Shown here one piece after another: positions 1 through 64,000 of a DNA stretch of 64,000 nucleotides (within the stretch, counting starts at the first letter, position 1; each line of letters opens with the position of its first letter). The DNA lies in assembly GCA_017465055.1 (NCBI GenBank), contig JAFTWZ010000017.1:1-64000 (forward strand), written 5' to 3'. The notes under the pieces were generated by a model, which saw nothing but the letters and a program-made list of their open reading frames with translations, searched no databases and had not been told where the DNA came from. Source of the DNA: Alistipes sp. GTDB taxonomy: Bacteria; Bacteroidota; Bacteroidia; Bacteroidales; Rikenellaceae. Made by a program: the position numbers and the translations under genes.

Positions 1-79
1 AACCAAAGTTACCCTTGGCAAGTTTCAAAACCTTCTTTCTTCTTGCGCGTGACGCAACAGCGTTGACTGAACGTGGCAT
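1..79 (-). CDS. rplT: 50S ribosomal protein L20, N-terminal part (cut by window edge)
   Basis: The minus strand from the ATG at 79 reads MPRSVNAVASRARRKKVLKL and continues KGNFG to the window edge, so only 26 residues are visible. This is the typical basic N-terminus of ribosomal protein L20, a 23S rRNA-binding assembly protein of the large subunit. It lies 119 bp downstream of rpmI on the same strand, the usual L35-L20 order. The rest of the gene is outside the window. Confidence 0.93.
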   Translation of the reverse strand, partial: MPRSVNAVASRARRKKVLKLAKGNFG

Positions 80-198
80 AGTTTAAAGTTTTTGATAGAG
101 CTGGTAGCGGTGTGATTCTCTCCCACTCTTTGGGGCTACTGTGCTCCTTGTTGTTATTAAAAAAATCTGTTTTACGCTACTTAATGCTTCGCTCGAAA

Positions 199-393
199 TT
201 ACTTAACGAGCAACTGCTTGATCTTAGCCTCGTCGGCTGGCGAAACGATACCTGAGTAGCAAAGGTTACGCTTACGCTTGTTAGTCTTTTTGGTCAGGAT
301 GTGACTGTGATAAGCGTGCTTACGCTTGATCTTACCTGTGCCGGTGAAAGAAAAACGCTTCTTTGCAGCGGCATTTGTTTTCATTTTTGGCAT
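199..393 (-). CDS. rpmI: 50S ribosomal protein L35
   Basis: This 64-residue, very basic protein begins [20 protein letters not shown], the L35 signature, and has the expected length for the family. L35 is a structural protein of the large ribosomal subunit. The reading frame is open a further 23 codons upstream, but the ATG at 393 gives the conserved MPKMKT start. It also lies downstream of a good promoter at 428-458, so the longer start is rejected. rplT follows. infC and thrS, which often precede rpmI, are not here: the next gene upstream encodes an unrelated EEP-family protein. Confidence 0.96.
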
Positions 394-427
394 TGTTACA
401 AAAGTTAATTTAGTTAATAATAGCGTG

Positions 428-458
428 CAAAGGTAAAAATAAAATTCAATATTGCAAA
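428..458 (-). promoter_or_regulatory. Bacteroidota-type promoter for rpmI-rplT
   Basis: On the minus strand a TTTG (-33 box, 458-455) is followed after exactly 19 nt by TACCTTTG (-7 box, 435-428). This matches the Bacteroides consensus TTTG / TAnnTTTG. Transcription would start near 421, giving a leader of about 28 nt to the rpmI ATG. Confidence 0.72.
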
Positions 459-516
459 ACATTTTGCACCATTTCTCGGCAAAAAGAGCATCTATACGCC
501 CTCACAAGCTTGGTTA

Positions 517-1668
517 TCACTGCTTAGCAGGCAGCTTGATATCGGCGCGCAGAGGCAGGTGATCCGATAGTGTCATATCGACGTCGGCCTTGTAGCTCTG
601 CGACGTCATACCCTCCGAGTGCAGGATATAGTCGATACGCAACGTGCAGTACATAGGGCGGAAGGTGTAGCCAAAGCCGCTACCGCACTCTACGAAGGCA
701 TCCTTATGGTTCTTGATAAGCTCGCCGTAGACGTACGACATAGGTGTGTCGTTGAAGTCGCCACAGATAACCCTCTCGTATGGCGTAGCCTCGACAACCA
801 TACGCAGCGTGTCGACATAGTCGGCGCGTATAGAGGAGTTGTTGGCTATGCGGTCGACGATGCTAAGCATACGGTCGCCATCCTGCAGAATCCTACCCTG
901 CTCGATATCCTCGCTATCGCCTGCCGAAATGCTCATAGTGTGCAGATGGTTGTTGAAGATTCTCACCGTATCGTTCTTGTTTACGACGATATCGACCCAT
1001 AGCGACGTACCACGTCCCTTGCCCGAGATATCGCCCGAGGCGATAATAGGATGGGCGCTATAGGTGCGGAGTACCACCTCGCCACCCTCAACAACCTCGC
1101 GCATACCGCCACGCTCGAAGCGAGCATCGAAGAGCGAGTCTACGCGGTTGACACCTCGCAGGTTACGCGTATACTCCTGTAAGCAGATGACGTCGGCATC
1201 CTCGATGGTCGAGTAGTAGTCTACGTAGCCATCCGTAACGTTGCGGTTATCGTCGTTGAGGAAGCCTCGGATGTTGTGTGTGATGACGGTGATAGAGCGC
1301 TTATCGGGCTGAGCCTCCACCTTACGGATAAAATCGATATTGTAGAAGTCCGAGACGCGGAAGAGACCCGGAATGAGCAGTAGAGCTACTATGCCAGCAT
1401 TCTTCCAGCGGCCAGTAACCAACCACAGCAGCATACATACAGCCACACCCATATACAATATAGGTGCAAAGATGCCCACAATCGTAAGCGAGCCGAAGGT
1501 GGCTGGTGGCACATATGGTGTAAGATATGCTATGACGAGGGCTACGGAGAGCGAGATGGTCACAGCCAGCAGTAGGATAACGAACAACGCCCCGAGGAAG
1601 GTACGCTTAGCACGCCTATGGGGTCGTCCAAAGGGTTCGTTGTTATAGGTATCACCTTTCTTTGACAT
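517..1668 (-). CDS. Membrane-anchored endonuclease/exonuclease/phosphatase (EEP) family protein
   Basis: The protein has 383 residues. Three hydrophobic segments lie in the first 105 residues (about 22-50, 58-85 and 89-104), after a basic N-terminus. A soluble EEP fold follows from about 125 to the end. Family catalytic elements are visible: H131-N132, the metal-binding QE at 164-165, HLH at 241-243, GDFND at 303-307, and the terminal SDH at 368-370. The family cleaves phosphodiester bonds in nucleic acids, phosphoinositides or sphingomyelin, and the substrate here cannot be told. It is the last gene of the long minus-strand run, 84 bp after the rhomboid gene. The fold assignment is strong; the function is only general. 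Confidence 0.85.
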   Translation of the reverse strand: MSKKGDTYNNEPFGRPHRRAKRTFLGALFVILLLAVTISLSVALVIAYLTPYVPPATFGSLTIVGIFAPILYMGVAVCMLLWLVTGRWKNAGIVALLLIPGLFRVSDFYNIDFIRKVEAQPDKRSITVITHNIRGFLNDDNRNVTDGYVDYYSTIEDADVICLQEYTRNLRGVNRVDSLFDARFERGGMREVVEGGEVVLRTYSAHPIIASGDISGKGRGTSLWVDIVVNKNDTVRIFNNHLHTMSISAGDSEDIEQGRILQDGDRMLSIVDRIANNSSIRADYVDTLRMVVEATPYERVICGDFNDTPMSYVYGELIKNHKDAFVECGSGFGYTFRPMYCTLRIDYILHSEGMTSQSYKADVDMTLSDHLPLRADIKLPAKQ

Positions 1669-1752
1669 AGTAGTGAGTGTTATGAGCTACGCGAGCTCGA
1701 GTTAATAAGTTTGTGTTAGTTAGTTTGTGTCGTTAATGTAGTGTGGTGTGGC

Positions 1753-2409
1753 TTAATAGTAGTAGTTGCGCTGCCTATCTCTACGCTGCCACCACAGGAG
1801 TAGCAACCAGCCGAAGAACATACCTCCGAGGTGAGCAAAGTGTGCGATACCGTCATTTGGCGAGAAGACGATAAGCAGCAGCTCGATAACGCCATATACC
1901 ACAACGAACCACTTGGCCTTCATAGGAATAGGTGGTATAAGGAGCATAATAGTAGCATTAGGGTGTAGCATACCGAAGGCTAAAAGCAGACCAAAGACTG
2001 CGCCCGAAGCTCCAACCGTTGGTGTACAAAGGTAGGCCATAAGTTCGCTCATAGAGTTGGTATTAGCGATGTCGATTTCGGCCATACCTATCTGAGCCAG
2101 TGCAGCGCCTACGCCACAGACGAAGTAGTAGATAAGGAATCGCTTAGTACCCATCTCCTGTTCCAGTCCGCGTCCGAACATCCAGAGTGCGAACATATTG
2201 AAGAAGAGGTGCGAGAAGCCGCCGTGAAGGAACATATAGGTCACAGGCTGCCAGATTTTGAAGAAGGGGCTCTCGATAGGAAATAGAGCAAAGAGTCCGT
2301 ATAGAGTATCGCTACTCAGCAACATAGTGGCAAGATATGCCACCGTATTGGCAATTAGCAGGTTAAAGACCGCAGGGCTCTGCGACATCTGATTCTGAAA
2401 TGTTGACAT
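1753..2409 (-). CDS. Rhomboid-family intramembrane serine protease
   Basis: The protein has 218 residues and about six membrane helices. The catalytic serine lies in GASGAVFG (Ser135) and the catalytic histidine in AHLGG (His193). The HxxxN element of helix 2 (His67 to Asn71) is also present, so the active site looks intact. Rhomboids cut single-pass membrane proteins inside the lipid bilayer; no substrate is evident. It begins 5 bp after the mutL stop, which suggests co-transcription. The C-terminus is a short tail ending in three tyrosines. Confidence 0.93.
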   Translation of the reverse strand: MSTFQNQMSQSPAVFNLLIANTVAYLATMLLSSDTLYGLFALFPIESPFFKIWQPVTYMFLHGGFSHLFFNMFALWMFGRGLEQEMGTKRFLIYYFVCGVGAALAQIGMAEIDIANTNSMSELMAYLCTPTVGASGAVFGLLLAFGMLHPNATIMLLIPPIPMKAKWFVVVYGVIELLLIVFSPNDGIAHFAHLGGMFFGWLLLLWWQRRDRQRNYYY

Positions 2410-2414
2410 AGTAG

Positions 2415-4385
2415 TTACTGTATTTTAGTAAGTTTAGCACGTAGCTCGTCGAGCGATATCTCGGCCATTATAGGGGCACCAGAGGGCGTATAGCTGACAT
2501 TGGCACACTCCTCGAGGCGCTTGAGCATAAGGCTCACCTCCGCCGTGCTCAGGCCACGGCCATAGCCTCGACTACCGCGCTCGGCCATAAGCTCGGCCAG
2601 GCGTCTATGCTCCTGGTCAATAGGCATACTGCCATCGTCTATACCCGCCAGTAGCGCGTATAGTAGCTCGTCGAGCGGCGTAGCCATATCGACAAGCGCT
2701 GGTCGTCCCGCAACGGCAATGTGACCCTCGCCGCGATACTCTATCTCGAAACCTAAGGCCGCAAACTCCGTAGCGTGCTCCTCGAGCAGAGCATACTCCT
2801 CAAGCGAGAGTATCATCTCCTCGGCAAAGAACATACGTTGCGACGGTGCTGTGCCCGAGCTTAGCGACTTGATGACATCTTCGTATAACACTCGCTCCTT
2901 AGCTCTCTGCATATTGACCACCACGATGCTCGTACCGTAGTGTGCAACGGCAAGACCCGAGGCCAGCATCATAGCCTCGCCAAACGAAGGTCTGGCAGCC
3001 TGGCCTCCGATAGCAAACTCCAGACGTGGCTCACACAGCTCATCATCATCCTCGTCGATATACTCTATCGTCGAGCCTCCGAGCGACGACTTAAGCGTGT
3101 AGTACTCCTCCTGGGCCGCCGCAGCATCTAAGTTGCCCACCTCCACTCGCACAGGCGAAGATATAGGCGTCGCACTACGTGGCTCACCACCGCGTGGCAT
3201 AGCGCCATCGTAGGGCACGTCAAAGCCCGTAAACGGCACATCGGGCATAGGTGCCGTAGGGTCGATATACTCCGAGGCGAAGGGGTTGTACGAACTATTT
3301 GTCGAGGCCTTAGGCTCGTGGTACACCCTCTGCTGACCACCCATAACTGGGATGCTGAAGGCCTCCTGCTCCGAGAAGTCCATCATAGGCACTGCGCCCG
3401 TCTTGGCCAGCGTCTCGCGCACCGCCGCCTGCACAATCTCCAGGATAACATCGTGATCGGCGAACTTAACCGTGGTCTTCTGCGGATGGACGTTGACATC
3501 TACCCTATCAGGGTCGACCGTAAGATATAGGAAGTACGAGGGCATAGACCCATCAGGGATTAGCTTCTCGTAGCTGCGCACAATGGTGCGTTGCATAGCC
3601 GGAGATTGGAAGTAGCGGCCATTGACGAATAGGTACTGCTCGTTATTACGGCGCTTGGCGGCCTGGGGTCGCCCCACGAAGCCCTCGATGCGCACAACAG
3701 AGGTCGAGACCTCGACATCGAGCAGATTACTCTTGATATGCTTACCCATTAGGTCGATAATCCTACCGCGCCTATTGGTTGGCGATAGCGAGTATACTAA
3801 GGCGTCGTTCTGCCTCAGCTCGAACTCGACATCGGGGTTACAAAGCGCCACGCGCACAAACTCCTGCTTTATCTGCGACGTTAAGCGCGAGTTATCGCCA
3901 TCGATAAACTTTCTTCGTGACGGCACGTTGTAGAAGAGGTTGCGCACCACAAACTGCGAGCCTACCGAGCACGACACAGGCTCCTGCGAGCGAAACTCAC
4001 CACCCGAGATTGAGGTGAGCGTGCCTAACTCATCCTCCTCGCGGCGCGTGCGCAGCTCCACCTCGGCCACAGCAGCTATCGAAGCCAACGCCTCGCCACG
4101 GAAGCCAAAGGTATGGAGTTTGTAGACATCCTCTATCGACGAAATCTTCGACGTAGCGTGGCGGTCGAAGGCGAGGCGCGCATCTACGGCCGACATACCG
4201 CAACCGTCGTCGACAATCTGTATAAGGTCGCGGCCACCATTGCGGAAGTTGACACGCACACACCTCGCCCCCGCGTCAATGGAGTTCTCCATCATCTCCT
4301 TGACAACGTTCGAGGGTGCGTTGACAACCTCGCCTGCCGCAATCTGGTTGGCGACAATCTCTGGTAGTAGCTTTATACAATTCAT
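2415..4385 (-). CDS. mutL: DNA mismatch repair protein MutL
   Basis: The protein has 656 residues, a normal length. The N-terminal GHKL ATPase shows the ENSIDAGA, DDGCGM and GFRGEAL motifs, followed by the transducer domain to about 330. A low-complexity linker (about 340-450) leads to the C-terminal dimerisation domain. MutL couples mismatch recognition by MutS to strand removal. In endonuclease-type MutLs the C-terminal domain carries DQHA(x)2E(x)4E; here the aligned segment is NMQRAKERVLYE (491-502), which keeps the two glutamates but not D, Q or H. The CPHGRP-like motif near the end reads TPSGAP. Nicking activity may therefore be lost or altered. It overlaps no neighbour and sits 22 bp after the preceding gene. 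Confidence 0.96.
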   Translation of the reverse strand: MNCIKLLPEIVANQIAAGEVVNAPSNVVKEMMENSIDAGARCVRVNFRNGGRDLIQIVDDGCGMSAVDARLAFDRHATSKISSIEDVYKLHTFGFRGEALASIAAVAEVELRTRREEDELGTLTSISGGEFRSQEPVSCSVGSQFVVRNLFYNVPSRRKFIDGDNSRLTSQIKQEFVRVALCNPDVEFELRQNDALVYSLSPTNRRGRIIDLMGKHIKSNLLDVEVSTSVVRIEGFVGRPQAAKRRNNEQYLFVNGRYFQSPAMQRTIVRSYEKLIPDGSMPSYFLYLTVDPDRVDVNVHPQKTTVKFADHDVILEIVQAAVRETLAKTGAVPMMDFSEQEAFSIPVMGGQQRVYHEPKASTNSSYNPFASEYIDPTAPMPDVPFTGFDVPYDGAMPRGGEPRSATPISSPVRVEVGNLDAAAAQEEYYTLKSSLGGSTIEYIDEDDDELCEPRLEFAIGGQAARPSFGEAMMLASGLAVAHYGTSIVVVNMQRAKERVLYEDVIKSLSSGTAPSQRMFFAEEMILSLEEYALLEEHATEFAALGFEIEYRGEGHIAVAGRPALVDMATPLDELLYALLAGIDDGSMPIDQEHRRLAELMAERGSRGYGRGLSTAEVSLMLKRLEECANVSYTPSGAPIMAEISLDELRAKLTKIQ

Positions 4386-4407
4386 ACGCCGTGCTGCTCC
4401 GTATACT

Positions 4408-4965
4408 CTATTTCTCTACCCTTTTATAGTTCTCGATGACAACATCGTCGTCGTAGATGGTCACCGTAGGATTCTGCCTATTCCACTCCTCTATCTCGTT
4501 GATAGCCTCGGGTGTAAGGCTCTCGAACTCATTAAAGTCTATATCGCCGTGCTGCTCGTAGAGCGTGATGCTCAACTCTCCATCGCTACCATCGCGGCGC
4601 ATATCTCCTACCTTGATGGTCTCGACGCCTGCAGCGATGCGTGCCGCGCGCTTCTCGGCCTCGGCCGCCTCGGCAAACTTCATAAAGCGCGGAAGGAACA
4701 CCAGCGTGGCAAAGCCCAAAATAAGGGCCAGTACCAAGATATGCCACATTCCCGACATCGTACTACCCTCGCCACGCGATGCATCGCGTGCCTCGCGCTG
4801 CGTGCGTATATACTTTCCCGGAGCATACTCCTCGTCGTCGGTTGCCGACGAGGTACCGTGGAGCTCGCGACGACGACGGTCACGCTCCTCCTTTACCGGG
4901 TCGTAGTAGCGCGGTATGTAGTTAAACTGTCGCGGATGACGCTTATGTGGTCTAAAAAATGACAT
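4408..4965 (-). CDS. Conserved single-pass membrane protein of unknown function, beside mutL
   Basis: The protein has 185 residues. The N-terminus is basic and aromatic (RQFNYIPRYYDPVKEERDRR), followed by a charged, disordered-looking stretch. One membrane helix lies at about 73-92. The C-terminal part is acidic (about 120-185) and ends YDDDVVIENYKRVEK. The N-terminal motif resembles small conserved proteins found next to mutL in other Bacteroidales, so this is likely a real, lineage-conserved gene. No catalytic motif is seen and no function is proposed. It lies between dnaJ (54 bp) and mutL (22 bp) on the same strand. Confidence 0.75.
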   Translation of the reverse strand: MSFFRPHKRHPRQFNYIPRYYDPVKEERDRRRRELHGTSSATDDEEYAPGKYIRTQREARDASRGEGSTMSGMWHILVLALILGFATLVFLPRFMKFAEAAEAEKRAARIAAGVETIKVGDMRRDGSDGELSITLYEQHGDIDFNEFESLTPEAINEIEEWNRQNPTVTIYDDDVVIENYKRVEK

Positions 4966-5019
4966 ATCACCGGGTGTTTATGATAGTAACCTCTCGAAAA
5001 GACTCCTTATTCGAGCTCT

Positions 5020-6198
5020 TCAACTGCGGAAGAAGGACTTTATACGCTCCAGGATATTCTGTCTCTCGACCTTTTCGGCCTGCTTGAAGTGAGGCATCTG
5101 GCCAAGTTTCTCGACCATCTCGCGCTCCTCCTTAGTAAGCTCCGTAGGTATAGTGATATCGACGATAACCTTGATATCGCCACGACCATAGCCATTGATA
5201 TCTGGAAGACCCTTACCACGCAGACGAAGCACCTTGCCAGCGTGAGTACCTGGGGCAATCTTGATACGCACCTTACCATCGATCGTAGGCACCTCGACCT
5301 CGCCACCGAGAATTGCCGTAACTACAGGGATGTTGAGCGTATGGCCTAAGTCGTTGCCATCGCGCACAAGCTGAGGATTGTGCTCCTCCTCGATGATGAC
5401 TATAAGGTCGCCATTTACGCCACCCTGACGCGCAGCATTACCACGGCCACGCACCGTGAGTGCCTGACCCTCGGCGATACCAGCCGGGATATTTATCTCG
5501 ACAACCTCCTGGCCGCGCTCCGTGCCCTCGCCACCACACTTATCGCATCTATCCTTGATTACGCGACCAGAGCCTTGACACTCGGGACATACGCTCTGTG
5601 TCTGCATACGTCCAAAGAACGAGTTCTGCACCGTGACGACATAGCCCGAGCCGCCGCACCTGCTACACGTAGCATACGACGATGAATCCTTAGCACCCGA
5701 GCCACCACACTTTGAGCAGGCGATGGTCTTGTTAATCTTTAGCTTCTTGGTCACGCCCTCCGAAATCTCCTTAAGCGTGAGCTTTACCGTAACGCGTATG
5801 TCGCTACCGCGGTTGGCACGCTGCTGACGGCCACGTGAGCCGCCACCAAAGCCACTGAAGCCGCCGCCAAAGGCGCCACCAAAGATATCGCCGAACTGCT
5901 CGAAGATATCCTCCATCGTAAAGCCTCCAGCACCGCCAAAGCCTCCGAAGCCACCGCCACCACCAGCGCCGTTCATACCTGCGTGGCCAAAGCGGTCGTA
6001 ACGCGCGCGCTTCTCCTCGTTCGAGAGCACATCGTAGGCCTCGGCAGCCTCCTTGAACTTCTCCTCAGCCTCCTTATCGCCAGGGTTCTTATCGGGGTGA
6101 TACTTTATCGCGGCCTTACGATAGGCCTTCTTTATGGTCTCGGCATCGGCATTACGCTCGACACCTAACACCTCGTAGTAATCTCTCTTTTCTGCCAT
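5020..6198 (-). CDS. dnaJ: Chaperone protein DnaJ (Hsp40)
   Basis: The protein has 392 residues with the full type I architecture. A J domain (1-70) has HPD at 34-36. A Gly/Phe-rich region follows (about 76-125). Four zinc-binding CxxCxGxG repeats come next ([32 protein letters not shown]), then two substrate-binding C-terminal domains. DnaJ delivers unfolded clients to DnaK and stimulates its ATPase. It starts 11 bp after grpE, its functional partner, so the two are surely co-transcribed; dnaK is not in the window. Confidence 0.97.
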
Positions 6199-6209
6199 AA
6201 TAACATCTA

Positions 6210-6791
6210 TTACTCGCCTACGACAACCTTAGCATAGCGCAATACGTGCTCACCGAGCTTATATCCGCGCTGCACACAGTCGATAACCTCGCCGCGCTTA
6301 TCCTCGCCAGCAGCGAAGCGTGCCACGGCCTCCTGCTCCTCCTCGTTGAAGGGCTTGCCTACGCAATCTATAACGGTGATTCCTGCTGCCGAGAGCACAC
6401 TCTCGAACTTCTTCATAACCAGCTCCTCGCCGTGACGCAGAGCCTCCACATCGTCGCTCTTATGCGACGCTGCCACAGCCCTCTCCATATCGTCCAGTAT
6501 TGGGAGTATAGCCTTCCAAGCACCCTCGCAGCCACGCTCTACAAGCTCCATCTTCTCGCGCAGCGTGCGCTTACGGAAGTTGTCGAACTCGGCCTGCAGA
6601 CGCATATACTTATCGCGCCACACGGCAATCTGCTCCTCGAGCGTTGGCTCGGCTGACACATTGTCAGCAGCCTCGGCTCCGCCATCTGTCATATTGTCAG
6701 TCGACGCAGCCTCCGCAGTAGCCTCGTGGCTCTTGTCTACGCCCTCTTCCGTCGTAATATCTCTTTCGTTGTCAGACATTTGCTTCTTCAT
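6210..6791 (-). CDS. grpE: Nucleotide exchange factor GrpE
   Basis: The protein has 193 residues from the ATG at 6791. An acidic, disordered N-terminus is followed by a long coiled coil ([20 protein letters not shown]) and the C-terminal beta domain containing [16 protein letters not shown]. GrpE releases ADP from DnaK to reset the chaperone cycle. The frame is open upstream to 6896, but that would overlap the methyltransferase gene and add unrelated sequence, so the start at 6791 (or the ATG four codons later, 6779) is preferred. dnaJ follows after 11 bp. Confidence 0.95.
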
Positions 6792-6832
6792 AACTATATT
6801 ATATTTTACTATTTCGCTATATATGGAACAAA

Positions 6833-7555
6833 TTATATGCCGAGCAGAAATATTGTCGGACGCTTGGCAATGTTTGGCACACCACGCTTGCGCCACTCGG
6901 CGATGGTAAGCGTTGCAATATACTCCTCGGGCGAGGTGATGTCCGTAGCTACCGTAAGCCTAAGCGTTGGCGCTACGCTACGCACCAGAGTATCGAAGAG
7001 CTTGACGTTGCGATACGGCGCCTCGATAAATAGTTGCGACTGGCGCTCGTCACGCACTCGACGCTCAAGCTCGCGAAGGCGCTTTGAGCGCTCGCCATCC
7101 TTGATTGGCAGGTAGCCAACAAAGGCAAACGACTGGCCATTAAGTCCCGAGGCCATAACCGACATAAGTATCGACGAGGGACCAACCAACGGAACTACCC
7201 TAACACCGTTGCGGTGTGCTAAGGCTACGATATCGGCACCAGGGTCGGCAACACCCGGCACGCCAGCCTCGGAGATGACTCCTGCAGAGCGGCCCTCGAG
7301 CACAGGGCGTAGCATACGCTCTACCTCTTCGGCCGATGTGGTATGTTCGTTAAGCTCTACAAACTCCAGCTCGTCAATCTTACGCTCTATGCCTGCGCGG
7401 CTAAGGAAGCGGCGCGCCGAGCGTACGTTCTCGACAATGAAGTAGTCGAGGCTGTTCATCACCTCGAGGTTATGCTTAGGTAGCACATCCCACACATCCC
7501 TCTCGTCCGAGATAGGACAGGGAATCATATATATCGTACCCTTATCTTTTGTCAT
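6833..7555 (-). CDS. RsmI-like SAM-dependent methyltransferase (tetrapyrrole methylase fold)
   Basis: The protein has 240 residues. ISEAGVPGVADPG (about 94-106) matches the ISDAGTPGISDPG signature of RsmI, which 2'-O-methylates C1402 of 16S rRNA. The N-terminus (GTIYMIPCPISDE) and the VGPSSILMSVMASGL segment also fit the fold. It is shorter than E. coli RsmI (about 286), as is usual for a Bacteroidota subfamily, so whether the target is still C1402 is an inference. It lies 39 bp after murF-alr and 41 bp before grpE in the same run. Confidence 0.85.
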   Translation of the reverse strand: MTKDKGTIYMIPCPISDERDVWDVLPKHNLEVMNSLDYFIVENVRSARRFLSRAGIERKIDELEFVELNEHTTSAEEVERMLRPVLEGRSAGVISEAGVPGVADPGADIVALAHRNGVRVVPLVGPSSILMSVMASGLNGQSFAFVGYLPIKDGERSKRLRELERRVRDERQSQLFIEAPYRNVKLFDTLVRSVAPTLRLTVATDITSPEEYIATLTIAEWRKRGVPNIAKRPTIFLLGI

Positions 7556-7594
7556 AGCTCTATTCTACAATCGTTTCACGTCATATTCGAGTCG

Positions 7595-9958
7595 TTACCT
7601 CTCGGTATATACACGTTTTACGCGCTGCGATATCGAGGTCATTATCTCGTAGCTTATGGTGTCGAGCACACGCGCCATATCCTCGAGCGTATTACCCCTC
7701 TCGGCCGAGAAGATGGTCACCGTATCACCCACCTCTACACCGCGTATATTGCTGATGTCGACCATAGCGCTATCCATACACACCCTACCGATGATAGGCG
7801 CACTTTCGCCCTTAATCCTTACGCTCCAGCGGCCACAACCGAGATGCCTATCGAGGCCATCGGCATAGCCGACCGGGATGGTTGCTATGGTAGTCTCCCT
7901 TTCGAGGCGCTGAGCACGGCCATAGCCTATAGATTCGCCTGCCGCTAAGCTCTTTATCTGCACTATGCGCGTCGAGAGCGTAGCTACGGGGATAAGTTCG
8001 TCGTTATGCTCGTAGCCAAAGCCGTAGAGGCCCAAGCCCAAGCGACACATATCGTAGTGTGCCTCAGGGAATCGCAATATGGCCGCCGAGTTGGCTATAT
8101 GGCGCAGGGGTTCGTAGTCGAGCCACTCGGTAAGCTGCGAGCTCATATACTCGAATCGCTCGATTTGCTCACGCGTGAAGTCATCCTCCGAGGGCATATC
8201 GGCCGAGCTCAGGTGCGAGAATATCGAGGCTATGCGTAGCGTAGGGTCGAGGTGTATGGCTCGGCCGAGCAGGTCGACATCGTCCTCGGTAAAGCCGAGG
8301 CGGTGCATACCTGTGTCGAGCTTTATGTGTATCGGGTAGGCCTGGCGGTGCGCCCTAACGGCTGCGCGGCGGAAGGCGTCGAGCGAGTGGAAGCTATAGA
8401 TCTCTGGCTCGAGGTCGTGGGCAATCATCACATCGAAGCTATCCTGGTCGGCATTGAGCACCACGATAGGCATAGTTATACCCTTAGATCGCAGCGTTAT
8501 ACCCTCATCGGCAAAGGCGACGGCGAGGTAGCGCACACCCTCGTGCTGGAGCATACGCGCAACGTCGATATCGCCCGTGCCATAGCTACCAGCCTTGACC
8601 ATAGCCACCAGCGCGTGGTGCTGAGGCAACGCCCTACGGAAGTAGTTGAGATTCTTCTTCATTGCCGCCAAGTCAACCTCTAATATTGTCGTATGTGTTC
8701 GGCGCTCAAGCAGGCGTGCTATACGCTCAAAGCGGCTGTCGCGGCTACCCTTGAGCAGTATCACCGAGTCGGCCCAGCGCTCCGACCTGAAGTTCTCGAC
8801 AAGCTCTTCGGTAGTGCGGTAGAACGACGAGCCGCGAGCAAAGAGCGAGGCATAGAGCGATATATTCTCGCCCACGCCTATAAAATGGTCTACGCCTGCC
8901 CTACGTACAGCCTCGGCGATGCGGCCATAGAGCTGCTCCTGAGGGATGCCACTCTGGCGGATATCCGAGATTACGGCCACGCGGCGGCGACCCATAGATT
9001 GCAGGTGTAGAGCATCGAGGGCCACCACAACGGAGTTGATATCTGAGTTGTAGCTATCGTCGATAATCATCGAGTTATCTATGCCCTCCTTTAGTTCGAG
9101 CCTCATAGCCACATTGGCCGAAAATATAGCCCTGTCGATACCGTAGCCGAGACGACGCATAAGCGCCGCAACGTGCAGAGCATCGACCGAGAGTGCATCG
9201 CTAAGCTCCAGGGCGTAGTCGGTACTCTCGAGGCTGCTATCTATAAGCTCGCGATCGCCATACAAACTCTTTATTCGCGATGCAAGCTCGGGATACTCGC
9301 TACTAAAGATGATGGTACGAGCATCGCGTGCCAAGATTAGCTTCTCGGCAATCTTCTCGCTCTCGGATGCGAAGTTTGCCGAGTGAGCATCGCCTATCGA
9401 GGTGATAACCACGATATCGGGCTTTATCATACCCTCTAAGCGCTCCATCTCGCCAGCCTCCGAGATACCAGCCTCGATAAAGGCTACCCTCTCGCCACCC
9501 TCGAGCATAAGTAGCGACAGAGCCACGCCGAGCTGCGAATTATAGCTCTTGGGCGAGGCAAATGACATAACCGAGTCGGGCATCGAGCGCGAGGCCCACT
9601 CCTTAACTATGGTCTTGCCATTCGAGCCCGTAATACCTACTACCACACCGCCAAACTGGCTACGGTGATAGGCTGCAAGGCGCTGCAAGGCCGTAAGCGT
9701 AGAGTCTACGCGCACCATACCACACTGCTTATTCGGCAGCTCCACGTCGCGCTCGACGATAAAGGCCTCAACACCTCGCGCCACCATACGCTCGATAAAC
9801 TGGTGGCCGTCGTGATTCTTGCCATCGATAGCAGCAAAGACCACATCGTCGGTAGCTACCACGCTGCGTGAGTCGGTGGCTACCTCCCTTACGCGCAGGT
9901 CCTCGCCACGAAGCTCGCCACCTGTGATACGGGCAATGTCTGATAGTAGATAGTTCAT
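7595..9958 (-). CDS. murF-alr: Bifunctional MurF ligase / alanine racemase
   Basis: This 787-residue fusion joins two steps of D-Ala-D-Ala supply and use. Residues 1 to about 415 are MurF (UDP-MurNAc-tripeptide:D-Ala-D-Ala ligase), with the ATP loop GITGSNGKTIVK at 108-119. Residues about 420-787 are alanine racemase, which makes D-Ala with PLP bound to Lys455 in AMVKAGSYGTG; the GRVCMDSAMVDISN segment is typical of its C-terminal part. This fusion is known across Bacteroidetes. The P-loop has Ile-Val where many MurFs have Thr-Thr. It acts in cytoplasmic peptidoglycan precursor synthesis. Confidence 0.95.
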   Translation of the reverse strand: MNYLLSDIARITGGELRGEDLRVREVATDSRSVVATDDVVFAAIDGKNHDGHQFIERMVARGVEAFIVERDVELPNKQCGMVRVDSTLTALQRLAAYHRSQFGGVVVGITGSNGKTIVKEWASRSMPDSVMSFASPKSYNSQLGVALSLLMLEGGERVAFIEAGISEAGEMERLEGMIKPDIVVITSIGDAHSANFASESEKIAEKLILARDARTIIFSSEYPELASRIKSLYGDRELIDSSLESTDYALELSDALSVDALHVAALMRRLGYGIDRAIFSANVAMRLELKEGIDNSMIIDDSYNSDINSVVVALDALHLQSMGRRRVAVISDIRQSGIPQEQLYGRIAEAVRRAGVDHFIGVGENISLYASLFARGSSFYRTTEELVENFRSERWADSVILLKGSRDSRFERIARLLERRTHTTILEVDLAAMKKNLNYFRRALPQHHALVAMVKAGSYGTGDIDVARMLQHEGVRYLAVAFADEGITLRSKGITMPIVVLNADQDSFDVMIAHDLEPEIYSFHSLDAFRRAAVRAHRQAYPIHIKLDTGMHRLGFTEDDVDLLGRAIHLDPTLRIASIFSHLSSADMPSEDDFTREQIERFEYMSSQLTEWLDYEPLRHIANSAAILRFPEAHYDMCRLGLGLYGFGYEHNDELIPVATLSTRIVQIKSLAAGESIGYGRAQRLERETTIATIPVGYADGLDRHLGCGRWSVRIKGESAPIIGRVCMDSAMVDISNIRGVEVGDTVTIFSAERGNTLEDMARVLDTISYEIMTSISQRVKRVYTER

Positions 9959-9999
9959 ACCTATATATAATTATGTCATCTATACACTCTCTTCAGTCG

Positions 10000-12495
10000 C
10001 TACATCTTAAAGGTCACGATGGTGATTCCTGCACCACCCCTATCGGCGTGGTCATCGGCCACCGTAGCCACATCGGGCACGCTACGCAGGTAGCGACGTA
10101 TCTCCTCCTTAAGCGCTCCTGTACCCTTGCCGTGGAGTATCGTAACCGTAGAGACACCAACCATAAGGGCATCGTCGACCAAGTCCTCGACAGCCTCCAG
10201 GGCCTCCGCTGCACGCATACCGCGCACGTCGATATGGTCTCTGAAGTTGAGCTTGCGCTCGCGGATATCTACCGACACCACCGTGCGCGCCGCAACGGGA
10301 CGTGTAGCCTGACGGTACTCCGACGACGAGACACACTTAAGGCGCGAAACATCGACCATTATGAGCATCTCGCCAAAGGCCACCTGCGCCTTCTTACCCT
10401 TGAGCATCTTAACGACACCAGGAATATCCTGACCCTCGAGCTTAACCTTCGAGCCTACCTCTACGACCTGAGGCGTAATCTCAGCAGGCTTCTGCTCTAC
10501 CACGCCACCCTGCTTCTCGCGCTCCTCGGCGCGGCGCTCGCGGCGCTCTCTGCGACGTGCCAGGCGCTCCATCTCGCGCTCTATACGCTCGTCGCTACTT
10601 GAGTTAGCACCCTCTGCGCCACCCTCCACGAAGCTCTCTAATTCGCGACGTGCCAGGCGCGTAAGCTCCTTGTCGGCCTGCGACTCGCGAATCGTGCGTA
10701 TCGTATTCTCTATCGTGCGACGCGCCTCGGCAATCATCTCCTCGGCCTCGCGGCGTGCACGTTCGATAATCTCGCGGCGCTCATCCTTGATGCTCTTCAG
10801 GCGGTCGGTATATGTCTGCTCGAGCTGCTCAACCTTGCGGTCGGTCATACGTATTCGGTCACGCTTCTCGGCCCAGTAGCGCTTGTCGCGCGCAATCTCG
10901 CGCAGCTGCTTCTCGAGGTTTATATGGTCCTCGCCAGCCTTATCCATAGCGCTGCGCACGATATCCTCGGGCAGACCTATCTTGCGTGCCACCTCGATGG
11001 CAAACGAGCTTCCTGGCTTACCCATCTCGAGGCTAAAGAGCGGCATTATGTTTCTCACATCAAAGGTCATAGCGCCATTGGCTACGCCCTCGTTACGCGA
11101 TGCGAAGTACTTAATATTGGCGTAGTGCGTGGTGATGACGCCGTAGCATCTACGCTCTACAAAGCGCTCGAGTATCGACTCCGAGATAGCACCACCTATC
11201 GTAGGCTCTGTACCCGAGCCAAACTCGTCGATGAGTATCAGCACACGCTCCGAGACCTCCTCGAGCATACTCTTCATATTAACCAAGTGCGACGAGTAGG
11301 TCGATAGGTCGTTCTCGATAGATTGCTGGTCGCCGATATCGATCATCAGCGAGTTAAATATCGGGAACTCCGAGTTCTCAAGCGTCGTAACCAAGAAACC
11401 ACACTGCACCATATATTGCAGTATGCCCGTAGTCTTAAGACATACGGACTTACCACCAGCATTAGGGCCCGAAATTACCAATATGCGGCGCTCGCTATTA
11501 AGCTCCATATCCAGCGGCACAATCTCCTTTTGCTGACTGCGCAGCGTCTGCTGCAGGAGCGGATGTCGCGCCTTGCGTAGCAATAGTCGCCCCTCGGTCG
11601 AGATAATCGGGCGCACAGCACCATTGGCTATGGCCCAGCGAGCCTTAGCACGTAGCACATCGATATGTGTCAAGTAGGCCTCGATACGCTCTATGCCGGC
11701 CACCTCGGAGCGCAGCAACGCCGTAAGCTCGGTAAGTATTCGCACCACCTCGCGCTTCTCCTCGTACTCCAGTTCGCGAAGCTCGTTGTTAAGCTCCACA
11801 ACCTCTACTGGCTCGATATAGAAGGTACGTCCCGTGGCCGACTCATCGTGTATGAAGCCTGCAATCTTACGCTTGTTGGCCGCCGCAACGGGAATCACTG
11901 CGTGGCCATCGCGTATGGATATCATAGCGTCGGCATCTACAATACCCGAACTCTTAGCCTTCTGTAGCACCTGCTGCAGACGCTTAGCCACCTGACCTTC
12001 GTGATCGCGTATGGCTCGACGTATCGTCGACAGCTCCTCCGAGGCCGACGAGCGCACCTCGCCCTTATCGTCGATGACACGCTCTAAGGCGCGTTGCAAC
12101 TCTGGAAATATCTCCACGCCACGCGTCAGAGCCTTGAGGCGTGGATAGCTACCCTCGCGACGCGAGGTGATAAAGCCTACGATAGCTGCCGCCGAGCGCA
12201 GAGCCTTAAGAAGTGCGGCACACTCCTCGGCCAGTAAGTACGATCCCTCGACGGCTATCTTATCTACTATAGGGCGTAGCTCCTCGCCCTCACCAATCTC
12301 GGCACCGGGCTCAAAGGATATCACTTGACGCATCTCGTCAGCAAGTTCGAGTCGCTGCTCAATCTTCTGACGCGAACTGAGGAACCCCTCCGCGGCGATA
12401 ACTTCGCGCGCCGACGAGGTGGAACACATCTCCACGATCTGCTCCCTGATACGGTCAAAGCCTATCCTCTGCTCAAAATTCTTAGGATATATCAT
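10000..12495 (-). CDS. mutS2: Endonuclease MutS2
   Basis: The protein has 831 residues. A MutS-type ABC ATPase carries Walker A GPNAGGKS at 343-350 and Walker B ILIDEFGSGTEP. A long charged coiled-coil region follows, then a C-terminal Smr nuclease domain (about 755-831) with the DVRGMRAAEALE and LHGKGTG motifs. The mismatch-recognition domain I of MutS is absent, as expected for MutS2. The family suppresses homologous recombination and, in Bacillus, acts on collided ribosomes. It lies 41 bp before murF-alr and 55 bp after the MlaD-family gene on the same strand. Confidence 0.96.
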   Translation of the reverse strand: MIYPKNFEQRIGFDRIREQIVEMCSTSSAREVIAAEGFLSSRQKIEQRLELADEMRQVISFEPGAEIGEGEELRPIVDKIAVEGSYLLAEECAALLKALRSAAAIVGFITSRREGSYPRLKALTRGVEIFPELQRALERVIDDKGEVRSSASEELSTIRRAIRDHEGQVAKRLQQVLQKAKSSGIVDADAMISIRDGHAVIPVAAANKRKIAGFIHDESATGRTFYIEPVEVVELNNELRELEYEEKREVVRILTELTALLRSEVAGIERIEAYLTHIDVLRAKARWAIANGAVRPIISTEGRLLLRKARHPLLQQTLRSQQKEIVPLDMELNSERRILVISGPNAGGKSVCLKTTGILQYMVQCGFLVTTLENSEFPIFNSLMIDIGDQQSIENDLSTYSSHLVNMKSMLEEVSERVLILIDEFGSGTEPTIGGAISESILERFVERRCYGVITTHYANIKYFASRNEGVANGAMTFDVRNIMPLFSLEMGKPGSSFAIEVARKIGLPEDIVRSAMDKAGEDHINLEKQLREIARDKRYWAEKRDRIRMTDRKVEQLEQTYTDRLKSIKDERREIIERARREAEEMIAEARRTIENTIRTIRESQADKELTRLARRELESFVEGGAEGANSSSDERIEREMERLARRRERRERRAEEREKQGGVVEQKPAEITPQVVEVGSKVKLEGQDIPGVVKMLKGKKAQVAFGEMLIMVDVSRLKCVSSSEYRQATRPVAARTVVSVDIRERKLNFRDHIDVRGMRAAEALEAVEDLVDDALMVGVSTVTILHGKGTGALKEEIRRYLRSVPDVATVADDHADRGGAGITIVTFKM

Positions 12496-12550
12496 ACCTC
12501 TACGCTACGCCAATAATCTTATCTACAATTAACATTAAACCTTTACGAGG

Positions 12551-13561
12551 CTACTCCTCTACCTCTACTGTCAGGTCTCTCTTTGCAGCCTTCTTTTCGG
12601 CTTTTGCTGCCTTTTTATCGGCCTTAGCCTCCTTCTTAGCTGCCTTCTGTGCAGCCTTATCCTCCGAGCTGCCGAACAACGAGAAGTGAACATAACGCAT
12701 AGGGTTAGCCTTAAGATCCTCGAGCAGTAGGCCGAGGTTATCTCCAGCAGTAGTGAGCGAGTCGTATAGCTCGGTATCGTTGAGCAACTTACCTATCGAG
12801 CCATCGCCCTTCTCGATAGCAGCCAGCACGCCATTAAGCTCGCCTACCGTAGTCTCGAGATTAGCCACAAGCTCTGCCTCGGCAAGGTCGCCAGTAAACT
12901 CGTCGAGATTAGCGAGCATAGACTCTATGCGGCCAGTATTCTCCGCCAGCGTCGACGTAAACGTGCTAAGGTCATCCATAGCACCTTTGATATCGCTCGA
13001 CGAAGCGGCTAAGATGCCGTCGATAGATGCGGTCATAGACTCGAGGTTAGCCACAAGCTCCGATATCTTAGCAGCGTTATCGCCAAGCAGAGCGTTGACG
13101 CTACCTATCGTAGTATTCAGACCATCGATAAGCTCCGTGCCCTTATCTGCCAGTGAGCCGAGCATATCGGCCTTAACGCGACCCTCAATCGTAGCACCAC
13201 TCTCGAGGCACTCCGCAGCGTCGCCCTGAACGATGGCTATCTCTACGCCACCCATAAGCCCTGCAGAGCCTATCTCGGCAACCGAGTTTTGTGGTATCAT
13301 AGACTCGTACTTACTCTCCACAGCTATCTCGACCTTGACTCTATCGCGCTCGAGCTCAATATCTCGAACATTACCCACAGCCACGCCACGTAGCTTCACG
13401 CGCGACGACTCCTGCAAGCCCGAAACATCGTCGTAGTAGACATAATAGATATTGCTCGTGAGCAACACATTCTGACCACCGAGCCACTTGATACCCCACC
13501 AAGCAACTGCGATAACGATAACGGCAAAGATGCCGACCTTAAACTCTCTCTTCAATTTCAT
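12551..13561 (-). CDS. MlaD/MCE-family lipid transport protein
   Basis: The protein has 336 residues from the ATG at 13561; the frame also opens at a TTG three codons upstream. An N-terminal membrane helix (about 8-25) is followed by one MCE domain (about 35-115, containing VKLRGVAVGNVRDIELE). A long helical periplasmic region with many Ala, Ser and Leu comes next, and then a Lys/Ala-rich tail. MCE proteins form rings that carry phospholipids between the inner and outer membranes, working with an MlaE permease and MlaF ATPase, neither of which is in the window. It lies between the amidase (51 bp) and mutS2 (55 bp). Confidence 0.9.
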   Translation of the reverse strand: MKLKREFKVGIFAVIVIAVAWWGIKWLGGQNVLLTSNIYYVYYDDVSGLQESSRVKLRGVAVGNVRDIELERDRVKVEIAVESKYESMIPQNSVAEIGSAGLMGGVEIAIVQGDAAECLESGATIEGRVKADMLGSLADKGTELIDGLNTTIGSVNALLGDNAAKISELVANLESMTASIDGILAASSSDIKGAMDDLSTFTSTLAENTGRIESMLANLDEFTGDLAEAELVANLETTVGELNGVLAAIEKGDGSIGKLLNDTELYDSLTTAGDNLGLLLEDLKANPMRYVHFSLFGSSEDKAAQKAAKKEAKADKKAAKAEKKAAKRDLTVEVEE

Positions 13562-13612
13562 ATCTCTCAATAAGTTAACGTTTTACCATCTATTATTACA
13601 GTCTCCGAGCCG

Positions 13613-14740
13613 CTATTTGGTCACCAGAGCACCATCCTTATACCTCACCACGTAAGCATCCTTGAAACGCTTGCGCACCGCCGTCAGGTCGTTCTGTGCT
13701 GCTGAGCGCGTAGCATAACGGCCGAAGCAATACTTGTACTTATACTTTCCAGTGCCCATAACCAGCCATACGCGACCCTTGTACTCGTGGAACTGGTAGT
13801 CATTAACATCTACCTCTTTAGTACTCGATATAAGCTGAATGGTGTAGCCCTCGGCGAGCTTCTCTGCCTCTGACTCATCCACCGCTTCTCTCTCTTCAAC
13901 CTCTTGTTCGGCATTAGATTCTGTCGTTGCAGGCACACTTGTCGAAGTGTCGCCATCGAGCGCCTTAAAGTAGGTCACAATAGCGCTACTGATAGCCTCG
14001 GCCATCTCGTCCTTAGCCCCCTTTGACGTCAGGTAGGCATAATCCTTAGCATTGGTCAGGTAGCCCATCTCAACGATAATACCTGGGCACTCGCTATAGT
14101 ACAACACCGTATAGACCGTACCAGCCTTAACACCAAGATTATCAAGGCCATAGCTTGCCATATTCTTACAACACTCCTCGGCCACAAAACGGCTATATGG
14201 CTCGTTTTCGAGCTGGCGCGACAGTGCCATCATAAAACCCTGGGAGTTGCGATCGATATCTTCGGGATTGATAAAATCGCCCTCGTCGGCATAACGCTCG
14301 CCAACCAACTTATTCTGGTTCATAAGATTCTCGTTGAGCGTCAACACCCACACCTCGCAACCGCCCTTATTTTTATCCTTCAAGGCGTTGGCGTGAATAC
14401 CGACATATAGATCGGCGCCCTTTTCATTGCAGAAGGCCGCACGCAGTCTGTTATCCTTAGCCTGATCCTCGTGATATGCCGAGTCGCAACTGCGCGTCAT
14501 ATATACCTCCAAATCGGGCATCTTGCTACGTAGCTTCTTGCGCACTATCTTCGTAACATCGAGAACATAATCCTTCTCAACCACTTCGCGGTGCACCTTA
14601 CCCGGACGCGGGCCGCCGTGACCGGCATCGAGGACCACCACCCTCTTTGGCGCATCGGACGCAACATTTTGCCCGGCGCGTGCGTTAGCTCCCGGTAGAG
14701 ATAGTGCCAATAGCAAAAATAGAATTATGAGATTTCTCAT
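13613..14740 (-). CDS. N-acetylmuramoyl-L-alanine amidase (Amidase_3), secreted
   Basis: The protein has 375 residues. The N-terminus MRNLIILFLLLALSLPGANA is a clear signal peptide, so the ATG at 14740 is preferred to an upstream in-frame TTG at 14761. The zinc amidase domain (about 38-250) shows VLDAGHGG, a ligand Glu in HREVVEKDY, GIHANA, and the catalytic-region VEMGYLTN. It cleaves the bond between MurNAc and the stem peptide during cell separation. After an acidic linker, the last 80 residues resemble a SPOR-like peptidoglycan-binding fold (inference). It is the first gene of the long minus-strand run and is divergent from lptD. Confidence 0.93.
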   Translation of the reverse strand: MRNLIILFLLLALSLPGANARAGQNVASDAPKRVVVLDAGHGGPRPGKVHREVVEKDYVLDVTKIVRKKLRSKMPDLEVYMTRSCDSAYHEDQAKDNRLRAAFCNEKGADLYVGIHANALKDKNKGGCEVWVLTLNENLMNQNKLVGERYADEGDFINPEDIDRNSQGFMMALSRQLENEPYSRFVAEECCKNMASYGLDNLGVKAGTVYTVLYYSECPGIIVEMGYLTNAKDYAYLTSKGAKDEMAEAISSAIVTYFKALDGDTSTSVPATTESNAEQEVEEREAVDESEAEKLAEGYTIQLISSTKEVDVNDYQFHEYKGRVWLVMGTGKYKYKYCFGRYATRSAAQNDLTAVRKRFKDAYVVRYKDGALVTK

Positions 14741-14769
14741 AAATTTATCAGTTTTGTGCAAATAATTAT

Positions 14770-14777
14770 TATCTTTG
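14770..14777 (+). promoter_or_regulatory. Candidate -7 box upstream of lptD
   Basis: TATCTTTG matches the Bacteroidota -7 consensus TAnnTTTG. A TTTG at 14753-14756 is only 13 nt upstream, shorter than the usual 19-21, so the -33 part is not convincing. It lies in the 151-bp divergent gap between the amidase and lptD. Confidence 0.4.
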
Positions 14778-14891
14778 CAGGTTGTAACCGCTTAGTCAAC
14801 TTAGGCCATTGTCTGCGACTAAGAGGCACAAGACCCTATATTGGGGTCGTTTTGCCGACTTGTCGGCAAAGTTACAAAAAATTATTGGATT

Positions 14892-17543
14892 TTGAGACAT
14901 TTATTCTTAAAATATCTAACCTCAGCGCTGCTCGTTGCAGTCTTCCTAATGCTCTCATTCGGCCTTACAGAGGCCGGAGCAGGCGGTTTTGGCCTATTCC
15001 AAACCCGCGATAGCGCAACGATGCAACAGCCCAAAAGGGACACAACTGGCGTGCAGCAGAGCAAACGCTCAACAAGCGCCCCGATGTTCGACGACATAAT
15101 CAAGGGTACGGCTGCCGATTCGGTAGTCTTCGACGCCAGCAATAAGATGATATACAGCTACAAGAGTGGCGATGTTACATACCAGGGTATGAACCTCAAG
15201 GCCGACTATATGCGTGTCAATATGCAGACCAAGGATATCTTCGCCCACGGCATCCCCTCTGACACTGTAGATGGCAAGCCGACTACCACACACCCCGAGT
15301 TTACGGATGGAGGCTCACCCTACACGATGGACACCATCACCTACAACCTAGACTCGCGCAAGGCTAAGATTAAGGGTATTGCAACACAAGAGGGCGACGG
15401 CTGGCTCATAGGTAGCAGCGTGAAGATGCACCCCGATGAGTCGATACACATCGGTAACGGTATGTACACCACCTGCGACTGTACCGACCACCCCCACTTC
15501 TACTTGGCTATGACACAGGCAAAGGTAATCCCTGGCAAGAAGATTGTCACCGGCTACGCCTACCTCGTGATGGAGGATGTGCCAATCTACTTCCCTGGTA
15601 TTCCCGAGGCCTTCTTCCCTATTCATATGGGCCCTAAGTCGGGTATCTTGATGCCCACCTATGGCGAGGATGCTAAGGGTTTCTTCATCCGCGACTTAGG
15701 CTACTACTTCACCCTCGGCGAGCATATGGATCTGGCAATACGTGGTGGTATCTACACCCTCGGCTCGTGGGAGGTGTCGGCCGTATCGCAATATGTCAAG
15801 CGATATAAGTTCAAGGGTAACTTCAACTTGCAGTACTCAGCAATACGCACAGGAGAGAAGGGCGAGGCCGACTTCGTGCAACAGAACAACTACAAGATTC
15901 AGTGGACACACTCGCAGGATGCTAAGGCAAACCCTGGCTCGACGTTCTCGGCATCGGTAAATCTCACGTCAAGTGGCTACAGCCGCTACTCGGCAACTAA
16001 CGTGGGCGATATCCTCGCAACGCAGACCAACTCGTCGATATCTTACTCAAAGAACTGGGAGGGTACGCCATTCTCTTTGGCACTGAATATGTCGGTGTCG
16101 CAGAACTCGAAAAATAAGACTATCGCCGTGACGCTCCCAACCATCACCTTTAACGTCGCCAGCTTCAACCCCTTCAAGCGCAAGGAGGCGGTAGGTAAGA
16201 CACGCTGGTACGAGAAGATTAAGATGAGCTACTCGATGAAGATGACCAACACGGTAAATACCACCGAGGATGAGATGTTCACCAAGGAGACACTTCAAAA
16301 TATGAAGAACGGTATACAGCACACCATACCTATCTCTACGTCGCTATCGCTGTTCAACTATATCAACATCAGCCCCTCGTTTAACTATACCGAGCGCTGG
16401 TACTTCAAGAAGGTGAGCCAACAGTGGAACAACGAGACCGCGCAGCTCGAGACGCTCGATCCGGAGTATGGCTTCTGGCGCTTGTACAACTACAACGCCT
16501 CGGTATCGGCCAATACGACAGTGTATGGTACCTACGTAGCAAAGAAAAAAGAGCGTAAGCTGCAGGCCGTGCGCCACACGCTCACGCCCAACTTCGGCTT
16601 TAGCTACGCACCAGACTTTAGCCGTCAGCGCTACGGCTTCTACGAGACCGTACAGACCGATACTACGGGTCGTTTCAAGGTATACTCGCCATTTACCGAC
16701 AACGCCTATGGCGTGCCTGGCAGTGGTGAGCAGCTATCGCTGACGTTCGGACTCTCGCAGTCGCTCGAGGCTAAGGTACGCACCAAAGATACGGTTAAGA
16801 AGGTGAAGATTATCGACCAGATATCGATTAACGGCTCGTATAACTTCCTGGCCGACTCGTTGAGACTGTCGAACCTACCTATACAGCTACGTACTACCGT
16901 ATATCAGAATGTAGCCCTTAACCTCTCGCTCACGCTCGACCCCTACGAGGTGTCGCCCGAGGGTGTGCGCTACAACAAGCTGATGTGGCGTCGTGGACTT
17001 CCAGGACGAGTGCAGAGTGCCAGCTGGAGCTTTGGCTATACGTTCAAGTCGCGCGAGGATAAGTCGCGCGTGGCGGGCAATGACATCACGTCGTTACCGG
17101 CCGAGTACTTCAACTCGTGGTCCGACCCCTATGGGCAGCTTAACCCGGCTATGCGACGACAATGGATGGCGGGCCAATATTACGACTTCTCGATACCGTG
17201 GAACTTCGGTTTCAACTATAGCATCAGCTACAATGCCCAGTATGTGAACAACGGAACTACGGGATATAAGAAGAATATACAGCAGACTATCAACTTCAAT
17301 GCCAGCGTCAAGCTCACGCCTAAGACTATGATTACGGCGACGTCGGGCTACGACTTTATGGCTCGCAAGATGTCTATGACCTCTATCTCTATCACACGTG
17401 ACCTGCACTGCTGGCAGATGTCGTTCACGTGGATACCATTTGGCAACCACCGTAGCTGGGCCTTCAACATCGGCGTTAAGGCCGCCTCGCTTGCCGACCT
17501 TAAGTACGACAAGAGCTACTCGCAGTACGACTATATGTACTAA
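14892..17543 (+). CDS. lptD: LPS assembly outer-membrane protein LptD (OstA family)
   Basis: The protein has 883 residues from the TTG at 14892. A longer frame from a TTG at 14841 gives 900 residues, but the later start places a hydrophobic signal peptide (KYLTSALLVAVFLMLSFGL) at the N-terminus. An OstA-like periplasmic domain (about 60-230; SYKSGDVTYQGMNLKADYM) is followed by a large beta-barrel with alternating aromatic strands, ending SYSQYDYMY. LptD inserts LPS into the outer leaflet. The ATPase of the same machine, lptB, is at 62720-63589. The start codon is the least certain part. Confidence 0.92.
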   Translation: MRHLFLKYLTSALLVAVFLMLSFGLTEAGAGGFGLFQTRDSATMQQPKRDTTGVQQSKRSTSAPMFDDIIKGTAADSVVFDASNKMIYSYKSGDVTYQGMNLKADYMRVNMQTKDIFAHGIPSDTVDGKPTTTHPEFTDGGSPYTMDTITYNLDSRKAKIKGIATQEGDGWLIGSSVKMHPDESIHIGNGMYTTCDCTDHPHFYLAMTQAKVIPGKKIVTGYAYLVMEDVPIYFPGIPEAFFPIHMGPKSGILMPTYGEDAKGFFIRDLGYYFTLGEHMDLAIRGGIYTLGSWEVSAVSQYVKRYKFKGNFNLQYSAIRTGEKGEADFVQQNNYKIQWTHSQDAKANPGSTFSASVNLTSSGYSRYSATNVGDILATQTNSSISYSKNWEGTPFSLALNMSVSQNSKNKTIAVTLPTITFNVASFNPFKRKEAVGKTRWYEKIKMSYSMKMTNTVNTTEDEMFTKETLQNMKNGIQHTIPISTSLSLFNYINISPSFNYTERWYFKKVSQQWNNETAQLETLDPEYGFWRLYNYNASVSANTTVYGTYVAKKKERKLQAVRHTLTPNFGFSYAPDFSRQRYGFYETVQTDTTGRFKVYSPFTDNAYGVPGSGEQLSLTFGLSQSLEAKVRTKDTVKKVKIIDQISINGSYNFLADSLRLSNLPIQLRTTVYQNVALNLSLTLDPYEVSPEGVRYNKLMWRRGLPGRVQSASWSFGYTFKSREDKSRVAGNDITSLPAEYFNSWSDPYGQLNPAMRRQWMAGQYYDFSIPWNFGFNYSISYNAQYVNNGTTGYKKNIQQTINFNASVKLTPKTMITATSGYDFMARKMSMTSISITRDLHCWQMSFTWIPFGNHRSWAFNIGVKAASLADLKYDKSYSQYDYMY

Positions 17544-17555
17544 GCTTGTGCGAAG

Positions 17556-17578
17556 GCATTCTGGGAGGCTCCCAGTGC
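17556..17578 (+). terminator. Hairpin just after lptD
   Basis: GCATT-CTGGGAG-G-CTCCCAG-TGC forms a tight stem 13 bp after the lptD stop. It lacks a clear T-tract, so a role as terminator or 3' protector is only tentative. Confidence 0.4.
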
Positions 17579-17698
17579 GCCATTGCGAGGGAGCATCGCG
17601 ACTGTGGAAATCTCAAAATGGGTTTCGATTAGGTAAAATGTGTTTCGATGCGCAAGCTGCACCGACCAGCCTGCTCACTGTTGTCTCTTTCGTTTAGG

Positions 17699-17925
17699 GA
17701 CAACAGGGACAACAGAGACAACAGAGACAACAGAGACAACAGAGACAACAGGGACAACAGGGACGCAGGGACAACAGGGACAACAGGGACGCAGGGACAA
17801 CAGGGACAACAGGGAAAGATGATGCCCTACTTCGTTGTTGTCTCTTTCGTCTCTTTCGTCTTTTTCGTCTCTGCGTCTTTTTCGTCTCTGCGTCTCTTTT
17901 GTTTCTTTTGTTTCTTTTGTTTCTT
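17699..17925. repeat. 9-bp tandem repeats in two inverted arms (locus 1)
   Basis: The left arm (17699-17813) holds eleven units of GACAACAGG or GACAACAGA, interrupted by two 8-bp units GACGCAGG. The right arm (about 17840-17925) holds pyrimidine-rich 9-mers such as GTCTCTTTC, GTCTTTTTC and GTTTCTTTT plus 8-bp GTCTCTGC units. The arms are largely reverse-complementary in character (GACGCAG against CTGCGTC), so single-stranded DNA or RNA could fold back. Six-frame reading gives only low-complexity peptides, so it is not coding. It lies between lptD and the M3 peptidase gene. Confidence 0.85.
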
Positions 17926-17967
17926 AGCCTTCCACGCGCAAGCTATATGCTCGGGATAGCACGATCC

Positions 17968-18097
17968 AATTTGTTGTCAAAAGTCGTGAGATGTGGTGCA
18001 TCGCTAAAGAAGATCCCCTCGGGATAGTACTCGTAGTACAGCCCGAGGGGTCTCACTTTTGGGATGTGCCGCAGCTTGCGACTTTTCACAACAAATT
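17968..18097. repeat. Inverted-repeat element (family copy 1) at the M3 peptidase stop codon
   Basis: A 19-bp inverted repeat (17968-17986 and 18079-18097, one mismatch) begins AATTTGTTGT at each end. Inside are GATGTGGTGC, a 9-bp hairpin stem CCCCTCGGG / CCCGAGGGG (18015-18023 and 18042-18050) capped by GTAC-TCGTA-GTAC, and GATGTGCCGCAG. The right end overlaps the TAA of the minus-strand M3 peptidase gene by 2 bp. The same architecture recurs at 40101-40480. No ORF or transposase is inside. Confidence 0.82.
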
Positions 18098-20195
18098 ACT
18101 CGAGATTCATCTGATCGATAAGAGCCTTAGTCTGTGGCTTGTGACCACGGAAGTTAACGTAGAGCTCCATAGGGTGCTGGTGACCACCCTTCTCGAGAAC
18201 CTCGTAGCGGAACTTGTCGGCAACCTCCTTAGAGAAGATACCTTGCTCCTTGAAGTACGAGAATGCATCGGCAGCGAGAACCTCAGCCCACTTGTAGCCG
18301 TAGTAGCCAGTAGCGTAACCACCGCTGAAGATGTGGGTAAAGGCAGGGCCCATAGCACAACCATCGACGATAGGTACAACCTTTGTAGGCTGGAGAGCCT
18401 CAAGTTCGAAGGCCATAACGTCGCCCTCGTAAGGAGTAGTGATGGTATGCCAAGCCATATCGAGCATACCGAATGAGAGCTGACGAACGTTGAAGTAGGC
18501 AGCGAGGTAGTTCTTAGCGGCGATAAGCTTCTCGATAAGCTCAGCAGGCATAGCCTCGCCAGTCTGGTAGTGCTTAGCCCAGAGGTCGAGGTACTCCTTC
18601 TCTGTAGCCCAGTTCTCCATAATCTGCGAAGGGAGCTCTACGAAGTCGCGCTTAACAGACGTGCCGTTGATAGACTCATACTTACCCTTAGCGAGGATGC
18701 CGTGAAGACCGTGACCAAACTCGTGGAGGAAGGTGGTAAGCTCGTCGAAGGTGAGAAGCGAAGGAGTTGTAGCCGTAGGCTTGGTGAAGTTCATCACGAG
18801 CTGCACCAAAGGACGCTGCTCAACGCCATCCTTAGTGCTCACACCACGGAACTCGGTCATCCACGCACCCTGGCGCTTAGACTCGCGTGGGAAGAAGTCG
18901 AGATAGAGGATAGCCAAAAGCTCGCCATCGTCGCCCTTAACCTCGTAAGCGGTAGCCTCGGGGTGGTATGTCTCGATTTCGGGAGCAGGGGTAAAGGTAA
19001 GGCCATAGAGCTTACCTGCAAGCATAAAGACTGCATCCTTAACGTTCTCGAGCTGTAGGTATGGCTTAATCTGCTCGTCGTTGATGGCATACTTAGCCTC
19101 CTTATACTTCTCGTTGTAGTAACCCCAGTCCCAGGGCATAAGCTCGCCCTCGAAACCGAGCTCGTGGGCATAGGCCGTAACGGTAGCAACATCCTTCTTA
19201 GCGTAGTCGAGCGTAGCCTCGCAAAGCTCATCGAGGAAGTCGTTAACGATTGTGCGGCTCTCGGCCATACGATCCTCCAATACGTAGTCGGCGTAGCACT
19301 CGTAGCCAAGAAGCTTAGCTATCTGAAGGCGGAGGTTAGCAATCTTGCGGATGTTCTCCATATTGTCATTCTCGCCACCTACGCCACGTGTGTTGTATGC
19401 CTTGTAGAGCTGCTCCTTAAGGTCGCGCTGCGACGAGTAGGTCATAAATGGGCCATAGCTTGGAGCCTGGAGCGTAACAGTCCAGCCCTCCTGGCCACGA
19501 GCCTCAGCCTCGGCAGCAAGACCCTCCTTCACGAAGTCGGGAAGCTCGGCAACCTTAGCCTCGTCTGTGATGTTGAGCGCAAAGGCGTTGGTAGCAGCCA
19601 GAGCGTTCTGGCCGAACTGGAGCGTGAGATTCGAGAGCTCGGTAGTATACTGGCGATAAAGCTCCTGAGCCTCGCCCTCGAGCAGAGCACCCGAGCGAGC
19701 AAAGCTCTTATATGTCTCCTCGAGGAGCTGACGATCCTCGGTGTCGAGATTGAGCGTCTCGCGCTGGTCGTAGACAGCCTTAACACGAGCGAAGAGCTCG
19801 GGGTTGAGTGATACGTCGTTTGAGAGAGCCGTGAGCTTAGGGGTAACGTTGAGTGCTACCTGCTGCATCTCCTCAGAGGTAACGCAGTTGTTAAGCACGA
19901 AGAATACGCCAGACACGCGGCCAAGAAGCTCGCCAGACTGCTCCATAGCTACGATTGTATTCTCGAAGGTTGGAGCCTCGGGGTTGTTGATGATAGCGTC
20001 GATCTCGGCACGGTTCTGCTCGATAGCGTAGTCGAAGGCAGGCTCGTAGTGCTTAAGCTCGATCTTTGAGAATGGTGGGGTCTGATATGGAGTATTCCAC
20101 TCCTCGAGTAGTGGGTTACCAGCAGGCATATTGCTTTGCTGGCAGCCAACAAGACCCATAGTCAATGCTGACATAACAAAAAGTAGTTTTTTCAT
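18096..20195 (-). CDS. M3-family zinc metallopeptidase, lipoprotein (Dcp/oligopeptidase type)
   Basis: The protein has 699 residues. A lipoprotein signal peptide ends at the lipobox LVGC (Cys18), so the enzyme is probably anchored in the outer or inner membrane facing the periplasm. The long helical N-terminal part is typical of M3 peptidases. The zinc motif HEFGH is at 491-495 after TFDELTTFL, with the distal Glu and the usual YSSQ-like and GYATGYYGYKWAEVL segments downstream. M3 enzymes degrade short peptides such as signal-peptide fragments. A paralogue lies 97 bp upstream on the same strand. Confidence 0.94.
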   Translation of the reverse strand: MKKLLFVMSALTMGLVGCQQSNMPAGNPLLEEWNTPYQTPPFSKIELKHYEPAFDYAIEQNRAEIDAIINNPEAPTFENTIVAMEQSGELLGRVSGVFFVLNNCVTSEEMQQVALNVTPKLTALSNDVSLNPELFARVKAVYDQRETLNLDTEDRQLLEETYKSFARSGALLEGEAQELYRQYTTELSNLTLQFGQNALAATNAFALNITDEAKVAELPDFVKEGLAAEAEARGQEGWTVTLQAPSYGPFMTYSSQRDLKEQLYKAYNTRGVGGENDNMENIRKIANLRLQIAKLLGYECYADYVLEDRMAESRTIVNDFLDELCEATLDYAKKDVATVTAYAHELGFEGELMPWDWGYYNEKYKEAKYAINDEQIKPYLQLENVKDAVFMLAGKLYGLTFTPAPEIETYHPEATAYEVKGDDGELLAILYLDFFPRESKRQGAWMTEFRGVSTKDGVEQRPLVQLVMNFTKPTATTPSLLTFDELTTFLHEFGHGLHGILAKGKYESINGTSVKRDFVELPSQIMENWATEKEYLDLWAKHYQTGEAMPAELIEKLIAAKNYLAAYFNVRQLSFGMLDMAWHTITTPYEGDVMAFELEALQPTKVVPIVDGCAMGPAFTHIFSGGYATGYYGYKWAEVLAADAFSYFKEQGIFSKEVADKFRYEVLEKGGHQHPMELYVNFRGHKPQTKALIDQMNLE

Positions 20196-20292
20196 AATTA
20201 ATTATTTAAGTAATCTGAAGTAATTATTTCAGTTATCCGTAAATTTGTGTTCTGGAGTTATACGGCCTATACACCCATATATAAAATAGGTA

Positions 20293-22545
20293 TTACTCGA
20301 TATCGGCAGGCGCCTTACCCTTAATCACCGGGCGCTTTATAGGGCGCATCTGAGGAGGAGTAGGCCTGCGACCAGGCTCTACAGTCGCCTCCTGAAGCTC
20401 AGCGTCGAGCTCGGCCTCTTCAACCTTAGGCTCGGGCTCGGCCCACAAGCCACGTGCCTTGAGCATAGCGCTCTTATCTGGCTCAGCACCGCGGAACTTA
20501 CGATACATATCCATACCTGCGCGCTGGCCACCCTGAGCCAGAAGGTCGTAGCGGAAGCTACGCGCCAAATCCTTGTCGCAGATATCGCGGCACTCTTTGA
20601 ACGCTGCAAAGGCGTCCTTGTCGAGCACCTCGGCCCAGAGGTAGAAGTAGTAGCCTGACGAGTAGCCACCGTTGAAGATATGCGCGAAGTAGGTGTAGCG
20701 ATAGCGTGGCTCTATCTCGGGGATAAGACCGCGACGTGTCGCCAAGTTATACTTCTCGAAGTCGTTGATATCCATATCGGTATACTTCTCCAGCGAGTGG
20801 ATATCCATATCGATGAGCGCAGCGGCCGCAAGCTCCGTAGTCACGAAGCCCTGATTGAATAGCGCAGCATTCTGAATCTTCGCGATGAGCTTATCGGAGA
20901 TCACCTCGCCCGTCTTGTAGTGGATAGCATACTCCTTCATAATCTCTGGCTCGAATGCCCAGTTCTCCATAATCTGCGATGGCAGCTCCACAAAGTCGCC
21001 CTCAACCTCCGACAGGCCGCGATAGCGCACATCGGCAAAGAGGAAGTGTAGCGCGTGGCCAAACTCGTGGAACATAGTCTCGGCCTCGTCGAACGACAAG
21101 AGCGATGGAGTGTCGCCCACTGGAGGTGTGAAGTTGCAGACGATACCTACGACTGGTGCCTTACGCTTACCATCGACGTAGCGCTGCTCGGTAAAGTTGC
21201 CGCACCAAGCGCCACCACTCTTCGACTTACGTGGGTATGGGTCGATATAGAGGACACCTACGTGCGACTGGTCGTGGTCGAGGACCTCGTATACGCTGCA
21301 CTCCTTGTGGTAGCGAGGCGCTACTATAGGACGGAATGATACGCCATAGAGGCGATTAGCCAAGTAGAACATACCGTTACGCACGTTGTCGAGCGAGAGG
21401 TACTGGCGCACAGCCTCCTCGTCGAGCTGATACTTCTGCTTGCGCACCTGCTCGGCATAGTACCACCAATCGGACTTCTCGAACTCGGCATCGGGATAGT
21501 CGCGTGCGAAGAGCTCCTTCATAGCCTCCAGCTCGCGCTCGGCAGACTCCAGCGCTGGCTCCCATATCTCGTCCAAGAGTTTGTAAACAGCCTCGGGCGA
21601 GCCAGCCATCTGATCGGCTGTAACGTAGTGTGAGTACGACTTATAGCCGAGCAAGTTGGCCTTCTCGACACGCAAGCGTGCCATATCCTCGGCCAGCTGT
21701 TTGTTATCGAACTCGTTGTCATTGTTACAGCGCATAATATAGCCGTTGTATAGCTGGCGACGAAGGTCGCGATCCTTGCTGTAGGTGAGGAATGGGAGCA
21801 TACTTGGCTTATCGAGCGTGAAGACGTAGCCCTCCTTGCCCATAGCCTTAGCGGCCTCCTGAGCCTGGTTCTTGACACCCTCGGGGAGATCGGCCACCTG
21901 CTGAGCATTAAGCTCGAGGTAGAAGCCAGCATTCTCGGCAAGAAGGTTGTTACCGAAGCGTATCGACAGCTCCGATAGTTCGGCGTTTATCTGCATCAGA
22001 CGCTCCTTCTCAGCGCCCTCGAGCAGAGCACCCGAGCGCACGAAGTCGTTATAGGTCTTCTCCAAGAGGCGCATCTGCACCTGGTCAAGCTTGAGGCTCT
22101 TACGTTTATCGTATACGGCCTTGACGCGCTCGAAGAGGGCATCGTTGAGCATAATGGTGTTGTAGTGCTCCTCAACGCGAGGCATTATGCGGTTCTGCAC
22201 CTCCTGCATCTCGGCATCGAGGTCCGACGACGAGAGCATACCGAAGATAAGGTTTATCTCCATTAGCTTGACGCCAGCGTTGTCGAGTGCTACGATGACG
22301 TTGTCGAACGTAGGCTCCTCGGTGCTATTTACAATGGCATCGATTTCGTCATTGTGCATCTGCATAGCCTCGTTGAAGGCAGGCTCGAAATGTACGGTGC
22401 GTATTTTGTCAAATGGAGGCACACCAAACTCCGTAGTCCACTCCTCGAGCAGTGGGTTGCCACTCTCCGAGATAGTCTCGCTACCACACGATAGATTCAT
22501 AGTCATAGCAAACAATAGTGACGATAATGTTAAAAGGCGTTTCAT
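20293..22545 (-). CDS. M3-family zinc metallopeptidase, lipoprotein (second paralogue)
   Basis: The protein has 750 residues. Its N-terminus MKRLLTLSSLLFAMTMNLSC ends in a lipobox (Cys20). The zinc motif HEFGH occurs at about residue 500 in MFHEFGHALHF, and GYSSGYYFYLWAEVLDKDAF matches the M3 C-terminal signature. It is clearly homologous along its length to the neighbouring 699-residue peptidase (both carry NPLLEEW and SGALLEG), so the pair is a tandem duplication. Unlike its partner it has an extra 60-residue tail rich in Glu, Pro and Arg (EPKVEEAELDAELQ). It starts 17 bp from a divergent promoter palindrome shared with rsmE. Confidence 0.94.
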   Translation of the reverse strand: MKRLLTLSSLLFAMTMNLSCGSETISESGNPLLEEWTTEFGVPPFDKIRTVHFEPAFNEAMQMHNDEIDAIVNSTEEPTFDNVIVALDNAGVKLMEINLIFGMLSSSDLDAEMQEVQNRIMPRVEEHYNTIMLNDALFERVKAVYDKRKSLKLDQVQMRLLEKTYNDFVRSGALLEGAEKERLMQINAELSELSIRFGNNLLAENAGFYLELNAQQVADLPEGVKNQAQEAAKAMGKEGYVFTLDKPSMLPFLTYSKDRDLRRQLYNGYIMRCNNDNEFDNKQLAEDMARLRVEKANLLGYKSYSHYVTADQMAGSPEAVYKLLDEIWEPALESAERELEAMKELFARDYPDAEFEKSDWWYYAEQVRKQKYQLDEEAVRQYLSLDNVRNGMFYLANRLYGVSFRPIVAPRYHKECSVYEVLDHDQSHVGVLYIDPYPRKSKSGGAWCGNFTEQRYVDGKRKAPVVGIVCNFTPPVGDTPSLLSFDEAETMFHEFGHALHFLFADVRYRGLSEVEGDFVELPSQIMENWAFEPEIMKEYAIHYKTGEVISDKLIAKIQNAALFNQGFVTTELAAAALIDMDIHSLEKYTDMDINDFEKYNLATRRGLIPEIEPRYRYTYFAHIFNGGYSSGYYFYLWAEVLDKDAFAAFKECRDICDKDLARSFRYDLLAQGGQRAGMDMYRKFRGAEPDKSAMLKARGLWAEPEPKVEEAELDAELQEATVEPGRRPTPPQMRPIKRPVIKGKAPADIE

Positions 22546-22561
22546 CTATAATATTTTTTAA

Positions 22562-22600
22562 TTAACTTTGCAAAGTTAAAAAAATTATTGGCCAATGCAA
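22562..22600. promoter_or_regulatory. Back-to-back divergent promoter built on an 18-bp palindrome
   Basis: TTAACTTTGCAAAGTTAA at 22562-22579 is a perfect palindrome made of two abutting TAACTTTG -7 boxes, one per strand. On the minus strand a TTG (22600-22598) lies exactly 19 nt upstream. On the plus strand TTTC (22540-22543) lies 19 nt upstream. The leaders to rsmE and the M3 peptidase gene would each be only about 20 nt. Confidence 0.65.
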
Positions 22601-23305
22601 CTATTTTATGCCCCTGAAATTACACTTCCTCGATACACGCTCTCGGAGGAGGAGTCGAAACACTGTGTAAGAGTGCTGAGAATGAGGCCCGAAGACGAGC
22701 TACACATAACCGACGGCCGAGGCAATATGTATCGCTGTAAAGTGGTGGATGACAACGTAAAACGATGTGTCGTAGAGGTTGTCGAGACTATGGCAAACTA
22801 CGAGCCGTTGAGCTACGGGCTGACTATGGCCGTAGCACCAACAAAAAATATCGACCGCTACGAGTGGTTCTTGGAGAAGGCCACCGAGGTTGGCATAACG
22901 GAGATATACCCCATAGAGTGCGACCACAGCGAGCGCCGACAGATAAAGGCCGAGCGCGAGGAGAAGGTAATAACGGCCGCCGTAAAGCAGTCGCTCAAGG
23001 CCTACCACCCTACGCTTCACCCTATGACACGCTTTAGCGAGGTTGTGACTATGCCCTTCGATGGCAACAAGTTCATCGCGCACTGCAACGATAGCATCGG
23101 CGAGCGCGAATATTTGGGCCGCCTCATAGAAAAAGGTGGCAAAAACCTAATTTTAATTGGTCCAGAGGGCGATTTTTCCGAAGAAGAGATTACCTTTGCA
23201 CTCGAGAATGGTTTTAAGGCCATCACCTTAGGCAAGGAGCGTCTGCGCACCGAGACTGCAGCACTCATAGCTACGGTGATAACCTCGACTATTAATAAGC
23301 TATAA
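22595..23305 (+). CDS. rsmE: 16S rRNA (uracil1498-N3)-methyltransferase RsmE
   Basis: The protein has 236 residues. It starts with a PUA-like domain (SEEESKHCVRVLRMRPEDEL) and has a SPOUT methyltransferase domain with the trefoil-knot motifs LILIGPEGDFSEEE and ITLGKERLRTETAAL near the C-terminus. RsmE methylates N3 of U1498 in 16S rRNA using SAM. It is the first gene of the plus-strand run; the Ehr operon begins 19 bp after its stop, so it may be co-transcribed with it. Confidence 0.96.
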   Translation: MQLFYAPEITLPRYTLSEEESKHCVRVLRMRPEDELHITDGRGNMYRCKVVDDNVKRCVVEVVETMANYEPLSYGLTMAVAPTKNIDRYEWFLEKATEVGITEIYPIECDHSERRQIKAEREEKVITAAVKQSLKAYHPTLHPMTRFSEVVTMPFDGNKFIAHCNDSIGEREYLGRLIEKGGKNLILIGPEGDFSEEEITFALENGFKAITLGKERLRTETAALIATVITSTINKL

Positions 23306-23324
23306 CTCAATACTTTATAAACAG

Positions 23325-25310
23325 ATGTTTTTATACTCATTACTGGCAGCAGCTGTAGTTGTCACAGTGGCCCTATTCCTCACACCACTGAGGTACAAGG
23401 TGTGGGTGGCTACAGGTGTCATCGTTACAGCGGCCATAGCAGCCATTAGCCTCGCGGTGATGGCACTCGGAGGCGATGAGGTTACGCTCGCGGAGCTAAC
23501 CACACTCCTCGGCGCTGAGAGCATAGCCGTAGATAAGCTCTCGTCGCTATTCCTTATTATCATATCTATAGCCTCGGTAGCTACGGTACTCTACTCGAAG
23601 GGCTATGTCGAGGGCTACCTCAAGCGCTTCTCCTCGGCCCATATCGCACTGCACTACACAGCATTGGTATTTTTAGTAGTCTCGATGATGGTGGTGGTGA
23701 TGTCCAGCGGAGGCTTTTCGTTCCTCTTTGCGTGGGAGCTGATGACCATAGCCTCGTTTGTGCTCATACTCTTCGAGGCCGACCGTCACGATGTGCGCCG
23801 TGCCGCGCTTAACTACCTTGTGATGATGCACATAGGCTTTATGTTCTTGGTCATAGGCTTCGTGTTGCTGTACAACGTCACTGGCTCGGCAAACTTCTCG
23901 GCCATAATGGAGTACTTCAAGGTTGAGGCACCATTGCCACTCTTTGTCATTCTCTTTATCGGCTTTGGTATGAAGGCTGGTATCTTCCCTATGCACATAT
24001 GGCTTCCCGAGGCTCACCCAGCAGCTCCGTCGCACGTCTCGGCCATAATGTCGGGTGTGATGATTAAGACGGGCGTATACGGCATTATGCGCCTTATGCA
24101 GGGTATCGACCAGAATGGCGAGTTGCTCTATACCATAGGTCTTATCGTGCTGCTCTCGGGCATCGTAACGGGCCTCTGGGGCGTGATACTTGCCGCTATG
24201 CAGAACGATATCAAGCGCCTATTGGCATACTCGAGTATCGAGAACATAGGCGTGATACTCATAGGCCTGGGTATCGCTGCCGTAGGTCACGCCGCAGGTA
24301 GCGACCTTATAGGTATGTGCGGACTCTGTGGCGCACTACTCCACACCGTAAACCACTCGCTGTTTAAGAGTATGCTCTTCTTCAGCGCTGGAAACATCTA
24401 CTCGAAGCTCCACACTACGGCGATGAACCAGATGGGCGGTCTGGCAAAACATATGCCTATCACGGCGATGCTTATGCTGCTGGCTACGCTTGCCATCTGC
24501 GCCCTACCACCACTCAACGGCTTTGTCTCGGAGCTGCTCATCTACATCGGTATGTTCAACGGCGTCAGCGATGGCCACGAGGTGCTCTACTCGGTAGCTG
24601 GCATCATAGCCCTATCGCTTATTGGCGGTATCGTGGTGCTGGCCTTCACGAAGCTCTACGGCGTAGTATTCCTCGGCTCGCCACGCTCGACACACGTGGC
24701 CGAGAGTAGCGAGGTCGACAGCCTGCGCATAGGCGCAATGGCTATACCTGCTGCGCTGATACTCTTCATCGGCCTATTGCCACAATACGCCATACGCCCC
24801 ATAACAGTTGTCGCCGAGGCTATCTCGGGTGCGGACAACACCATAGCGCTCAACTACTTCGCCCCTACGCTTAAGGCTGTAAGCTCGGCTGGTTGGATAC
24901 TCTTAGCCATCGTGCTTCTACTCTTTGCGCTTAAGCACTACCTGCAGAGCCGCACCAAAATTGAAGAGGGTCCGACGTGGGGTTGTGGCTTTACAGCACT
25001 AAACACTCGTATGCAGTACACTGGCGAGTCATTCTCCGAGGGATTAGAGAACATCGGCAAGCCTCTGATGAAGGATACGGTCGATGGTCGCGCCGTAGAC
25101 AAGGGCGAGATATTCCCCAAGCCACACAACTACCACATTGTGCATAAGGATAAGGTCGACTCGCTACTCGGACAGTGGTGGGTAAGGATGCTACACCGCA
25201 TAAACGAGTGGGTTATGCGTCTGCGTACTGGCCGCGTAAACAACTACATCACCTTCGCCCTGGCGTTCTTTATCGTCGTACTGATACTGAGCCTCGTAGG
25301 CATACTCTAA
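23325..25310 (+). CDS. Ehr/hydrogenase-4-type complex, HyfB-like antiporter subunit
   Basis: The protein has 661 residues and about 15-16 membrane helices. It belongs to the NuoL/M/N and Mrp antiporter superfamily, HyfB branch. Conserved charged residues of the ion channel are present: Glu in FAWELMTIASF, Lys in GFGMKAGIFPMHIW, and Lys in HTVNHSLFKSMLFF. The C-terminal extension WGCGFTALNTRMQYTGESF is typical of HyfB. It is expected to move H+ or Na+ across the inner membrane when driven by the peripheral arm. It is the first of six genes that together match a group-4-hydrogenase-like membrane complex. Confidence 0.92.
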   Translation: MFLYSLLAAAVVVTVALFLTPLRYKVWVATGVIVTAAIAAISLAVMALGGDEVTLAELTTLLGAESIAVDKLSSLFLIIISIASVATVLYSKGYVEGYLKRFSSAHIALHYTALVFLVVSMMVVVMSSGGFSFLFAWELMTIASFVLILFEADRHDVRRAALNYLVMMHIGFMFLVIGFVLLYNVTGSANFSAIMEYFKVEAPLPLFVILFIGFGMKAGIFPMHIWLPEAHPAAPSHVSAIMSGVMIKTGVYGIMRLMQGIDQNGELLYTIGLIVLLSGIVTGLWGVILAAMQNDIKRLLAYSSIENIGVILIGLGIAAVGHAAGSDLIGMCGLCGALLHTVNHSLFKSMLFFSAGNIYSKLHTTAMNQMGGLAKHMPITAMLMLLATLAICALPPLNGFVSELLIYIGMFNGVSDGHEVLYSVAGIIALSLIGGIVVLAFTKLYGVVFLGSPRSTHVAESSEVDSLRIGAMAIPAALILFIGLLPQYAIRPITVVAEAISGADNTIALNYFAPTLKAVSSAGWILLAIVLLLFALKHYLQSRTKIEEGPTWGCGFTALNTRMQYTGESFSEGLENIGKPLMKDTVDGRAVDKGEIFPKPHNYHIVHKDKVDSLLGQWWVRMLHRINEWVMRLRTGRVNNYITFALAFFIVVLILSLVGIL

Positions 25311-25337
25311 CACAAACACAACACAGTCGCTTACACT

Positions 25338-26255
25338 ATGTTAGTAAAGATATTAAACACACTGCTTATGCTTGTTGTCGCCCTCTCGATTACGGGCGTC
25401 ATCAACCGCACGCGCGCACTGCTGGCCGGACGTAAGGGCATACGCTTCTTCCAGCACATCTACAACGTCAGGTTGCAACTGCGCAAAGGCTCGGTATACT
25501 CTACCACGACAACCGCACTCTTCCGCATAGCTCCAGTGGTATACCTCGGTAGCACGCTTCTGGCCTTCTTATTCATCCCCGTTGCCGACCTTGAGCCACT
25601 GCTCTCGTTCCACGGCGACATAATCTTGGTAGCATACCTGCTGGCCCTTTCGCGCGTGGCTATTGTCCTTGCGGCGATGGATACAGGTAGCTCGTTCGAG
25701 GGTATGGGCGCGGCACGCGAGGCCCTCTACGGAGCACTTGTCGAGCCAGCGCTGATGATGGCAATGGCGACCCTGGCCCTCTTCTGTGGCTACTCGTCGT
25801 TTGCCGATATCTTCTCTACGGCGCAGGAGATGGACGTAAACCTTAGCATCGTGCTTATCCTGGTAGCCTACGTATTCTTCATCATTATGGTCATCGAGGC
25901 TGGCCGCGTGCCTGTCGACGACCCGAAGACCCACCTCGAGCTTACGATGATTCACGAGGTTATGTGCCTCGACTACTCGGGCGTAGATATGGGTCTTATC
26001 CACATTGCAGGCTGGCTAAAGAATGCGATATTTGCCGTTATCGCCGCTAATGCCGTGGCGGTGACCATCTCGTTCCACTGGTGGTTTGCAGCGCCTCTGG
26101 CCATCATCGTCACGGGCGTAGCCATAGGCGTTGTCGAGTCGCTTCGCGCACGCAACAAGCTCTCGCGTAACATCACCTACATACTCACCATCGTGGCTAT
26201 GGCAGCTCTGGTGTTGCTCACAGGCTTCCTACTCATTCAGAACATAGAAATATAG
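25338..26255 (+). CDS. Ehr/hydrogenase-4-type complex, HyfC-like (NuoH-type) membrane subunit
   Basis: The protein has 305 residues and about eight membrane helices. It shares the NuoH/HyfC fold that links the redox arm to the ion-pumping subunits. Diagnostic segments are GRKGIRFFQHIYNVRLQLRK near the start and the acidic loop VDDPKTHLELTMIHEVM, which in complex I contacts the quinone-site or large-subunit interface. It starts 27 bp after the HyfB-like gene. The start ATG at 25338 gives a normal hydrophobic first helix. Confidence 0.93.
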   Translation: MLVKILNTLLMLVVALSITGVINRTRALLAGRKGIRFFQHIYNVRLQLRKGSVYSTTTTALFRIAPVVYLGSTLLAFLFIPVADLEPLLSFHGDIILVAYLLALSRVAIVLAAMDTGSSFEGMGAAREALYGALVEPALMMAMATLALFCGYSSFADIFSTAQEMDVNLSIVLILVAYVFFIIMVIEAGRVPVDDPKTHLELTMIHEVMCLDYSGVDMGLIHIAGWLKNAIFAVIAANAVAVTISFHWWFAAPLAIIVTGVAIGVVESLRARNKLSRNITYILTIVAMAALVLLTGFLLIQNIEI

Positions 26256-26265
26256 GAGATACGCT

Positions 26266-26892
26266 ATGATACTATCACTAATCATACTATACACGCTGAC
26301 GCTCATCTATCTGTCGATAGCTGACCGCTTCCGCAACCACGCCTCGATACTTGCCATCCAGGGATTACTACTTTTTGGCATCGCCATAGCACGTATGCAC
26401 GAGTTTCACCCTGTGGAGATGAGCTTCATCATCGTCGAGACCTTTGTATTCAAGGCTATAGTCATCCCTGCGATACTTTTGCACGTCATCCACAAGACCA
26501 AGATTAACCGCATACATTCGTCATCGTCGCAGTTTGGCGCACTTACGATGTCGATAGTGGCACTGGTGGCCAGTTGCACCATAACCTACTATATGGCCGA
26601 CAGCCGCACCGATATGATATTCTTCGGCGTGGCGCTATACGCACTGCTCTCGGGACTTATCCTCATCGTTATGCGTAAGCGAATATTTGCACACTTGGTC
26701 GGATTTCTGGTTATCGAGAATGGTGTGTTCCTCTTCTCGATGGCTATAGGTGTCGAGCTTCCGATGCTTATCAACCTCGCTATTATGCTCGATATCCTTA
26801 TCTCAATACTCATCCTCGGTATGTTCCTCCGCCGCTTGGACAACGACATACATACAGACGAGACGGATGCTCTAACCTCGATTAAAGATTAA
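26266..26892 (+). CDS. Ehr/hydrogenase-4-type complex, HyfE-like subunit
   Basis: The protein has 208 residues, is highly hydrophobic and has about six helices. It fits HyfE, whose C-terminal half is NuoK-like: the segment LVGFLVIENGVFLFSMAIGVELP resembles NuoK, with a membrane-buried Glu in IEN. It is 10 bp after the HyfC-like gene, preceded by AGGAG, and 5 bp before the HyfF-like gene. The C-terminus is polar (DTDETDALTSIKD-like). Identification rests on length, topology and operon position. Confidence 0.85.
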   Translation: MILSLIILYTLTLIYLSIADRFRNHASILAIQGLLLFGIAIARMHEFHPVEMSFIIVETFVFKAIVIPAILLHVIHKTKINRIHSSSSQFGALTMSIVALVASCTITYYMADSRTDMIFFGVALYALLSGLILIVMRKRIFAHLVGFLVIENGVFLFSMAIGVELPMLINLAIMLDILISILILGMFLRRLDNDIHTDETDALTSIKD

Positions 26893-26897
26893 CGACT

Positions 26898-28316
26898 ATG
26901 GAAATGCTTATATACATCATACTCTCGGTACTTCTGGCCATAGCCCCCTTAGCTGTGCGCTCGGAGCGCGCTACGCACCTCATCGCAGGGGCTTTCTTCT
27001 TGGTTCAGGTGGCAGCCATAGCCTTAGTCATCGCCTTCGACCGCATCGACTGCGTTATGCTCTCGATATTCCGCGCCGACACCTTAGCCGTGCTCTTCCA
27101 CATACTTATGACCTTAGTGCTCGGCTTTACGCTGATACACTCGTCGTCGTACCTCAAGGCCGAGGATATCTCGACACGCTCATACAAGGCCTACTACACG
27201 CTACTTATGCTCCTTGCTGTGGCCATCAGCTGCGTCTACTACTCGGACAACGTAGCTATGACGTGGGTATTCCTCGAGGCTACGACCATCTGCTCGGCAG
27301 GTATCATCTACCACCGCGAGTTTAGGCAATCGTTGGAGGCAACGTGGAAGTACATCTTCGTATGCTCTACGGGTATCGCTATGGCATACCTCGGCATCCT
27401 GCTCCTCTCTACCGTTGCACACCACGGCGCTTTGGACTACGCCGCGCTTAAGGAGGTCATCGCCGAGGGTAACCCACTATACCTCAAGGTCGCCTTCCTG
27501 CTTATCGTCGTGGGCTACAGCTGTAAGATGGAGATATTCCCGCTATACACCGTGGGCGTCGATGCCAACTACGCCGCTATAGCTCCCGCCTCGGCATTTA
27601 TCTCTACGGCACTGGTCAACGCAGGTTTCCTGTCAATCTACCGCATCTATGACCTCTACGCCGCATCGGGCGAGGTGTTTGAGTGGGCGCGCCACCTGTT
27701 GATACTCATAGGTATCCTATCGTTGGCCGTAGGAGCTATGTTCCTGCGCCGTACCAACAACTACAAGCGCTTCTTGTCCTACTCTACTGTCGAGAATATG
27801 GGTATCGTGGCCATAGGCCTCGGTATCGGAGGCATAGCACTCTGGGCTGCAGTGTTCCACGTCGTATGCCACACGCTGGTCAAGAGCTCGATGTTCTACC
27901 AGGTGGGCATCGTGCGACACATATACGACAGCTACAGCATCAACCGCATAGGCAACTATATGAACATCAACAAGGTGGGTGCTATAGGCATCATCGTCGG
28001 CACTTTAGTGCTGCTGGCCTTCCCACCCTCGCCACTCTTCGTCTCGGAGGTTATGATCTTCTCCGAGATTGTCACCGTAGGCAGCTGGTGGCTCTTGGCC
28101 TTGATGCTGGTGCTTATGTGCGTGGTGATATACTCTATCTGGAGCCGCACGTTGCGCTTAGGCTACCACTCTAACCAGGACGAGCTACACCTCTCGGCCG
28201 TAAACCGCCGCCTGTCGTACTCGGCAGCCATACTACTCATCGTAGCAATCGTATTGGGTATATGGCAGCCTCAAGTACTCAAGGAGGCTATTGACATCAT
28301 CGTAAACATCGGCTAA
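26898..28316 (+). CDS. Ehr/hydrogenase-4-type complex, HyfF-like antiporter subunit
   Basis: The protein has 472 residues and about 14 membrane helices. It is a second NuoN/M-like antiporter subunit, distinct from the first. Conserved features include Glu in MTWVFLEATTICSAG, Lys in YSCKMEIFPLYTVGVDANY, Lys in NNYKRFLSYSTVENMGI, and HTLVKSSMFYQVG. The order HyfB-C-E-F-G matches E. coli hyf without the HyfD paralogue. The spacing of 5 and 4 bp to its neighbours shows tight translational coupling. Confidence 0.91.
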   Translation: MEMLIYIILSVLLAIAPLAVRSERATHLIAGAFFLVQVAAIALVIAFDRIDCVMLSIFRADTLAVLFHILMTLVLGFTLIHSSSYLKAEDISTRSYKAYYTLLMLLAVAISCVYYSDNVAMTWVFLEATTICSAGIIYHREFRQSLEATWKYIFVCSTGIAMAYLGILLLSTVAHHGALDYAALKEVIAEGNPLYLKVAFLLIVVGYSCKMEIFPLYTVGVDANYAAIAPASAFISTALVNAGFLSIYRIYDLYAASGEVFEWARHLLILIGILSLAVGAMFLRRTNNYKRFLSYSTVENMGIVAIGLGIGGIALWAAVFHVVCHTLVKSSMFYQVGIVRHIYDSYSINRIGNYMNINKVGAIGIIVGTLVLLAFPPSPLFVSEVMIFSEIVTVGSWWLLALMLVLMCVVIYSIWSRTLRLGYHSNQDELHLSAVNRRLSYSAAILLIVAIVLGIWQPQVLKEAIDIIVNIG

Positions 28317-28320
28317 CGCT

Positions 28321-29832
28321 ATGAAACTATACTACACGACAAACAATAGAGCCTCGGCCGTGGTGCTTCAAGATATCCCCGTGGTGGAGTATATGGAGCT
28401 ATACCACGACCTCAGCGAGCGTATGCACGACACACGCTACCACGTAGCTCACTACTTCGCAACGGAGATAGAGAACGGCCTGCGTTTCTTTATGCTCGTG
28501 CTCGACGACGAGACTGGCGAGGTGCTCATCACCTCGTTTATCCCCGACTACTACGCCGAGGGATTAGCATCTCTTACGGCGGTGCACCCACAGTTCCACC
28601 CCTTCGAGCGCGAGATGCACGAGCTCTACGGCATACCCTTCGACAGCCACCCCTGGCTTAAGCCTCTGCGCTTCAGCCACGATAGGCGCGACAGGAGCTC
28701 GACGATGGATAGCTACCCCTTCTACGAGATCGAGGGTAAGGAGCTTCACGAGGTAAACGTAGGCCCTATCCACGCAGGCATCATCGAGCCTGGCGCCTTC
28801 CGCTTTATCTGCGATGGAGAGCAGGTGCTACACCTCGAAATCGCCTTAGGCTACCAGCACCGCGGCGTCGAGGGCGAGATGGTCAAGAGCGACAACCGCC
28901 TGCGCCAGACGCTCATCGCCGAGTCCATAGCTGGCGATACGGCTGTGGGCCACGCTACTGCATATTGCGAACTTATCGAGAAGCTGGCAGGTGTCGAGGT
29001 TTCAAAGTCACTACGCTTGGAGCGTATGATAGCCATCGAGCTTGAGCGTATAGCTATGCACCTTGCCGACACGGGAGCTTTGGCTACGGATATCGGTTTT
29101 CAGCTCTACCAGGTAGCCTGCGAGGCGCTACGTACCGTGACTATCAACACCACACAGGCGTGGTGCGGCAACCGCTTTGGCAAGAGCTTGATACGCCCTA
29201 TGGGTAGCAATCACCCCCTTACCGAGGCTAAGATAGAGCTTATACGCAAGAATATCACCGACGTACGCCGCCGCTACTGCGAGCTACGTGAAGATATCCT
29301 CGAGGCGCACACGCTCTTGGCCCGTTTCGAGCAGTGTGGTCTTGTGCCTAAGAGCGAGATGGAGCGCATCGGAGGCGTCGGTCAGGCCGCCAGAGCCAGT
29401 GGTCTTAAGCGCGACATACGCCACACGCACCCCTCGGGCTACTACGCCGAGATGGAGCACACCCCCATTGTTAAGAGCGAGTGCGATGTTATGGCACGCC
29501 TTGCAACACGCCTCGACGAGGTTATTCAGAGTGCCGACTACGTAGAGCGTCTCTTGTCTGGCTACGCGCCATCTAAGGATATCGCAGCTCCGAACTACGA
29601 GGCTCAGCTGAAGGGCGAGGCTCTCTCGTTCTCGCTTGTCGAGGGCTGGCGCGGCGAGATATGCCACGTGGCACTTACGAATGGCGATGGTCGCATCGTA
29701 AAGTATAAGGTTAAGGATCCAAGCCTTCACAACTGGCTCGGCCTGGCCATAGCCGTACGCTCGGAGGGTATCTCTGACTTCCCAATTAATAATAAGAGCT
29801 TCAACCTATCGTACTGCGGTCACGACCTGTAA
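28321..29832 (+). CDS. Ehr complex large subunit, HyfG-like (NuoC+NuoD fusion) without NiFe ligands
   Basis: The protein has 503 residues. Residues 1-130 are NuoC/HyfG-N-like (HPFEREMHELYGIPF) and about 145-503 are the hydrogenase-large/NuoD fold. True NiFe hydrogenases bind the metal with RxCGxC and DPCxxC. Here the aligned sites read ESIAGDT (201-207) and SFNLSYCGHDL (493-503), so at most one of the four cysteines remains and no NiFe site can form. This is the hallmark of the Ehr group of complex-I relatives. It is the membrane-arm partner of the 29894-30655 protein, which starts 61 bp downstream. Confidence 0.9.
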   Translation: MKLYYTTNNRASAVVLQDIPVVEYMELYHDLSERMHDTRYHVAHYFATEIENGLRFFMLVLDDETGEVLITSFIPDYYAEGLASLTAVHPQFHPFEREMHELYGIPFDSHPWLKPLRFSHDRRDRSSTMDSYPFYEIEGKELHEVNVGPIHAGIIEPGAFRFICDGEQVLHLEIALGYQHRGVEGEMVKSDNRLRQTLIAESIAGDTAVGHATAYCELIEKLAGVEVSKSLRLERMIAIELERIAMHLADTGALATDIGFQLYQVACEALRTVTINTTQAWCGNRFGKSLIRPMGSNHPLTEAKIELIRKNITDVRRRYCELREDILEAHTLLARFEQCGLVPKSEMERIGGVGQAARASGLKRDIRHTHPSGYYAEMEHTPIVKSECDVMARLATRLDEVIQSADYVERLLSGYAPSKDIAAPNYEAQLKGEALSFSLVEGWRGEICHVALTNGDGRIVKYKVKDPSLHNWLGLAIAVRSEGISDFPINNKSFNLSYCGHDL

Positions 29833-29880
29833 TCGAGAGCGCGACAGATAAAAACGTAAGCAGATTAAATAGAATATATA

Positions 29881-29886
29881 AGGAGG
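29881..29886 (+). promoter_or_regulatory. Unusually strong Shine-Dalgarno before the Ehr small subunit
   Basis: AGGAGG ends 7 nt before the ATG at 29894. Most genes in this window lack any such site, as is usual for Bacteroidota. The gene also follows the longest gap of the operon (61 bp), so independent ribosome entry is plausible. Confidence 0.6.
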
Positions 29887-29893
29887 ACAACAT

Positions 29894-30655
29894 ATGCTAT
29901 TTGGAAAGGCAAAGATACTGCGCAGCCACGGCTGGCAATATATCCCCGACTTAGACGCCGTAACCCTCACCGAGGAGTTTCGCGGCTTCCCGATACTTAG
30001 CGAGACCAAAGAGAAGGACGACATAGAGCGTGCGGCGAAGTTGTGCCCTACGGGAGCTATAACCACTGCCCCACTTACGCTCGATATGGGCAAGTGTCTC
30101 TTCTGTGGTGAGTGCCAGAGGTGCGCACCACGCAACATACGCTTTACCAACGAGCACCGCCTTGCCGCCACGCGCCGCGAGGATCTTGTGGTCAAGGCTG
30201 GCGACACAGCCCCCAAGTTCGACACGTCGGTCATACGTCCCGAGATAGCTCGCTACTTTGGCCAGGCGTTGCAGCTGCGCGAGGTGTCGGCTGGTGGCGA
30301 CTGCTCGGTGGAGATGGAGCTTAACGCTACGGGCAACGTAAACTTCGACTTCGGCCGCTATGGCGTGGGCTTTACCGCCTCGCCACGCCACGCCGATGGT
30401 CTTGTACTCACAGGCCCTATAAGCCAGAATATGGCCGAGGCGCTCGACATATGCTACAACTCGATTGCCGAGCCTAAGATACTGGTTGTTTGCGGCTCGG
30501 AGGCCATCTCCGGAGGTCTCTACGCCAATAGCCCTGCTGTCGACAGGTCATTTTTGGATAAATATCACGTCGACCTATGGCTCCCTGGAGCACCTACACA
30601 CCCCCTATGCTTCATCGACGGCATCACTCGCCTACGCAAGAAGCAACGTAAGTAA
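29894..30655 (+). CDS. Ehr complex ferredoxin-small subunit fusion (HyfH-HyfI-like) with lost cluster ligands
   Basis: The protein has 253 residues. Residues 1 to about 100 are HyfH/NuoI-like with KLCPTGAI (Cys51) and CLFCGECQRCAP (Cys68, 71, 74, 77). The three cysteines that normally precede CPTGAI are absent, so probably one [4Fe-4S] cluster forms instead of two. Residues about 125-245 are HyfI/NuoB-like, but the N2-cluster ligands are replaced: CxxC by Asp136 and Val139, the third Cys by Glu203 (GSEAISGG), and the fourth by Ala233 (LPGAPTHP). A normal proximal cluster cannot form. The gene still looks intact and conserved in fold. purC follows after 23 bp. Confidence 0.85.
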   Translation: MLFGKAKILRSHGWQYIPDLDAVTLTEEFRGFPILSETKEKDDIERAAKLCPTGAITTAPLTLDMGKCLFCGECQRCAPRNIRFTNEHRLAATRREDLVVKAGDTAPKFDTSVIRPEIARYFGQALQLREVSAGGDCSVEMELNATGNVNFDFGRYGVGFTASPRHADGLVLTGPISQNMAEALDICYNSIAEPKILVVCGSEAISGGLYANSPAVDRSFLDKYHVDLWLPGAPTHPLCFIDGITRLRKKQRK

Positions 30656-30678
30656 ATAAATACTAAAACCTAAGAGAT

Positions 30679-31623
30679 ATGAATGCTATTGTAAAGAATG
30701 ATTTTCAGTTCGAGGGCCAGAAGAGCCACTATGTTGGCAAGGTTCGCGACGTCTACAACATCAACGACGAGTACTTGGTAATGGTCGTATCGGACCGTAT
30801 CTCGGCCTTCGACGTTGTGCTACCTAAGGGTATACCCTTCAAGGGCCAGGTGCTTAACCAGATAGCCGCCAAGTTCCTCGATGCTACGAGCGACATCCTC
30901 CCCAACTGGAAGATTGCCGTTCCCGATCCTATGGTCACCATCGGCCACCGCTGCGAGCCCTACAAGGTCGAGATGGTCATCCGCGGCTACCTCTCGGGCC
31001 ACGCTTGGAGAGAGTATAAGGCTGGCAAGCGCACTATCTGCGGTGTCGCTATGCCCGAGGGTATGGTCGAGAATCAGAAGTTCCCCGAGCCTATCATCAC
31101 CCCAACGACTAAGGCCGACGAGGGTCACGACGAGGATATCTCTAAGGAGGAGATTATCGCTCAGGGCCTTGTGTCGCGTCAGGAGTACGAGCAGCTCGAG
31201 GCATATACACGCGCCATCTTCCAGCGCGGTACGGAGATAGCCGAGAAGATGGGTCTTATCTTGGTAGATACGAAGTATGAGTTTGGCAAGAAGAACGGTA
31301 TTATATACCTTATGGACGAGATTCACACTCCCGACTCATCGCGTTACTTCTACAAGGAGGGCTACGAGGAGCGCCTCGCCGCAGGCCAGAAGCAGAAGCA
31401 GCTCTCTAAGGAGTTCGTTCGCGAGTGGCTTATGGAGAATGGTTTCCAGGGTCTGGAGGGTCAGCAGGTTCCCGAGATGACCCCAGAGGTTGTCGCAGGC
31501 ATCACCGAGCGTTATATCGAGCTATATGAGGCCGTTACGGGCGAGAAGTTCGTGCGCGCCGAGGCCAACAATGTCGAGGCTCGCATCGAGAAGAATGTAA
31601 GCGAGTACCTTAAGACGCTATAA
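30679..31623 (+). CDS. purC: Phosphoribosylaminoimidazole-succinocarboxamide synthase (SAICAR synthetase)
   Basis: The protein has 314 residues. [20 protein letters not shown] and [10 protein letters not shown] form the ATP-binding start, and [16 protein letters not shown] and [11 protein letters not shown] are family signatures. The enzyme condenses CAIR with aspartate in de novo purine synthesis. It is of the longer eukaryotic/Bacteroidota type (about 300 residues) rather than the 240-residue E. coli type. It is 23 bp after the Ehr operon. The next DNA is the boundary of a 3-kb inserted region. Confidence 0.97.
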
Positions 31624-31634
31624 TATTCCAAGCG

Positions 31635-31658
31635 TAATAATACAATAAGTGCCGACCC
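31635..31658 (+). repeat. Left 24-bp inverted repeat of the 3-kb island
   Basis: The 24 nt beginning TAATAATACAAT and ending GTGCCGACCC are the exact reverse complement of 34612-34635. The repeat lies 12 bp after the purC stop. Its last eight bases form part of a weak stem with the downstream GTGGGCAGCCC before a T-rich run, so it may also belong to the purC terminator. Confidence 0.85.
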
Positions 31659-31852
31659 AGTGGGCAGCCCTTTTTATTTTTAACTGATTGATTTTCAGTG
31701 TTAGTTTTTACGAAAATTGCGAAATCCTACATAGAAGACTACGTGGAGGTTGTGGTTAAATCCATTTTCCGACGAGTAAAATGTGTATAGCAGTTTTGAA
31801 AGTACGGCTCTGAAATCGAGCATCTTTCGCTGATGCGATATGTATAAACAAA

Positions 31853-31895
31853 ATTGGTGCGTGACGGGACTACATCGTTCCCTACACGCACCAAT
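31853..31895. terminator. Bidirectional hairpin terminator downstream of purC
   Basis: ATTGGTGCGTG pairs with CACGCACCAAT around an inner ACGGGA / TCCCT stem. T runs follow on both strands (TTTTTGTG on plus, TTTTGTTT on minus). It could end purC transcription from the left and the remnant gene from the right. Confidence 0.65.
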
Positions 31896-31916
31896 TTTTG
31901 TGTATAGACTATTCTC

Positions 31917-32105
31917 TTACTTCTTGCTCAAACTCAAAATCACAGTGAAAGTCTCGAAGGTCTCCATAAACTCCTTCTCCAATGCGGCAATCTGTGCGGC
32001 ATCGAGCTTTAAGCCTTCGTTCTCCTTCTCTACAAGTTCTACCATACCGCCCAACCAAGCAGCCTGCTTAGGAATGATGATGAAGAGACGGTCGCCATTA
32101 CTGTT
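31917..32105 (-). pseudogene. C-terminal remnant of an unidentified protein
   Basis: In the frame ending at the TAA 31917-31919, 62 sense codons read as a sensible protein: it begins NSNGDRLFIIIPKQAAWLGG and ends ETFTVILSLSKK. It looks like the tail of a folded protein with helical character, and its codon use is normal. There is no start codon or upstream part: the frame runs straight back into the end of the methyltransferase gene, whose TAA overlaps it (32104-32106). The simplest reading is a recombination joint that left only the 3' end of an older gene. The family was not recognised. Confidence 0.5.
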
Positions 32106-32859
32106 ATTTTCTTGCTATAACAATCGGCTGATAAAAGCCTGTCTCTTCTGGCATCTTCCATTGCACTTCCTTACATCCATTAGCTCTAAAAATAGAGGTG
32201 AGTTCTTCTCTACGGACGGCTCGGTATTCACATTCAAATTTACTTGTTTGAAGCGTCTGCTCATCCTCGATGATATATTGTACAAGATGATAATTGTCAT
32301 TCTTCCAAGTCCAAGTCTGGAAGCAGACACGCTGTCCTTTGTCTGTCTTATATATGTAAGGAGGTGAGTATGATGGCTTCTCCTCCAATAGCCTATCGTA
32401 ATCTCTAATGCTGGCAACGATTATTCCGTTTGGTTTGGTTTGCTCCGTTATGCTCTTGATTGCTGCCTCCAAATCTTTGTTTGAAAGCATATGAGGCAAG
32501 GCGTTGTCCATTGCTATCACAATATCAAATTGCTCTGAAAACCTATCCGCCAAACCACGAAAGTCAGCCAACTCAAATCGAATGTCAACATTGTTTTTCT
32601 TCGCCCTTTCCTTTGCTTCGATAATCTCTGCGGCACTTATGTCAGAAGCAGACACTCGATAGCCAAGCGCAGCAAGGCCTATGGACTGGGTTCCTATTCC
32701 ACAAGCACAATCAAGAATATGAGCTGCTGTGTCGAAGCCATTATCATTGAATATTCTATTCAGTATGACTGCCTGCTCGTGAATAGTAGATTGCCAATCT
32801 TGAAAGAGCTTGTCATATTGAGAAGCTATATTGTTATAAAATTCTTGCGTAATATCCAT
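32104..32859 (-). CDS. Class I SAM-dependent methyltransferase
   Basis: The protein has 251 residues. Motif I is ILDCACGIGTQSIGLAALGY (about 48-67), followed by the acidic motif II end VSASDIS and the motif IV region FDIVIAMDNALPHML. The N-terminus EFYNNIASQYDKLFQDW is typical of small-molecule methyltransferases (glycine/sarcosine or quinone type), but the substrate cannot be told. The gene lies in the AT-richer island and is likely acquired. No neighbouring biosynthetic gene gives a hint. It is followed at its stop by the remnant at 31917-32105. Confidence 0.85.
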   Translation of the reverse strand: MDITQEFYNNIASQYDKLFQDWQSTIHEQAVILNRIFNDNGFDTAAHILDCACGIGTQSIGLAALGYRVSASDISAAEIIEAKERAKKNNVDIRFELADFRGLADRFSEQFDIVIAMDNALPHMLSNKDLEAAIKSITEQTKPNGIIVASIRDYDRLLEEKPSYSPPYIYKTDKGQRVCFQTWTWKNDNYHLVQYIIEDEQTLQTSKFECEYRAVRREELTSIFRANGCKEVQWKMPEETGFYQPIVIARK

Positions 32860-33160
32860 ATCCCCTATCTTACTATATATGAAAGTTTACTTTATTTACA
32901 TCACTTCGATAGTGCATCAATATCCCTGACATTAACTATATGTTTGAAATAGCCGCACTTTACGCAGCTTATTATTGCATTGCAACCCCCTCTATATACT
33001 CTTCGATCTCGGAATGCGAAATGCCACACGGACGACGGCTAACGCTCAACACTCTCTCTAACTCTAGCCTATCAAGGCACGAAGCAGTATTCCTTCGCCA
33101 ACAAATTCCGTTTCTCCTGTGAGTATTATCTTTATAGCCGTTGTTTATATATATCTATCG
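32860..33160. other. Gap inside the island, no supported gene
   Basis: About 300 bp between the methyltransferase start and the ATPase stop. Short open frames of up to 60 codons exist on the plus strand (for example 32940-33122), but none has a recognisable motif or start context. No hairpin terminator or repeat stands out. It may be eroded coding DNA. Confidence 0.4.
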
Positions 33161-34345
33161 CTAAAATAGCTTGTTGATATCCATTGATAAAAATTCCTCC
33201 ACTGCTATACCGCCATCACCAACGATAAACGAGGCCTTAGGGTTAAACATCTGTCTGAATTTCTCTAAGCCGTTTGTGTTTTTCTCAGCATTGCTCTTCA
33301 CCTCAATAGCCACAATAGAGCCCTTTTTCTGAAGTATAAAATCTACTTCGTCATTACGCTCTCGCCAATAGAACACTTCAAAGCGATGAATAAATGCCTG
33401 GCTGACGAGGTATGCTCCAATGCCCGATTCAAAGATATGTCCCCACGCTTTACGGTCAAGAATAGCCTGCTCAAATGTAAGAGGACTGTACACCATCTTT
33501 AACGCATTGTTATATACTTGGAACTTTGGAATACTGGCTCTTCGGCGGGACATATCAACACTATATTTTTGCAGGCCACAGAGCAAACCACTCTCATTAA
33601 GCAGGTTAACGTATCCAGCCAATGTAGATGTGTTGCCTGCATCTTGCAAAGAGCCCAACATTTTATTTAATGATAGCAGGTTTCCGGAGTAGGCAGCTCC
33701 AAGTTCAAAGGTTTGTTTCAAAAGAGCAGGTTTACTGATTGGAGTATCCATAAGGATATCTTTATTTATAGTGGTATCGATAATCGCTGACTGGATATAC
33801 TGCTCAAAACGGTCACTATCATCAATCAGTGTTGCTGCTCCGGGGTAGCCTCCGTAAAACAGATATTGATCAACAGTGAAGCCAAAGCACTCTTTCATCT
33901 CCTTATAGCTCCAATGACTCATGCGAATCTCTTCGAACCGTCCTGCCAAGGACTCAGACAAGCCTTTTTCCAGCAGTACACGACTACTACCAAGAAGCAA
34001 TACCTTAATATTTCGGTCGTGGAATGTGTCATCATCCCACTCTTTTTTTACAACTTCACTCCAATTAGCAATTTTCTGAATCTCGTCAATTACAAGGATG
34101 ACACTCTCCCAGCCATTATTCTCTTTGAGACTGCGTGTCGCTGCCCAACAATTGGAAATCCACGCAGTATTGGTGGCAGGAACATTGTCCGCAGAGTAGA
34201 ACTGATAAGGCTGTGATAGATCTTTGAGTACCTGCTTGACAACTGTTGATTTGCCAATCTGGCGAGCACCCATTACAACCTGAATAAACGTTCTTTCTTC
34301 TTCAAGCCTTGATTTAATTTTCTGATATTCAGCTCTTTTATACAT
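33161..34345 (-). CDS. AAA_14/DUF4143-family ATPase
   Basis: The protein has 394 residues. The Walker A segment is VMGARQIGKSTVVKQVL (about 24-40) and the Walker B segment is VILVIDEIQKI with the following WSEVVKKEWD. The C-terminal half is the DUF4143 nuclease-like region, including HIFESGIGAYLVSQAF and the restriction-fold core DEVDFILQKKGSIVAIEVKS. This family is common in accessory DNA of Bacteroidetes. Its role is not well defined, though some authors link it to toxin-antitoxin or defence contexts. It has its own promoter at 34389-34420 and lies in the island. Confidence 0.9.
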   Translation of the reverse strand: MYKRAEYQKIKSRLEEERTFIQVVMGARQIGKSTVVKQVLKDLSQPYQFYSADNVPATNTAWISNCWAATRSLKENNGWESVILVIDEIQKIANWSEVVKKEWDDDTFHDRNIKVLLLGSSRVLLEKGLSESLAGRFEEIRMSHWSYKEMKECFGFTVDQYLFYGGYPGAATLIDDSDRFEQYIQSAIIDTTINKDILMDTPISKPALLKQTFELGAAYSGNLLSLNKMLGSLQDAGNTSTLAGYVNLLNESGLLCGLQKYSVDMSRRRASIPKFQVYNNALKMVYSPLTFEQAILDRKAWGHIFESGIGAYLVSQAFIHRFEVFYWRERNDEVDFILQKKGSIVAIEVKSNAEKNTNGLEKFRQMFNPKASFIVGDGGIAVEEFLSMDINKLF

Positions 34346-34388
34346 AACATTACATTTTACGCAGTGAGTTGATTATTTTTACGCAATG

Positions 34389-34420
34389 CAAATATATGTC
34401 CGATTTTTTAGATCTCCAAA
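34389..34420 (-). promoter_or_regulatory. Promoter of the island ATPase gene
   Basis: On the minus strand TTTG (34420-34417), a 20-nt spacer and TATATTTG (34396-34389) match the Bacteroidota consensus. The start of transcription would be about 37 nt before the ATG at 34345. Confidence 0.65.
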
Positions 34421-34564
34421 GAATTTCGCATATTATATCTTAATTATACTTAATTTATACTACATAGAAGACTGCACGCAAAAGGGTAAAATCAACGCTT
34501 AAACCATTTTTGCACAAAAAGTCGTTTCACAACGCAACAACCTAATGCAATGTATATCAACAAA

Positions 34565-34594
34565 ATCGGCGGTGAATAGTATTTCACCGCCGAT
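34565..34594 (-). terminator. Hairpin terminator after the P-type ATPase gene
   Basis: A perfect 12-bp stem (ATCGGCGGTGAA / TTCACCGCCGAT) with a 6-nt loop is followed on the minus strand by TTTTGTTG. It lies about 60 bp beyond the P-type ATPase stop, on the island side of the right inverted repeat. Confidence 0.7.
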
Positions 34595-34611
34595 GAAGGG
34601 TAGTCCTAAAA

Positions 34612-34635
34612 GGGTCGGCACTTATTGTATTATTA
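34612..34635 (-). repeat. Right 24-bp inverted repeat of the 3-kb island
   Basis: This is the exact reverse complement of 31635-31658. It begins GGGTCGGCAC and ends TATTATTA, 15 bp before the stop codon of the P-type ATPase gene. Confidence 0.85.
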
Positions 34636-34650
34636 TGCACTACATCTCAG

Positions 34651-37269
34651 CTACGCCCTCTTTGCGCCTATCTTCGTAAGCTCGCTAAGGAGCAGTACGC
34701 CGACAGACAAGGCCGCAACAGCCAGCCACTGCTGTGTGTTGAGTGCCGTAAGGTCGAAGAGCGACATCATACTTGGCGTGAGCATAACGAACATCGTCAC
34801 CACCACAACGAAGAGTATCGTCAGCCACAACCAGCGGTTTGTGAAGAAGCCCGTAGTGAATATCTTGTTACCTGTGCGAATGCTGAATATCACCGTAAAC
34901 TGCGAGAATACCATCACCGCGAAGGTCATCGTACGCGCCACGTCGAGCGACACGCCCAAACCTATAAGATAAGCCGCAATCGAAGCACCTCCGACGATAA
35001 GCGCCTGCAGCGTTATCCTACGGATGAAGGGACGAGTGAAGAAGCCCCTCTCTGCGTCGACAGGACGGCGGCTCATAATATCCTTAGCCGCAGGGTCGAC
35101 GCTCAGCGCCAACGATGGCAGACTGTCGCATACGAGGTTAATAAATAGTAGCTGTATAGGTAGTAGTGGCATAGCCCAGTTGCACAATACGGCGACAAGG
35201 AGCAGCACTATCTCGCCCATATTGGTCGATATCATAAACTGTATCGACTTGACCAAGTTGTCGTAAATGCGTCTACCCTCGCCCACGGCCGAGACTATCG
35301 TAGCGAAGTTATCATCAACAAGTACCACATCCGAGGCCTCCTTAGCCACATCAGTACCCGTGATGCCCATAGCCACGCCAATGTTTGCGAGCTTAAGTGC
35401 TGGAGCATCGTTGACGCCATCTCCGGTCATAGCCACCACGTTACCGCGCGATGCAAAGGCGGCGACGATGCGCACCTTATGCTCTGGGGCTACGCGTGCA
35501 TATACCGAGACCCTGTCGACTAACTTACGAAGCTCCTCGTCGGTAAGGCTCTCCACCTCGCTGCCCGTAAGCACCAAGTCGCCCTCCTGCATTATGCCGA
35601 GCTGACGAGCTATGGCCATAGCCGTAAGTTTATGGTCGCCCGTAATCATCACAGGCTTGATGCCTGCAGCGCGGCACTCCGCAACGGCTGTCATTGCCTC
35701 CTTGCGCGGTGGGTCAATCATACCCACCATACCGACAAACGTTAAACCCTGCTCGGCTCGCTCGGTAAGCTCCTCAATAGCCTTAAGATAGTGCTCCTCG
35801 CCCTCGGCCGCTACGTTATGCTCCGCATAGGCCAGAGCCAAGACACGCAGTGCACGCTCGGCCATAGCGCCATTCTGCTCGGCAAGACGCGCTACATCCT
35901 CCTCGGTTATCCTCCTCACCGTGCCATCGTCGCCAACGATATGCGTGGTGCAGGCCATAAGCTCGTCGAAGCCACCCTTAGTAGCCACCAGCACCCTATG
36001 ATCATCTATGCGGTGTAGCGTAGTCATCAGCTTACGCTGCGAGTCGAAGGGTATCTCGCTTATGCGCGGGTAGAGCTCCATAGCCTCGCGCTGGCCGTAT
36101 CCCTCGCCCTCGGCCCACGCCACAAGAGCCGTCTCCGTAGGGTCGCCTATAAGCTCGCCACTCTCGCTGCGCTTAACATCGCTACAGAGTAGCGCCACGT
36201 CGTAGATGCGTGTCGAAGGTACTGCAACGCTATCTACCACCGTCATACGGTTTTGGGTAAGCGTACCCGTCTTATCCGAACATATCACAGTCGTGCTTCC
36301 GAGCGTCTCGACCGAGGGCAGGTTACGCACTATGGCGTTGCGCTTAGCCAGACGCTGCACGCCGAGAGCCAGCACCACGGTAGATACCGCTGGCAGTCCC
36401 TCGGGGATGGCTGCTACAGCCAGACTCACGGCCGTCATAAACATATCCATAAAGTTGTTTCCGTAGGCAAGGCCTATGACGAAGATTATGCCGCAGACAA
36501 CCAAGCATATGATGGCCAGCACCCTTCCCAGCTGGTCGAGGCGACGTTGCATAGGCGTGCGCTCCTCGACTACCGATTCAATCATCGATGCTATATGTCC
36601 CACCTCGGTATCTGAGCTAATGGCCACCACCACGCCACGACCACGTCCTGCGGTCACACTGCACGAACTGAAGGCCATATTTACCCTATCGCCTAATGTG
36701 CAGTCGCCCTCCAGCGGCTCGACGCTCTTGGCCACAGGCTGCGACTCGCCCGTCAGCGCTGCCTCCTGAATCTGCAGGCTGGCGCACTCCGTAAGTCTCA
36801 GGTCGGCAGGCACCGAATCGCCAGCCTCCAACACTACGATATCGCCCACAACAAGCTCGCGCGACTCGATAATTCGAAGCTCGCCTTCGCGTATCACCTT
36901 GCAGTGCGGCGCCGACATACGCTCCAGAGCCTCGAGCGACTTCTCGGCCTTGGACTCCTGCATCACGCCGATGATAGCGTTGAGTATCAAGATAACCATA
37001 ATGATAAGGGCATCGGTTATGCCCTCGCCATTCATATAGCCGGTAACGCCCGATACTATGGCCGCCACGACCAAGACTATAATCATAAAACTCTTAAACT
37101 GTGCAAAGAACTTAGCTATGAGCGATGAGTGCTCCTTGCGCTTAAATTCGTTATAGCCATCGCGCTCACGGCGCTTCTCGACCTTCTCTGTCGAGAGGCC
37201 CTCAAGATCCTTAACCCCTAAGCGCTCAAGCACCTCCGAGGTTGTCATCCTATAGTATAACTCCTTCAT
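34651..37269 (-). CDS. Calcium-type P-ATPase (P2 cation-translocating)
   Basis: The protein has 872 residues. It has an N-terminal cation-ATPase domain, the actuator motif AALTGESQPV, the TM4 ion site AVAAIPEGLPAV, the phosphorylation site CSDKTGTLTQNRM, the hinge MTGDGVNDAPAL, and TM6 INLVCDSLPSLALSVDP. These are the residues of SERCA/PMCA-type Ca2+ pumps, so export of Ca2+ or a similar divalent ion across the inner membrane is likely. It is divergent from an AraC-type regulator 92 bp away. Its 3' end abuts the inverted repeat of the island. Confidence 0.93.
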   Translation of the reverse strand: MKELYYRMTTSEVLERLGVKDLEGLSTEKVEKRRERDGYNEFKRKEHSSLIAKFFAQFKSFMIIVLVVAAIVSGVTGYMNGEGITDALIIMVILILNAIIGVMQESKAEKSLEALERMSAPHCKVIREGELRIIESRELVVGDIVVLEAGDSVPADLRLTECASLQIQEAALTGESQPVAKSVEPLEGDCTLGDRVNMAFSSCSVTAGRGRGVVVAISSDTEVGHIASMIESVVEERTPMQRRLDQLGRVLAIICLVVCGIIFVIGLAYGNNFMDMFMTAVSLAVAAIPEGLPAVSTVVLALGVQRLAKRNAIVRNLPSVETLGSTTVICSDKTGTLTQNRMTVVDSVAVPSTRIYDVALLCSDVKRSESGELIGDPTETALVAWAEGEGYGQREAMELYPRISEIPFDSQRKLMTTLHRIDDHRVLVATKGGFDELMACTTHIVGDDGTVRRITEEDVARLAEQNGAMAERALRVLALAYAEHNVAAEGEEHYLKAIEELTERAEQGLTFVGMVGMIDPPRKEAMTAVAECRAAGIKPVMITGDHKLTAMAIARQLGIMQEGDLVLTGSEVESLTDEELRKLVDRVSVYARVAPEHKVRIVAAFASRGNVVAMTGDGVNDAPALKLANIGVAMGITGTDVAKEASDVVLVDDNFATIVSAVGEGRRIYDNLVKSIQFMISTNMGEIVLLLVAVLCNWAMPLLPIQLLFINLVCDSLPSLALSVDPAAKDIMSRRPVDAERGFFTRPFIRRITLQALIVGGASIAAYLIGLGVSLDVARTMTFAVMVFSQFTVIFSIRTGNKIFTTGFFTNRWLWLTILFVVVVTMFVMLTPSMMSLFDLTALNTQQWLAVAALSVGVLLLSELTKIGAKRA

Positions 37270-37324
37270 AAATAATGTGTTTGATATTTTTCACAAAAAT
37301 AGGCTTTGCAAATGAGAAATTTAT

Positions 37325-37332
37325 TATATTTG
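37325..37332 (+). promoter_or_regulatory. Candidate -7 box for the AraC-type regulator
   Basis: TATATTTG matches TAnnTTTG and lies 29 nt before the ATG at 37362. A TTTG at 37305-37308 is 16 nt upstream, slightly short of the usual 19-21. The opposite-strand TATTTTTG at 37301-37294 could serve the P-type ATPase gene. Confidence 0.45.
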
Positions 37333-37361
37333 TGGTATAAAAAATTTATAATTTTTCGCCT

Positions 37362-38222
37362 ATGAAACTTTCAGACCAAAACATATACCAAATAGATATC
37401 GCCGCGATGATGGCTTCAGTGCACTATGGCGTGGTTGTCGAACAGGAGATATTCAATCAGGGAACAAAGATGATGGTCACGGGCGGCCTGCTTATACTTA
37501 TATGTCGAGGTGGCCAGAGCGTTATTGTCGACAGAAAGCGCTACGAACTTACGGACTACAACCTCATAGTCCTCCCAGAGCGTCACGTAGTAGAGTTTAG
37601 CCACACGATAGCGCGCGACGACTACCACTCTATAGCCCTACCTACGGACTACCTACTATCTATGCCCTCGCCCATAGATACCAACATACTCAACTACTCG
37701 CGCTTCGTTTCGGTGATACCCATAAGCGAGTTTAAGTACAACGACCTTGCGAGCTACTATACCTTTATATATAAGGAGACCTTCGAGGAGTCGCTCTACC
37801 AGCAGGAGATCATCCAGTCGTTGCTCTACGCTATGGTACTCGAGGTTGCCGCCGAGTACGAGAGCCACCTGCAGCGCGATGCCGCCACGAGTATCAAGGC
37901 CGAGGACCTCTCGGATAGCTTCCTTAGGCTCCTTGCGCGCCACTACCGCCAGCATCGCACCGTGGCCTACTATGCCGAGGCACTGAACCTAACGCCCAAG
38001 TACCTTGCCGCAGCCATCAAGCGCATCACTGGCCGCCCTATCCTCGACTGGATACACGAGGCAGTGCTTATAGATGCCAAGATGTTGCTACGTAGCACCG
38101 ACCTTACGGTGCAGGAGATATCCGAGAGGCTTAACTTCTCAAGCCCCTCGGCCTTTGTGCAGTTCTTCAGGCGCAAAACAGGTACTACCCCCAAGCGACA
38201 CTGGCTGGGGGAGGGTGATTAG
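37362..38222 (+). CDS. AraC-family transcriptional regulator
   Basis: The protein has 286 residues. A cupin-like sensory N-terminal half (about 20-170) is followed by two helix-turn-helix motifs. The first is around YYAEALNLTPKYLAAAIKRI and the second around LTVQEISERLNFSSPSAFVQ, ending with FFRRKTGTTPKRHW. Such proteins regulate nearby or metabolic genes in response to a small ligand. Candidate targets are the divergent Ca-type ATPase gene or the convergent aldehyde dehydrogenase gene 28 bp downstream; both are inferences from position. Confidence 0.93.
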   Translation: MKLSDQNIYQIDIAAMMASVHYGVVVEQEIFNQGTKMMVTGGLLILICRGGQSVIVDRKRYELTDYNLIVLPERHVVEFSHTIARDDYHSIALPTDYLLSMPSPIDTNILNYSRFVSVIPISEFKYNDLASYYTFIYKETFEESLYQQEIIQSLLYAMVLEVAAEYESHLQRDAATSIKAEDLSDSFLRLLARHYRQHRTVAYYAEALNLTPKYLAAAIKRITGRPILDWIHEAVLIDAKMLLRSTDLTVQEISERLNFSSPSAFVQFFRRKTGTTPKRHWLGEGD

Positions 38223-38250
38223 CAGTCAGCAATATCGGTTACAGGGTGGG

Positions 38251-39627
38251 CTATAGCAACTTCTTAACCCAGCGAAATAGTTTGTAAGGCATATACCTAA
38301 AGGGCAGGTCTATCCACGTAGGTGTGGTGAGCACAGCGCGGCGGTGCGAAAAGGCGTAGAGCGAGTCGCGGCCGTGGTAGCGCCCCATACCCGAGTTGCC
38401 GACACCACCAAAGGGCATACGCTCGTTTGCCACGTGCATAATAGTATCGTTTATACAGCCACCTCCCGACGAGGTGCGCTCAAAGATTCCACGAGCAATA
38501 TCCTCATCAGCAAATACATATAGAGCTAACGGTTTCTCTCGCTCGAGGATGAAGGCCTCGGCCTCGGCAATGCTATCAATAGTGAGCATAGGCAGCACCG
38601 GTCCGAATATCTCATCGTGCATCACAGCGCTGTCGGGTTGCACGTTATCAAGCAACGTAGGCTCGATATACCTCTCCTCGGCCTTAGTACGCCCACCGAA
38701 CAGCACATCGCCATCGGCAATATAGGCCTTCACGCGCTTGAAAGCTGCATCCGAGACCATACGGACATAGTGCTTGCTCTTGCTGGCATCGTCGCCGTGA
38801 AGCTGGCGCACAGCACGACCAAAGGCCTCGACAAAGCGGCTCTTAACGGTGCGGTGGACAAGCAGGTAATCTGGGGCGATACAGGTCTGTCCAGCGTTTA
38901 GCGTCTTGCCCCACGCTATGCGCTTAGCAGCTAACTCAACGTCGGCCGTCGAGTCTATGACCACGGGGCTCTTACCTCCCAGCTCGAGGACTACGGGGGT
39001 CAGATGCTCGGCCGCGGCGCGCATAACCACACGCCCTAAGGCTGGCGAGCCGGTGAAAAAGATTATATCGTAGCGCTCAGCAAGTAGCGCGGTGTTAACA
39101 TCTCTATTTCCCTGAACTACGGCAATATACTCCTCATCGAAAGTCTCGTATATAAGCCTCTCGAGCAGCGTAGCCACGTGTGGGGTGTATGGCGAGGGCT
39201 TAAGCAGTGCGGTACACCCAGCACCTATAGCTCCGACCAATGGATTTAGGAGCAGCTGCACAGGGTAGTTCCAGGGGGCTATGATAAGTGCGCAGCCGAG
39301 AGGCTCGGTGAGTATCTGGCTACGCGAGGGTTTAAGTTTCAGGGGTGTCGGTCGCTTCGAGGGCGCTGCCCAGCGACGCAGGTTCTTCTGGAATAGCTCT
39401 ATCTCGGCATATACTATGCTTAGCTCCGTAAGGTATGCCTCCTCGGCCGACTTATGAAGGTCGAGGTATAGCGCGTCGAGGAGCTCCTGCTCGAATCGCT
39501 TTATGGCACCGCGCAACTTTGCCAACATCGCGAGGCGATACTCTATATCGAGGGTCTTGTGGCTGCGAAAGAGTTGTCGTTGCGCCGCCACCAAGCTCTT
39601 AATGCGTTCTGTAGCTGTGTTTTGCAT
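38251..39627 (-). CDS. Aldehyde dehydrogenase family protein
   Basis: The protein has 458 residues from the ATG at 39627 (MQNTATERIKSL). An upstream ATG at 39669 would add 14 residues, but a -7 box at 39672-39679 puts transcription start about there, so the later start is preferred. The catalytic Glu is in VVLELGGKSPVVID and the nucleophilic Cys in NAGQTCIAPDYLLV. The NAD-binding site includes FFTGSPALGRVVM. The enzyme oxidises aldehydes to acids, and its length and C-terminus (FRYMPYKLFRWVKKLL) resemble class 3 fatty-aldehyde enzymes that associate with membranes. Confidence 0.92.
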   Translation of the reverse strand: MQNTATERIKSLVAAQRQLFRSHKTLDIEYRLAMLAKLRGAIKRFEQELLDALYLDLHKSAEEAYLTELSIVYAEIELFQKNLRRWAAPSKRPTPLKLKPSRSQILTEPLGCALIIAPWNYPVQLLLNPLVGAIGAGCTALLKPSPYTPHVATLLERLIYETFDEEYIAVVQGNRDVNTALLAERYDIIFFTGSPALGRVVMRAAAEHLTPVVLELGGKSPVVIDSTADVELAAKRIAWGKTLNAGQTCIAPDYLLVHRTVKSRFVEAFGRAVRQLHGDDASKSKHYVRMVSDAAFKRVKAYIADGDVLFGGRTKAEERYIEPTLLDNVQPDSAVMHDEIFGPVLPMLTIDSIAEAEAFILEREKPLALYVFADEDIARGIFERTSSGGGCINDTIMHVANERMPFGGVGNSGMGRYHGRDSLYAFSHRRAVLTTPTWIDLPFRYMPYKLFRWVKKLL

Positions 39628-39671
39628 AGTATATTTTTGCGTATGAGTTTTTAACACATTGTCACTCATTA

Positions 39672-39679
39672 CAAATTTA
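39672..39679 (-). promoter_or_regulatory. Candidate -7 box of the aldehyde dehydrogenase gene
   Basis: On the minus strand TAAATTTG matches TAnnTTTG. No clear -33 box is found at 19-21 nt. Its place just before the upstream ATG at 39669 argues for the ATG at 39627 as the true start. Confidence 0.4.
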
Positions 39680-39754
39680 GCGCCATTACAAGAAGTATAA
39701 TCGGCTTCGCGTAAAAGAGCTTTAATGAGGTGAGGGAGATTTGAGGGGGTAAAA

Positions 39755-39969
39755 GGAGTTTAGAGAATTTATAGAATTTAGAGAATTTAGAGAGTTTAGG
39801 GAGTCTGGGGAATTTGGGGAATTTGGGGAATTTGGGGAATTTAGGGAAATTAGGGAATTTAAGGAAAAAACTCTAAACTCCTTAAACTCACTAAACTCCT
39901 TAAACTCCTTAAACTCACTAATCTCTATCTCCCTAATCTCGCGACGCTCTCTAATCTCTCGAATTTCCC
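39755..39969. repeat. 9-bp tandem repeats in two inverted arms (locus 2)
   Basis: The left arm (39755-39862) is twelve 9-bp units such as GGAGTTTAG, AGAATTTAG and GGAATTTGG. The right arm (about 39873-39969) is pyrimidine-rich 9-mers such as CTAAACTCC, TTAAACTCA and CTAATCTCT, which are reverse complements of the left units. The two arms could form a long imperfect hairpin. The repeat sequence differs wholly from locus 1 (17699-17925) but has the same period and layout. It is noncoding. Confidence 0.85.
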
Positions 39970-39974
39970 TTTAG

Positions 39975-40064
39975 CACCGCAGGTGCGAACTACCCTTTCT
40001 GCTACCCTTTAGCAGGCATCGCCTGCGAACTACCCTTTCCGCGTAGCGGTGGCCGCAAGGCCAG
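39975..40064. repeat. Run of short hairpins separated by a CTACCCTTT motif
   Basis: GCACC-GCA-GGTGC, GCAGGC-ATC-GCCTGC, CCGC-GTA-GCGG and TGGCC-GCAA-GGCCA follow one another. The motif CTACCCTTT occurs three times between the first three hairpins (GAACTACCCTTTC twice, GCTACCCTTTAGC once). This is a noncoding bridge between the 9-bp arrays and the 126-bp elements. Confidence 0.6.
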
Positions 40065-40480
40065 GCCAGATGCCGCAGAACGCCACTACCTCCACGACCA
40101 AATTTCTTGTTAGAATGGTGCAGATGTGGTAGCTGGTCGCAGACGTTGAAAGCGGAGCATACTAATCGTATGTGAGCATTTCAACGGCAAGCCAGATGCC
40201 GCAGAGCGCCATTACCTCCACAACCAAATTTCTTGTCAGAATGGTGCAGATGTGGTAGCTGGTCGCAGAGGGCAAAACCGCAGTTTACCTGACGTAAATG
40301 AGGATTTTGCACTCAAGCCAGATGCCACAGATGCGCCATTACCTCCACGACCAAATTTCTTGTCAGAATGGTGCAGATGTGGTAGCTGGTCGCAGACGTT
40401 GAAAGCGGAGCATACTAATCGTATGTGAGCATTTCAACGGCAAGCCAGATGCCGCAGATGCGCCATTATCACAAGAAATT
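40065..40480. repeat. Three tandem 126-bp structured elements (family copies 2-4)
   Basis: Units start at 40065, 40191 and 40317 (126, 126 and 127 bp), with a partial fourth from 40444. Each holds GCCAGATGCCGCAG, a degenerate 24-bp inverted pairing with GGTGCAGATGTGGTAGCTGGT around the core AATTTCTTGT (40101, 40227, 40354), and a separate hairpin. Hairpins 1 and 3 (40144-40186, 40397-40439) pair CGTTGAAA with TTTCAACG; hairpin 2 (40272-40310) pairs GCAAAA with TTTTGC. All keep TAC-N5-GTA at the tip. The array ends with ACAAGAAATT, the inverse of AATTTCTTGT, 1 bp from the stop codon of the UPF0597 gene. Confidence 0.85.
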
Positions 40481-40481
40481 T

Positions 40482-41792
40482 TTATTTGGAGGTCATAATA
40501 CGAAGTATCATCGCATCGGTGTGAACCATCGCATCGCGGCCTATATCTGTAAGGTTGCGGATAGACTTGTCTACATCGTCGTCGATGATACCCTCAACGG
40601 ACTTCACATAGCGGTTATTCATAGCCATAAGTGCTGAAACTACGGCTGTAGAGACGCCTGAGGCGCACTTCATAGCACAAGATGGCTTAGCTCCGTCGCA
40701 AATCATACCTGCGAGGTTGGCAATCATATTCTTTACGGCGTAGGTCACCTCGTTGTAGCCGCCACCCATAAGGTAGGTGATGCCGCACGACGAGCCAGTA
40801 GCTGCCACAACACAGCCACAGAGGGCTGATAGGCGTCCGAGGCTCTGCTTTATGTATATCACGGTGAGGTTGCTGAGCACCAATGAGCGCACCATCTGCT
40901 CGTGCGAGGCACCCGTACGCTCGGCATATACCACTACGGGGACTGTAGAGGTAAGACCCTGGTTACCACTACCTGAGTTACTCATCACAGGTATCATAGC
41001 ACCCGCCATACGAGCATCGCACGCAGCGGTGGTCATACCTACAATCTGGCAGTGGAGCGTGTCGCCCATAATGTTACGCTCTGACTCAGCGCGGAAGAGC
41101 TTACCTATGGCGTGGCCGTAGTCACCCTTGAGCGAGGCCTCGGCAGCGCCCATATTAAGACGCTTAGCCTCGAGGATAAACTCTATCTCTTCGAGGGGTG
41201 CGGTCATCGCGAAGTCCCACACGCGACGAAGCGTGAGTTGAGGGTCGCTTATCTCGGGCTGCGCAGTAGCGTCGTCACCCTGAGAAGCCTCGGCACTGAA
41301 GAGTAGCTCGCCACAGCGCGACACGTGGATAAAGCGCGTATGTCCGCCAGCTATGATGGCCTTGGCGCTGGCACCTCCGGCAAATACCTCAACCTCGATA
41401 TATAGTTTCTCCGAGATGTTGTACTTAAGGTCTACGATGATAGCCTTCTGGTCGATCATCTTCTTACCCTCGGCCACAGACTCTGCAGTAGCATCCTTGA
41501 GCACCTCGAGCTCGTACTCCGAGCGGCCGACGATAGCTCCGAGAGCCATAGCTATAGGCAGGCCAGTCATACCCGTACCAGGGATACCCACGCCCATAGC
41601 ATTCTTCAGGACGTTGGCACTGAGGCGCGCCTCGATACGCTCGGGGCGACACCCTAAGGTCTCGGTAGCCTTAGCGACACATAGAGCTACGGCTATAGGC
41701 TCGGTACATCCAATAGCGGGGACTATCTCGCGATTCATCAGAGCGATTATCTCTCTACGCTCCTCGGCTGTAAAGGTGTAATTCATAGACAT
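40482..41792 (-). CDS. UPF0597 / L-cysteine desulfidase-like protein (CyuA/YhaM family)
   Basis: The protein has 436 residues from the ATG at 41792 (MSMNYTFTAEERREI). The frame stays open upstream to 41906, but a promoter at 41830-41860 lies between, so the shorter protein is chosen. Conserved family segments include AIGCTEPIAVAL, GVGIPGTGMTGLPIAMALG, NSGSGNQGLTSTVPV and the Cys-rich MICDGAKPSCAMKCASG, probable ligands for an iron-sulfur cluster. The family is related to the serine dehydratase alpha chain; characterised members release sulfide from cysteine. The TAA abuts the 126-bp repeat array. Confidence 0.9.
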   Translation of the reverse strand: MSMNYTFTAEERREIIALMNREIVPAIGCTEPIAVALCVAKATETLGCRPERIEARLSANVLKNAMGVGIPGTGMTGLPIAMALGAIVGRSEYELEVLKDATAESVAEGKKMIDQKAIIVDLKYNISEKLYIEVEVFAGGASAKAIIAGGHTRFIHVSRCGELLFSAEASQGDDATAQPEISDPQLTLRRVWDFAMTAPLEEIEFILEAKRLNMGAAEASLKGDYGHAIGKLFRAESERNIMGDTLHCQIVGMTTAACDARMAGAMIPVMSNSGSGNQGLTSTVPVVVYAERTGASHEQMVRSLVLSNLTVIYIKQSLGRLSALCGCVVAATGSSCGITYLMGGGYNEVTYAVKNMIANLAGMICDGAKPSCAMKCASGVSTAVVSALMAMNNRYVKSVEGIIDDDVDKSIRNLTDIGRDAMVHTDAMILRIMTSK

Positions 41793-41829
41793 TGTATAGG
41801 TATTAGTTTGTTTCGGTTGTTTAATCATA

Positions 41830-41860
41830 CGAAGGTATACATTTTTCATTGAACTACAAA
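41830..41860 (-). promoter_or_regulatory. Promoter of the UPF0597 gene
   Basis: On the minus strand TTTG (41860-41857), a 19-nt spacer and TACCTTCG (41837-41830; one mismatch to TAnnTTTG). It predicts a leader of about 30 nt to the ATG at 41792. Confidence 0.55.
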
Positions 41861-41908
41861 ATCGCTTGCCCATTTTTTGCACCCCGAATAACTTTTTACT
41901 GCACAAAT

Positions 41909-41939
41909 TTTGTCAAAACATATATTTTCTTTATCTTTG
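41909..41939 (+). promoter_or_regulatory. Promoter of deoD
   Basis: TTTG (41909-41912), exactly 19 nt, then TATCTTTG (41932-41939): a full match to the Bacteroidota consensus. The deoD ATG lies about 100 nt downstream, so there is a leader of moderate length. Confidence 0.75.
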
Positions 41940-42046
41940 AGGGATAGAAACAACCTTACGTTTAAGCGGCGATTTGTCTACCCCAACGTTTAGGTTAGGT
42001 TTCTTGAACCGATAACGATAGTATAAAACTTTAAATTGATAGCATT

Positions 42047-42760
42047 ATGGCTGGAAAGACTCCTACGCCCCACATCGGGGCCCAGTATGGCGAGATTGCC
42101 GATAGAGTGATTATGGCGGGCGACCCGCTACGTGCGAAGTTTATGGCCGAGAACTTTTTAGAGAACCCCGTGCAGTATAACAACGTGCGCGGTATGCTCG
42201 GCTTTACGGGTACTTACAAGGGTAAGCGCGTATCGGTGCAGGGCCACGGTATGGGTATCCCATCGATAGGTATCTACACCTACGAGCTCTTCAACTTCTA
42301 CGACGTTAAGCGCATCATACGTTGCGGCTCGGCAGGTGCTTACGACCCTACGCTGAAGCTCGGCGACGTGGTGTTCGGTATGGGCTCGTGCACCGACTCG
42401 AACTACGGCGCGCAGTTTAACCTCCCAGGCACGTTTGCTCCTATCGCCGACTTTGAGCTCTTGCGCTCGGCAGCGGCTAAGGCCGAGGAGCTGGGCATAG
42501 GCTACCGCGTGGGTAACATCCTTGCCAGCGACGTATTCTACGGCGACGATGCCGAGGGTTGGAAGCAGTGGCAGAAGATGGGCGTGCTGGCTGTGGAGAT
42601 GGAGGCTACGGCGTTGTATATGAACGCGGCGCGTGCTGGCAAGAGTGCGCTATGCATCTGCACCATCTCCGACTCGTTGGTACACGGCACCGCCTGCTCG
42701 GCCGAGGAGCGCCAGACGTCGTTTACCAATATGATGAAGATCGCCTTCGATATTATTTAG
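42047..42760 (+). CDS. deoD: Purine-nucleoside phosphorylase, DeoD type
   Basis: The protein has 237 residues. The start [20 protein letters not shown], with [12 protein letters not shown] after it, is typical of hexameric DeoD enzymes. [18 protein letters not shown] (ribose-binding) and the catalytic Asp in TISDSLVHG are all present. It splits purine nucleosides with phosphate to give the free base and (deoxy)ribose-1-phosphate in salvage. It has its own consensus promoter and is followed after 97 bp by an unrelated repeat protein. Confidence 0.96.
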
Positions 42761-42857
42761 CGAAGGCTATTAAAGCACGGCCACAAATTACCCTCAAGCA
42801 TCATTACGATATTAAAGGCCTCTCATCCATTATGTATCACCACTGACAACAAACGAT

Positions 42858-44867
42858 ATGGCTACAAATAAATCTACACTACAAATGACGGAATACTCTG
42901 GACCCAAGGACTCGGAGGGTCGACCCCACGGATATGGTACGGCTTACTACTCGAATGGCGACCAGGAGTTTCGTTACGAGGGTATGTTCCGCCACGGCAA
43001 GCGTCACGGTTTTGGAGAGCTGACGTGCAAGGGGATTAAAGAGAATCCGCAGGAGGAGTGGCAGTGGTATCAAGAGGGCGATTACGACTCGGCTGGAAGG
43101 CTCATACATCCGCTGCACGAGCCAGGGTCGTACAGCAAGTATATCGAGACTTGGTGGTGGGAGTACTCTGGATGGTGGAGAGAGGACCAGCAAGCGGAAG
43201 ATGAGACAGACGTAGATAGATATGACGCATATGTCACCGACTTCGAAATTACGCACGACGACGAGTTCCTCAGCCACTTCTACGACTTTAGATTTGCCGG
43301 GCGACTGTCGCCTGAGATGGTCGAGAAGCTTAGCAAGAGTAGCGACCCGTATGCTCGCTACGCCTATGGACATTGGCTCTATAACACTAAATATGACGAT
43401 TGGGGGCTGATACAGATTACGGAGTGCTTCAAGTATGCTGCCAATCATGGCATAGCCGATGCCCTCTATATGTTGTCATTACTATACCGCAAGGGTGATG
43501 TTTACAACCCAAGTATCACGACATATATCCGCGATACAGCGCTGGCCAAGCAACTATACGACGAGGCCTTAGAGCGTGGTAGTATGCTGGCAAAACTGCA
43601 TCATAATTTCCACCAATTCGAAGGGCTTAATTTTGTCGACAAGGACCAGAAAGCAGCCCTTGCCGAGGCTGAGGCCGAGGCTAACAAGAGCGATGCTTCG
43701 GTATATTGGATTGAGCAGTTGGGTACATTCTACAACGAATTAAAGCGTTACGATGAGGCTATAGAGGCATACGAGAGGTGCATATTAAGAGGTTACTACC
43801 AGCCGATAATTGACTTAGCGCTTATACACCTATACACAGACCAAAACAGTTACTACGAGGCTCTTATGCGCGAGGGTATCAGGCGCAAGGTATCGCAATG
43901 CTTAATTCTGGGCATAGAGAATCAGCACGAATGGGACAACCTTCACCCCCGTCGCCAGGCATCTCTATCAACTGAGCTAAGATTGAACCTCAATGAGGGT
44001 GTAGAACTCAACAATGGCTTCTGTGCATATCTTATTGGACATATGCACTACTACCGTCAATTTGGTTTCTGGCAGAGCACCTCAAGGGCTTTGGAGTATG
44101 CTCTTAAAGGATATAAGCATCGCTGCATCGAAGCCATGGAGCTTGCCTGCATCATACTACAAGACGAAGAGTGCGACTCGGAGATGCTCAGTAAGCTACA
44201 CGTCACCGAGCGCGACATCCTGATGCTAAACCTGCGTGCTCTGCGCTATGGCGTCGAGAGTGTACTCGAGACAGTGATAGAGAACGAAGAGAAGTATATA
44301 CAGATGGGCTACGGCGACGAGATAAAGTCGGTATGGATACCTAAGTGGCTCGATAGTAATGAGAATAGTAGCAATAACGAGAGCGATAACAAGAGCGGCA
44401 AGAAGAGCTCTTGGATGATAGCGATACACCCCTCGGGCGATGTAGAGTTTGTCGACTTAAGCAATTCCGATTACGACTACGATGACATCCCCGAGTCCGA
44501 CATCGCAGAGCTTCTGGATGCCGAGCACGTTACAACGACAACATACTCTGAGGTACTGGATAGAATCAACGAGGAGTGCAACCTCAGCGACCGACTCACG
44601 CTCTTTTACGACAGCGATACGGACAACAATGAGCTCGAGCTAAACCCCACAGCTACAATTCTCGATAACATGTCAGACATCCGAGGTGCGGCAATACTCC
44701 TACTTCAGGATGACGATTACAACAACCACTCCTTCAAGAGCCTCGAGCAGGTAAAGGCCATATTTAATCTCTTGGTCGAGATTACTGACGGAGGGGTAAG
44801 ACTCAGCGACGGCAACGACGATGAAGAGGAGAACGATGACGATGGTCGTTACGACGCTTGGGCATAG
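42858..44867 (+). CDS. Large MORN/Sel1-like repeat protein with acidic tail
   Basis: The protein has 669 residues with no signal peptide. Residues about 14-55 resemble MORN repeats (GRPHGYGTAYYSNGDQEFRY, then RHGKRHGFGEL). A central region (about 150-420) has Sel1/TPR-like helical pairs, such as ALYMLSLLYRKGD and YDEAIEAYERCILRGYY. The last 170 residues are very acidic, with runs of Asp and Asn, and end EEENDDDGRYDAWA. Repeats of these kinds bind proteins; no catalytic motif is seen. It lies between deoD and a GH84 enzyme with no obvious link to either. It is a complete gene of unknown function. Confidence 0.75.
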   Translation: MATNKSTLQMTEYSGPKDSEGRPHGYGTAYYSNGDQEFRYEGMFRHGKRHGFGELTCKGIKENPQEEWQWYQEGDYDSAGRLIHPLHEPGSYSKYIETWWWEYSGWWREDQQAEDETDVDRYDAYVTDFEITHDDEFLSHFYDFRFAGRLSPEMVEKLSKSSDPYARYAYGHWLYNTKYDDWGLIQITECFKYAANHGIADALYMLSLLYRKGDVYNPSITTYIRDTALAKQLYDEALERGSMLAKLHHNFHQFEGLNFVDKDQKAALAEAEAEANKSDASVYWIEQLGTFYNELKRYDEAIEAYERCILRGYYQPIIDLALIHLYTDQNSYYEALMREGIRRKVSQCLILGIENQHEWDNLHPRRQASLSTELRLNLNEGVELNNGFCAYLIGHMHYYRQFGFWQSTSRALEYALKGYKHRCIEAMELACIILQDEECDSEMLSKLHVTERDILMLNLRALRYGVESVLETVIENEEKYIQMGYGDEIKSVWIPKWLDSNENSSNNESDNKSGKKSSWMIAIHPSGDVEFVDLSNSDYDYDDIPESDIAELLDAEHVTTTTYSEVLDRINEECNLSDRLTLFYDSDTDNNELELNPTATILDNMSDIRGAAILLLQDDDYNNHSFKSLEQVKAIFNLLVEITDGGVRLSDGNDDEEENDDDGRYDAWA

Positions 44868-44928
44868 AGAGAGTAAGAGAACAAAAACATAATGAGTATT
44901 TTAAACTACAAGTAACAGAAGAGAACCT

Positions 44929-47448
44929 ATGATTAAAACCCTTAAGACCCTTGCCACCATAGCATTGGCAGTAGTTATCGGCCTTAGTGCCGAGGCACAG
45001 GACCTCTCGTCGCAGCGCGGCGAGTCGCAAGATCTCGGAAAACTTCTCGGCTATCGCGTAGACCGTGGTGGCCTCAACATTAGCCCCTTCCCACAGCAGT
45101 ACGTGCCTATGTCGTGCGACGGCGTAGACCTACGTAAGGGCGTAAAGCTCATTGGCGAGGCTACGAACTATGCCGAAGAGCTTAGCTTCCTTGAGCAGAG
45201 CAACAAGGGCGCGAAGCTAAACCTTAGATTCTATACCGAGGCGAGCGACAAGCACGAGATATTTGCCCACGTGCCAGGCGCCTATGCACTCGAGATTAGC
45301 AAGGGCACAATCACCATCGACGCCTACGACGACGCTGGTGCCTTCTACGCCATTCAGACCCTGCGTCAGATTGTCGAGAGCCCCATCGCAGCCGAGGGTG
45401 AGCTCCCAGCAATGTACTTTAACGACTGGCCAGCACTTAAGTATCGCGGCGTTGTCGAGGGTTTCTATGGCGAGCCCTGGTCGCACCAGACACGCCTCTC
45501 GCTTATCGACTTCTACGGCCGCTTCAAGATGAACTACTACATATACGGTCCTAAGGATGACCCATACCACTCATCACCCTACTGGCGTGAGATGTACCCC
45601 GAGCAGGAGGCTGAGGAGATTCGCGAACTTGTCGAGGCCTGCAAGCGCAACCGCGTGCACTTCGTGTGGGCCATACACCCTGGTAAGGATATTCAGTGGA
45701 ACGAGACCGACCTGCAAAATCTCGTCAATAAGTTCGAGGCGATGTATCAGCTGGGCGTGCGCGCCTTTGCCGTACACTTCGACGATATCGAGGGTGCTGG
45801 TGCCAACCCATACCCCCAGACCGAGCTGATGAACATCCTCAACGATGACTTCGTAAAGGTAAAGGGCGATGTTGAGCCACTGATAGTATGTCCTACCGAG
45901 TACACACGCCTATGGGCCAACCCCACCGAGCGTGGCAGCTTAGTGATTTATGGCAACGAGCTCGACCCCTCGGTCGATGTATTCTGGACTGGTGATGCCG
46001 TATGTAGCAATATGACCGAGTCGACGATGGAGTGGATATCGTCGCGCATCAAGCGCCCCGCCCTCTTCTGGTGGAACTTCCCCGTAACCGACTACGCTCG
46101 CCACATCATTATGCAGGGCCCTGTATACGGTCTTGACTCTACGATGGACAGCACCAAGACTCGAGGCATCGTGAGCAACCCTATGGAGCACGGCGAGGCA
46201 TCGAAGTTGGCGCTATATAGCACCGCAGACTATGCGTGGTGCCCCGAGACGTACAACCCTATAGATAGCTGGGAGCGCGCGATAGAGTGCGTAGCCCCGG
46301 AGGTTAAGGAGGCATATCGCCTGTTCGCCATCCACTCGTGCGACACCGAGACTGGCTACCGCCGCTTGGAGTCGTGGGAGACCGAGACCTTCACGTTTGC
46401 CGAGTGGGACGACGCCAAGGCCGCCAAGCTACGCGAGGAGCTCGAGCGCATAGTTATGGTACCAGCCGCGATGGAGGCTATGGAGAACAAGGCTCTACTT
46501 GAGGAGCTACGCCCCTGGTTGGTGGAGTTTGGCAAGCTCGGAGAGCGTTGCCTTAAGGCGTTGGATTGCTATGAGCTCTATCGCAAGGGCGACTATGAGG
46601 GCTTCTGGAATCTCTATGTTGACAACCTAATGACCGAGGAGGAGGTTGCGGCGTTCGATGCACACCGCTGCGGCACTATGAAGCTACAGCCCTTCTACGA
46701 GCGTATGATGGACGATATGACTGCAGCATACTACGAGAGCCTCACAGGCCAGAAGTCTTCGAACCTTGCGGCTGTAGGTAGCTACCACTCGCCTGCAGCA
46801 CCTCAGGCCAAGTATATGTTCGATAATGACCTTGAGACCTACTACCACTCGGGCCAGGCACAGCGCACCGACGACTTCATTGGCGCCGATATGGGCATCG
46901 TGCGCGAGGTACGCGAGGTACGCATCACGCAGGGTCGCAACTCGGTCGACGATGTCGACTATTTCGACCACTGCATCTTGGAGTACTCGACCGATGGCCA
47001 GACGTGGACAGCACTTACAGAGCCTATGCAGGGCATCTACGACATCGTGTGGAGGGGCGAGCCTTTTGAAGCACGCTACGTAGGTATCCGCAAGCTCGAG
47101 TCGAAGAAGCGCAACTGGTTGGCAATACGCGAATTTGCCATCAACCCAGTCAGCGAGGATGAGTATGGCTGGGATGGTAACCCATTCACGTCGCGTAGCG
47201 TGGAGGGCAGCATCGAGATAGAGATTTGCAGTGGTTGCTACTCGGGCAAGCAGAGCTTGGAGCTTATGCTCGGAGAGCTTAGCGGCAACGTTAAGTATCG
47301 CATCTACAACGACTTTACTGAGTACTCAAGTGGCGAGATTACCTCGTCGCGCGCCTCTATCAAACTGCCTATGACCGACATCGAGTCGGGCAAATGGCGC
47401 ATCGAACTTGTAGGCGACTTCGATCTCTACGAGCTCTTCTACCGTTAA
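44929..47448 (+). CDS. Secreted GH84 beta-N-acetylglucosaminidase (O-GlcNAcase-like)
   Basis: The protein has 839 residues. A signal peptide (residues 1-23, ending SAEAQ) is followed by an N-terminal GH84/GH20-like domain (about 45-160). The catalytic barrel begins at KYRGVVEGFYGEPWS, and the paired catalytic aspartates are Asp285 and Asp286 in AVHFDDIEG, as in Bacteroides BT_4395 and clostridial NagJ. A helical region and a discoidin-like carbohydrate-binding module (about 610-740; NDLETYYHSGQAQRTDDF) follow. It removes terminal GlcNAc from glycans, probably host mucin or glycoprotein, in the periplasm or outside the cell. A strong terminator follows. Confidence 0.94.
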   Translation: MIKTLKTLATIALAVVIGLSAEAQDLSSQRGESQDLGKLLGYRVDRGGLNISPFPQQYVPMSCDGVDLRKGVKLIGEATNYAEELSFLEQSNKGAKLNLRFYTEASDKHEIFAHVPGAYALEISKGTITIDAYDDAGAFYAIQTLRQIVESPIAAEGELPAMYFNDWPALKYRGVVEGFYGEPWSHQTRLSLIDFYGRFKMNYYIYGPKDDPYHSSPYWREMYPEQEAEEIRELVEACKRNRVHFVWAIHPGKDIQWNETDLQNLVNKFEAMYQLGVRAFAVHFDDIEGAGANPYPQTELMNILNDDFVKVKGDVEPLIVCPTEYTRLWANPTERGSLVIYGNELDPSVDVFWTGDAVCSNMTESTMEWISSRIKRPALFWWNFPVTDYARHIIMQGPVYGLDSTMDSTKTRGIVSNPMEHGEASKLALYSTADYAWCPETYNPIDSWERAIECVAPEVKEAYRLFAIHSCDTETGYRRLESWETETFTFAEWDDAKAAKLREELERIVMVPAAMEAMENKALLEELRPWLVEFGKLGERCLKALDCYELYRKGDYEGFWNLYVDNLMTEEEVAAFDAHRCGTMKLQPFYERMMDDMTAAYYESLTGQKSSNLAAVGSYHSPAAPQAKYMFDNDLETYYHSGQAQRTDDFIGADMGIVREVREVRITQGRNSVDDVDYFDHCILEYSTDGQTWTALTEPMQGIYDIVWRGEPFEARYVGIRKLESKKRNWLAIREFAINPVSEDEYGWDGNPFTSRSVEGSIEIEICSGCYSGKQSLELMLGELSGNVKYRIYNDFTEYSSGEITSSRASIKLPMTDIESGKWRIELVGDFDLYELFYR

Positions 47449-47485
47449 TAGCAGTGTCGCTCAGTTGACGATATTTACAAGTATT

Positions 47486-47526
47486 GAGGACGGCTTGCAT
47501 CCCCGTGGTGCGAGCCGTCCTCTTTT
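47486..47526 (+). terminator. Rho-independent terminator after the GH84 gene
   Basis: GAGGACGGCT pairs with AGCCGTCCTC (10 bp, extended by TGC/GCG), followed by TTTTA. It is 38 bp after the stop codon at 47448. Confidence 0.85.
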
Positions 47527-47646
47527 ACCACCTCCGTGGGAGGGTCGAGAGTTTAGCCAAAATGGCTTAGAGCGGCTAAAAAGGGCCATTACGGCGATAT
47601 TTTCGTAAAAAGGCTATCGCCGCGCAACACTTTTTCGGAGCAAAAC

Positions 47647-47677
47647 TTGGCAGAAACGAAATTTTTAAGTAAATTTG
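47647..47677 (+). promoter_or_regulatory. Promoter of gyrA
   Basis: TTG (47647-47649), a 20-nt spacer and TAAATTTG (47670-47677) match the consensus. The predicted start is near 47684, leaving a leader of about 255 nt before the gyrA ATG. Confidence 0.65.
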
Positions 47678-47680
47678 CGC

Positions 47681-47940
47681 ACCTATATATATTTATAGGT
47701 GGCCACTGGCTAATGGTTGTCGGTTGCCACGCGAAAATGGATAAGTAGACAATAATAAGAAGTTGTTTGGATTTGTTTACGAAATTATTTTATAGCTATT
47801 TTGTGGCTATATTCTCGGCTGATTTGAGGCGCATAGGGGCTCCTATGTAGTGAGAATCGGAGGAAAATAGAGCTGCGAACAACCTAAAAGAGTGAGATAA
47901 ATAAATTTCAAACAACGTCTAAATACAACATAAAAAAAGT
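47681..47940 (+). other. Long structured leader of gyrA
   Basis: No ORF with support lies in this 5' leader. Three stems are visible: ACCTATA / TATAGGT (47681-47700) at the very 5' end; TATAGC / GCTATA (47791-47811); and CATAGG-GGCT-CCTATG (47832-47847) enclosed by ATTCTC / GAGAAT (47811-47857). The second and third structures share base 47811, so they could be alternatives. No known riboswitch class was recognised. Confidence 0.5.
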
Positions 47941-50508
47941 ATGTCAGAGGAGATAAACTACACAGGTTCGACTGGCGGACGCATAGTCCAGGTCAACCTC
48001 GAAGAGCAGATGAAGTCGGCATATATCGACTACTCGATGTCGGTAATTGTGTCGCGTGCGCTGCCCGACGTGCGCGATGGTCTTAAGCCCGTACACCGTC
48101 GTATTTTGTATGATATGTCAGCCGAGTTGAACCTTTACTCGGATAAGCCTACGCGTAAGAGTGCCCGTATCGTCGGTGACGTGCTCGGTAAGTTCCACCC
48201 GCACGGCGATTTCTCGGTATACGAGGCTATGGTACGTATGGCTCAGGATTGGTCTATGCGCTACCCATTGGTAGAGGGTCAGGGTAACTTCGGCTCGATG
48301 GATGGCGACTCGCCTGCGGCGATGCGATACACCGAGGCCCGTATGCAGAAGATTACCGACGAGGTGATGGCCGACATCGACAAGGAGACCATAGACTGGG
48401 GTCTTAACTTCGACGATACGCTCAAGGAGCCTACTGTATTGCCCACGAAGATTCCATTGCTTTTAGTCAATGGCGCAAGCGGTATCGCCGTAGGTATGGC
48501 TACCAATATGGCCCCCCACAACCTCGGCGAGGTGGTAGATGCCTGCTGCGCATATATCGACAACCCTGAGTGCGAGTGCGAGGAGCTACTAAACTATGTC
48601 AAGGGTCCGGATTTCCCTACAGGAGCTATAATCTATGGCTACGAGGGCGTCAAGGAGGCGTTGCTCACGGGTCGTGGCCGCGTGGTTATGCGCGCAAAGA
48701 CCGAGATTGAGCACACGGCATCGGGCAGAGAGTGCATCGTAATCACCGAGATACCATATATGGTCAACAAGGCCGAGATGATCAAGCGCATCGCCGACCT
48801 TATCAACGAGAAGAAGATTGAGGGTATATCGTATATCAACGACGAGTCGGACCGTCAGGGTATGCGTATCGTCATCATCCTCAAGCAGGATGCTGTCGCT
48901 AGCGTAGTGCTCAACACGCTCTACAAGAATACCCCACTGCAGTCGTCATTTGCCGTGAACAACATCGCACTGGTAAATGGCCGACCACAGCTTCTCAACC
49001 TCAAGGACCTCATCCACCACTTCGTGGAGCACCGCCACGACGTCATCATCCGTCGTTCACGCTTCGACCTGCAGAAGGCCGAGGAGCGTCTGCACATAGT
49101 CAAGGGCCTGCTCATCGCCCAGGACAACATCGACGAGGTGGTACACATCATACGCTCATCAAAGACAGGCGAGGAGGCACGCACACGCCTCCAGGAGCGC
49201 TTCTCGCTCTCGGAGTTGCAGACTGCAGCGATACTCGAGATGCGTCTACGTCAGCTCACAGGTCTGCAGCGCGAGCAGCTCGAGGCCGAGCGCGACGAGC
49301 TCATCAAGACTATCGACTACCTCAATGCCGTATTGGCAAATGTCGATATGCAGATGCAGATCATCAAGGACGAGCTTCAGGAGATGAAGGAGAAGTATGG
49401 CGACGAGCGCCGCTCGGAGATTGTATACTCATCTGAGGAGTTCAACCCCGAGGATTTCTATGCCGACGACGATATGGTCATCACCATCTCGCATATGGGT
49501 TACATCAAGCGTACGCCACTTGCCGAGTACCGCACACAGCATCGCGGTGGCGTGGGTGCTAAGGGTAGCGCAACGCGCGACGAGGACTTCATCGAGCATA
49601 TCTACGTAGCCTCGATGCACAACACGATGATGTTCTTCACGGAGATGGGTCGTTGCTACTGGCTCAAGGTCTACCAGATACCCGAGGGCACACGAGCTTC
49701 GAAGGGTCGCGCTATACAGAACGTGATACAGATAGAGCCAGGCGACAAGGTACGCGCATATATCAACGTAAAGAACCTCGCAGACAAGGAGTTCGTAGAG
49801 AATAACTACCTTGTTATGTGTACCAAGCGCGGTATCATCAAGAAGACGACGCTCGAGGATTACTCGCGTCCACGTACTAACGGCGTTAAGGCCATCGTTA
49901 TTAGAGAGGGAGACCAGTTGCTCGAGGTTAAGCTCACCAGCGGCAATGCCGAGGTTATGATAGCCTCGCGCGAGGGTCGCGCACTGCGCTTCAACGAGTC
50001 TACGGTACGCCCTATGGGCCGCGTAAGTTCGGGCGTAAGGGCTATCTCTATCGACGAGGACAACGAGGTGATAGGTATGATAGCTATCGAGCCTGGCACG
50101 GCGCAGGATGTACTTGTGCTCAGCGAGAATGGCTACGGTAAGCGCACCGACCTCGACGAATATCGTATAACCAACCGTGGCGGTAAGGGAGTCAAGACTA
50201 TCAACATCACGGAGAAGACCGGTAAGTTGATATCTATCCAGGCCGTAACGGACGACAACGACCTGATGATCATCAACCGCTCGGGCTTGACGATACGCAC
50301 CTCGGTAGAGCAGATACGTGTTGCGGGCCGCGCAACGCAGGGCGTGAGGGTCATCAACCTACGCGAGGGCGACTCTATCGCTTCGGTAACGGCAGTTCCT
50401 AAGACCGACGAGGAGGATATTGAGACGGTAGCTACAGACGTAGTGGCCGAGGGCGATACCGCCGAGGTAGTAGCGACTACGGAGGCTACAGAACAGGCCA
50501 ACGAGTAG
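47941..50508 (+). CDS. gyrA: DNA gyrase subunit A
   Basis: The protein has 855 residues. The catalytic Tyr130 lies in [10 protein letters not shown]. The quinolone-interaction region reads [20 protein letters not shown]: Phe91 aligns with E. coli Ser83 and Glu95 with Asp87. The C-terminal beta-pinwheel contains six GyrA repeats and an extended acidic tail. Here the GyrA-box-like segment is [13 protein letters not shown]. Gyrase introduces negative supercoils with GyrB, which is not in the window. Leader and promoter suggest it is transcribed alone or with the TPR gene 57 bp downstream. Confidence 0.97.
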
Positions 50509-50565
50509 TAACCGAGCCAACGGGATAGAAAGATAACAATTAACACATAAAACAACACTCTAATT

Positions 50566-51921
50566 ATGAAGAAGTTTTTGTTTCTCGCTGCTGCGATGCT
50601 GATGTTCGCATTGCCTGCAGCAAATGCACAGAAGGTAAACACCGCAAAGGAGATTGCAGCGCTCGAGAAGGCCGATGCGGCGTGCCAGGATGCAAAGAAG
50701 AACACTAAGGCTGCAACGTGGATTGCACGTGGTAAGGCCTACACCGATGCTTTCGTAGCGCCTACCAAGGACTTAGGTCGCGGTGTGCCTGAGCAGATGC
50801 TCCTTATGTCGGCTGGTAACCCATCGGATGCTTATCAGGCAGAGTTCGCAGGTGCTCCTGCTATCGTTTACGTTTATGAGTACGTAGACGTATATGTTAT
50901 CAACGGTATGATCGAGGGCTGGAACCAGAAGTTAGCCGTTAAGGAGAACCTCGCACAGACAGCTATCGAGTCGTTTGCTAAGGCCTACGAGCTCGATCCA
51001 AAGCAGGACTCAAAGATTGCAGTGGCCATTGCTACACTCTCAAATAGCCTTATGGAGCAGGGTAATATGCTCAACATCTTGGGCCGCACGGCTGAGGCTG
51101 GCGAGGCTTTCGACTTGGCATACACCGCACAGTGCGTAGCACCATCGTTCCAGGAGGATGCTAACTGCCTCTACAACGCAGGTATGCTCTACGCTATGGC
51201 TGCATCGACAATGTCGGGCGAGGAGGCTATGGCGATGTTCAAGAAGTGCGAGGCCACACTTCTTAAGGCTCTCGAGGAGGGTTACAAGGATGAGAATGGT
51301 AACATCTACTACTACCTCTTCCACAGCTACTATGCTCAGAAGGACGTAGACCGCGATCTCTACCTTGCTAAGGCTAAGGAGGCGTTGCTCACAGGTATCA
51401 AGCTCTTCCCTAAGAACACCATTATCCTCGACGGTTTGATGTCGTTCTACACTGCTGAGGAGGGCGTAGGCGACCCTGCAGAGCTCGTTGATATGATCGA
51501 GAATTCGCTCGCTGACGACCCAACTAACTACGACTTGTGGTTTGGTCGTGGCCGCGTATACAATGCTCTTAAGAACTACGACGAGTGTATCAAGTCGTTC
51601 GAGAAGTGCGTAGAGATTCGTCCTGAGGAGTTCGATGCTAACTACTTCACTGGCTACTTCATCATCGAGAAGGCTAACGCTGCCCTCGAGGTATTGAATA
51701 ACAATACGAATATTGGCTATGAGCAGTATGGAGAGGAGAACGCGAAGATCAACCTTATCTATGCCGAGGCTATTCCTTGGTTGGAGAAGGCTCACGCTAT
51801 CAATCCTACGGATGCTGGCACTATCGAGCTTTTGAACAACCTCTGCTTCCGTCTCCGCGACTTGGATGGTATGATGGATAAGTACAACAAGTACCACGAG
51901 CTCTGGATGCAGAATCGCTAA
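50566..51921 (+). CDS. Secreted tetratricopeptide-repeat protein
   Basis: The protein has 451 residues. The signal peptide FLFLAAAMLMFALPAANA ends before QKVNTAKE, so the protein is periplasmic or surface exposed. TPR-like helix pairs recur through the mature protein, for example AIESFAKAYELDPKQDSKIA, DLWFGRGRVYNALKNYDECI, and AIPWLEKAHAINPTDAGTIE. The first mature region (WIARGKAYTDAF) is shared with other Bacteroidota TPR proteins. TPR domains mediate protein contacts and no enzyme function is indicated. It is followed by a shared terminator. Confidence 0.88.
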   Translation: MKKFLFLAAAMLMFALPAANAQKVNTAKEIAALEKADAACQDAKKNTKAATWIARGKAYTDAFVAPTKDLGRGVPEQMLLMSAGNPSDAYQAEFAGAPAIVYVYEYVDVYVINGMIEGWNQKLAVKENLAQTAIESFAKAYELDPKQDSKIAVAIATLSNSLMEQGNMLNILGRTAEAGEAFDLAYTAQCVAPSFQEDANCLYNAGMLYAMAASTMSGEEAMAMFKKCEATLLKALEEGYKDENGNIYYYLFHSYYAQKDVDRDLYLAKAKEALLTGIKLFPKNTIILDGLMSFYTAEEGVGDPAELVDMIENSLADDPTNYDLWFGRGRVYNALKNYDECIKSFEKCVEIRPEEFDANYFTGYFIIEKANAALEVLNNNTNIGYEQYGEENAKINLIYAEAIPWLEKAHAINPTDAGTIELLNNLCFRLRDLDGMMDKYNKYHELWMQNR

Positions 51922-51935
51922 TAGCTTGTAAATAC

Positions 51936-51982
51936 AAAAAAAATGGAGGTGACTAATTAACTTTTTAGTCACCTCCTTTTTT
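51936..51982. terminator. Bidirectional terminator between the TPR and MTAN genes
   Basis: GGAGGTGACT (51945-51954) pairs with AGTCACCTCC (51967-51976). A T-tract follows on the plus strand and an A-run precedes it, giving T on the minus strand. It can end both convergent transcripts. Confidence 0.88.
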
Positions 51983-51999
51983 GTTATGAGGTAGAAGAG

Positions 52000-52599
52000 C
52001 TACAGCGCCTCTATCTTCTCAAGCAGCGGAGTAAAGTCCGAGTGTGCATCAGCAAACTCATCGTAGGAGTGCTCGGAATGGCCGGCCTCGGGGACATCCG
52101 AGACATACTTAACAGCCACAACGGGGATATTACCATATGTCTCAGCCACCTGGCAGATAGCTGCAATCTCCATATCGAACAGACCACACTCCACGCCAAA
52201 GCGGCTCTTTATCTCGCGCACGATATCGGCATTTACGAACGAGTCGCCCGTGAACATAGTCTCGGGGTCGGAGCCACGTAGCGCGCGAGGGTCGGTAATC
52301 TCGGGGCAGAAGTTCTCGGGGATGATGGCATCGTGATGCAGGGCACGCGATGGCATAACAATATCGCCCTGCTGGCGACCTAACGCCGCAGCGGCAAAGC
52401 CTACGACGGCCAACATATCGTACTTAACGCCCTTAACCTCGGCCAGTGTAAGGGCGCGCGCAAGGCCCGACGATGAGAGCGCCTTGCCGATACCTACCTC
52501 CACAAGGTCATAGCAGTGCTTCAGCCCCTCGGCCTTATCTAAAGCGTAGCGCATAGCGCGATATTCACGCGTCGTAGGGGCACAAATAAGTATTCTCAT
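52000..52599 (-). CDS. 5'-methylthioadenosine/S-adenosylhomocysteine nucleosidase-like (MTAN) enzyme
   Basis: The protein has 199 residues of the PNP/UDP phosphorylase superfamily. GLFDMEIAAICQVAETY carries the ribose-binding Met-Glu, and YVSDVPEAGH carries the catalytic Asp. It is shorter than E. coli Pfs (232). It starts 1 bp after luxS, and MTAN supplies S-ribosylhomocysteine to LuxS, which strongly supports SAH cleavage. A futalosine hydrolase is the main alternative for this fold in Bacteroidota, but no menaquinone gene is near. Confidence 0.83.
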   Translation of the reverse strand: MRILICAPTTREYRAMRYALDKAEGLKHCYDLVEVGIGKALSSSGLARALTLAEVKGVKYDMLAVVGFAAAALGRQQGDIVMPSRALHHDAIIPENFCPEITDPRALRGSDPETMFTGDSFVNADIVREIKSRFGVECGLFDMEIAAICQVAETYGNIPVVAVKYVSDVPEAGHSEHSYDEFADAHSDFTPLLEKIEAL

Positions 52600-52600
52600 A

Positions 52601-53113
52601 CTACCACCACTTTTCGTAAACAGAGCCTATACCTAACGCCGTAGCCTCATCGACCGTGAACAACGTGCGCATATACTCGGCCATCGCGGCGTTTGTCGAG
52701 TCGATGGCATAGAGTCCTGGATTGCCACACTGAATCTCATTGAGGCCCACAACATCCGAGGCCGACCTCAGCGGAAATACCTCCTTGTAGACCTTAGCCA
52801 GTGCCTGGCGAATATCCTCGGCCTCAACACTCTGCATCGTCGAGAGGTAGAAGCCTGTTTTGCAGCCCATAGGGCAGAACGACACGATGCTTGCACCTAT
52901 CTTCTCGTCGAGACGCAGGTAGTAGGCCATAAGGTGCTCAATGGTGTGCACCTCGCCTGAGCCGAGGGGTGCGTGAGCCATAGGAGCGCGGAAGCGCAAA
53001 TCCCACGAGCGCACTTGAAACTCATCGTTTATGGTATATACTGAACGTAGGTATAGTCCAGCATCGAGCGTGCGATGGTCAACATCGAACGACGAAACAA
53101 CATTCTTCTTCAT
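52601..53113 (-). CDS. luxS: S-ribosylhomocysteine lyase LuxS
   Basis: The protein has 170 residues. The metal-binding HTIEH, the SFCPMGCKTGFYL active-site segment and the third ligand Cys in EIQCGNPGLY are present. LuxS splits S-ribosylhomocysteine into homocysteine and DPD, the precursor of autoinducer-2. It is transcribed ahead of the MTAN gene, so the two catalyse consecutive steps of the activated methyl cycle. A TACCTTTG -7 box lies at 53144-53137. Confidence 0.96.
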   Translation of the reverse strand: MKKNVVSSFDVDHRTLDAGLYLRSVYTINDEFQVRSWDLRFRAPMAHAPLGSGEVHTIEHLMAYYLRLDEKIGASIVSFCPMGCKTGFYLSTMQSVEAEDIRQALAKVYKEVFPLRSASDVVGLNEIQCGNPGLYAIDSTNAAMAEYMRTLFTVDEATALGIGSVYEKWW

Positions 53114-53136
53114 AGCTATTGTGTATTAGTTTTGCA

Positions 53137-53144
53137 CAAAGGTA
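53137..53144 (-). promoter_or_regulatory. -7 box of luxS-MTAN
   Basis: On the minus strand TACCTTTG matches TAnnTTTG, 24 nt before the luxS ATG. No clear TTG lies at the expected -33 distance. Confidence 0.5.
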
Positions 53145-53244
53145 TAAAAAAAGTACGTAATCTCCACCACTTGAGACGATGTCAGGAGTGAAAATATTAT
53201 TGTAGTAGGTGCATCATTATGATGCTGCTGGTGTAGGTGGGGAA

Positions 53245-53274
53245 TTGCTAATTACAACGAAATTCGTATCTTTG
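53245..53274 (+). promoter_or_regulatory. Promoter of the GSCFA gene
   Basis: TTG (53245-53247), exactly 19 nt, then TATCTTTG (53267-53274): a good Bacteroidota promoter about 57 nt before the ATG at 53331. Confidence 0.68.
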
Positions 53275-53330
53275 TGGCAAACAACAGCAACTATCGCTAA
53301 TTACCAAAAGCAAATATATCATCCGATAGT

Positions 53331-54299
53331 ATGAAGTTTCGCACCGAAATAGATATCAAGAGATGGACAAATCCTCTCGACTATAGCCACAAGATATTGT
53401 GTTTAGGCTCGTGCTTTGCTCGCAACATCGCCGAGCTTCTGGAGCACAACAAGTTCCGCGTCACCACATCGCCTACTGGCACGCTCTTTAACCCTGCATC
53501 CATAGCCTTGACAATGCGCCTTATGAGCGAGGGTTATACTCCTAAGGATGAAGATATCGTGGAGCTTGATGGCTCGTATCTAAGCTACAAGTTTCACTCC
53601 GACATCTCGGCCGATAGTCCCGAGGCACTCACTGATGTAGCCACCGAGGCACTGGAGCGGGGCCGTAGGGCTATGCACGAGGCCGACACAACTATCATCA
53701 CGCTTGGCACGGCGTGGGTATACCGCCTTAACGCTACGGGCGAGGTGGTGGCCAACTGCCATAAGCAGCCACAGAGACTCTTCTCTCGCGAGCTACTCAC
53801 GGTCACGGAGTGCGAGGCGCTCCTCGAGGAGATGCTTAGCCTAACAGAGTCGCGCATAGTGTTAACACTCAGTCCTGTACGTCACGTGGGCGAGGGTCTC
53901 GAGGATAACTCTTTGAGTAAGGCCATACTGCGTGTTGCCATCGCCAACATCTGCCGTCGCCACCCCGACCGCACGGTGTACTTCCCCTCGTTCGAGATGC
54001 TTGTCGACGACCTGCGCGACTACCGCTTCTATGGCGACGACCTTGTCCACCCCTCGAGGCAGGCCATAGAGTATATCGCCGAGCACTTCTTCGATGCGGC
54101 ACTATCTCCGCGCGCCAGGGAGCAGATGCAACAGATTAGAGATATTGTTGCTGCAGTAAATCATCGTCCTCATAATCCTCGTAGTCAGACATATCAGGAG
54201 TTCTGTCGTAGACAGCTTGCTGCTATGGAGAGACTATCGGAGATAGATTTCTCGCAAGAAAGGGCGACAATGGAGCGTATGTTACAAATAAATTTGTAA
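53331..54299 (+). CDS. GSCFA-domain protein (SGNH-hydrolase-like)
   Basis: The protein has 322 residues. The defining motif CLGSCFARNIAELL is at about 25-38. LTLSPVRHV and DDLVHPS match the other family blocks and may supply the His and Asp of an SGNH-type esterase. There is no signal peptide. GSCFA proteins are widespread in Bacteroidota and Proteobacteria; their substrate is unknown. It is followed 24 bp later by a secreted phosphatase-fold protein on the same strand, and a TAACTTTG (54297-54304) overlaps its stop. Confidence 0.88.
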   Translation: MKFRTEIDIKRWTNPLDYSHKILCLGSCFARNIAELLEHNKFRVTTSPTGTLFNPASIALTMRLMSEGYTPKDEDIVELDGSYLSYKFHSDISADSPEALTDVATEALERGRRAMHEADTTIITLGTAWVYRLNATGEVVANCHKQPQRLFSRELLTVTECEALLEEMLSLTESRIVLTLSPVRHVGEGLEDNSLSKAILRVAIANICRRHPDRTVYFPSFEMLVDDLRDYRFYGDDLVHPSRQAIEYIAEHFFDAALSPRAREQMQQIRDIVAAVNHRPHNPRSQTYQEFCRRQLAAMERLSEIDFSQERATMERMLQINL

Positions 54300-54323
54300 C
54301 TTTGTAGTTTGAAACATAACGCT

Positions 54324-55946
54324 ATGCTTAAACGCACTACCATATGGGCTATACTTGCCCTAATAATTACTCTTAACGTACCACTGCGCGTCACGGCCCA
54401 CGCGCCGCAGCTTGTCGTCAATATCGTTGTCGGCTCGCTACGTAGCAGCGACCTCGGCCGCTACTCGGAGAACTTCTGCGAGGGAGGTTTCCGCCGCTTG
54501 ATGGATGGCGGTGTATACTTCACCGAGGCGTACCTCGACTACGCCATATGCTCGACAGCCGCAGGCATAGCGACACTGACGACAGGTGCTCAACCATCGT
54601 CCCACGGCGTCGTAGGCCCAGTGTGGTGGAACTACGTAGACTCATCACGCGTCTCGCTCATAAGCGACAGCAAGGCCCGCCCCATAGAGTTTAGCATCGG
54701 CGCTGAGAGCTGCTCGCCCCACCGCCTCGTAGCACCTACCATAGGCGATATGCTCGTGGCAGCAAACCCCGAAAGCAAAAACATAACCATAGCCATAGAT
54801 GCCCTATCGGCAGTCGTAGCCACAGGCCAGAGAGGTATTGCCTACTGGGCCGAGAGCAACAAGACTCACTGGACAACATCGTCGGCATATACCGAGAGCA
54901 TACCACAGTGGGTATGCAACTATAATCAATTGGGGTTCAACGACGTATATCGTATGGAGAGATGGACACCAATATACTATGCCAAGATATATAAGAACGA
55001 GGAGGTAGCCGTAATCGAGGATATCAAGGATAAGAGCACACAGCTACTTAGCGACATAGACCTTACAATCGCCGAATCGAAGATAGGACATATGCGCTAT
55101 ACGCCAGCAGGAAATAGTATGGTACTGGAGTTTGCCCGTAGCCTAATAGCTCAGGAGCGGCTCACAAGCAACGATACGCCCGACCTACTAAACATCATAC
55201 TCGACACGCCACGATACATAGCCACGACATACGGGCCTGAGTCTATGGAGTATGAGGATATGCTATACCGCTTAGACAAGAAGCTTGATGAGTTTCTCAC
55301 TTACCTCTATGCCCAGGTCGACGACCCGAGCGAAGTGGTAGTAGTACTCAGCTCGCCTCACGGCACATCGCCATCGTACAACCCCATAGGGTGTAAAGCT
55401 CAGGAGCGCTTCAACGTCCGCCAAGTCGAGGTGCTGATCAACGCCTTTCTTGGCGCTCGCTACGGCTCGGACAACTATATCCTCGGCTTTGCCAACAACG
55501 CCATCTACCTAAACCATAGCCTCATCCTCGACAAGCGATTATCGCTCGAGACCATACGCGAGGAGGTTGCAACCTTTATGCTGCAACTACGTGGCGTGGC
55601 CTCAGCACTCTCGGCATCATCATTGCGCAACACCTCGTTTGCAGAGGGACGCAGCAGACTCCTGCAGCAGAGCTTCTACGCCACACGCTCCGGCGACGTC
55701 ATCGTCGACCTGCAGCCAGGGTGGACCATTGAGAATAGCGATACGCGCTCGGCAGCCGACGCAGGATATAACTACGACCGCGAGGTGCCTGTGATAATCT
55801 ACGGAGGCCTCGTGCCAAGTGTCGTAGAGCGCCCTATGAGCATCGTCGAGGTAGCCCCCACAGTAACTAAGCTATTAGGCATCGAGCGCCCCTGGGCCTC
55901 GACAGCTCGGCCTGCCGCAGAGGTCAAGAGAGCCAAGAATAATTAG
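54324..55946 (+). CDS. PafA-type alkaline phosphatase-superfamily protein, probably inactive
   Basis: The protein has 540 residues from the ATG at 54324; a TTG five codons earlier is less likely. A signal peptide covers about 1-25. The fold matches PafA-like phosphatases: Thr78 in CSTAAGIATLTTGAQPSSHG aligns with the nucleophile. The metal ligands appear lost, however. The first Asp is Gly37 (NIVVGSLRSSD), the Asp/His pair is Arg297/Thr301, the Asp of DHG is Pro345 (SSPHG), and the late His is missing in AADAGYNYDRE. A noncatalytic or changed role is inferred. sufE follows after 23 bp. Confidence 0.78.
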   Translation: MLKRTTIWAILALIITLNVPLRVTAHAPQLVVNIVVGSLRSSDLGRYSENFCEGGFRRLMDGGVYFTEAYLDYAICSTAAGIATLTTGAQPSSHGVVGPVWWNYVDSSRVSLISDSKARPIEFSIGAESCSPHRLVAPTIGDMLVAANPESKNITIAIDALSAVVATGQRGIAYWAESNKTHWTTSSAYTESIPQWVCNYNQLGFNDVYRMERWTPIYYAKIYKNEEVAVIEDIKDKSTQLLSDIDLTIAESKIGHMRYTPAGNSMVLEFARSLIAQERLTSNDTPDLLNIILDTPRYIATTYGPESMEYEDMLYRLDKKLDEFLTYLYAQVDDPSEVVVVLSSPHGTSPSYNPIGCKAQERFNVRQVEVLINAFLGARYGSDNYILGFANNAIYLNHSLILDKRLSLETIREEVATFMLQLRGVASALSASSLRNTSFAEGRSRLLQQSFYATRSGDVIVDLQPGWTIENSDTRSAADAGYNYDREVPVIIYGGLVPSVVERPMSIVEVAPTVTKLLGIERPWASTARPAAEVKRAKNN

Positions 55947-55969
55947 ACAACAGATATAACGATTCGAAT

Positions 55970-56392
55970 ATGACACAGGATACAATTCAGGATGCAATCA
56001 TCGAGGAGTTCTCGATGTTCGACGACTGGTTAGACAAGTACGATTACCTAATAAGCCTCAGCGACTCGCTCCCAGCCATAGACCCTGCCAAGCGCACGGA
56101 TAAGTACCTCATCGAGGGTTGCCAGTCGCGCGTATGGGTAGCCTCGGAACTTCGTGACGGCAAGGTGCTCTACACCGCCGATAGCGACGCCATTATCACC
56201 AAAGGCATCATCAGCCTGCTGGTGCGCGTAATGAGCGGCCGCGAGCCTAAGGAGATAGCCAACATAGACCTCTACTTTGTCGATGCCATAGGTCTCGGCG
56301 AGAACCTTTCGCCCACGCGAAGCAACGGACTAAGGGCTATGATAGCTCAGATGAAGATGGATGCTGCGGTATATGCCAGCACACTGAAATAA
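55970..56392 (+). CDS. sufE: Cysteine desulfuration protein SufE
   Basis: The protein has 140 residues. The sulfur-accepting Cys is in LIEGCQSRVWV (about residue 50) and the family block FVDAIGLGENLSPTRSNGLR is near the end. SufE takes persulfide sulfur from SufS and passes it to SufBCD for Fe-S assembly. It lies 30 bp before a DUF59 protein, another Fe-S assembly factor; sufBCDS are not in the window. Confidence 0.95.
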   Translation: MTQDTIQDAIIEEFSMFDDWLDKYDYLISLSDSLPAIDPAKRTDKYLIEGCQSRVWVASELRDGKVLYTADSDAIITKGIISLLVRVMSGREPKEIANIDLYFVDAIGLGENLSPTRSNGLRAMIAQMKMDAAVYASTLK

Positions 56393-56422
56393 GATACCGA
56401 TAATTAGACTATAAAAATAGAT

Positions 56423-56743
56423 ATGACACCCGAAGAGATTCTCAACGTTGAGAAGAGTATAGTTCTCACACTCAAAAACATATACGACCCCGAGATTCCT
56501 GTCAACATCTACGACCTCGGTCTTATCTACGAGATAAACTACGACCCTGCGGGCGTGGCCGACATAATTATGACACTCACAGCCCCCAACTGCCCTATGG
56601 CCGATATGCTCCTTGAGGATATTCACCGCGAGGTAAGCAAGATCGATGGCGTCGATAAGGTAAACATAACACTCACCTTCGAGCCACAGTGGGACAAGTC
56701 GATGATGACCGAGGAGGCTATGCTCGAGCTCAACCTATTTTAG
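56423..56743 (+). CDS. DUF59/MIP18 metal-sulfur cluster assembly factor (SufT-like)
   Basis: The protein has 106 residues. VEKSIVLTLKNIYDPEIPVN starts the DUF59 domain, and IYDLGLIYEINYD and LTAPNCPMADML (conserved Cys) follow. DUF59 proteins such as SufT help mature Fe-S proteins. It sits directly after sufE, which supports that role. The stop is 2 bp before the next gene. Confidence 0.93.
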   Translation: MTPEEILNVEKSIVLTLKNIYDPEIPVNIYDLGLIYEINYDPAGVADIIMTLTAPNCPMADMLLEDIHREVSKIDGVDKVNITLTFEPQWDKSMMTEEAMLELNLF

Positions 56744-56745
56744 CT

Positions 56746-57696
56746 ATGGAGGCGCACGGCGACAATCGTAGCACCTCAGATGGTTATGGTGGTGTCAAGC
56801 GTAGCACTACGCCACGCATAGAGTGCCTTCGGGGCATAGGCCTTATAGATGCAAGTGTAAGGCAGACGATATTTATGGAGCTAACTCAAGCTCGCATAAA
56901 GCGCAAGATTACTGAGATAAACGAACAGCTACGCGCCACGAATAACGACTGGAATCACGTCCTGACGTCCTTACTCTTTAAGGTTATGGGAGGCTTTGGC
57001 AACCGCAAAGCTATGATTCATCTATCGGAGACTATAAGCTACACGCACATTGCTCGCGAGCGTGGCTCCGTCGTAAATCTCGAGGCTCTGCTTATCGGAG
57101 GTGCTGGACTTTTAGAGGTCTATCCCGAGGATGACTACATAGCCAAACTTAAGTTGGAGGCTACGCATCAGATAGCCAAGTATGGCATCAAGCCTATGGA
57201 TGTCTCGGAGTGGCATCTGAACACCAAATACCCCAATAATAACCCTATACTGCGCCTTGTGCAGATTGCTGCCACGCTCTACAACAATGTAATAAACATC
57301 TCGAGTGTCACGTCGTGCCGCAGCCGTAAGGATATATACAAACTATTCTCGTGCGACACCTCAAAATACTGGGTCGAAAAGATATCGCACGAGCTGGCTG
57401 GCACAACACTCTCGCGCCACATAGGTCGTTTTAAGTGCGATATCATAGGCATCAACCTTGTGGTACCGATAATCTATGCATATCGCAACTACACATCCTC
57501 GGGGCAGCTCGACGTATCTCCTGCGCAGTTGCTGATAGATATACCTGCAGAGAATAACATCTATACCAAGCTATGGCAGAGCTATGCCCATATCTCCACC
57601 TCGGCACTCGACAGCCAAGCACTGATACAACTCTCGCGCGAGTATTGCGAGAAGGGGGCTTGCAACATATGCCCCATAGCCAAGTACACGCTATAG
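56746..57696 (+). CDS. DUF2851-family protein
   Basis: The protein has 316 residues from the ATG at 56746, 2 bp after the DUF59 gene; the frame is open further upstream but would overlap that gene. The block ATNNDWNHVLTSLLFKVMGG and the C-terminal Cys pattern CEKGACNICPIAKYTL match DUF2851, a family common in Bacteroidota with unknown function. The terminal CxxxxCxxC could bind a metal or an Fe-S cluster, which would fit the sufE context (inference). It is transcribed together with sufE and the DUF59 gene. Confidence 0.83.
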   Translation: MEAHGDNRSTSDGYGGVKRSTTPRIECLRGIGLIDASVRQTIFMELTQARIKRKITEINEQLRATNNDWNHVLTSLLFKVMGGFGNRKAMIHLSETISYTHIARERGSVVNLEALLIGGAGLLEVYPEDDYIAKLKLEATHQIAKYGIKPMDVSEWHLNTKYPNNNPILRLVQIAATLYNNVINISSVTSCRSRKDIYKLFSCDTSKYWVEKISHELAGTTLSRHIGRFKCDIIGINLVVPIIYAYRNYTSSGQLDVSPAQLLIDIPAENNIYTKLWQSYAHISTSALDSQALIQLSREYCEKGACNICPIAKYTL

Positions 57697-57744
57697 CGGC
57701 CATCGAAGAGAATCTTCACTACACACTAACACTCTGACCTACGA

Positions 57745-59118
57745 ATGTTTACTACCGACCTACCATTTGAAGAAGACTACGTATACCCCTCAAAAGTGGA
57801 CTATAGCGCCCTGGCCGAGAGCATAGTCTCGGGGCGCACAAATGCTCACGACAAGGTGCGAGCAATCTATGCGTGGCTCTGTAAGAACATAGCCTACGAC
57901 ACCACCTACACGATATATCACGCCGATGAGTGCTATGCTGCACGTCGTGGCGTATGTCTGGCCTACAGCGAACTATTTTACCACCTCGCTAAATGTGTGG
58001 GCATCAAGTCGCGCGTGATTGTGGGCCCATCAAAGGACCATAAGGGTGTGATTGACCTTAGAGGCCACGCCTGGGTATATGTCTACATCGATGGCAAGGG
58101 TATGCTTCTCGACCCGACGTGGGGTGCTGGTAGCGTAACAAATGGAGAGTTTAGGCATAATAAATATATCTGGAGCTGGTACGACGTCGACCCACAGCTA
58201 ATGATTATGACTCATTTCCCCAAGGACTCTAAATACCAGTTCCTCGACTCGCCCATAACCTACGAGGAGTTTAAGATGATGATTCCCACCTCGGCCGAGT
58301 GGGCCATACATAAGTTCGACATCAATCGACTCTTTCACCTTGCACGTCGCGGCAGGCTCGAGCTACCTCAGGTGCACGGCGGCACCGAAGGCCCTATTGT
58401 CGAGCTGCTGGAGTTTCCGCTACACCGTAATCTCAAAGTGGGCCGCAGCTACACCTTCCGCATCAAGATTGTCGACCGCCGCTACAACATATATCTTAAG
58501 AACTTCCGCAAAATAGTCGAGCTGAACGAGTGGCAGGACGAGGGTGATGGCGTCTACTACCTGCGCTACACGGTTAAGGAGCGCGCCAGTGTGGAGATCG
58601 TGTGCCGCAATATCAATAGCAACGAGCTGCACTATATATTGCTATACGCCGACCCTGACTCACTGAAGGAGCAGCTTGAAAATGACAAGGACAACCCACT
58701 ACGACGGAGTGAATTCAAGCACGTTGGAAACCTAATGTACTGGGAGTGGAGTGCCGCGGGCATCAGCCCCGAGAGCTTAGCTCAGATTATACGCGAGCAA
58801 CGTATCGAGGCGCTACCATTGTTCTGCACCGACACTGGCGAGACGCTCCGCATTGTCGACGTACCTATGCACCATAAACTCAAGGCTGGCCAGAGCTACA
58901 CCTTTAGATTCTATCCTACGGGAGATAACAACTGGGCACTTATCGAGCACGGCAATGGCGGCGACACATCGAAGATATGGCATCACGTTACCGAGCGTTC
59001 ATCCGATGGTATGCTTAGCATCACCATTACGCCCAAGAAGATTGGTGCTATGTACCTAAGTTTCTGTGAAGAGAATCGTGCTTACTACGCCAGCTTAGTA
59101 TACGACATCGTACCTTAG
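57745..59118 (+). CDS. Transglutaminase-like domain protein with two beta-sandwich domains
   Basis: The protein has 457 residues with no signal peptide. The transglutaminase-like core (about 25-160) has a full Cys-His-Asp triad: Cys in RRGVCLAYSELFYH, His in LRGHAWVYVYIDG and Asp in LLDPTWGAG. It resembles the kyphoscoliosis-peptidase type. Two Ig-like repeats follow (about 215-310 and 370-457), each with a K[VA]G[RQ]SYTFR block, and form an internal duplication. Substrate and cell location are unknown. Its stop overlaps the convergent recX stop by 3-4 bp. Confidence 0.82.
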   Translation: MFTTDLPFEEDYVYPSKVDYSALAESIVSGRTNAHDKVRAIYAWLCKNIAYDTTYTIYHADECYAARRGVCLAYSELFYHLAKCVGIKSRVIVGPSKDHKGVIDLRGHAWVYVYIDGKGMLLDPTWGAGSVTNGEFRHNKYIWSWYDVDPQLMIMTHFPKDSKYQFLDSPITYEEFKMMIPTSAEWAIHKFDINRLFHLARRGRLELPQVHGGTEGPIVELLEFPLHRNLKVGRSYTFRIKIVDRRYNIYLKNFRKIVELNEWQDEGDGVYYLRYTVKERASVEIVCRNINSNELHYILLYADPDSLKEQLENDKDNPLRRSEFKHVGNLMYWEWSAAGISPESLAQIIREQRIEALPLFCTDTGETLRIVDVPMHHKLKAGQSYTFRFYPTGDNNWALIEHGNGGDTSKIWHHVTERSSDGMLSITITPKKIGAMYLSFCEENRAYYASLVYDIVP

Positions 59119-59633
59119 TCGTCGCACTGCACAACGCGGTCGATAGTCTCTATGACCACGTCGTAGTCGTAGCCTAAGCCGAGAGCGTAGCGCAGGAGCT
59201 TGCCGCGCAGGTCGTACGTTGTGGTATACTTTGTCGTGCGCAGCTTCTTACGCAACCGTTCTTCGAGACGCTCGGCAAGCTCTTCGTTATCAAGCGTAGC
59301 GAGCGCCGAGGCTATAATCTCGCGACTTATGCCCTTAATGCGCAGCTGCTGAGCTATCTTACGCGCTCCCCATCCTGCAAGGCTACTCTTCTCGCGTACG
59401 TAGGCCTCGGCATAGCGACTATCGTCGATAAAGCGCATCGATATAAGCCTCTCGAGCACCGCCTGCCTATCGGATTCGGGTACCTGCCACGTGCGCATAA
59501 GACGCATAGCGTCGCCCGACGACTTCTCGGCCCTCGAGCATAGACGCATAAGCGAGCTAAGGGCCTGGTCGGCACTCTTAGGCTTACGCTCCTTAGGTTT
59601 TTGTATCAGTTCGTCTGAATCGGTCTTGCGCAT
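59115..59633 (-). CDS. recX: RecX-family regulator of RecA
   Basis: The protein has 172 residues. It has tandem three-helix RecX repeats, including LERLISMRFIDDSRYAEAYV and GWGARKIAQQLRIKGISREI. RecX caps RecA filaments and modulates recombination. The N-terminal 20 residues are Lys-rich and may be partly outside the domain. Its start overlaps the end of prmC by 28 bp, so the two are translationally coupled. It is the last gene of the minus-strand run from lptB. Confidence 0.9.
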   Translation of the reverse strand: MRKTDSDELIQKPKERKPKSADQALSSLMRLCSRAEKSSGDAMRLMRTWQVPESDRQAVLERLISMRFIDDSRYAEAYVREKSSLAGWGARKIAQQLRIKGISREIIASALATLDNEELAERLEERLRKKLRTTKYTTTYDLRGKLLRYALGLGYDYDVVIETIDRVVQCDD

Positions 59634-60460
59634 ATCATTCTCGGTTTACCTCTAAAGTCCTCGCGTACAACGACATCTGTATAACCCTCAGCATTCAGCA
59701 TCGCCGCCATCTGCTCGGCCAGCATCTCGTATATCTCGAAGTACAAGCGACCAGAGGCGCGGAGCATCCTGCGTGCCGTACGCGCTATGGCGCGGTAGAA
59801 ACACAACGGGTCGGCATCGGGCACGAAGAGCGCCGTATGTGGCTCGTAGTCGACGACATTAGGGCGCATAAGTCTCTTATCGGCCGCGGGTATATATGGT
59901 GGATTGGAGACAATAACATCAAACGGATGGTCAAAGAGTTCGTCGAACGAGCCTAACGCATCGCCCTCGACAAACTTCACACTCGGGGCTAAGCGTTCGC
60001 CATTGCGGCGCGCTACAGCTAAGGCATCTAAGGAGATATCAAGGCCATAAACTTTCGCCTCGGCAACCTCGCGACTGAGAGCTATGGCTATGCAACCCGA
60101 GCCAGTGCCGACGTCGAGTATCGCTGCTCCGCGCGGCGTGTTGTCAGCTACCCAAGCGACTAACTCCTCGGTCTCGGGTCGAGGAATAAGCACACTGCCA
60201 TCGACCTCGAACTGCAACCCCATAAAGTCTGCCGAGCCGAGTATATATTGCACTGGAGTCCAGCAACGTAGCTTTGCTACTATATCCTCTAAATCGGGAA
60301 TATCTATCTCGGCATTAGGCTCAACGAGAAGTTCGTTACGCGTGATACCGCCCCTATCGAGCACTATCATCTCGGCAATCTGGCGTGCCTCCATATCGTC
60401 GTAACAGGCTGCCGCCGCCGAGCGCAGCAACTCCATAGCCTCGCGCCTACGCATACCCAC
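59606..60460 (-). CDS. prmC: Peptide chain release factor N5-glutamine methyltransferase
   Basis: The protein has 284 residues. Motif I is ILDVGTGSGCIAIALS, and the catalytic NPPY occurs in VIVSNPPYIPAADKRLM. The helical N-terminal domain that recognises release factors is present. PrmC methylates the GGQ glutamine of RF1 and RF2. It overlaps aroC by 14 bp and recX by 28 bp in the same minus-strand operon. Confidence 0.95.
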   Translation of the reverse strand: MGMRRREAMELLRSAAAACYDDMEARQIAEMIVLDRGGITRNELLVEPNAEIDIPDLEDIVAKLRCWTPVQYILGSADFMGLQFEVDGSVLIPRPETEELVAWVADNTPRGAAILDVGTGSGCIAIALSREVAEAKVYGLDISLDALAVARRNGERLAPSVKFVEGDALGSFDELFDHPFDVIVSNPPYIPAADKRLMRPNVVDYEPHTALFVPDADPLCFYRAIARTARRMLRASGRLYFEIYEMLAEQMAAMLNAEGYTDVVVREDFRGKPRMICARPIQTN

Positions 60461-61436
60461 CTCTAAGTTTTAACTCCGCAAGAGCAAGTGCCGCCATTGC
60501 CTCGACAACGACTACGGCACGACGTGCGATGCAGCTATCGTGACGACCAGTGATGATAAGCTCCGACAGCTCGCCACGTGCAAAATCGTAGGTCTGCTGC
60601 CCGAGCGAGATGCTCGGCGTAGGCTTTATCGCCACACGAACCACTATATCGTTACCATTGGCAATGCCGCCATTTATACCACCCTCGTTATTTGTTGCCG
60701 TTCTTCCCGAGGCTTCTACGATGGCATCGTTACGCTCTGATCCACGCTTCGCGGCCGCTGCAAAGCCATCGCCAAAGGCTACACCCTTAACGCCAGGGAT
60801 AGAGAAGAGCAGGTGCGACATAACGCTCTCCACCGAGTCGAAGAATGGCTCTCCAAGAGGCTCTGATGCTCCACTTATCGTACAGCGCACCACGCCTCCT
60901 ACCGAATCACCAGCATCACGCGCCGCGGCAATGACCTCCTCAAAGCGCGAGCTATCGTCAACGCCTCCTACAGACTCGAGTACCGTAGTAAAGTTCACAC
61001 TTTTAAGCAGTTGCTTGGCTACCACACCAGCAGCCACCAGCGCTACGGTCATACGTCCCGAGGCCATACCGCCCCCCGAGATATCGTAGTCCAAGCCATA
61101 CTTCCTGCGCTGCACAAGGTCGGCGTGCGAAGGGCGTGGATGGTGCTCAAACTGGGCATAGTCGCCCGAGCGCGTATTACCATTACGAAACGATATGCGC
61201 ACCGCCTCGCCCGTAGTCATCGACTCACTATCTGTGCCCTCAATATGGGGAACATCGGCCTCCGTACGCCGAGTCTCGCCCTTAAGCCGAGGACGACGAC
61301 GCTCCAAGTCGGCCGCAAACATATCGGCTGCGAGGCGTAGGCCTCGAGGGAGTCCCTCGATTACAACACCCACCTCCGCGGCGTGCGACGCGCCAAAAAT
61401 CGTTACGCGCAGTATATCTCCGAAGCTATTTGTCAC
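60447..61436 (-). CDS. aroC: Chorismate synthase
   Basis: The protein has 329 residues. MTNSFGDILRVTIFGASHAA and FEHHPRPSHADLVQRRKYG are hallmark segments, and GGMASGRMTVALVAAG and NEGGINGGIANGNDI follow. It makes chorismate from EPSP with reduced FMN. It is somewhat shorter than the usual 350-370 residues, with loops trimmed, but all family blocks are present. It overlaps aroA by 11 bp, so two consecutive shikimate-pathway steps are coupled. Confidence 0.95.
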   Translation of the reverse strand: MTNSFGDILRVTIFGASHAAEVGVVIEGLPRGLRLAADMFAADLERRRPRLKGETRRTEADVPHIEGTDSESMTTGEAVRISFRNGNTRSGDYAQFEHHPRPSHADLVQRRKYGLDYDISGGGMASGRMTVALVAAGVVAKQLLKSVNFTTVLESVGGVDDSSRFEEVIAAARDAGDSVGGVVRCTISGASEPLGEPFFDSVESVMSHLLFSIPGVKGVAFGDGFAAAAKRGSERNDAIVEASGRTATNNEGGINGGIANGNDIVVRVAIKPTPSISLGQQTYDFARGELSELIITGRHDSCIARRAVVVVEAMAALALAELKLRGGYA

Positions 61437-62700
61437 GGTCTACAGCTCTCAATGAGTCCAAATCGTCGAAGAACGAGGGGTAGCTCTTAGCCACACACTC
61501 TCGATTCCTGATGGTTATCTCCTTATCCGTACGCAATGCCGTAATTGCTAACGACATAGCTATACGGTGATCATCGTGCGAGTCTACCTCAGCCGGCTCG
61601 ATAGGGCCACCTACGACACGCATCTGGTCGGCATCGTAGTCCAGCTCGATGTCGATACCGAGTTTCGCGTACTCCGTACGCAACACCTCGCCGCGGTCAC
61701 TCTCCTTGCCTCGCAGTCGACCTATACCGCTAATTACCGAGACTCCCTCGGCCGCTGCGGCCAATGCCACGAGTGCTGGAAATAGGTCGGGGCACTGCGT
61801 AGCATCAAACTCAAAGGCCTCGAGTTTGCGATGTGCTACGGTAATCGTGCTCTCCTCGATGATTATCGATGCTCCGGCGCGCTCCAGGGCTCGGCATATG
61901 GCCGTATCGGCCTGGCGCGACAGAGTTGATATATTCTTAATGGTCACCTCGCCAGCTATGGCCGCTGCCACCATAATGGTTGCTGCAGCGCTCCAGTCGC
62001 TCTCGATGGTATAATCTACGGGTTTATAACTCTGACCTCCCTCGATGTAGAACTGCGAGTAGTCACCCTCGTTGTACATAACCTCGACGCCAAAGCGCTC
62101 GAGCGTCTCGAGTGTCATATCTATGTATGGTGTAGAGACAGCACCCTCCACCTCGATGGTTGTATCGCGCTCGGCCAAAGGCAACGAGAGGAGTAGGCCT
62201 GTGACAAACTGCGACGACATAGAGCCATCTACCGTGATTCTACCACCGCGCATAGGGCCACACACCTCTATAGGTAGCCTACCCCCACCATCGCGTAGCG
62301 TAACGCCAAGCTCCTTCAGCGGCTCGACCATCATAGCCATAGGTCTATGCAGCAGCGTGCCCTCGCCATCGATGATTATAGGCTCGTGGTGTAGCGATGC
62401 TACGGGGGTGAAGAGGCGCGCCGCAAGGCCCGACTCTCCAACATTGAGGCGTCGACACCGAGGCTTAAGGCCTCCATCTATATATAAGGTATTATCATCG
62501 GCGATCTCGACCTCGGCACCGAGGGCCTTGATTGTTGCTATTGCCGAGAGGGTATCGCGGCACAGCTCGATGCCACGAAGTGTTGTGCGTCCTGAGGCAA
62601 GAAGTGCCGCCGCCAGCGCACGTTGAGCATAGCTCTTAGAGCAGGGAGGTGTAACCTCGCCAAATAACCTATTCCCTAAGGGAATCGTACTATCATCCAT
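61426..62700 (-). CDS. aroA: 3-phosphoshikimate 1-carboxyvinyltransferase (EPSP synthase)
   Basis: The protein has 424 residues. PPCSKSYAQRALAAALLASG provides the phosphate-binding Lys-Ser, and VGESGLAARLFTPVASL, VDGSMSSQFVTGLLLSLPLA and the C-terminal DHRIAMSLAI follow. It transfers the enolpyruvyl group from PEP to shikimate-3-phosphate. It is 19 bp after lptB and overlaps aroC, which catalyses the next step. Confidence 0.96.
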   Translation of the reverse strand: MDDSTIPLGNRLFGEVTPPCSKSYAQRALAAALLASGRTTLRGIELCRDTLSAIATIKALGAEVEIADDNTLYIDGGLKPRCRRLNVGESGLAARLFTPVASLHHEPIIIDGEGTLLHRPMAMMVEPLKELGVTLRDGGGRLPIEVCGPMRGGRITVDGSMSSQFVTGLLLSLPLAERDTTIEVEGAVSTPYIDMTLETLERFGVEVMYNEGDYSQFYIEGGQSYKPVDYTIESDWSAAATIMVAAAIAGEVTIKNISTLSRQADTAICRALERAGASIIIEESTITVAHRKLEAFEFDATQCPDLFPALVALAAAAEGVSVISGIGRLRGKESDRGEVLRTEYAKLGIDIELDYDADQMRVVGGPIEPAEVDSHDDHRIAMSLAITALRTDKEITIRNRECVAKSYPSFFDDLDSLRAVDRDK

Positions 62701-62719
62701 ATATTGTTGTTTTCACTTA

Positions 62720-63589
62720 CTACAAGTCATCATCATCGTCATCGTCGTCGCCATCGTCATCAGTGGTGACGCTCACGTGGCCCAGGGCTCGCAACGCCTC
62801 TTCGCGCTCACGCTCCTCGCGCTCGCGACGTTGACGCTGCATCTGTGGCGAGGTACGCAGCTCGAAGTTACGTCCGAGGTATACCCTACGTACCATCTCG
62901 TCGTTTGCCAAGTCCTCGGCAGTACCCGTCTTCAGAATCTTACCCTCGTAGAGAAGATATGTGCGGTCGGTGATTGCCAGCGTCTCGTCGACGTTGTGGT
63001 CCGTAATTATCACACCGATATTTTTATCCTTGAGCGTGCCAACGATACTCTGGATATCCTCGACGGCGATGGGGTCGACACCAGCAAATGGCTCGTCGAG
63101 CAGGATAAACGATGGGTTGATAGCCACGGCGCGCGCAATCTCAGTACGGCGGCGCTCGCCACCCGAGAGTTGGTTACCATAGCTCTTACGCACCTTCGTA
63201 AGGCGGAACTCCTCGATAAGGCTCTCGACCCTCTCGCGCTGATACTCCTTCGAGTACTTTGTCATCTCGAGCACAGCACGGATATTATCCTCGACCGTTA
63301 GGTGGCGAAATACCGATGCCTCCTGCGCAAGGTAACCCACGCCCATCTGCGCACGGCGGTATACGGGCAGCGAGGTGATATCGGTAACCTCACCCTCGTC
63401 GCTCTCGAGGAATATGCGACCCTCATTGGGCTTGATAAGTCCTACGATCATATAGAACGTGGTGGTCTTGCCTGCGCCATTGGGGCCCAGAAGGCCGACA
63501 ATTTCGCCCTGCTTAACGTCGATTGTTACGTGATTCACGACAGTGCGTGATTTATAGGATTTTACTAACTCGCTTGTGTAAAGTCGCAT
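62720..63589 (-). CDS. lptB: LPS export ABC transporter ATP-binding protein LptB
   Basis: The protein has 289 residues. Walker A is GPNGAGKTT, the signature is [14 protein letters not shown], and Walker B is [13 protein letters not shown] with the LptB-type [13 protein letters not shown]. It powers LPS extraction through LptFG towards LptD (14892-17543 here). After about residue 240 there is an Arg/Glu-rich segment and a tail of Asp residues ([13 protein letters not shown]), about 45 residues longer than E. coli LptB (241). It starts the minus-strand run. Confidence 0.95.
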
Positions 63590-63621
63590 CTCGGTGCAGT
63601 AATTTTTTTTGTAAGTTTTTG

Positions 63622-63629
63622 CAAAGTTA
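63622..63629 (-). promoter_or_regulatory. Candidate -7 box of the lptB operon
   Basis: On the minus strand TAACTTTG matches TAnnTTTG, 33 nt before the lptB ATG. No consensus -33 box is seen at the right distance. Confidence 0.42.
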
Positions 63630-63653
63630 TTACATTTTTACAAAAAAATATAT

Positions 63654-63661
63654 TATATTTG
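63654..63661 (+). promoter_or_regulatory. Candidate -7 box of recQ
   Basis: TATATTTG matches TAnnTTTG, 28 nt before the recQ ATG at 63689. The -33 region is A/T-rich without a clear TTTG. Confidence 0.42.
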
Positions 63662-63688
63662 GGTAAATTTTGTTGATAACGAAAAATT

Positions 63689-64000
63689 ATGAGCACCAAA
63701 CAGGGAGTTTTACTACACGAGAAACTGCGTGAGTATTTCGGATTCACATCATTTAAAGGCAATCAAGAGGCTGTAATAAACAACGTTCTCGAGGGCAAGG
63801 ATACCTTTGTTCTTATGCCTACGGGCGGCGGCAAGTCACTTTGCTACCAGCTCCCTGCGCTTATTATGGATGGTGTGGCTATCGTCATATCACCACTTAT
63901 CGCACTGATGAAGAATCAGGTAGATGCGATGCGTACCTTCTCTACAGAGTCGGGTATAGCCCACTTCCTAAACTCATCGCTGAACAAGTCGGCCATAGCC
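63689..64000 (+). CDS. recQ: ATP-dependent DNA helicase RecQ, N-terminal part (cut by window edge)
   Basis: From the ATG at 63689 an open frame runs 104 codons to the window end: [20 protein letters not shown], then [40 protein letters not shown] and [16 protein letters not shown]. These are helicase motifs 0, I and Ia of RecQ. It unwinds DNA at stalled forks and in recombination. Most of the gene lies beyond the window. Confidence 0.95.

Follow-up and report, generated by a model that had tools for sequence, protein, structure and literature searches.

An Ehr-type complex of an Alistipes-like genome whose small subunit lacks the N2-cluster cysteines

Relation to described complexes and the gene cluster

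Ehr complexes (Geobacter type; also Margulisbacteria, Nitrospira, and CPR) are encoded in the order HyfB-HyfC-HyfE-HyfF-EhrL-EhrS, lack the NiFe cysteines, and bear a pocket signature in EhrL. The available literature passages on Ehr cover the missing NiFe ligands, the composition, and the expression of the complex; these passages contained nothing on N2, and no Ehr biochemistry was found in them. The window, i.e., the whole stretch of 64,000 nucleotides analysed here, belongs to a contig of a 2.13 Mb genome that is 84% complete and carries a six-gene cluster on the + strand in the same order, with EhrS last. Absence of the NiFe cysteines and the EhrL pocket signature are likewise common to both, and the combination of such a large subunit with antiporter-like and HyfC/HyfE-like subunits in one cluster is the one by which Ehr is recognised. 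The difference lies in EhrS: the proteins of Geomesophilobacter (L111) and of Kiritimatiellae (L110) retain all four N2 cysteines together with those of the distal cluster, whereas the protein of the window has lost both sets.

Several other systems share parts of this architecture. In both MBH and complex I, it is the proximal cluster that supplies the active site. Complex I has homologous NuoB, NuoD, NuoH, and NuoL subunits and shares the HRGxE motif and the acids and Lys/Glu of the membrane arm, but the complex of the window differs from it in that the N2 ligands are missing, the gene cluster includes no NADH module, and a single set of Fe-S ligands is present. Formate hydrogenlyase and MBH (group 4 NiFe) were among the best solved relatives (7z0s, 6cfw); however, the four NiFe-ligating cysteines that define group 4 NiFe hydrogenases are absent here, as are the N2 ligands. 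The MBS (membrane-bound sulfane reductase) of Pyrococcus is likewise group-4-like, no longer has NiFe, and powers ion translocation, an activity (H+ or Na+) that residue conservation predicts for our complex. According to the available passages of PMC7684303, the proximal (N2-equivalent) cluster of MBS, held by three cysteines, is the catalyst; ligands used in that way there are absent in the complex of the window. The CO2-uptake complexes DAB2 and NDH-1MS offer a possible working analogy in the form of a NuoL-like subunit serving a non-quinone reaction, but membership is not proposed, and the six proteins include no carbonic-anhydrase-like subunit.

The genes of the cluster are the following:
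23325..25310, + strand: HyfB/NuoL-like antiporter subunit with conserved Lys, Glu, and His (PF00361, 196.1 bits)
25338..26255, + strand: HyfC/NuoH-like subunit with conserved acidic residues (PF00146, 93 bits)
26266..26892, + strand: HyfE-like membrane subunit (NF008556, 49.7 bits, below the cut-off of 136; no Pfam match)
26898..28316, + strand: HyfF-like antiporter subunit (PF00361, 119.8 bits)
28321..29832, + strand: EhrL, NuoC-NuoD-like large subunit without NiFe cysteines (PF00346, 98.1 bits)
29894..30655, + strand: EhrS, 253 aa, ferredoxin domain fused to a NuoB-like domain (PF01058, 58.8 bits, cut-off 27)

The cluster is flanked by genes for an RNA methyltransferase (RsmE type) and SAICAR synthetase, and no NuoEFG-type NADH module was found among the six genes or these two direct neighbours. 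The genome itself, at its 84% completeness, yielded one PF01058 and one PF00346 match, both in the Ehr cluster, and no second NuoB or NuoD; the separate nuoB/hyfI gene that the earlier note had considered as serving the complex did not turn up, a result that such completeness does not make final. One Rnf/Nqr-type subunit is encoded in this genome. The closest named records are Rikenellaceae/Alistipes MAGs, many of them from ruminant gut, with a top identity of 93%. Upstream of the operon lie two adjacent paralogous genes on the − strand (18096-20195 and 20293-22545), the second of which matches Peptidase_M3; their paralogue family adjoins Ehr in 10 of the loci that were compared, all from the family of the window.

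The vacated N2 site and the remaining cluster of EhrS

The EhrS features considered below, where N2-plus and N2-minus denote proteins with and without the N2 cysteines, are as follows:
30299..30301, + strand: D136, at the first N2 ligand position, which is occupied by Cys in N2-plus orthologues
30308..30310, + strand: V139, second N2 ligand position by alignment (variable in N2-minus proteins)
30500..30502, + strand: E203, at the third N2 ligand position, where N2-plus orthologues likewise have Cys
30590..30592, + strand: A233, at the fourth N2 ligand position, where N2-minus proteins have A, N, T, H, or S
30302..30304, + strand: C137, suggested for a new site in the earlier note but not conserved among N2-minus proteins
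30491..30493, + strand: C200, likewise suggested for that site but not conserved among N2-minus proteins
30044..30115, + strand: C51, C68, C71, and C74, the remaining [4Fe-4S] ligand set (Cys in 158 of 158 EhrS rows, duplicates included)

The earlier note had described a NuoB-like half that keeps its fold while lacking every N2 cysteine, with D136, V139, E203, and A233 in their place. The PF01058 match bears out the fold, and the loss was confirmed by translation, in which cysteines occur solely at 51, 68, 71, 74, 77, 137, 187, 200, and 239, and by two alignments. A phmmer comparison with MbhJ of MBH (6cfw_J; E 1.2e-16) set D136 and V139 on both cysteines of SGSCNGCD, E203 on the cysteine of GAC, and A233 on that of PGCP, while alignment to N2-containing orthologues gave the identical register without gaps at the four ligand positions. 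None of the four is Cys in the EhrS of the window, unlike in its Ehr relatives L110 and L111, and the alignments with related small subunits placed no intact cysteine at any ligand site.

The contig scan gave 155 relatives, of which 78 loci were retained, so that others, perhaps from other phyla, lie outside the sample; searches of 150 genomes of the family and 395 of the phylum added further EhrS, and 34 longer regions were taken. Four copies of the window (L001 and L112-L114) were left out, and two other ferredoxins (L002, L003) were dropped from 160 rows. The resulting 158 EhrS rows, which include duplicates, comprise 126 N2-minus (109 distinct) and 32 N2-plus (17 distinct) proteins, distinctness being judged over the last 180 residues. 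For EhrL, 141 rows were available (96 distinct N2-minus, 16 distinct N2-plus); a more distant Ehr-like type (L129, L130, L145, and L146) was counted as N2-plus in the EhrL motif comparison and is absent from the pocket-conservation and class-switch sets, and two of its members (L145, L146) served as outgroups in the EhrL tree.

The suggestion in the earlier note that Cys137 and Cys200 form a new site did not survive this comparison. Among 32 non-redundant N2-minus proteins (<75% identity), C137 is present in one and C200 in nine, and C239, whose conservation had also been in question, in one. A new site built on these three cysteines was rejected; what the proteins share in the vacated site is an acidic residue at each of positions 136 and 203. 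All 109 distinct N2-minus proteins are acidic at both, with 106 Asp and 3 Glu at position 136 and 73 Glu and 36 Asp at position 203, while positions 139 and 233 hold ten and five residue types, respectively, none of them acidic. Seven EhrS columns, 136 and 203 included, are always acidic in the 32 N2-minus proteins below 75% identity. When residue classes were compared between 9 N2-plus and 32 N2-minus proteins (80% in each), only these two EhrS columns switched, a result in which the loss of Cys is true by definition but the uniformly acidic replacement is not. On a tree of 38 N2-minus representatives, Asp and Glu interchanged at least twice at 136 and at least three times at 203, always within the acidic class, and position 139 changed at least 14 times. 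The rate at the two acidic positions is not extreme, as 30% and 34% of 244 EhrS columns change as little. Many N2-minus proteins carry Asp-Cys-Asp-Asn at the four N2 positions, a set that, judged from these residues, could bind metal.

The remaining ligand set shows no change on the tree of 38 N2-minus representatives. The ligands of the distal ferredoxin cluster were also lost, the first ferredoxin motif retaining its last cysteine, C51, alone; we take the remaining set to be the medial, N6b-like cluster (complex I, Nqo9) and the lost distal one to be N6a-like. Three N2-plus lineages of Bacteroidota Ehr (L119, L123, L128; with L135, L139, L144) lack distal ferredoxin-cluster cysteines and keep N2, and since they stand apart from the N2-minus group on the EhrL tree, theirs is a separate cluster loss. 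The dN/dS ratio of EhrS was 0.044-0.112 in 10 of 11 comparisons and undefined in one, and it was low in all five genes compared; dS exceeded 1 in many comparisons, which makes the values rough.

Spread of the N2-less form, EhrL pocket, and membrane arm

The 126 N2-minus rows come from Bacteroidota records (76) and from genomes of the phylum of the window (50), and the records include Rikenellaceae, Prevotellaceae, Lentimicrobium, Saprospiraceae, and Chitinophagales, with diverged lineages 44-57% identical to the EhrS of the window. N2-plus EhrS occurs in other genomes of Bacteroidota, where close relatives keep all four cysteines, in the Kiritimatiellae MAG, and in Geomesophilobacter, these last two loci being the whole N2-plus sample outside Bacteroidota; many of the genomes are MAGs. 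Within the family of the window, 62 of 150 genomes have an EhrS match at the Ehr level (E 2.3e-69 or better). By sequence, then, the N2-less Ehr is a subfamily of Bacteroidota and not the oddity of a single genome, and no report of it was found in the open-access literature among the matches listed. The EhrL tree gives one loss of N2 (1 change, 89/58, 86% of bootstraps), whereas on the five-subunit tree an N2-plus locus (L132) falls inside the N2-minus group next to L108 (SH-aLRT 90); a single N2-minus clade was not rejected on the five-subunit data (AU p 0.092). Taken together, the trees allow N2 to have been lost once or twice. A subfamily under selection without N2 ligands offers a naturally occurring way to ask whether N2 serves coupling by its charge and its binding of protons or by delivering electrons. 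At one locus (L148, genome G013), EhrS stands alone, with EhrL about 0.38 Mb away on the same single contig.

In the large subunit, the first NiFe cysteine pair of MBH aligns with A204 and T207, and the position of the C-terminal pair reads NLSYCG, its absence being judged by eye against the usual motif. The earlier description of EhrL as NiFe-less agrees with both observations. The arginine of HRGxE, R181, is Arg in 110 of 111 N2-minus rows (one gap) and in 27 of 30 N2-plus rows, the other three having Lys. In mitochondrial complex I this arginine lies 3.7 Å from N2, and in Thermus complex I the position is Thr, according to the available passages of PMC8042128; because of the latter, the arginine is not essential everywhere. 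EhrL residues H151, D206, K492, S497, Y498, and D502 are invariant with and without N2, bar one gap. Measured as the averaged frequency of the most common residue, pocket conservation differs little with and without N2 (0.870 vs. 0.891, n=5; 0.882 vs. 0.879, n=9). Outside the pocket, EhrL shows slightly higher conservation in the N2-minus sets (0.625 and 0.631 vs. 0.590), so the lead of the pocket over the rest is slightly smaller there.

The membrane arm retains HyfB K348 and E403 in 75 of 75 N2-minus rows and HyfC E128, E136, E187, E201, E207, and D212 in 76 of 76; the membrane-arm positions whose residues carry protons in complex I are invariant or almost so. Changes that accompany the N2-minus state, in related sequences, are the gain of EhrL E234 and E268 (21 of 24 rows each) and of HyfF E212, two residues after K210 (20 of 23, vs. 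Gly in 7 of 7 N2-plus proteins), the last of which may mark a changed ion path. The TM8 lysine position of HyfF is Asn here and varies in N2-plus proteins too.

Possible modes of action and neighbouring genes

The earlier note had proposed an Ehr-type ion pump driven by something other than hydrogen or quinone chemistry. Its Ehr type, the loss of N2, and the charged path of the membrane arm were all recovered, and an ion translocator driven by something other than electron delivery through N2 is the natural, if tentative, reading of these three together. The account that we favour, with a probability of roughly 0.45, is that of an Ehr complex from an N2-less Bacteroidota subfamily acting as an ion translocator without electron delivery to the pocket, in which carboxylates replace the charge of N2. 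Judged by complex I distances, the EhrL pocket lies too far from the remaining cluster for useful tunnelling once N2 is gone, so that electrons would no longer reach it. The complex would be an ion-translocating machine of the Mrp/complex-I type (H+ or Na+/H+). By homology, the carboxylates at 136 and 203 would occupy the former place of N2 facing the HRGxE arginine, with D136, E203, and R181 close together, and would substitute for the charge of about -2 that the cluster has when oxidised; their protonation and deprotonation could take over the charge change made by N2 reduction in complex I and thereby keep the coupling to HyfC and the antiporter subunits. The remaining cluster may have a structural role or act as a redox gate for single electrons, to which soluble ferredoxin has access. 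The invariance of this cluster and of the pocket would be hard to explain if no redox chemistry were left.

A different proposal fills the vacated pocket with a new metal or a small-molecule substrate, bound by the two carboxylates and EhrL residues and supplied with electrons from the remaining [4Fe-4S] cluster. Consistent with it are the invariant ligands of that cluster, the kept acids of HyfC, and EhrL D206, K492, S497, Y498, and D502, invariant (bar the gap) in both states; outside Alistipes-like genomes, moreover, the four positions are often Asp-Cys/Thr-Asp-Asn, which is metal-capable, and downstream of the N2-minus operon of L108 lies an oxidoreductase gene of the FAD/2Fe-2S/4Fe-4S kind (9866-13096, − strand), opposite to the operon. 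The lineage of the window, however, has Val/Ile and Ala at two of the four positions, which leaves few ligands, and of the genes beside N2-minus operons that were compared with family models, none was recognised as NuoE/NuoF- or formate-dehydrogenase-like; by contrast, the N2-plus L110 has genes for Rex, HoxE/NuoE-like, NuoF-like, and FeFe-hydrogenase proteins downstream, a set of which no FeFe-hydrogenase-NuoEF-like counterpart was recognised beside N2-minus operons. We hold a new redox site to be rather unlikely. It is also unlikely that acid-base chemistry has replaced the terminal electron transfer, with the carboxylate pair and the EhrL pocket running a non-redox reaction (proton binding, or the handling of an anion or of CO2/bicarbonate) that acts on the membrane arm through long-range coupling of the same kind. 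Loss of function altogether can be given very little credence. Cysteines were lost stepwise, many family genomes have no Ehr, TAA occurs within two EhrS matches (G106, G130), and the operon is split in G013; yet dN/dS is low, membrane-arm residues are invariant, the N2-minus state persists over the diverged lineages mentioned above, and G013 retains both EhrS and EhrL, so that a pseudogene or decaying remnant is disfavoured. Nor does it seem at all credible that the N2-bearing small subunit of another complex substitutes for EhrS: the genome is incomplete, and an EhrS and a NuoB-like match occur together in some family genomes (e.g., G046, G049, G087), but our genome has its single PF01058 and PF00346 matches, and the same replacements recur in 109 distinct proteins.

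The neighbourhood of Ehr operons raises the further idea that the complex performs or energises anion uptake, such as vectorial CO2 hydration or bicarbonate transport, through a non-redox pocket reaction in the manner of DAB2/NDH-1MS. In 16 Ehr or Ehr-like genomes from other Bacteroidota families, seven of nine full-length SulP genes lay within 8.2 kb of EhrS, a manual count in Ehr-carrying genomes only that leaves out weaker partial matches; one lies 48 nt downstream of EhrS and another between EhrL and EhrS. A SulP gene also follows EhrS in the N2-minus L095 and L096 (Saprospiraceae, Chitinophagales), in L095 by Pfam. For all three SulPs tested, the best solved match was 6ki1, which we take to be the bicarbonate transporter BicA. 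As far as the passages available go, bicarbonate is transported by SulP members and one Chr member (PMC10880623), and the NuoL-like subunit of DAB2 serves a non-redox CO2 reaction (PMC13144422). Against this, all seven linked SulPs are in N2-plus genomes, five of them from one family (f18), which reduces them to three N2-plus lineages, with the N2-minus pair L095/L096 as a fourth. The only N2-minus genome of the 16 (G158) has no SulP, nor has the genome of the window, full-length SulP being present in 1 of 30 Rikenellaceae genomes; the NCBIfam BicA, DauA, and sulP models were missed at their cut-offs, and Pfam and NCBIfam revealed no carbonic-anhydrase-like domain in the six proteins of the operon. 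Anion uptake as the task of the complex is therefore quite improbable, while the occurrence of SulP next to Ehr operons in several lineages, most of them N2-plus, is a lead on function. These neighbours and the N2-less form in gut and ruminant Bacteroidota offer ways to look for the function of Ehr.

In 15 of 30 Rikenellaceae genomes, picked from the 62 with Ehr, a pair of Chr (chromate-transporter) genes lies 30-333 nt downstream of EhrS. It is also present in 33 of 34 picked family genomes without an Ehr match, and the pair was for this reason rejected as a functional partner and attributed to family synteny. Other neighbours of N2-minus operons, where tested, encode a malic enzyme-phosphotransacetylase (L088), an AMP-binding enzyme (L091), a YjeF-type protein (L131), and a ResB/cytochrome c assembly protein (L147). 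In one Ehr-like operon, a SulP-STAS-PTS EIIA fusion is encoded between EhrL and EhrS (L146:6348-8507). A gene with an EIIA domain, a possible regulator, stands upstream of HyfB in 11 N2-plus loci (e.g., L133:1816-2451); the domain was confirmed in all three such genes tested, two of which (L135, L144) also carry HTH_17.
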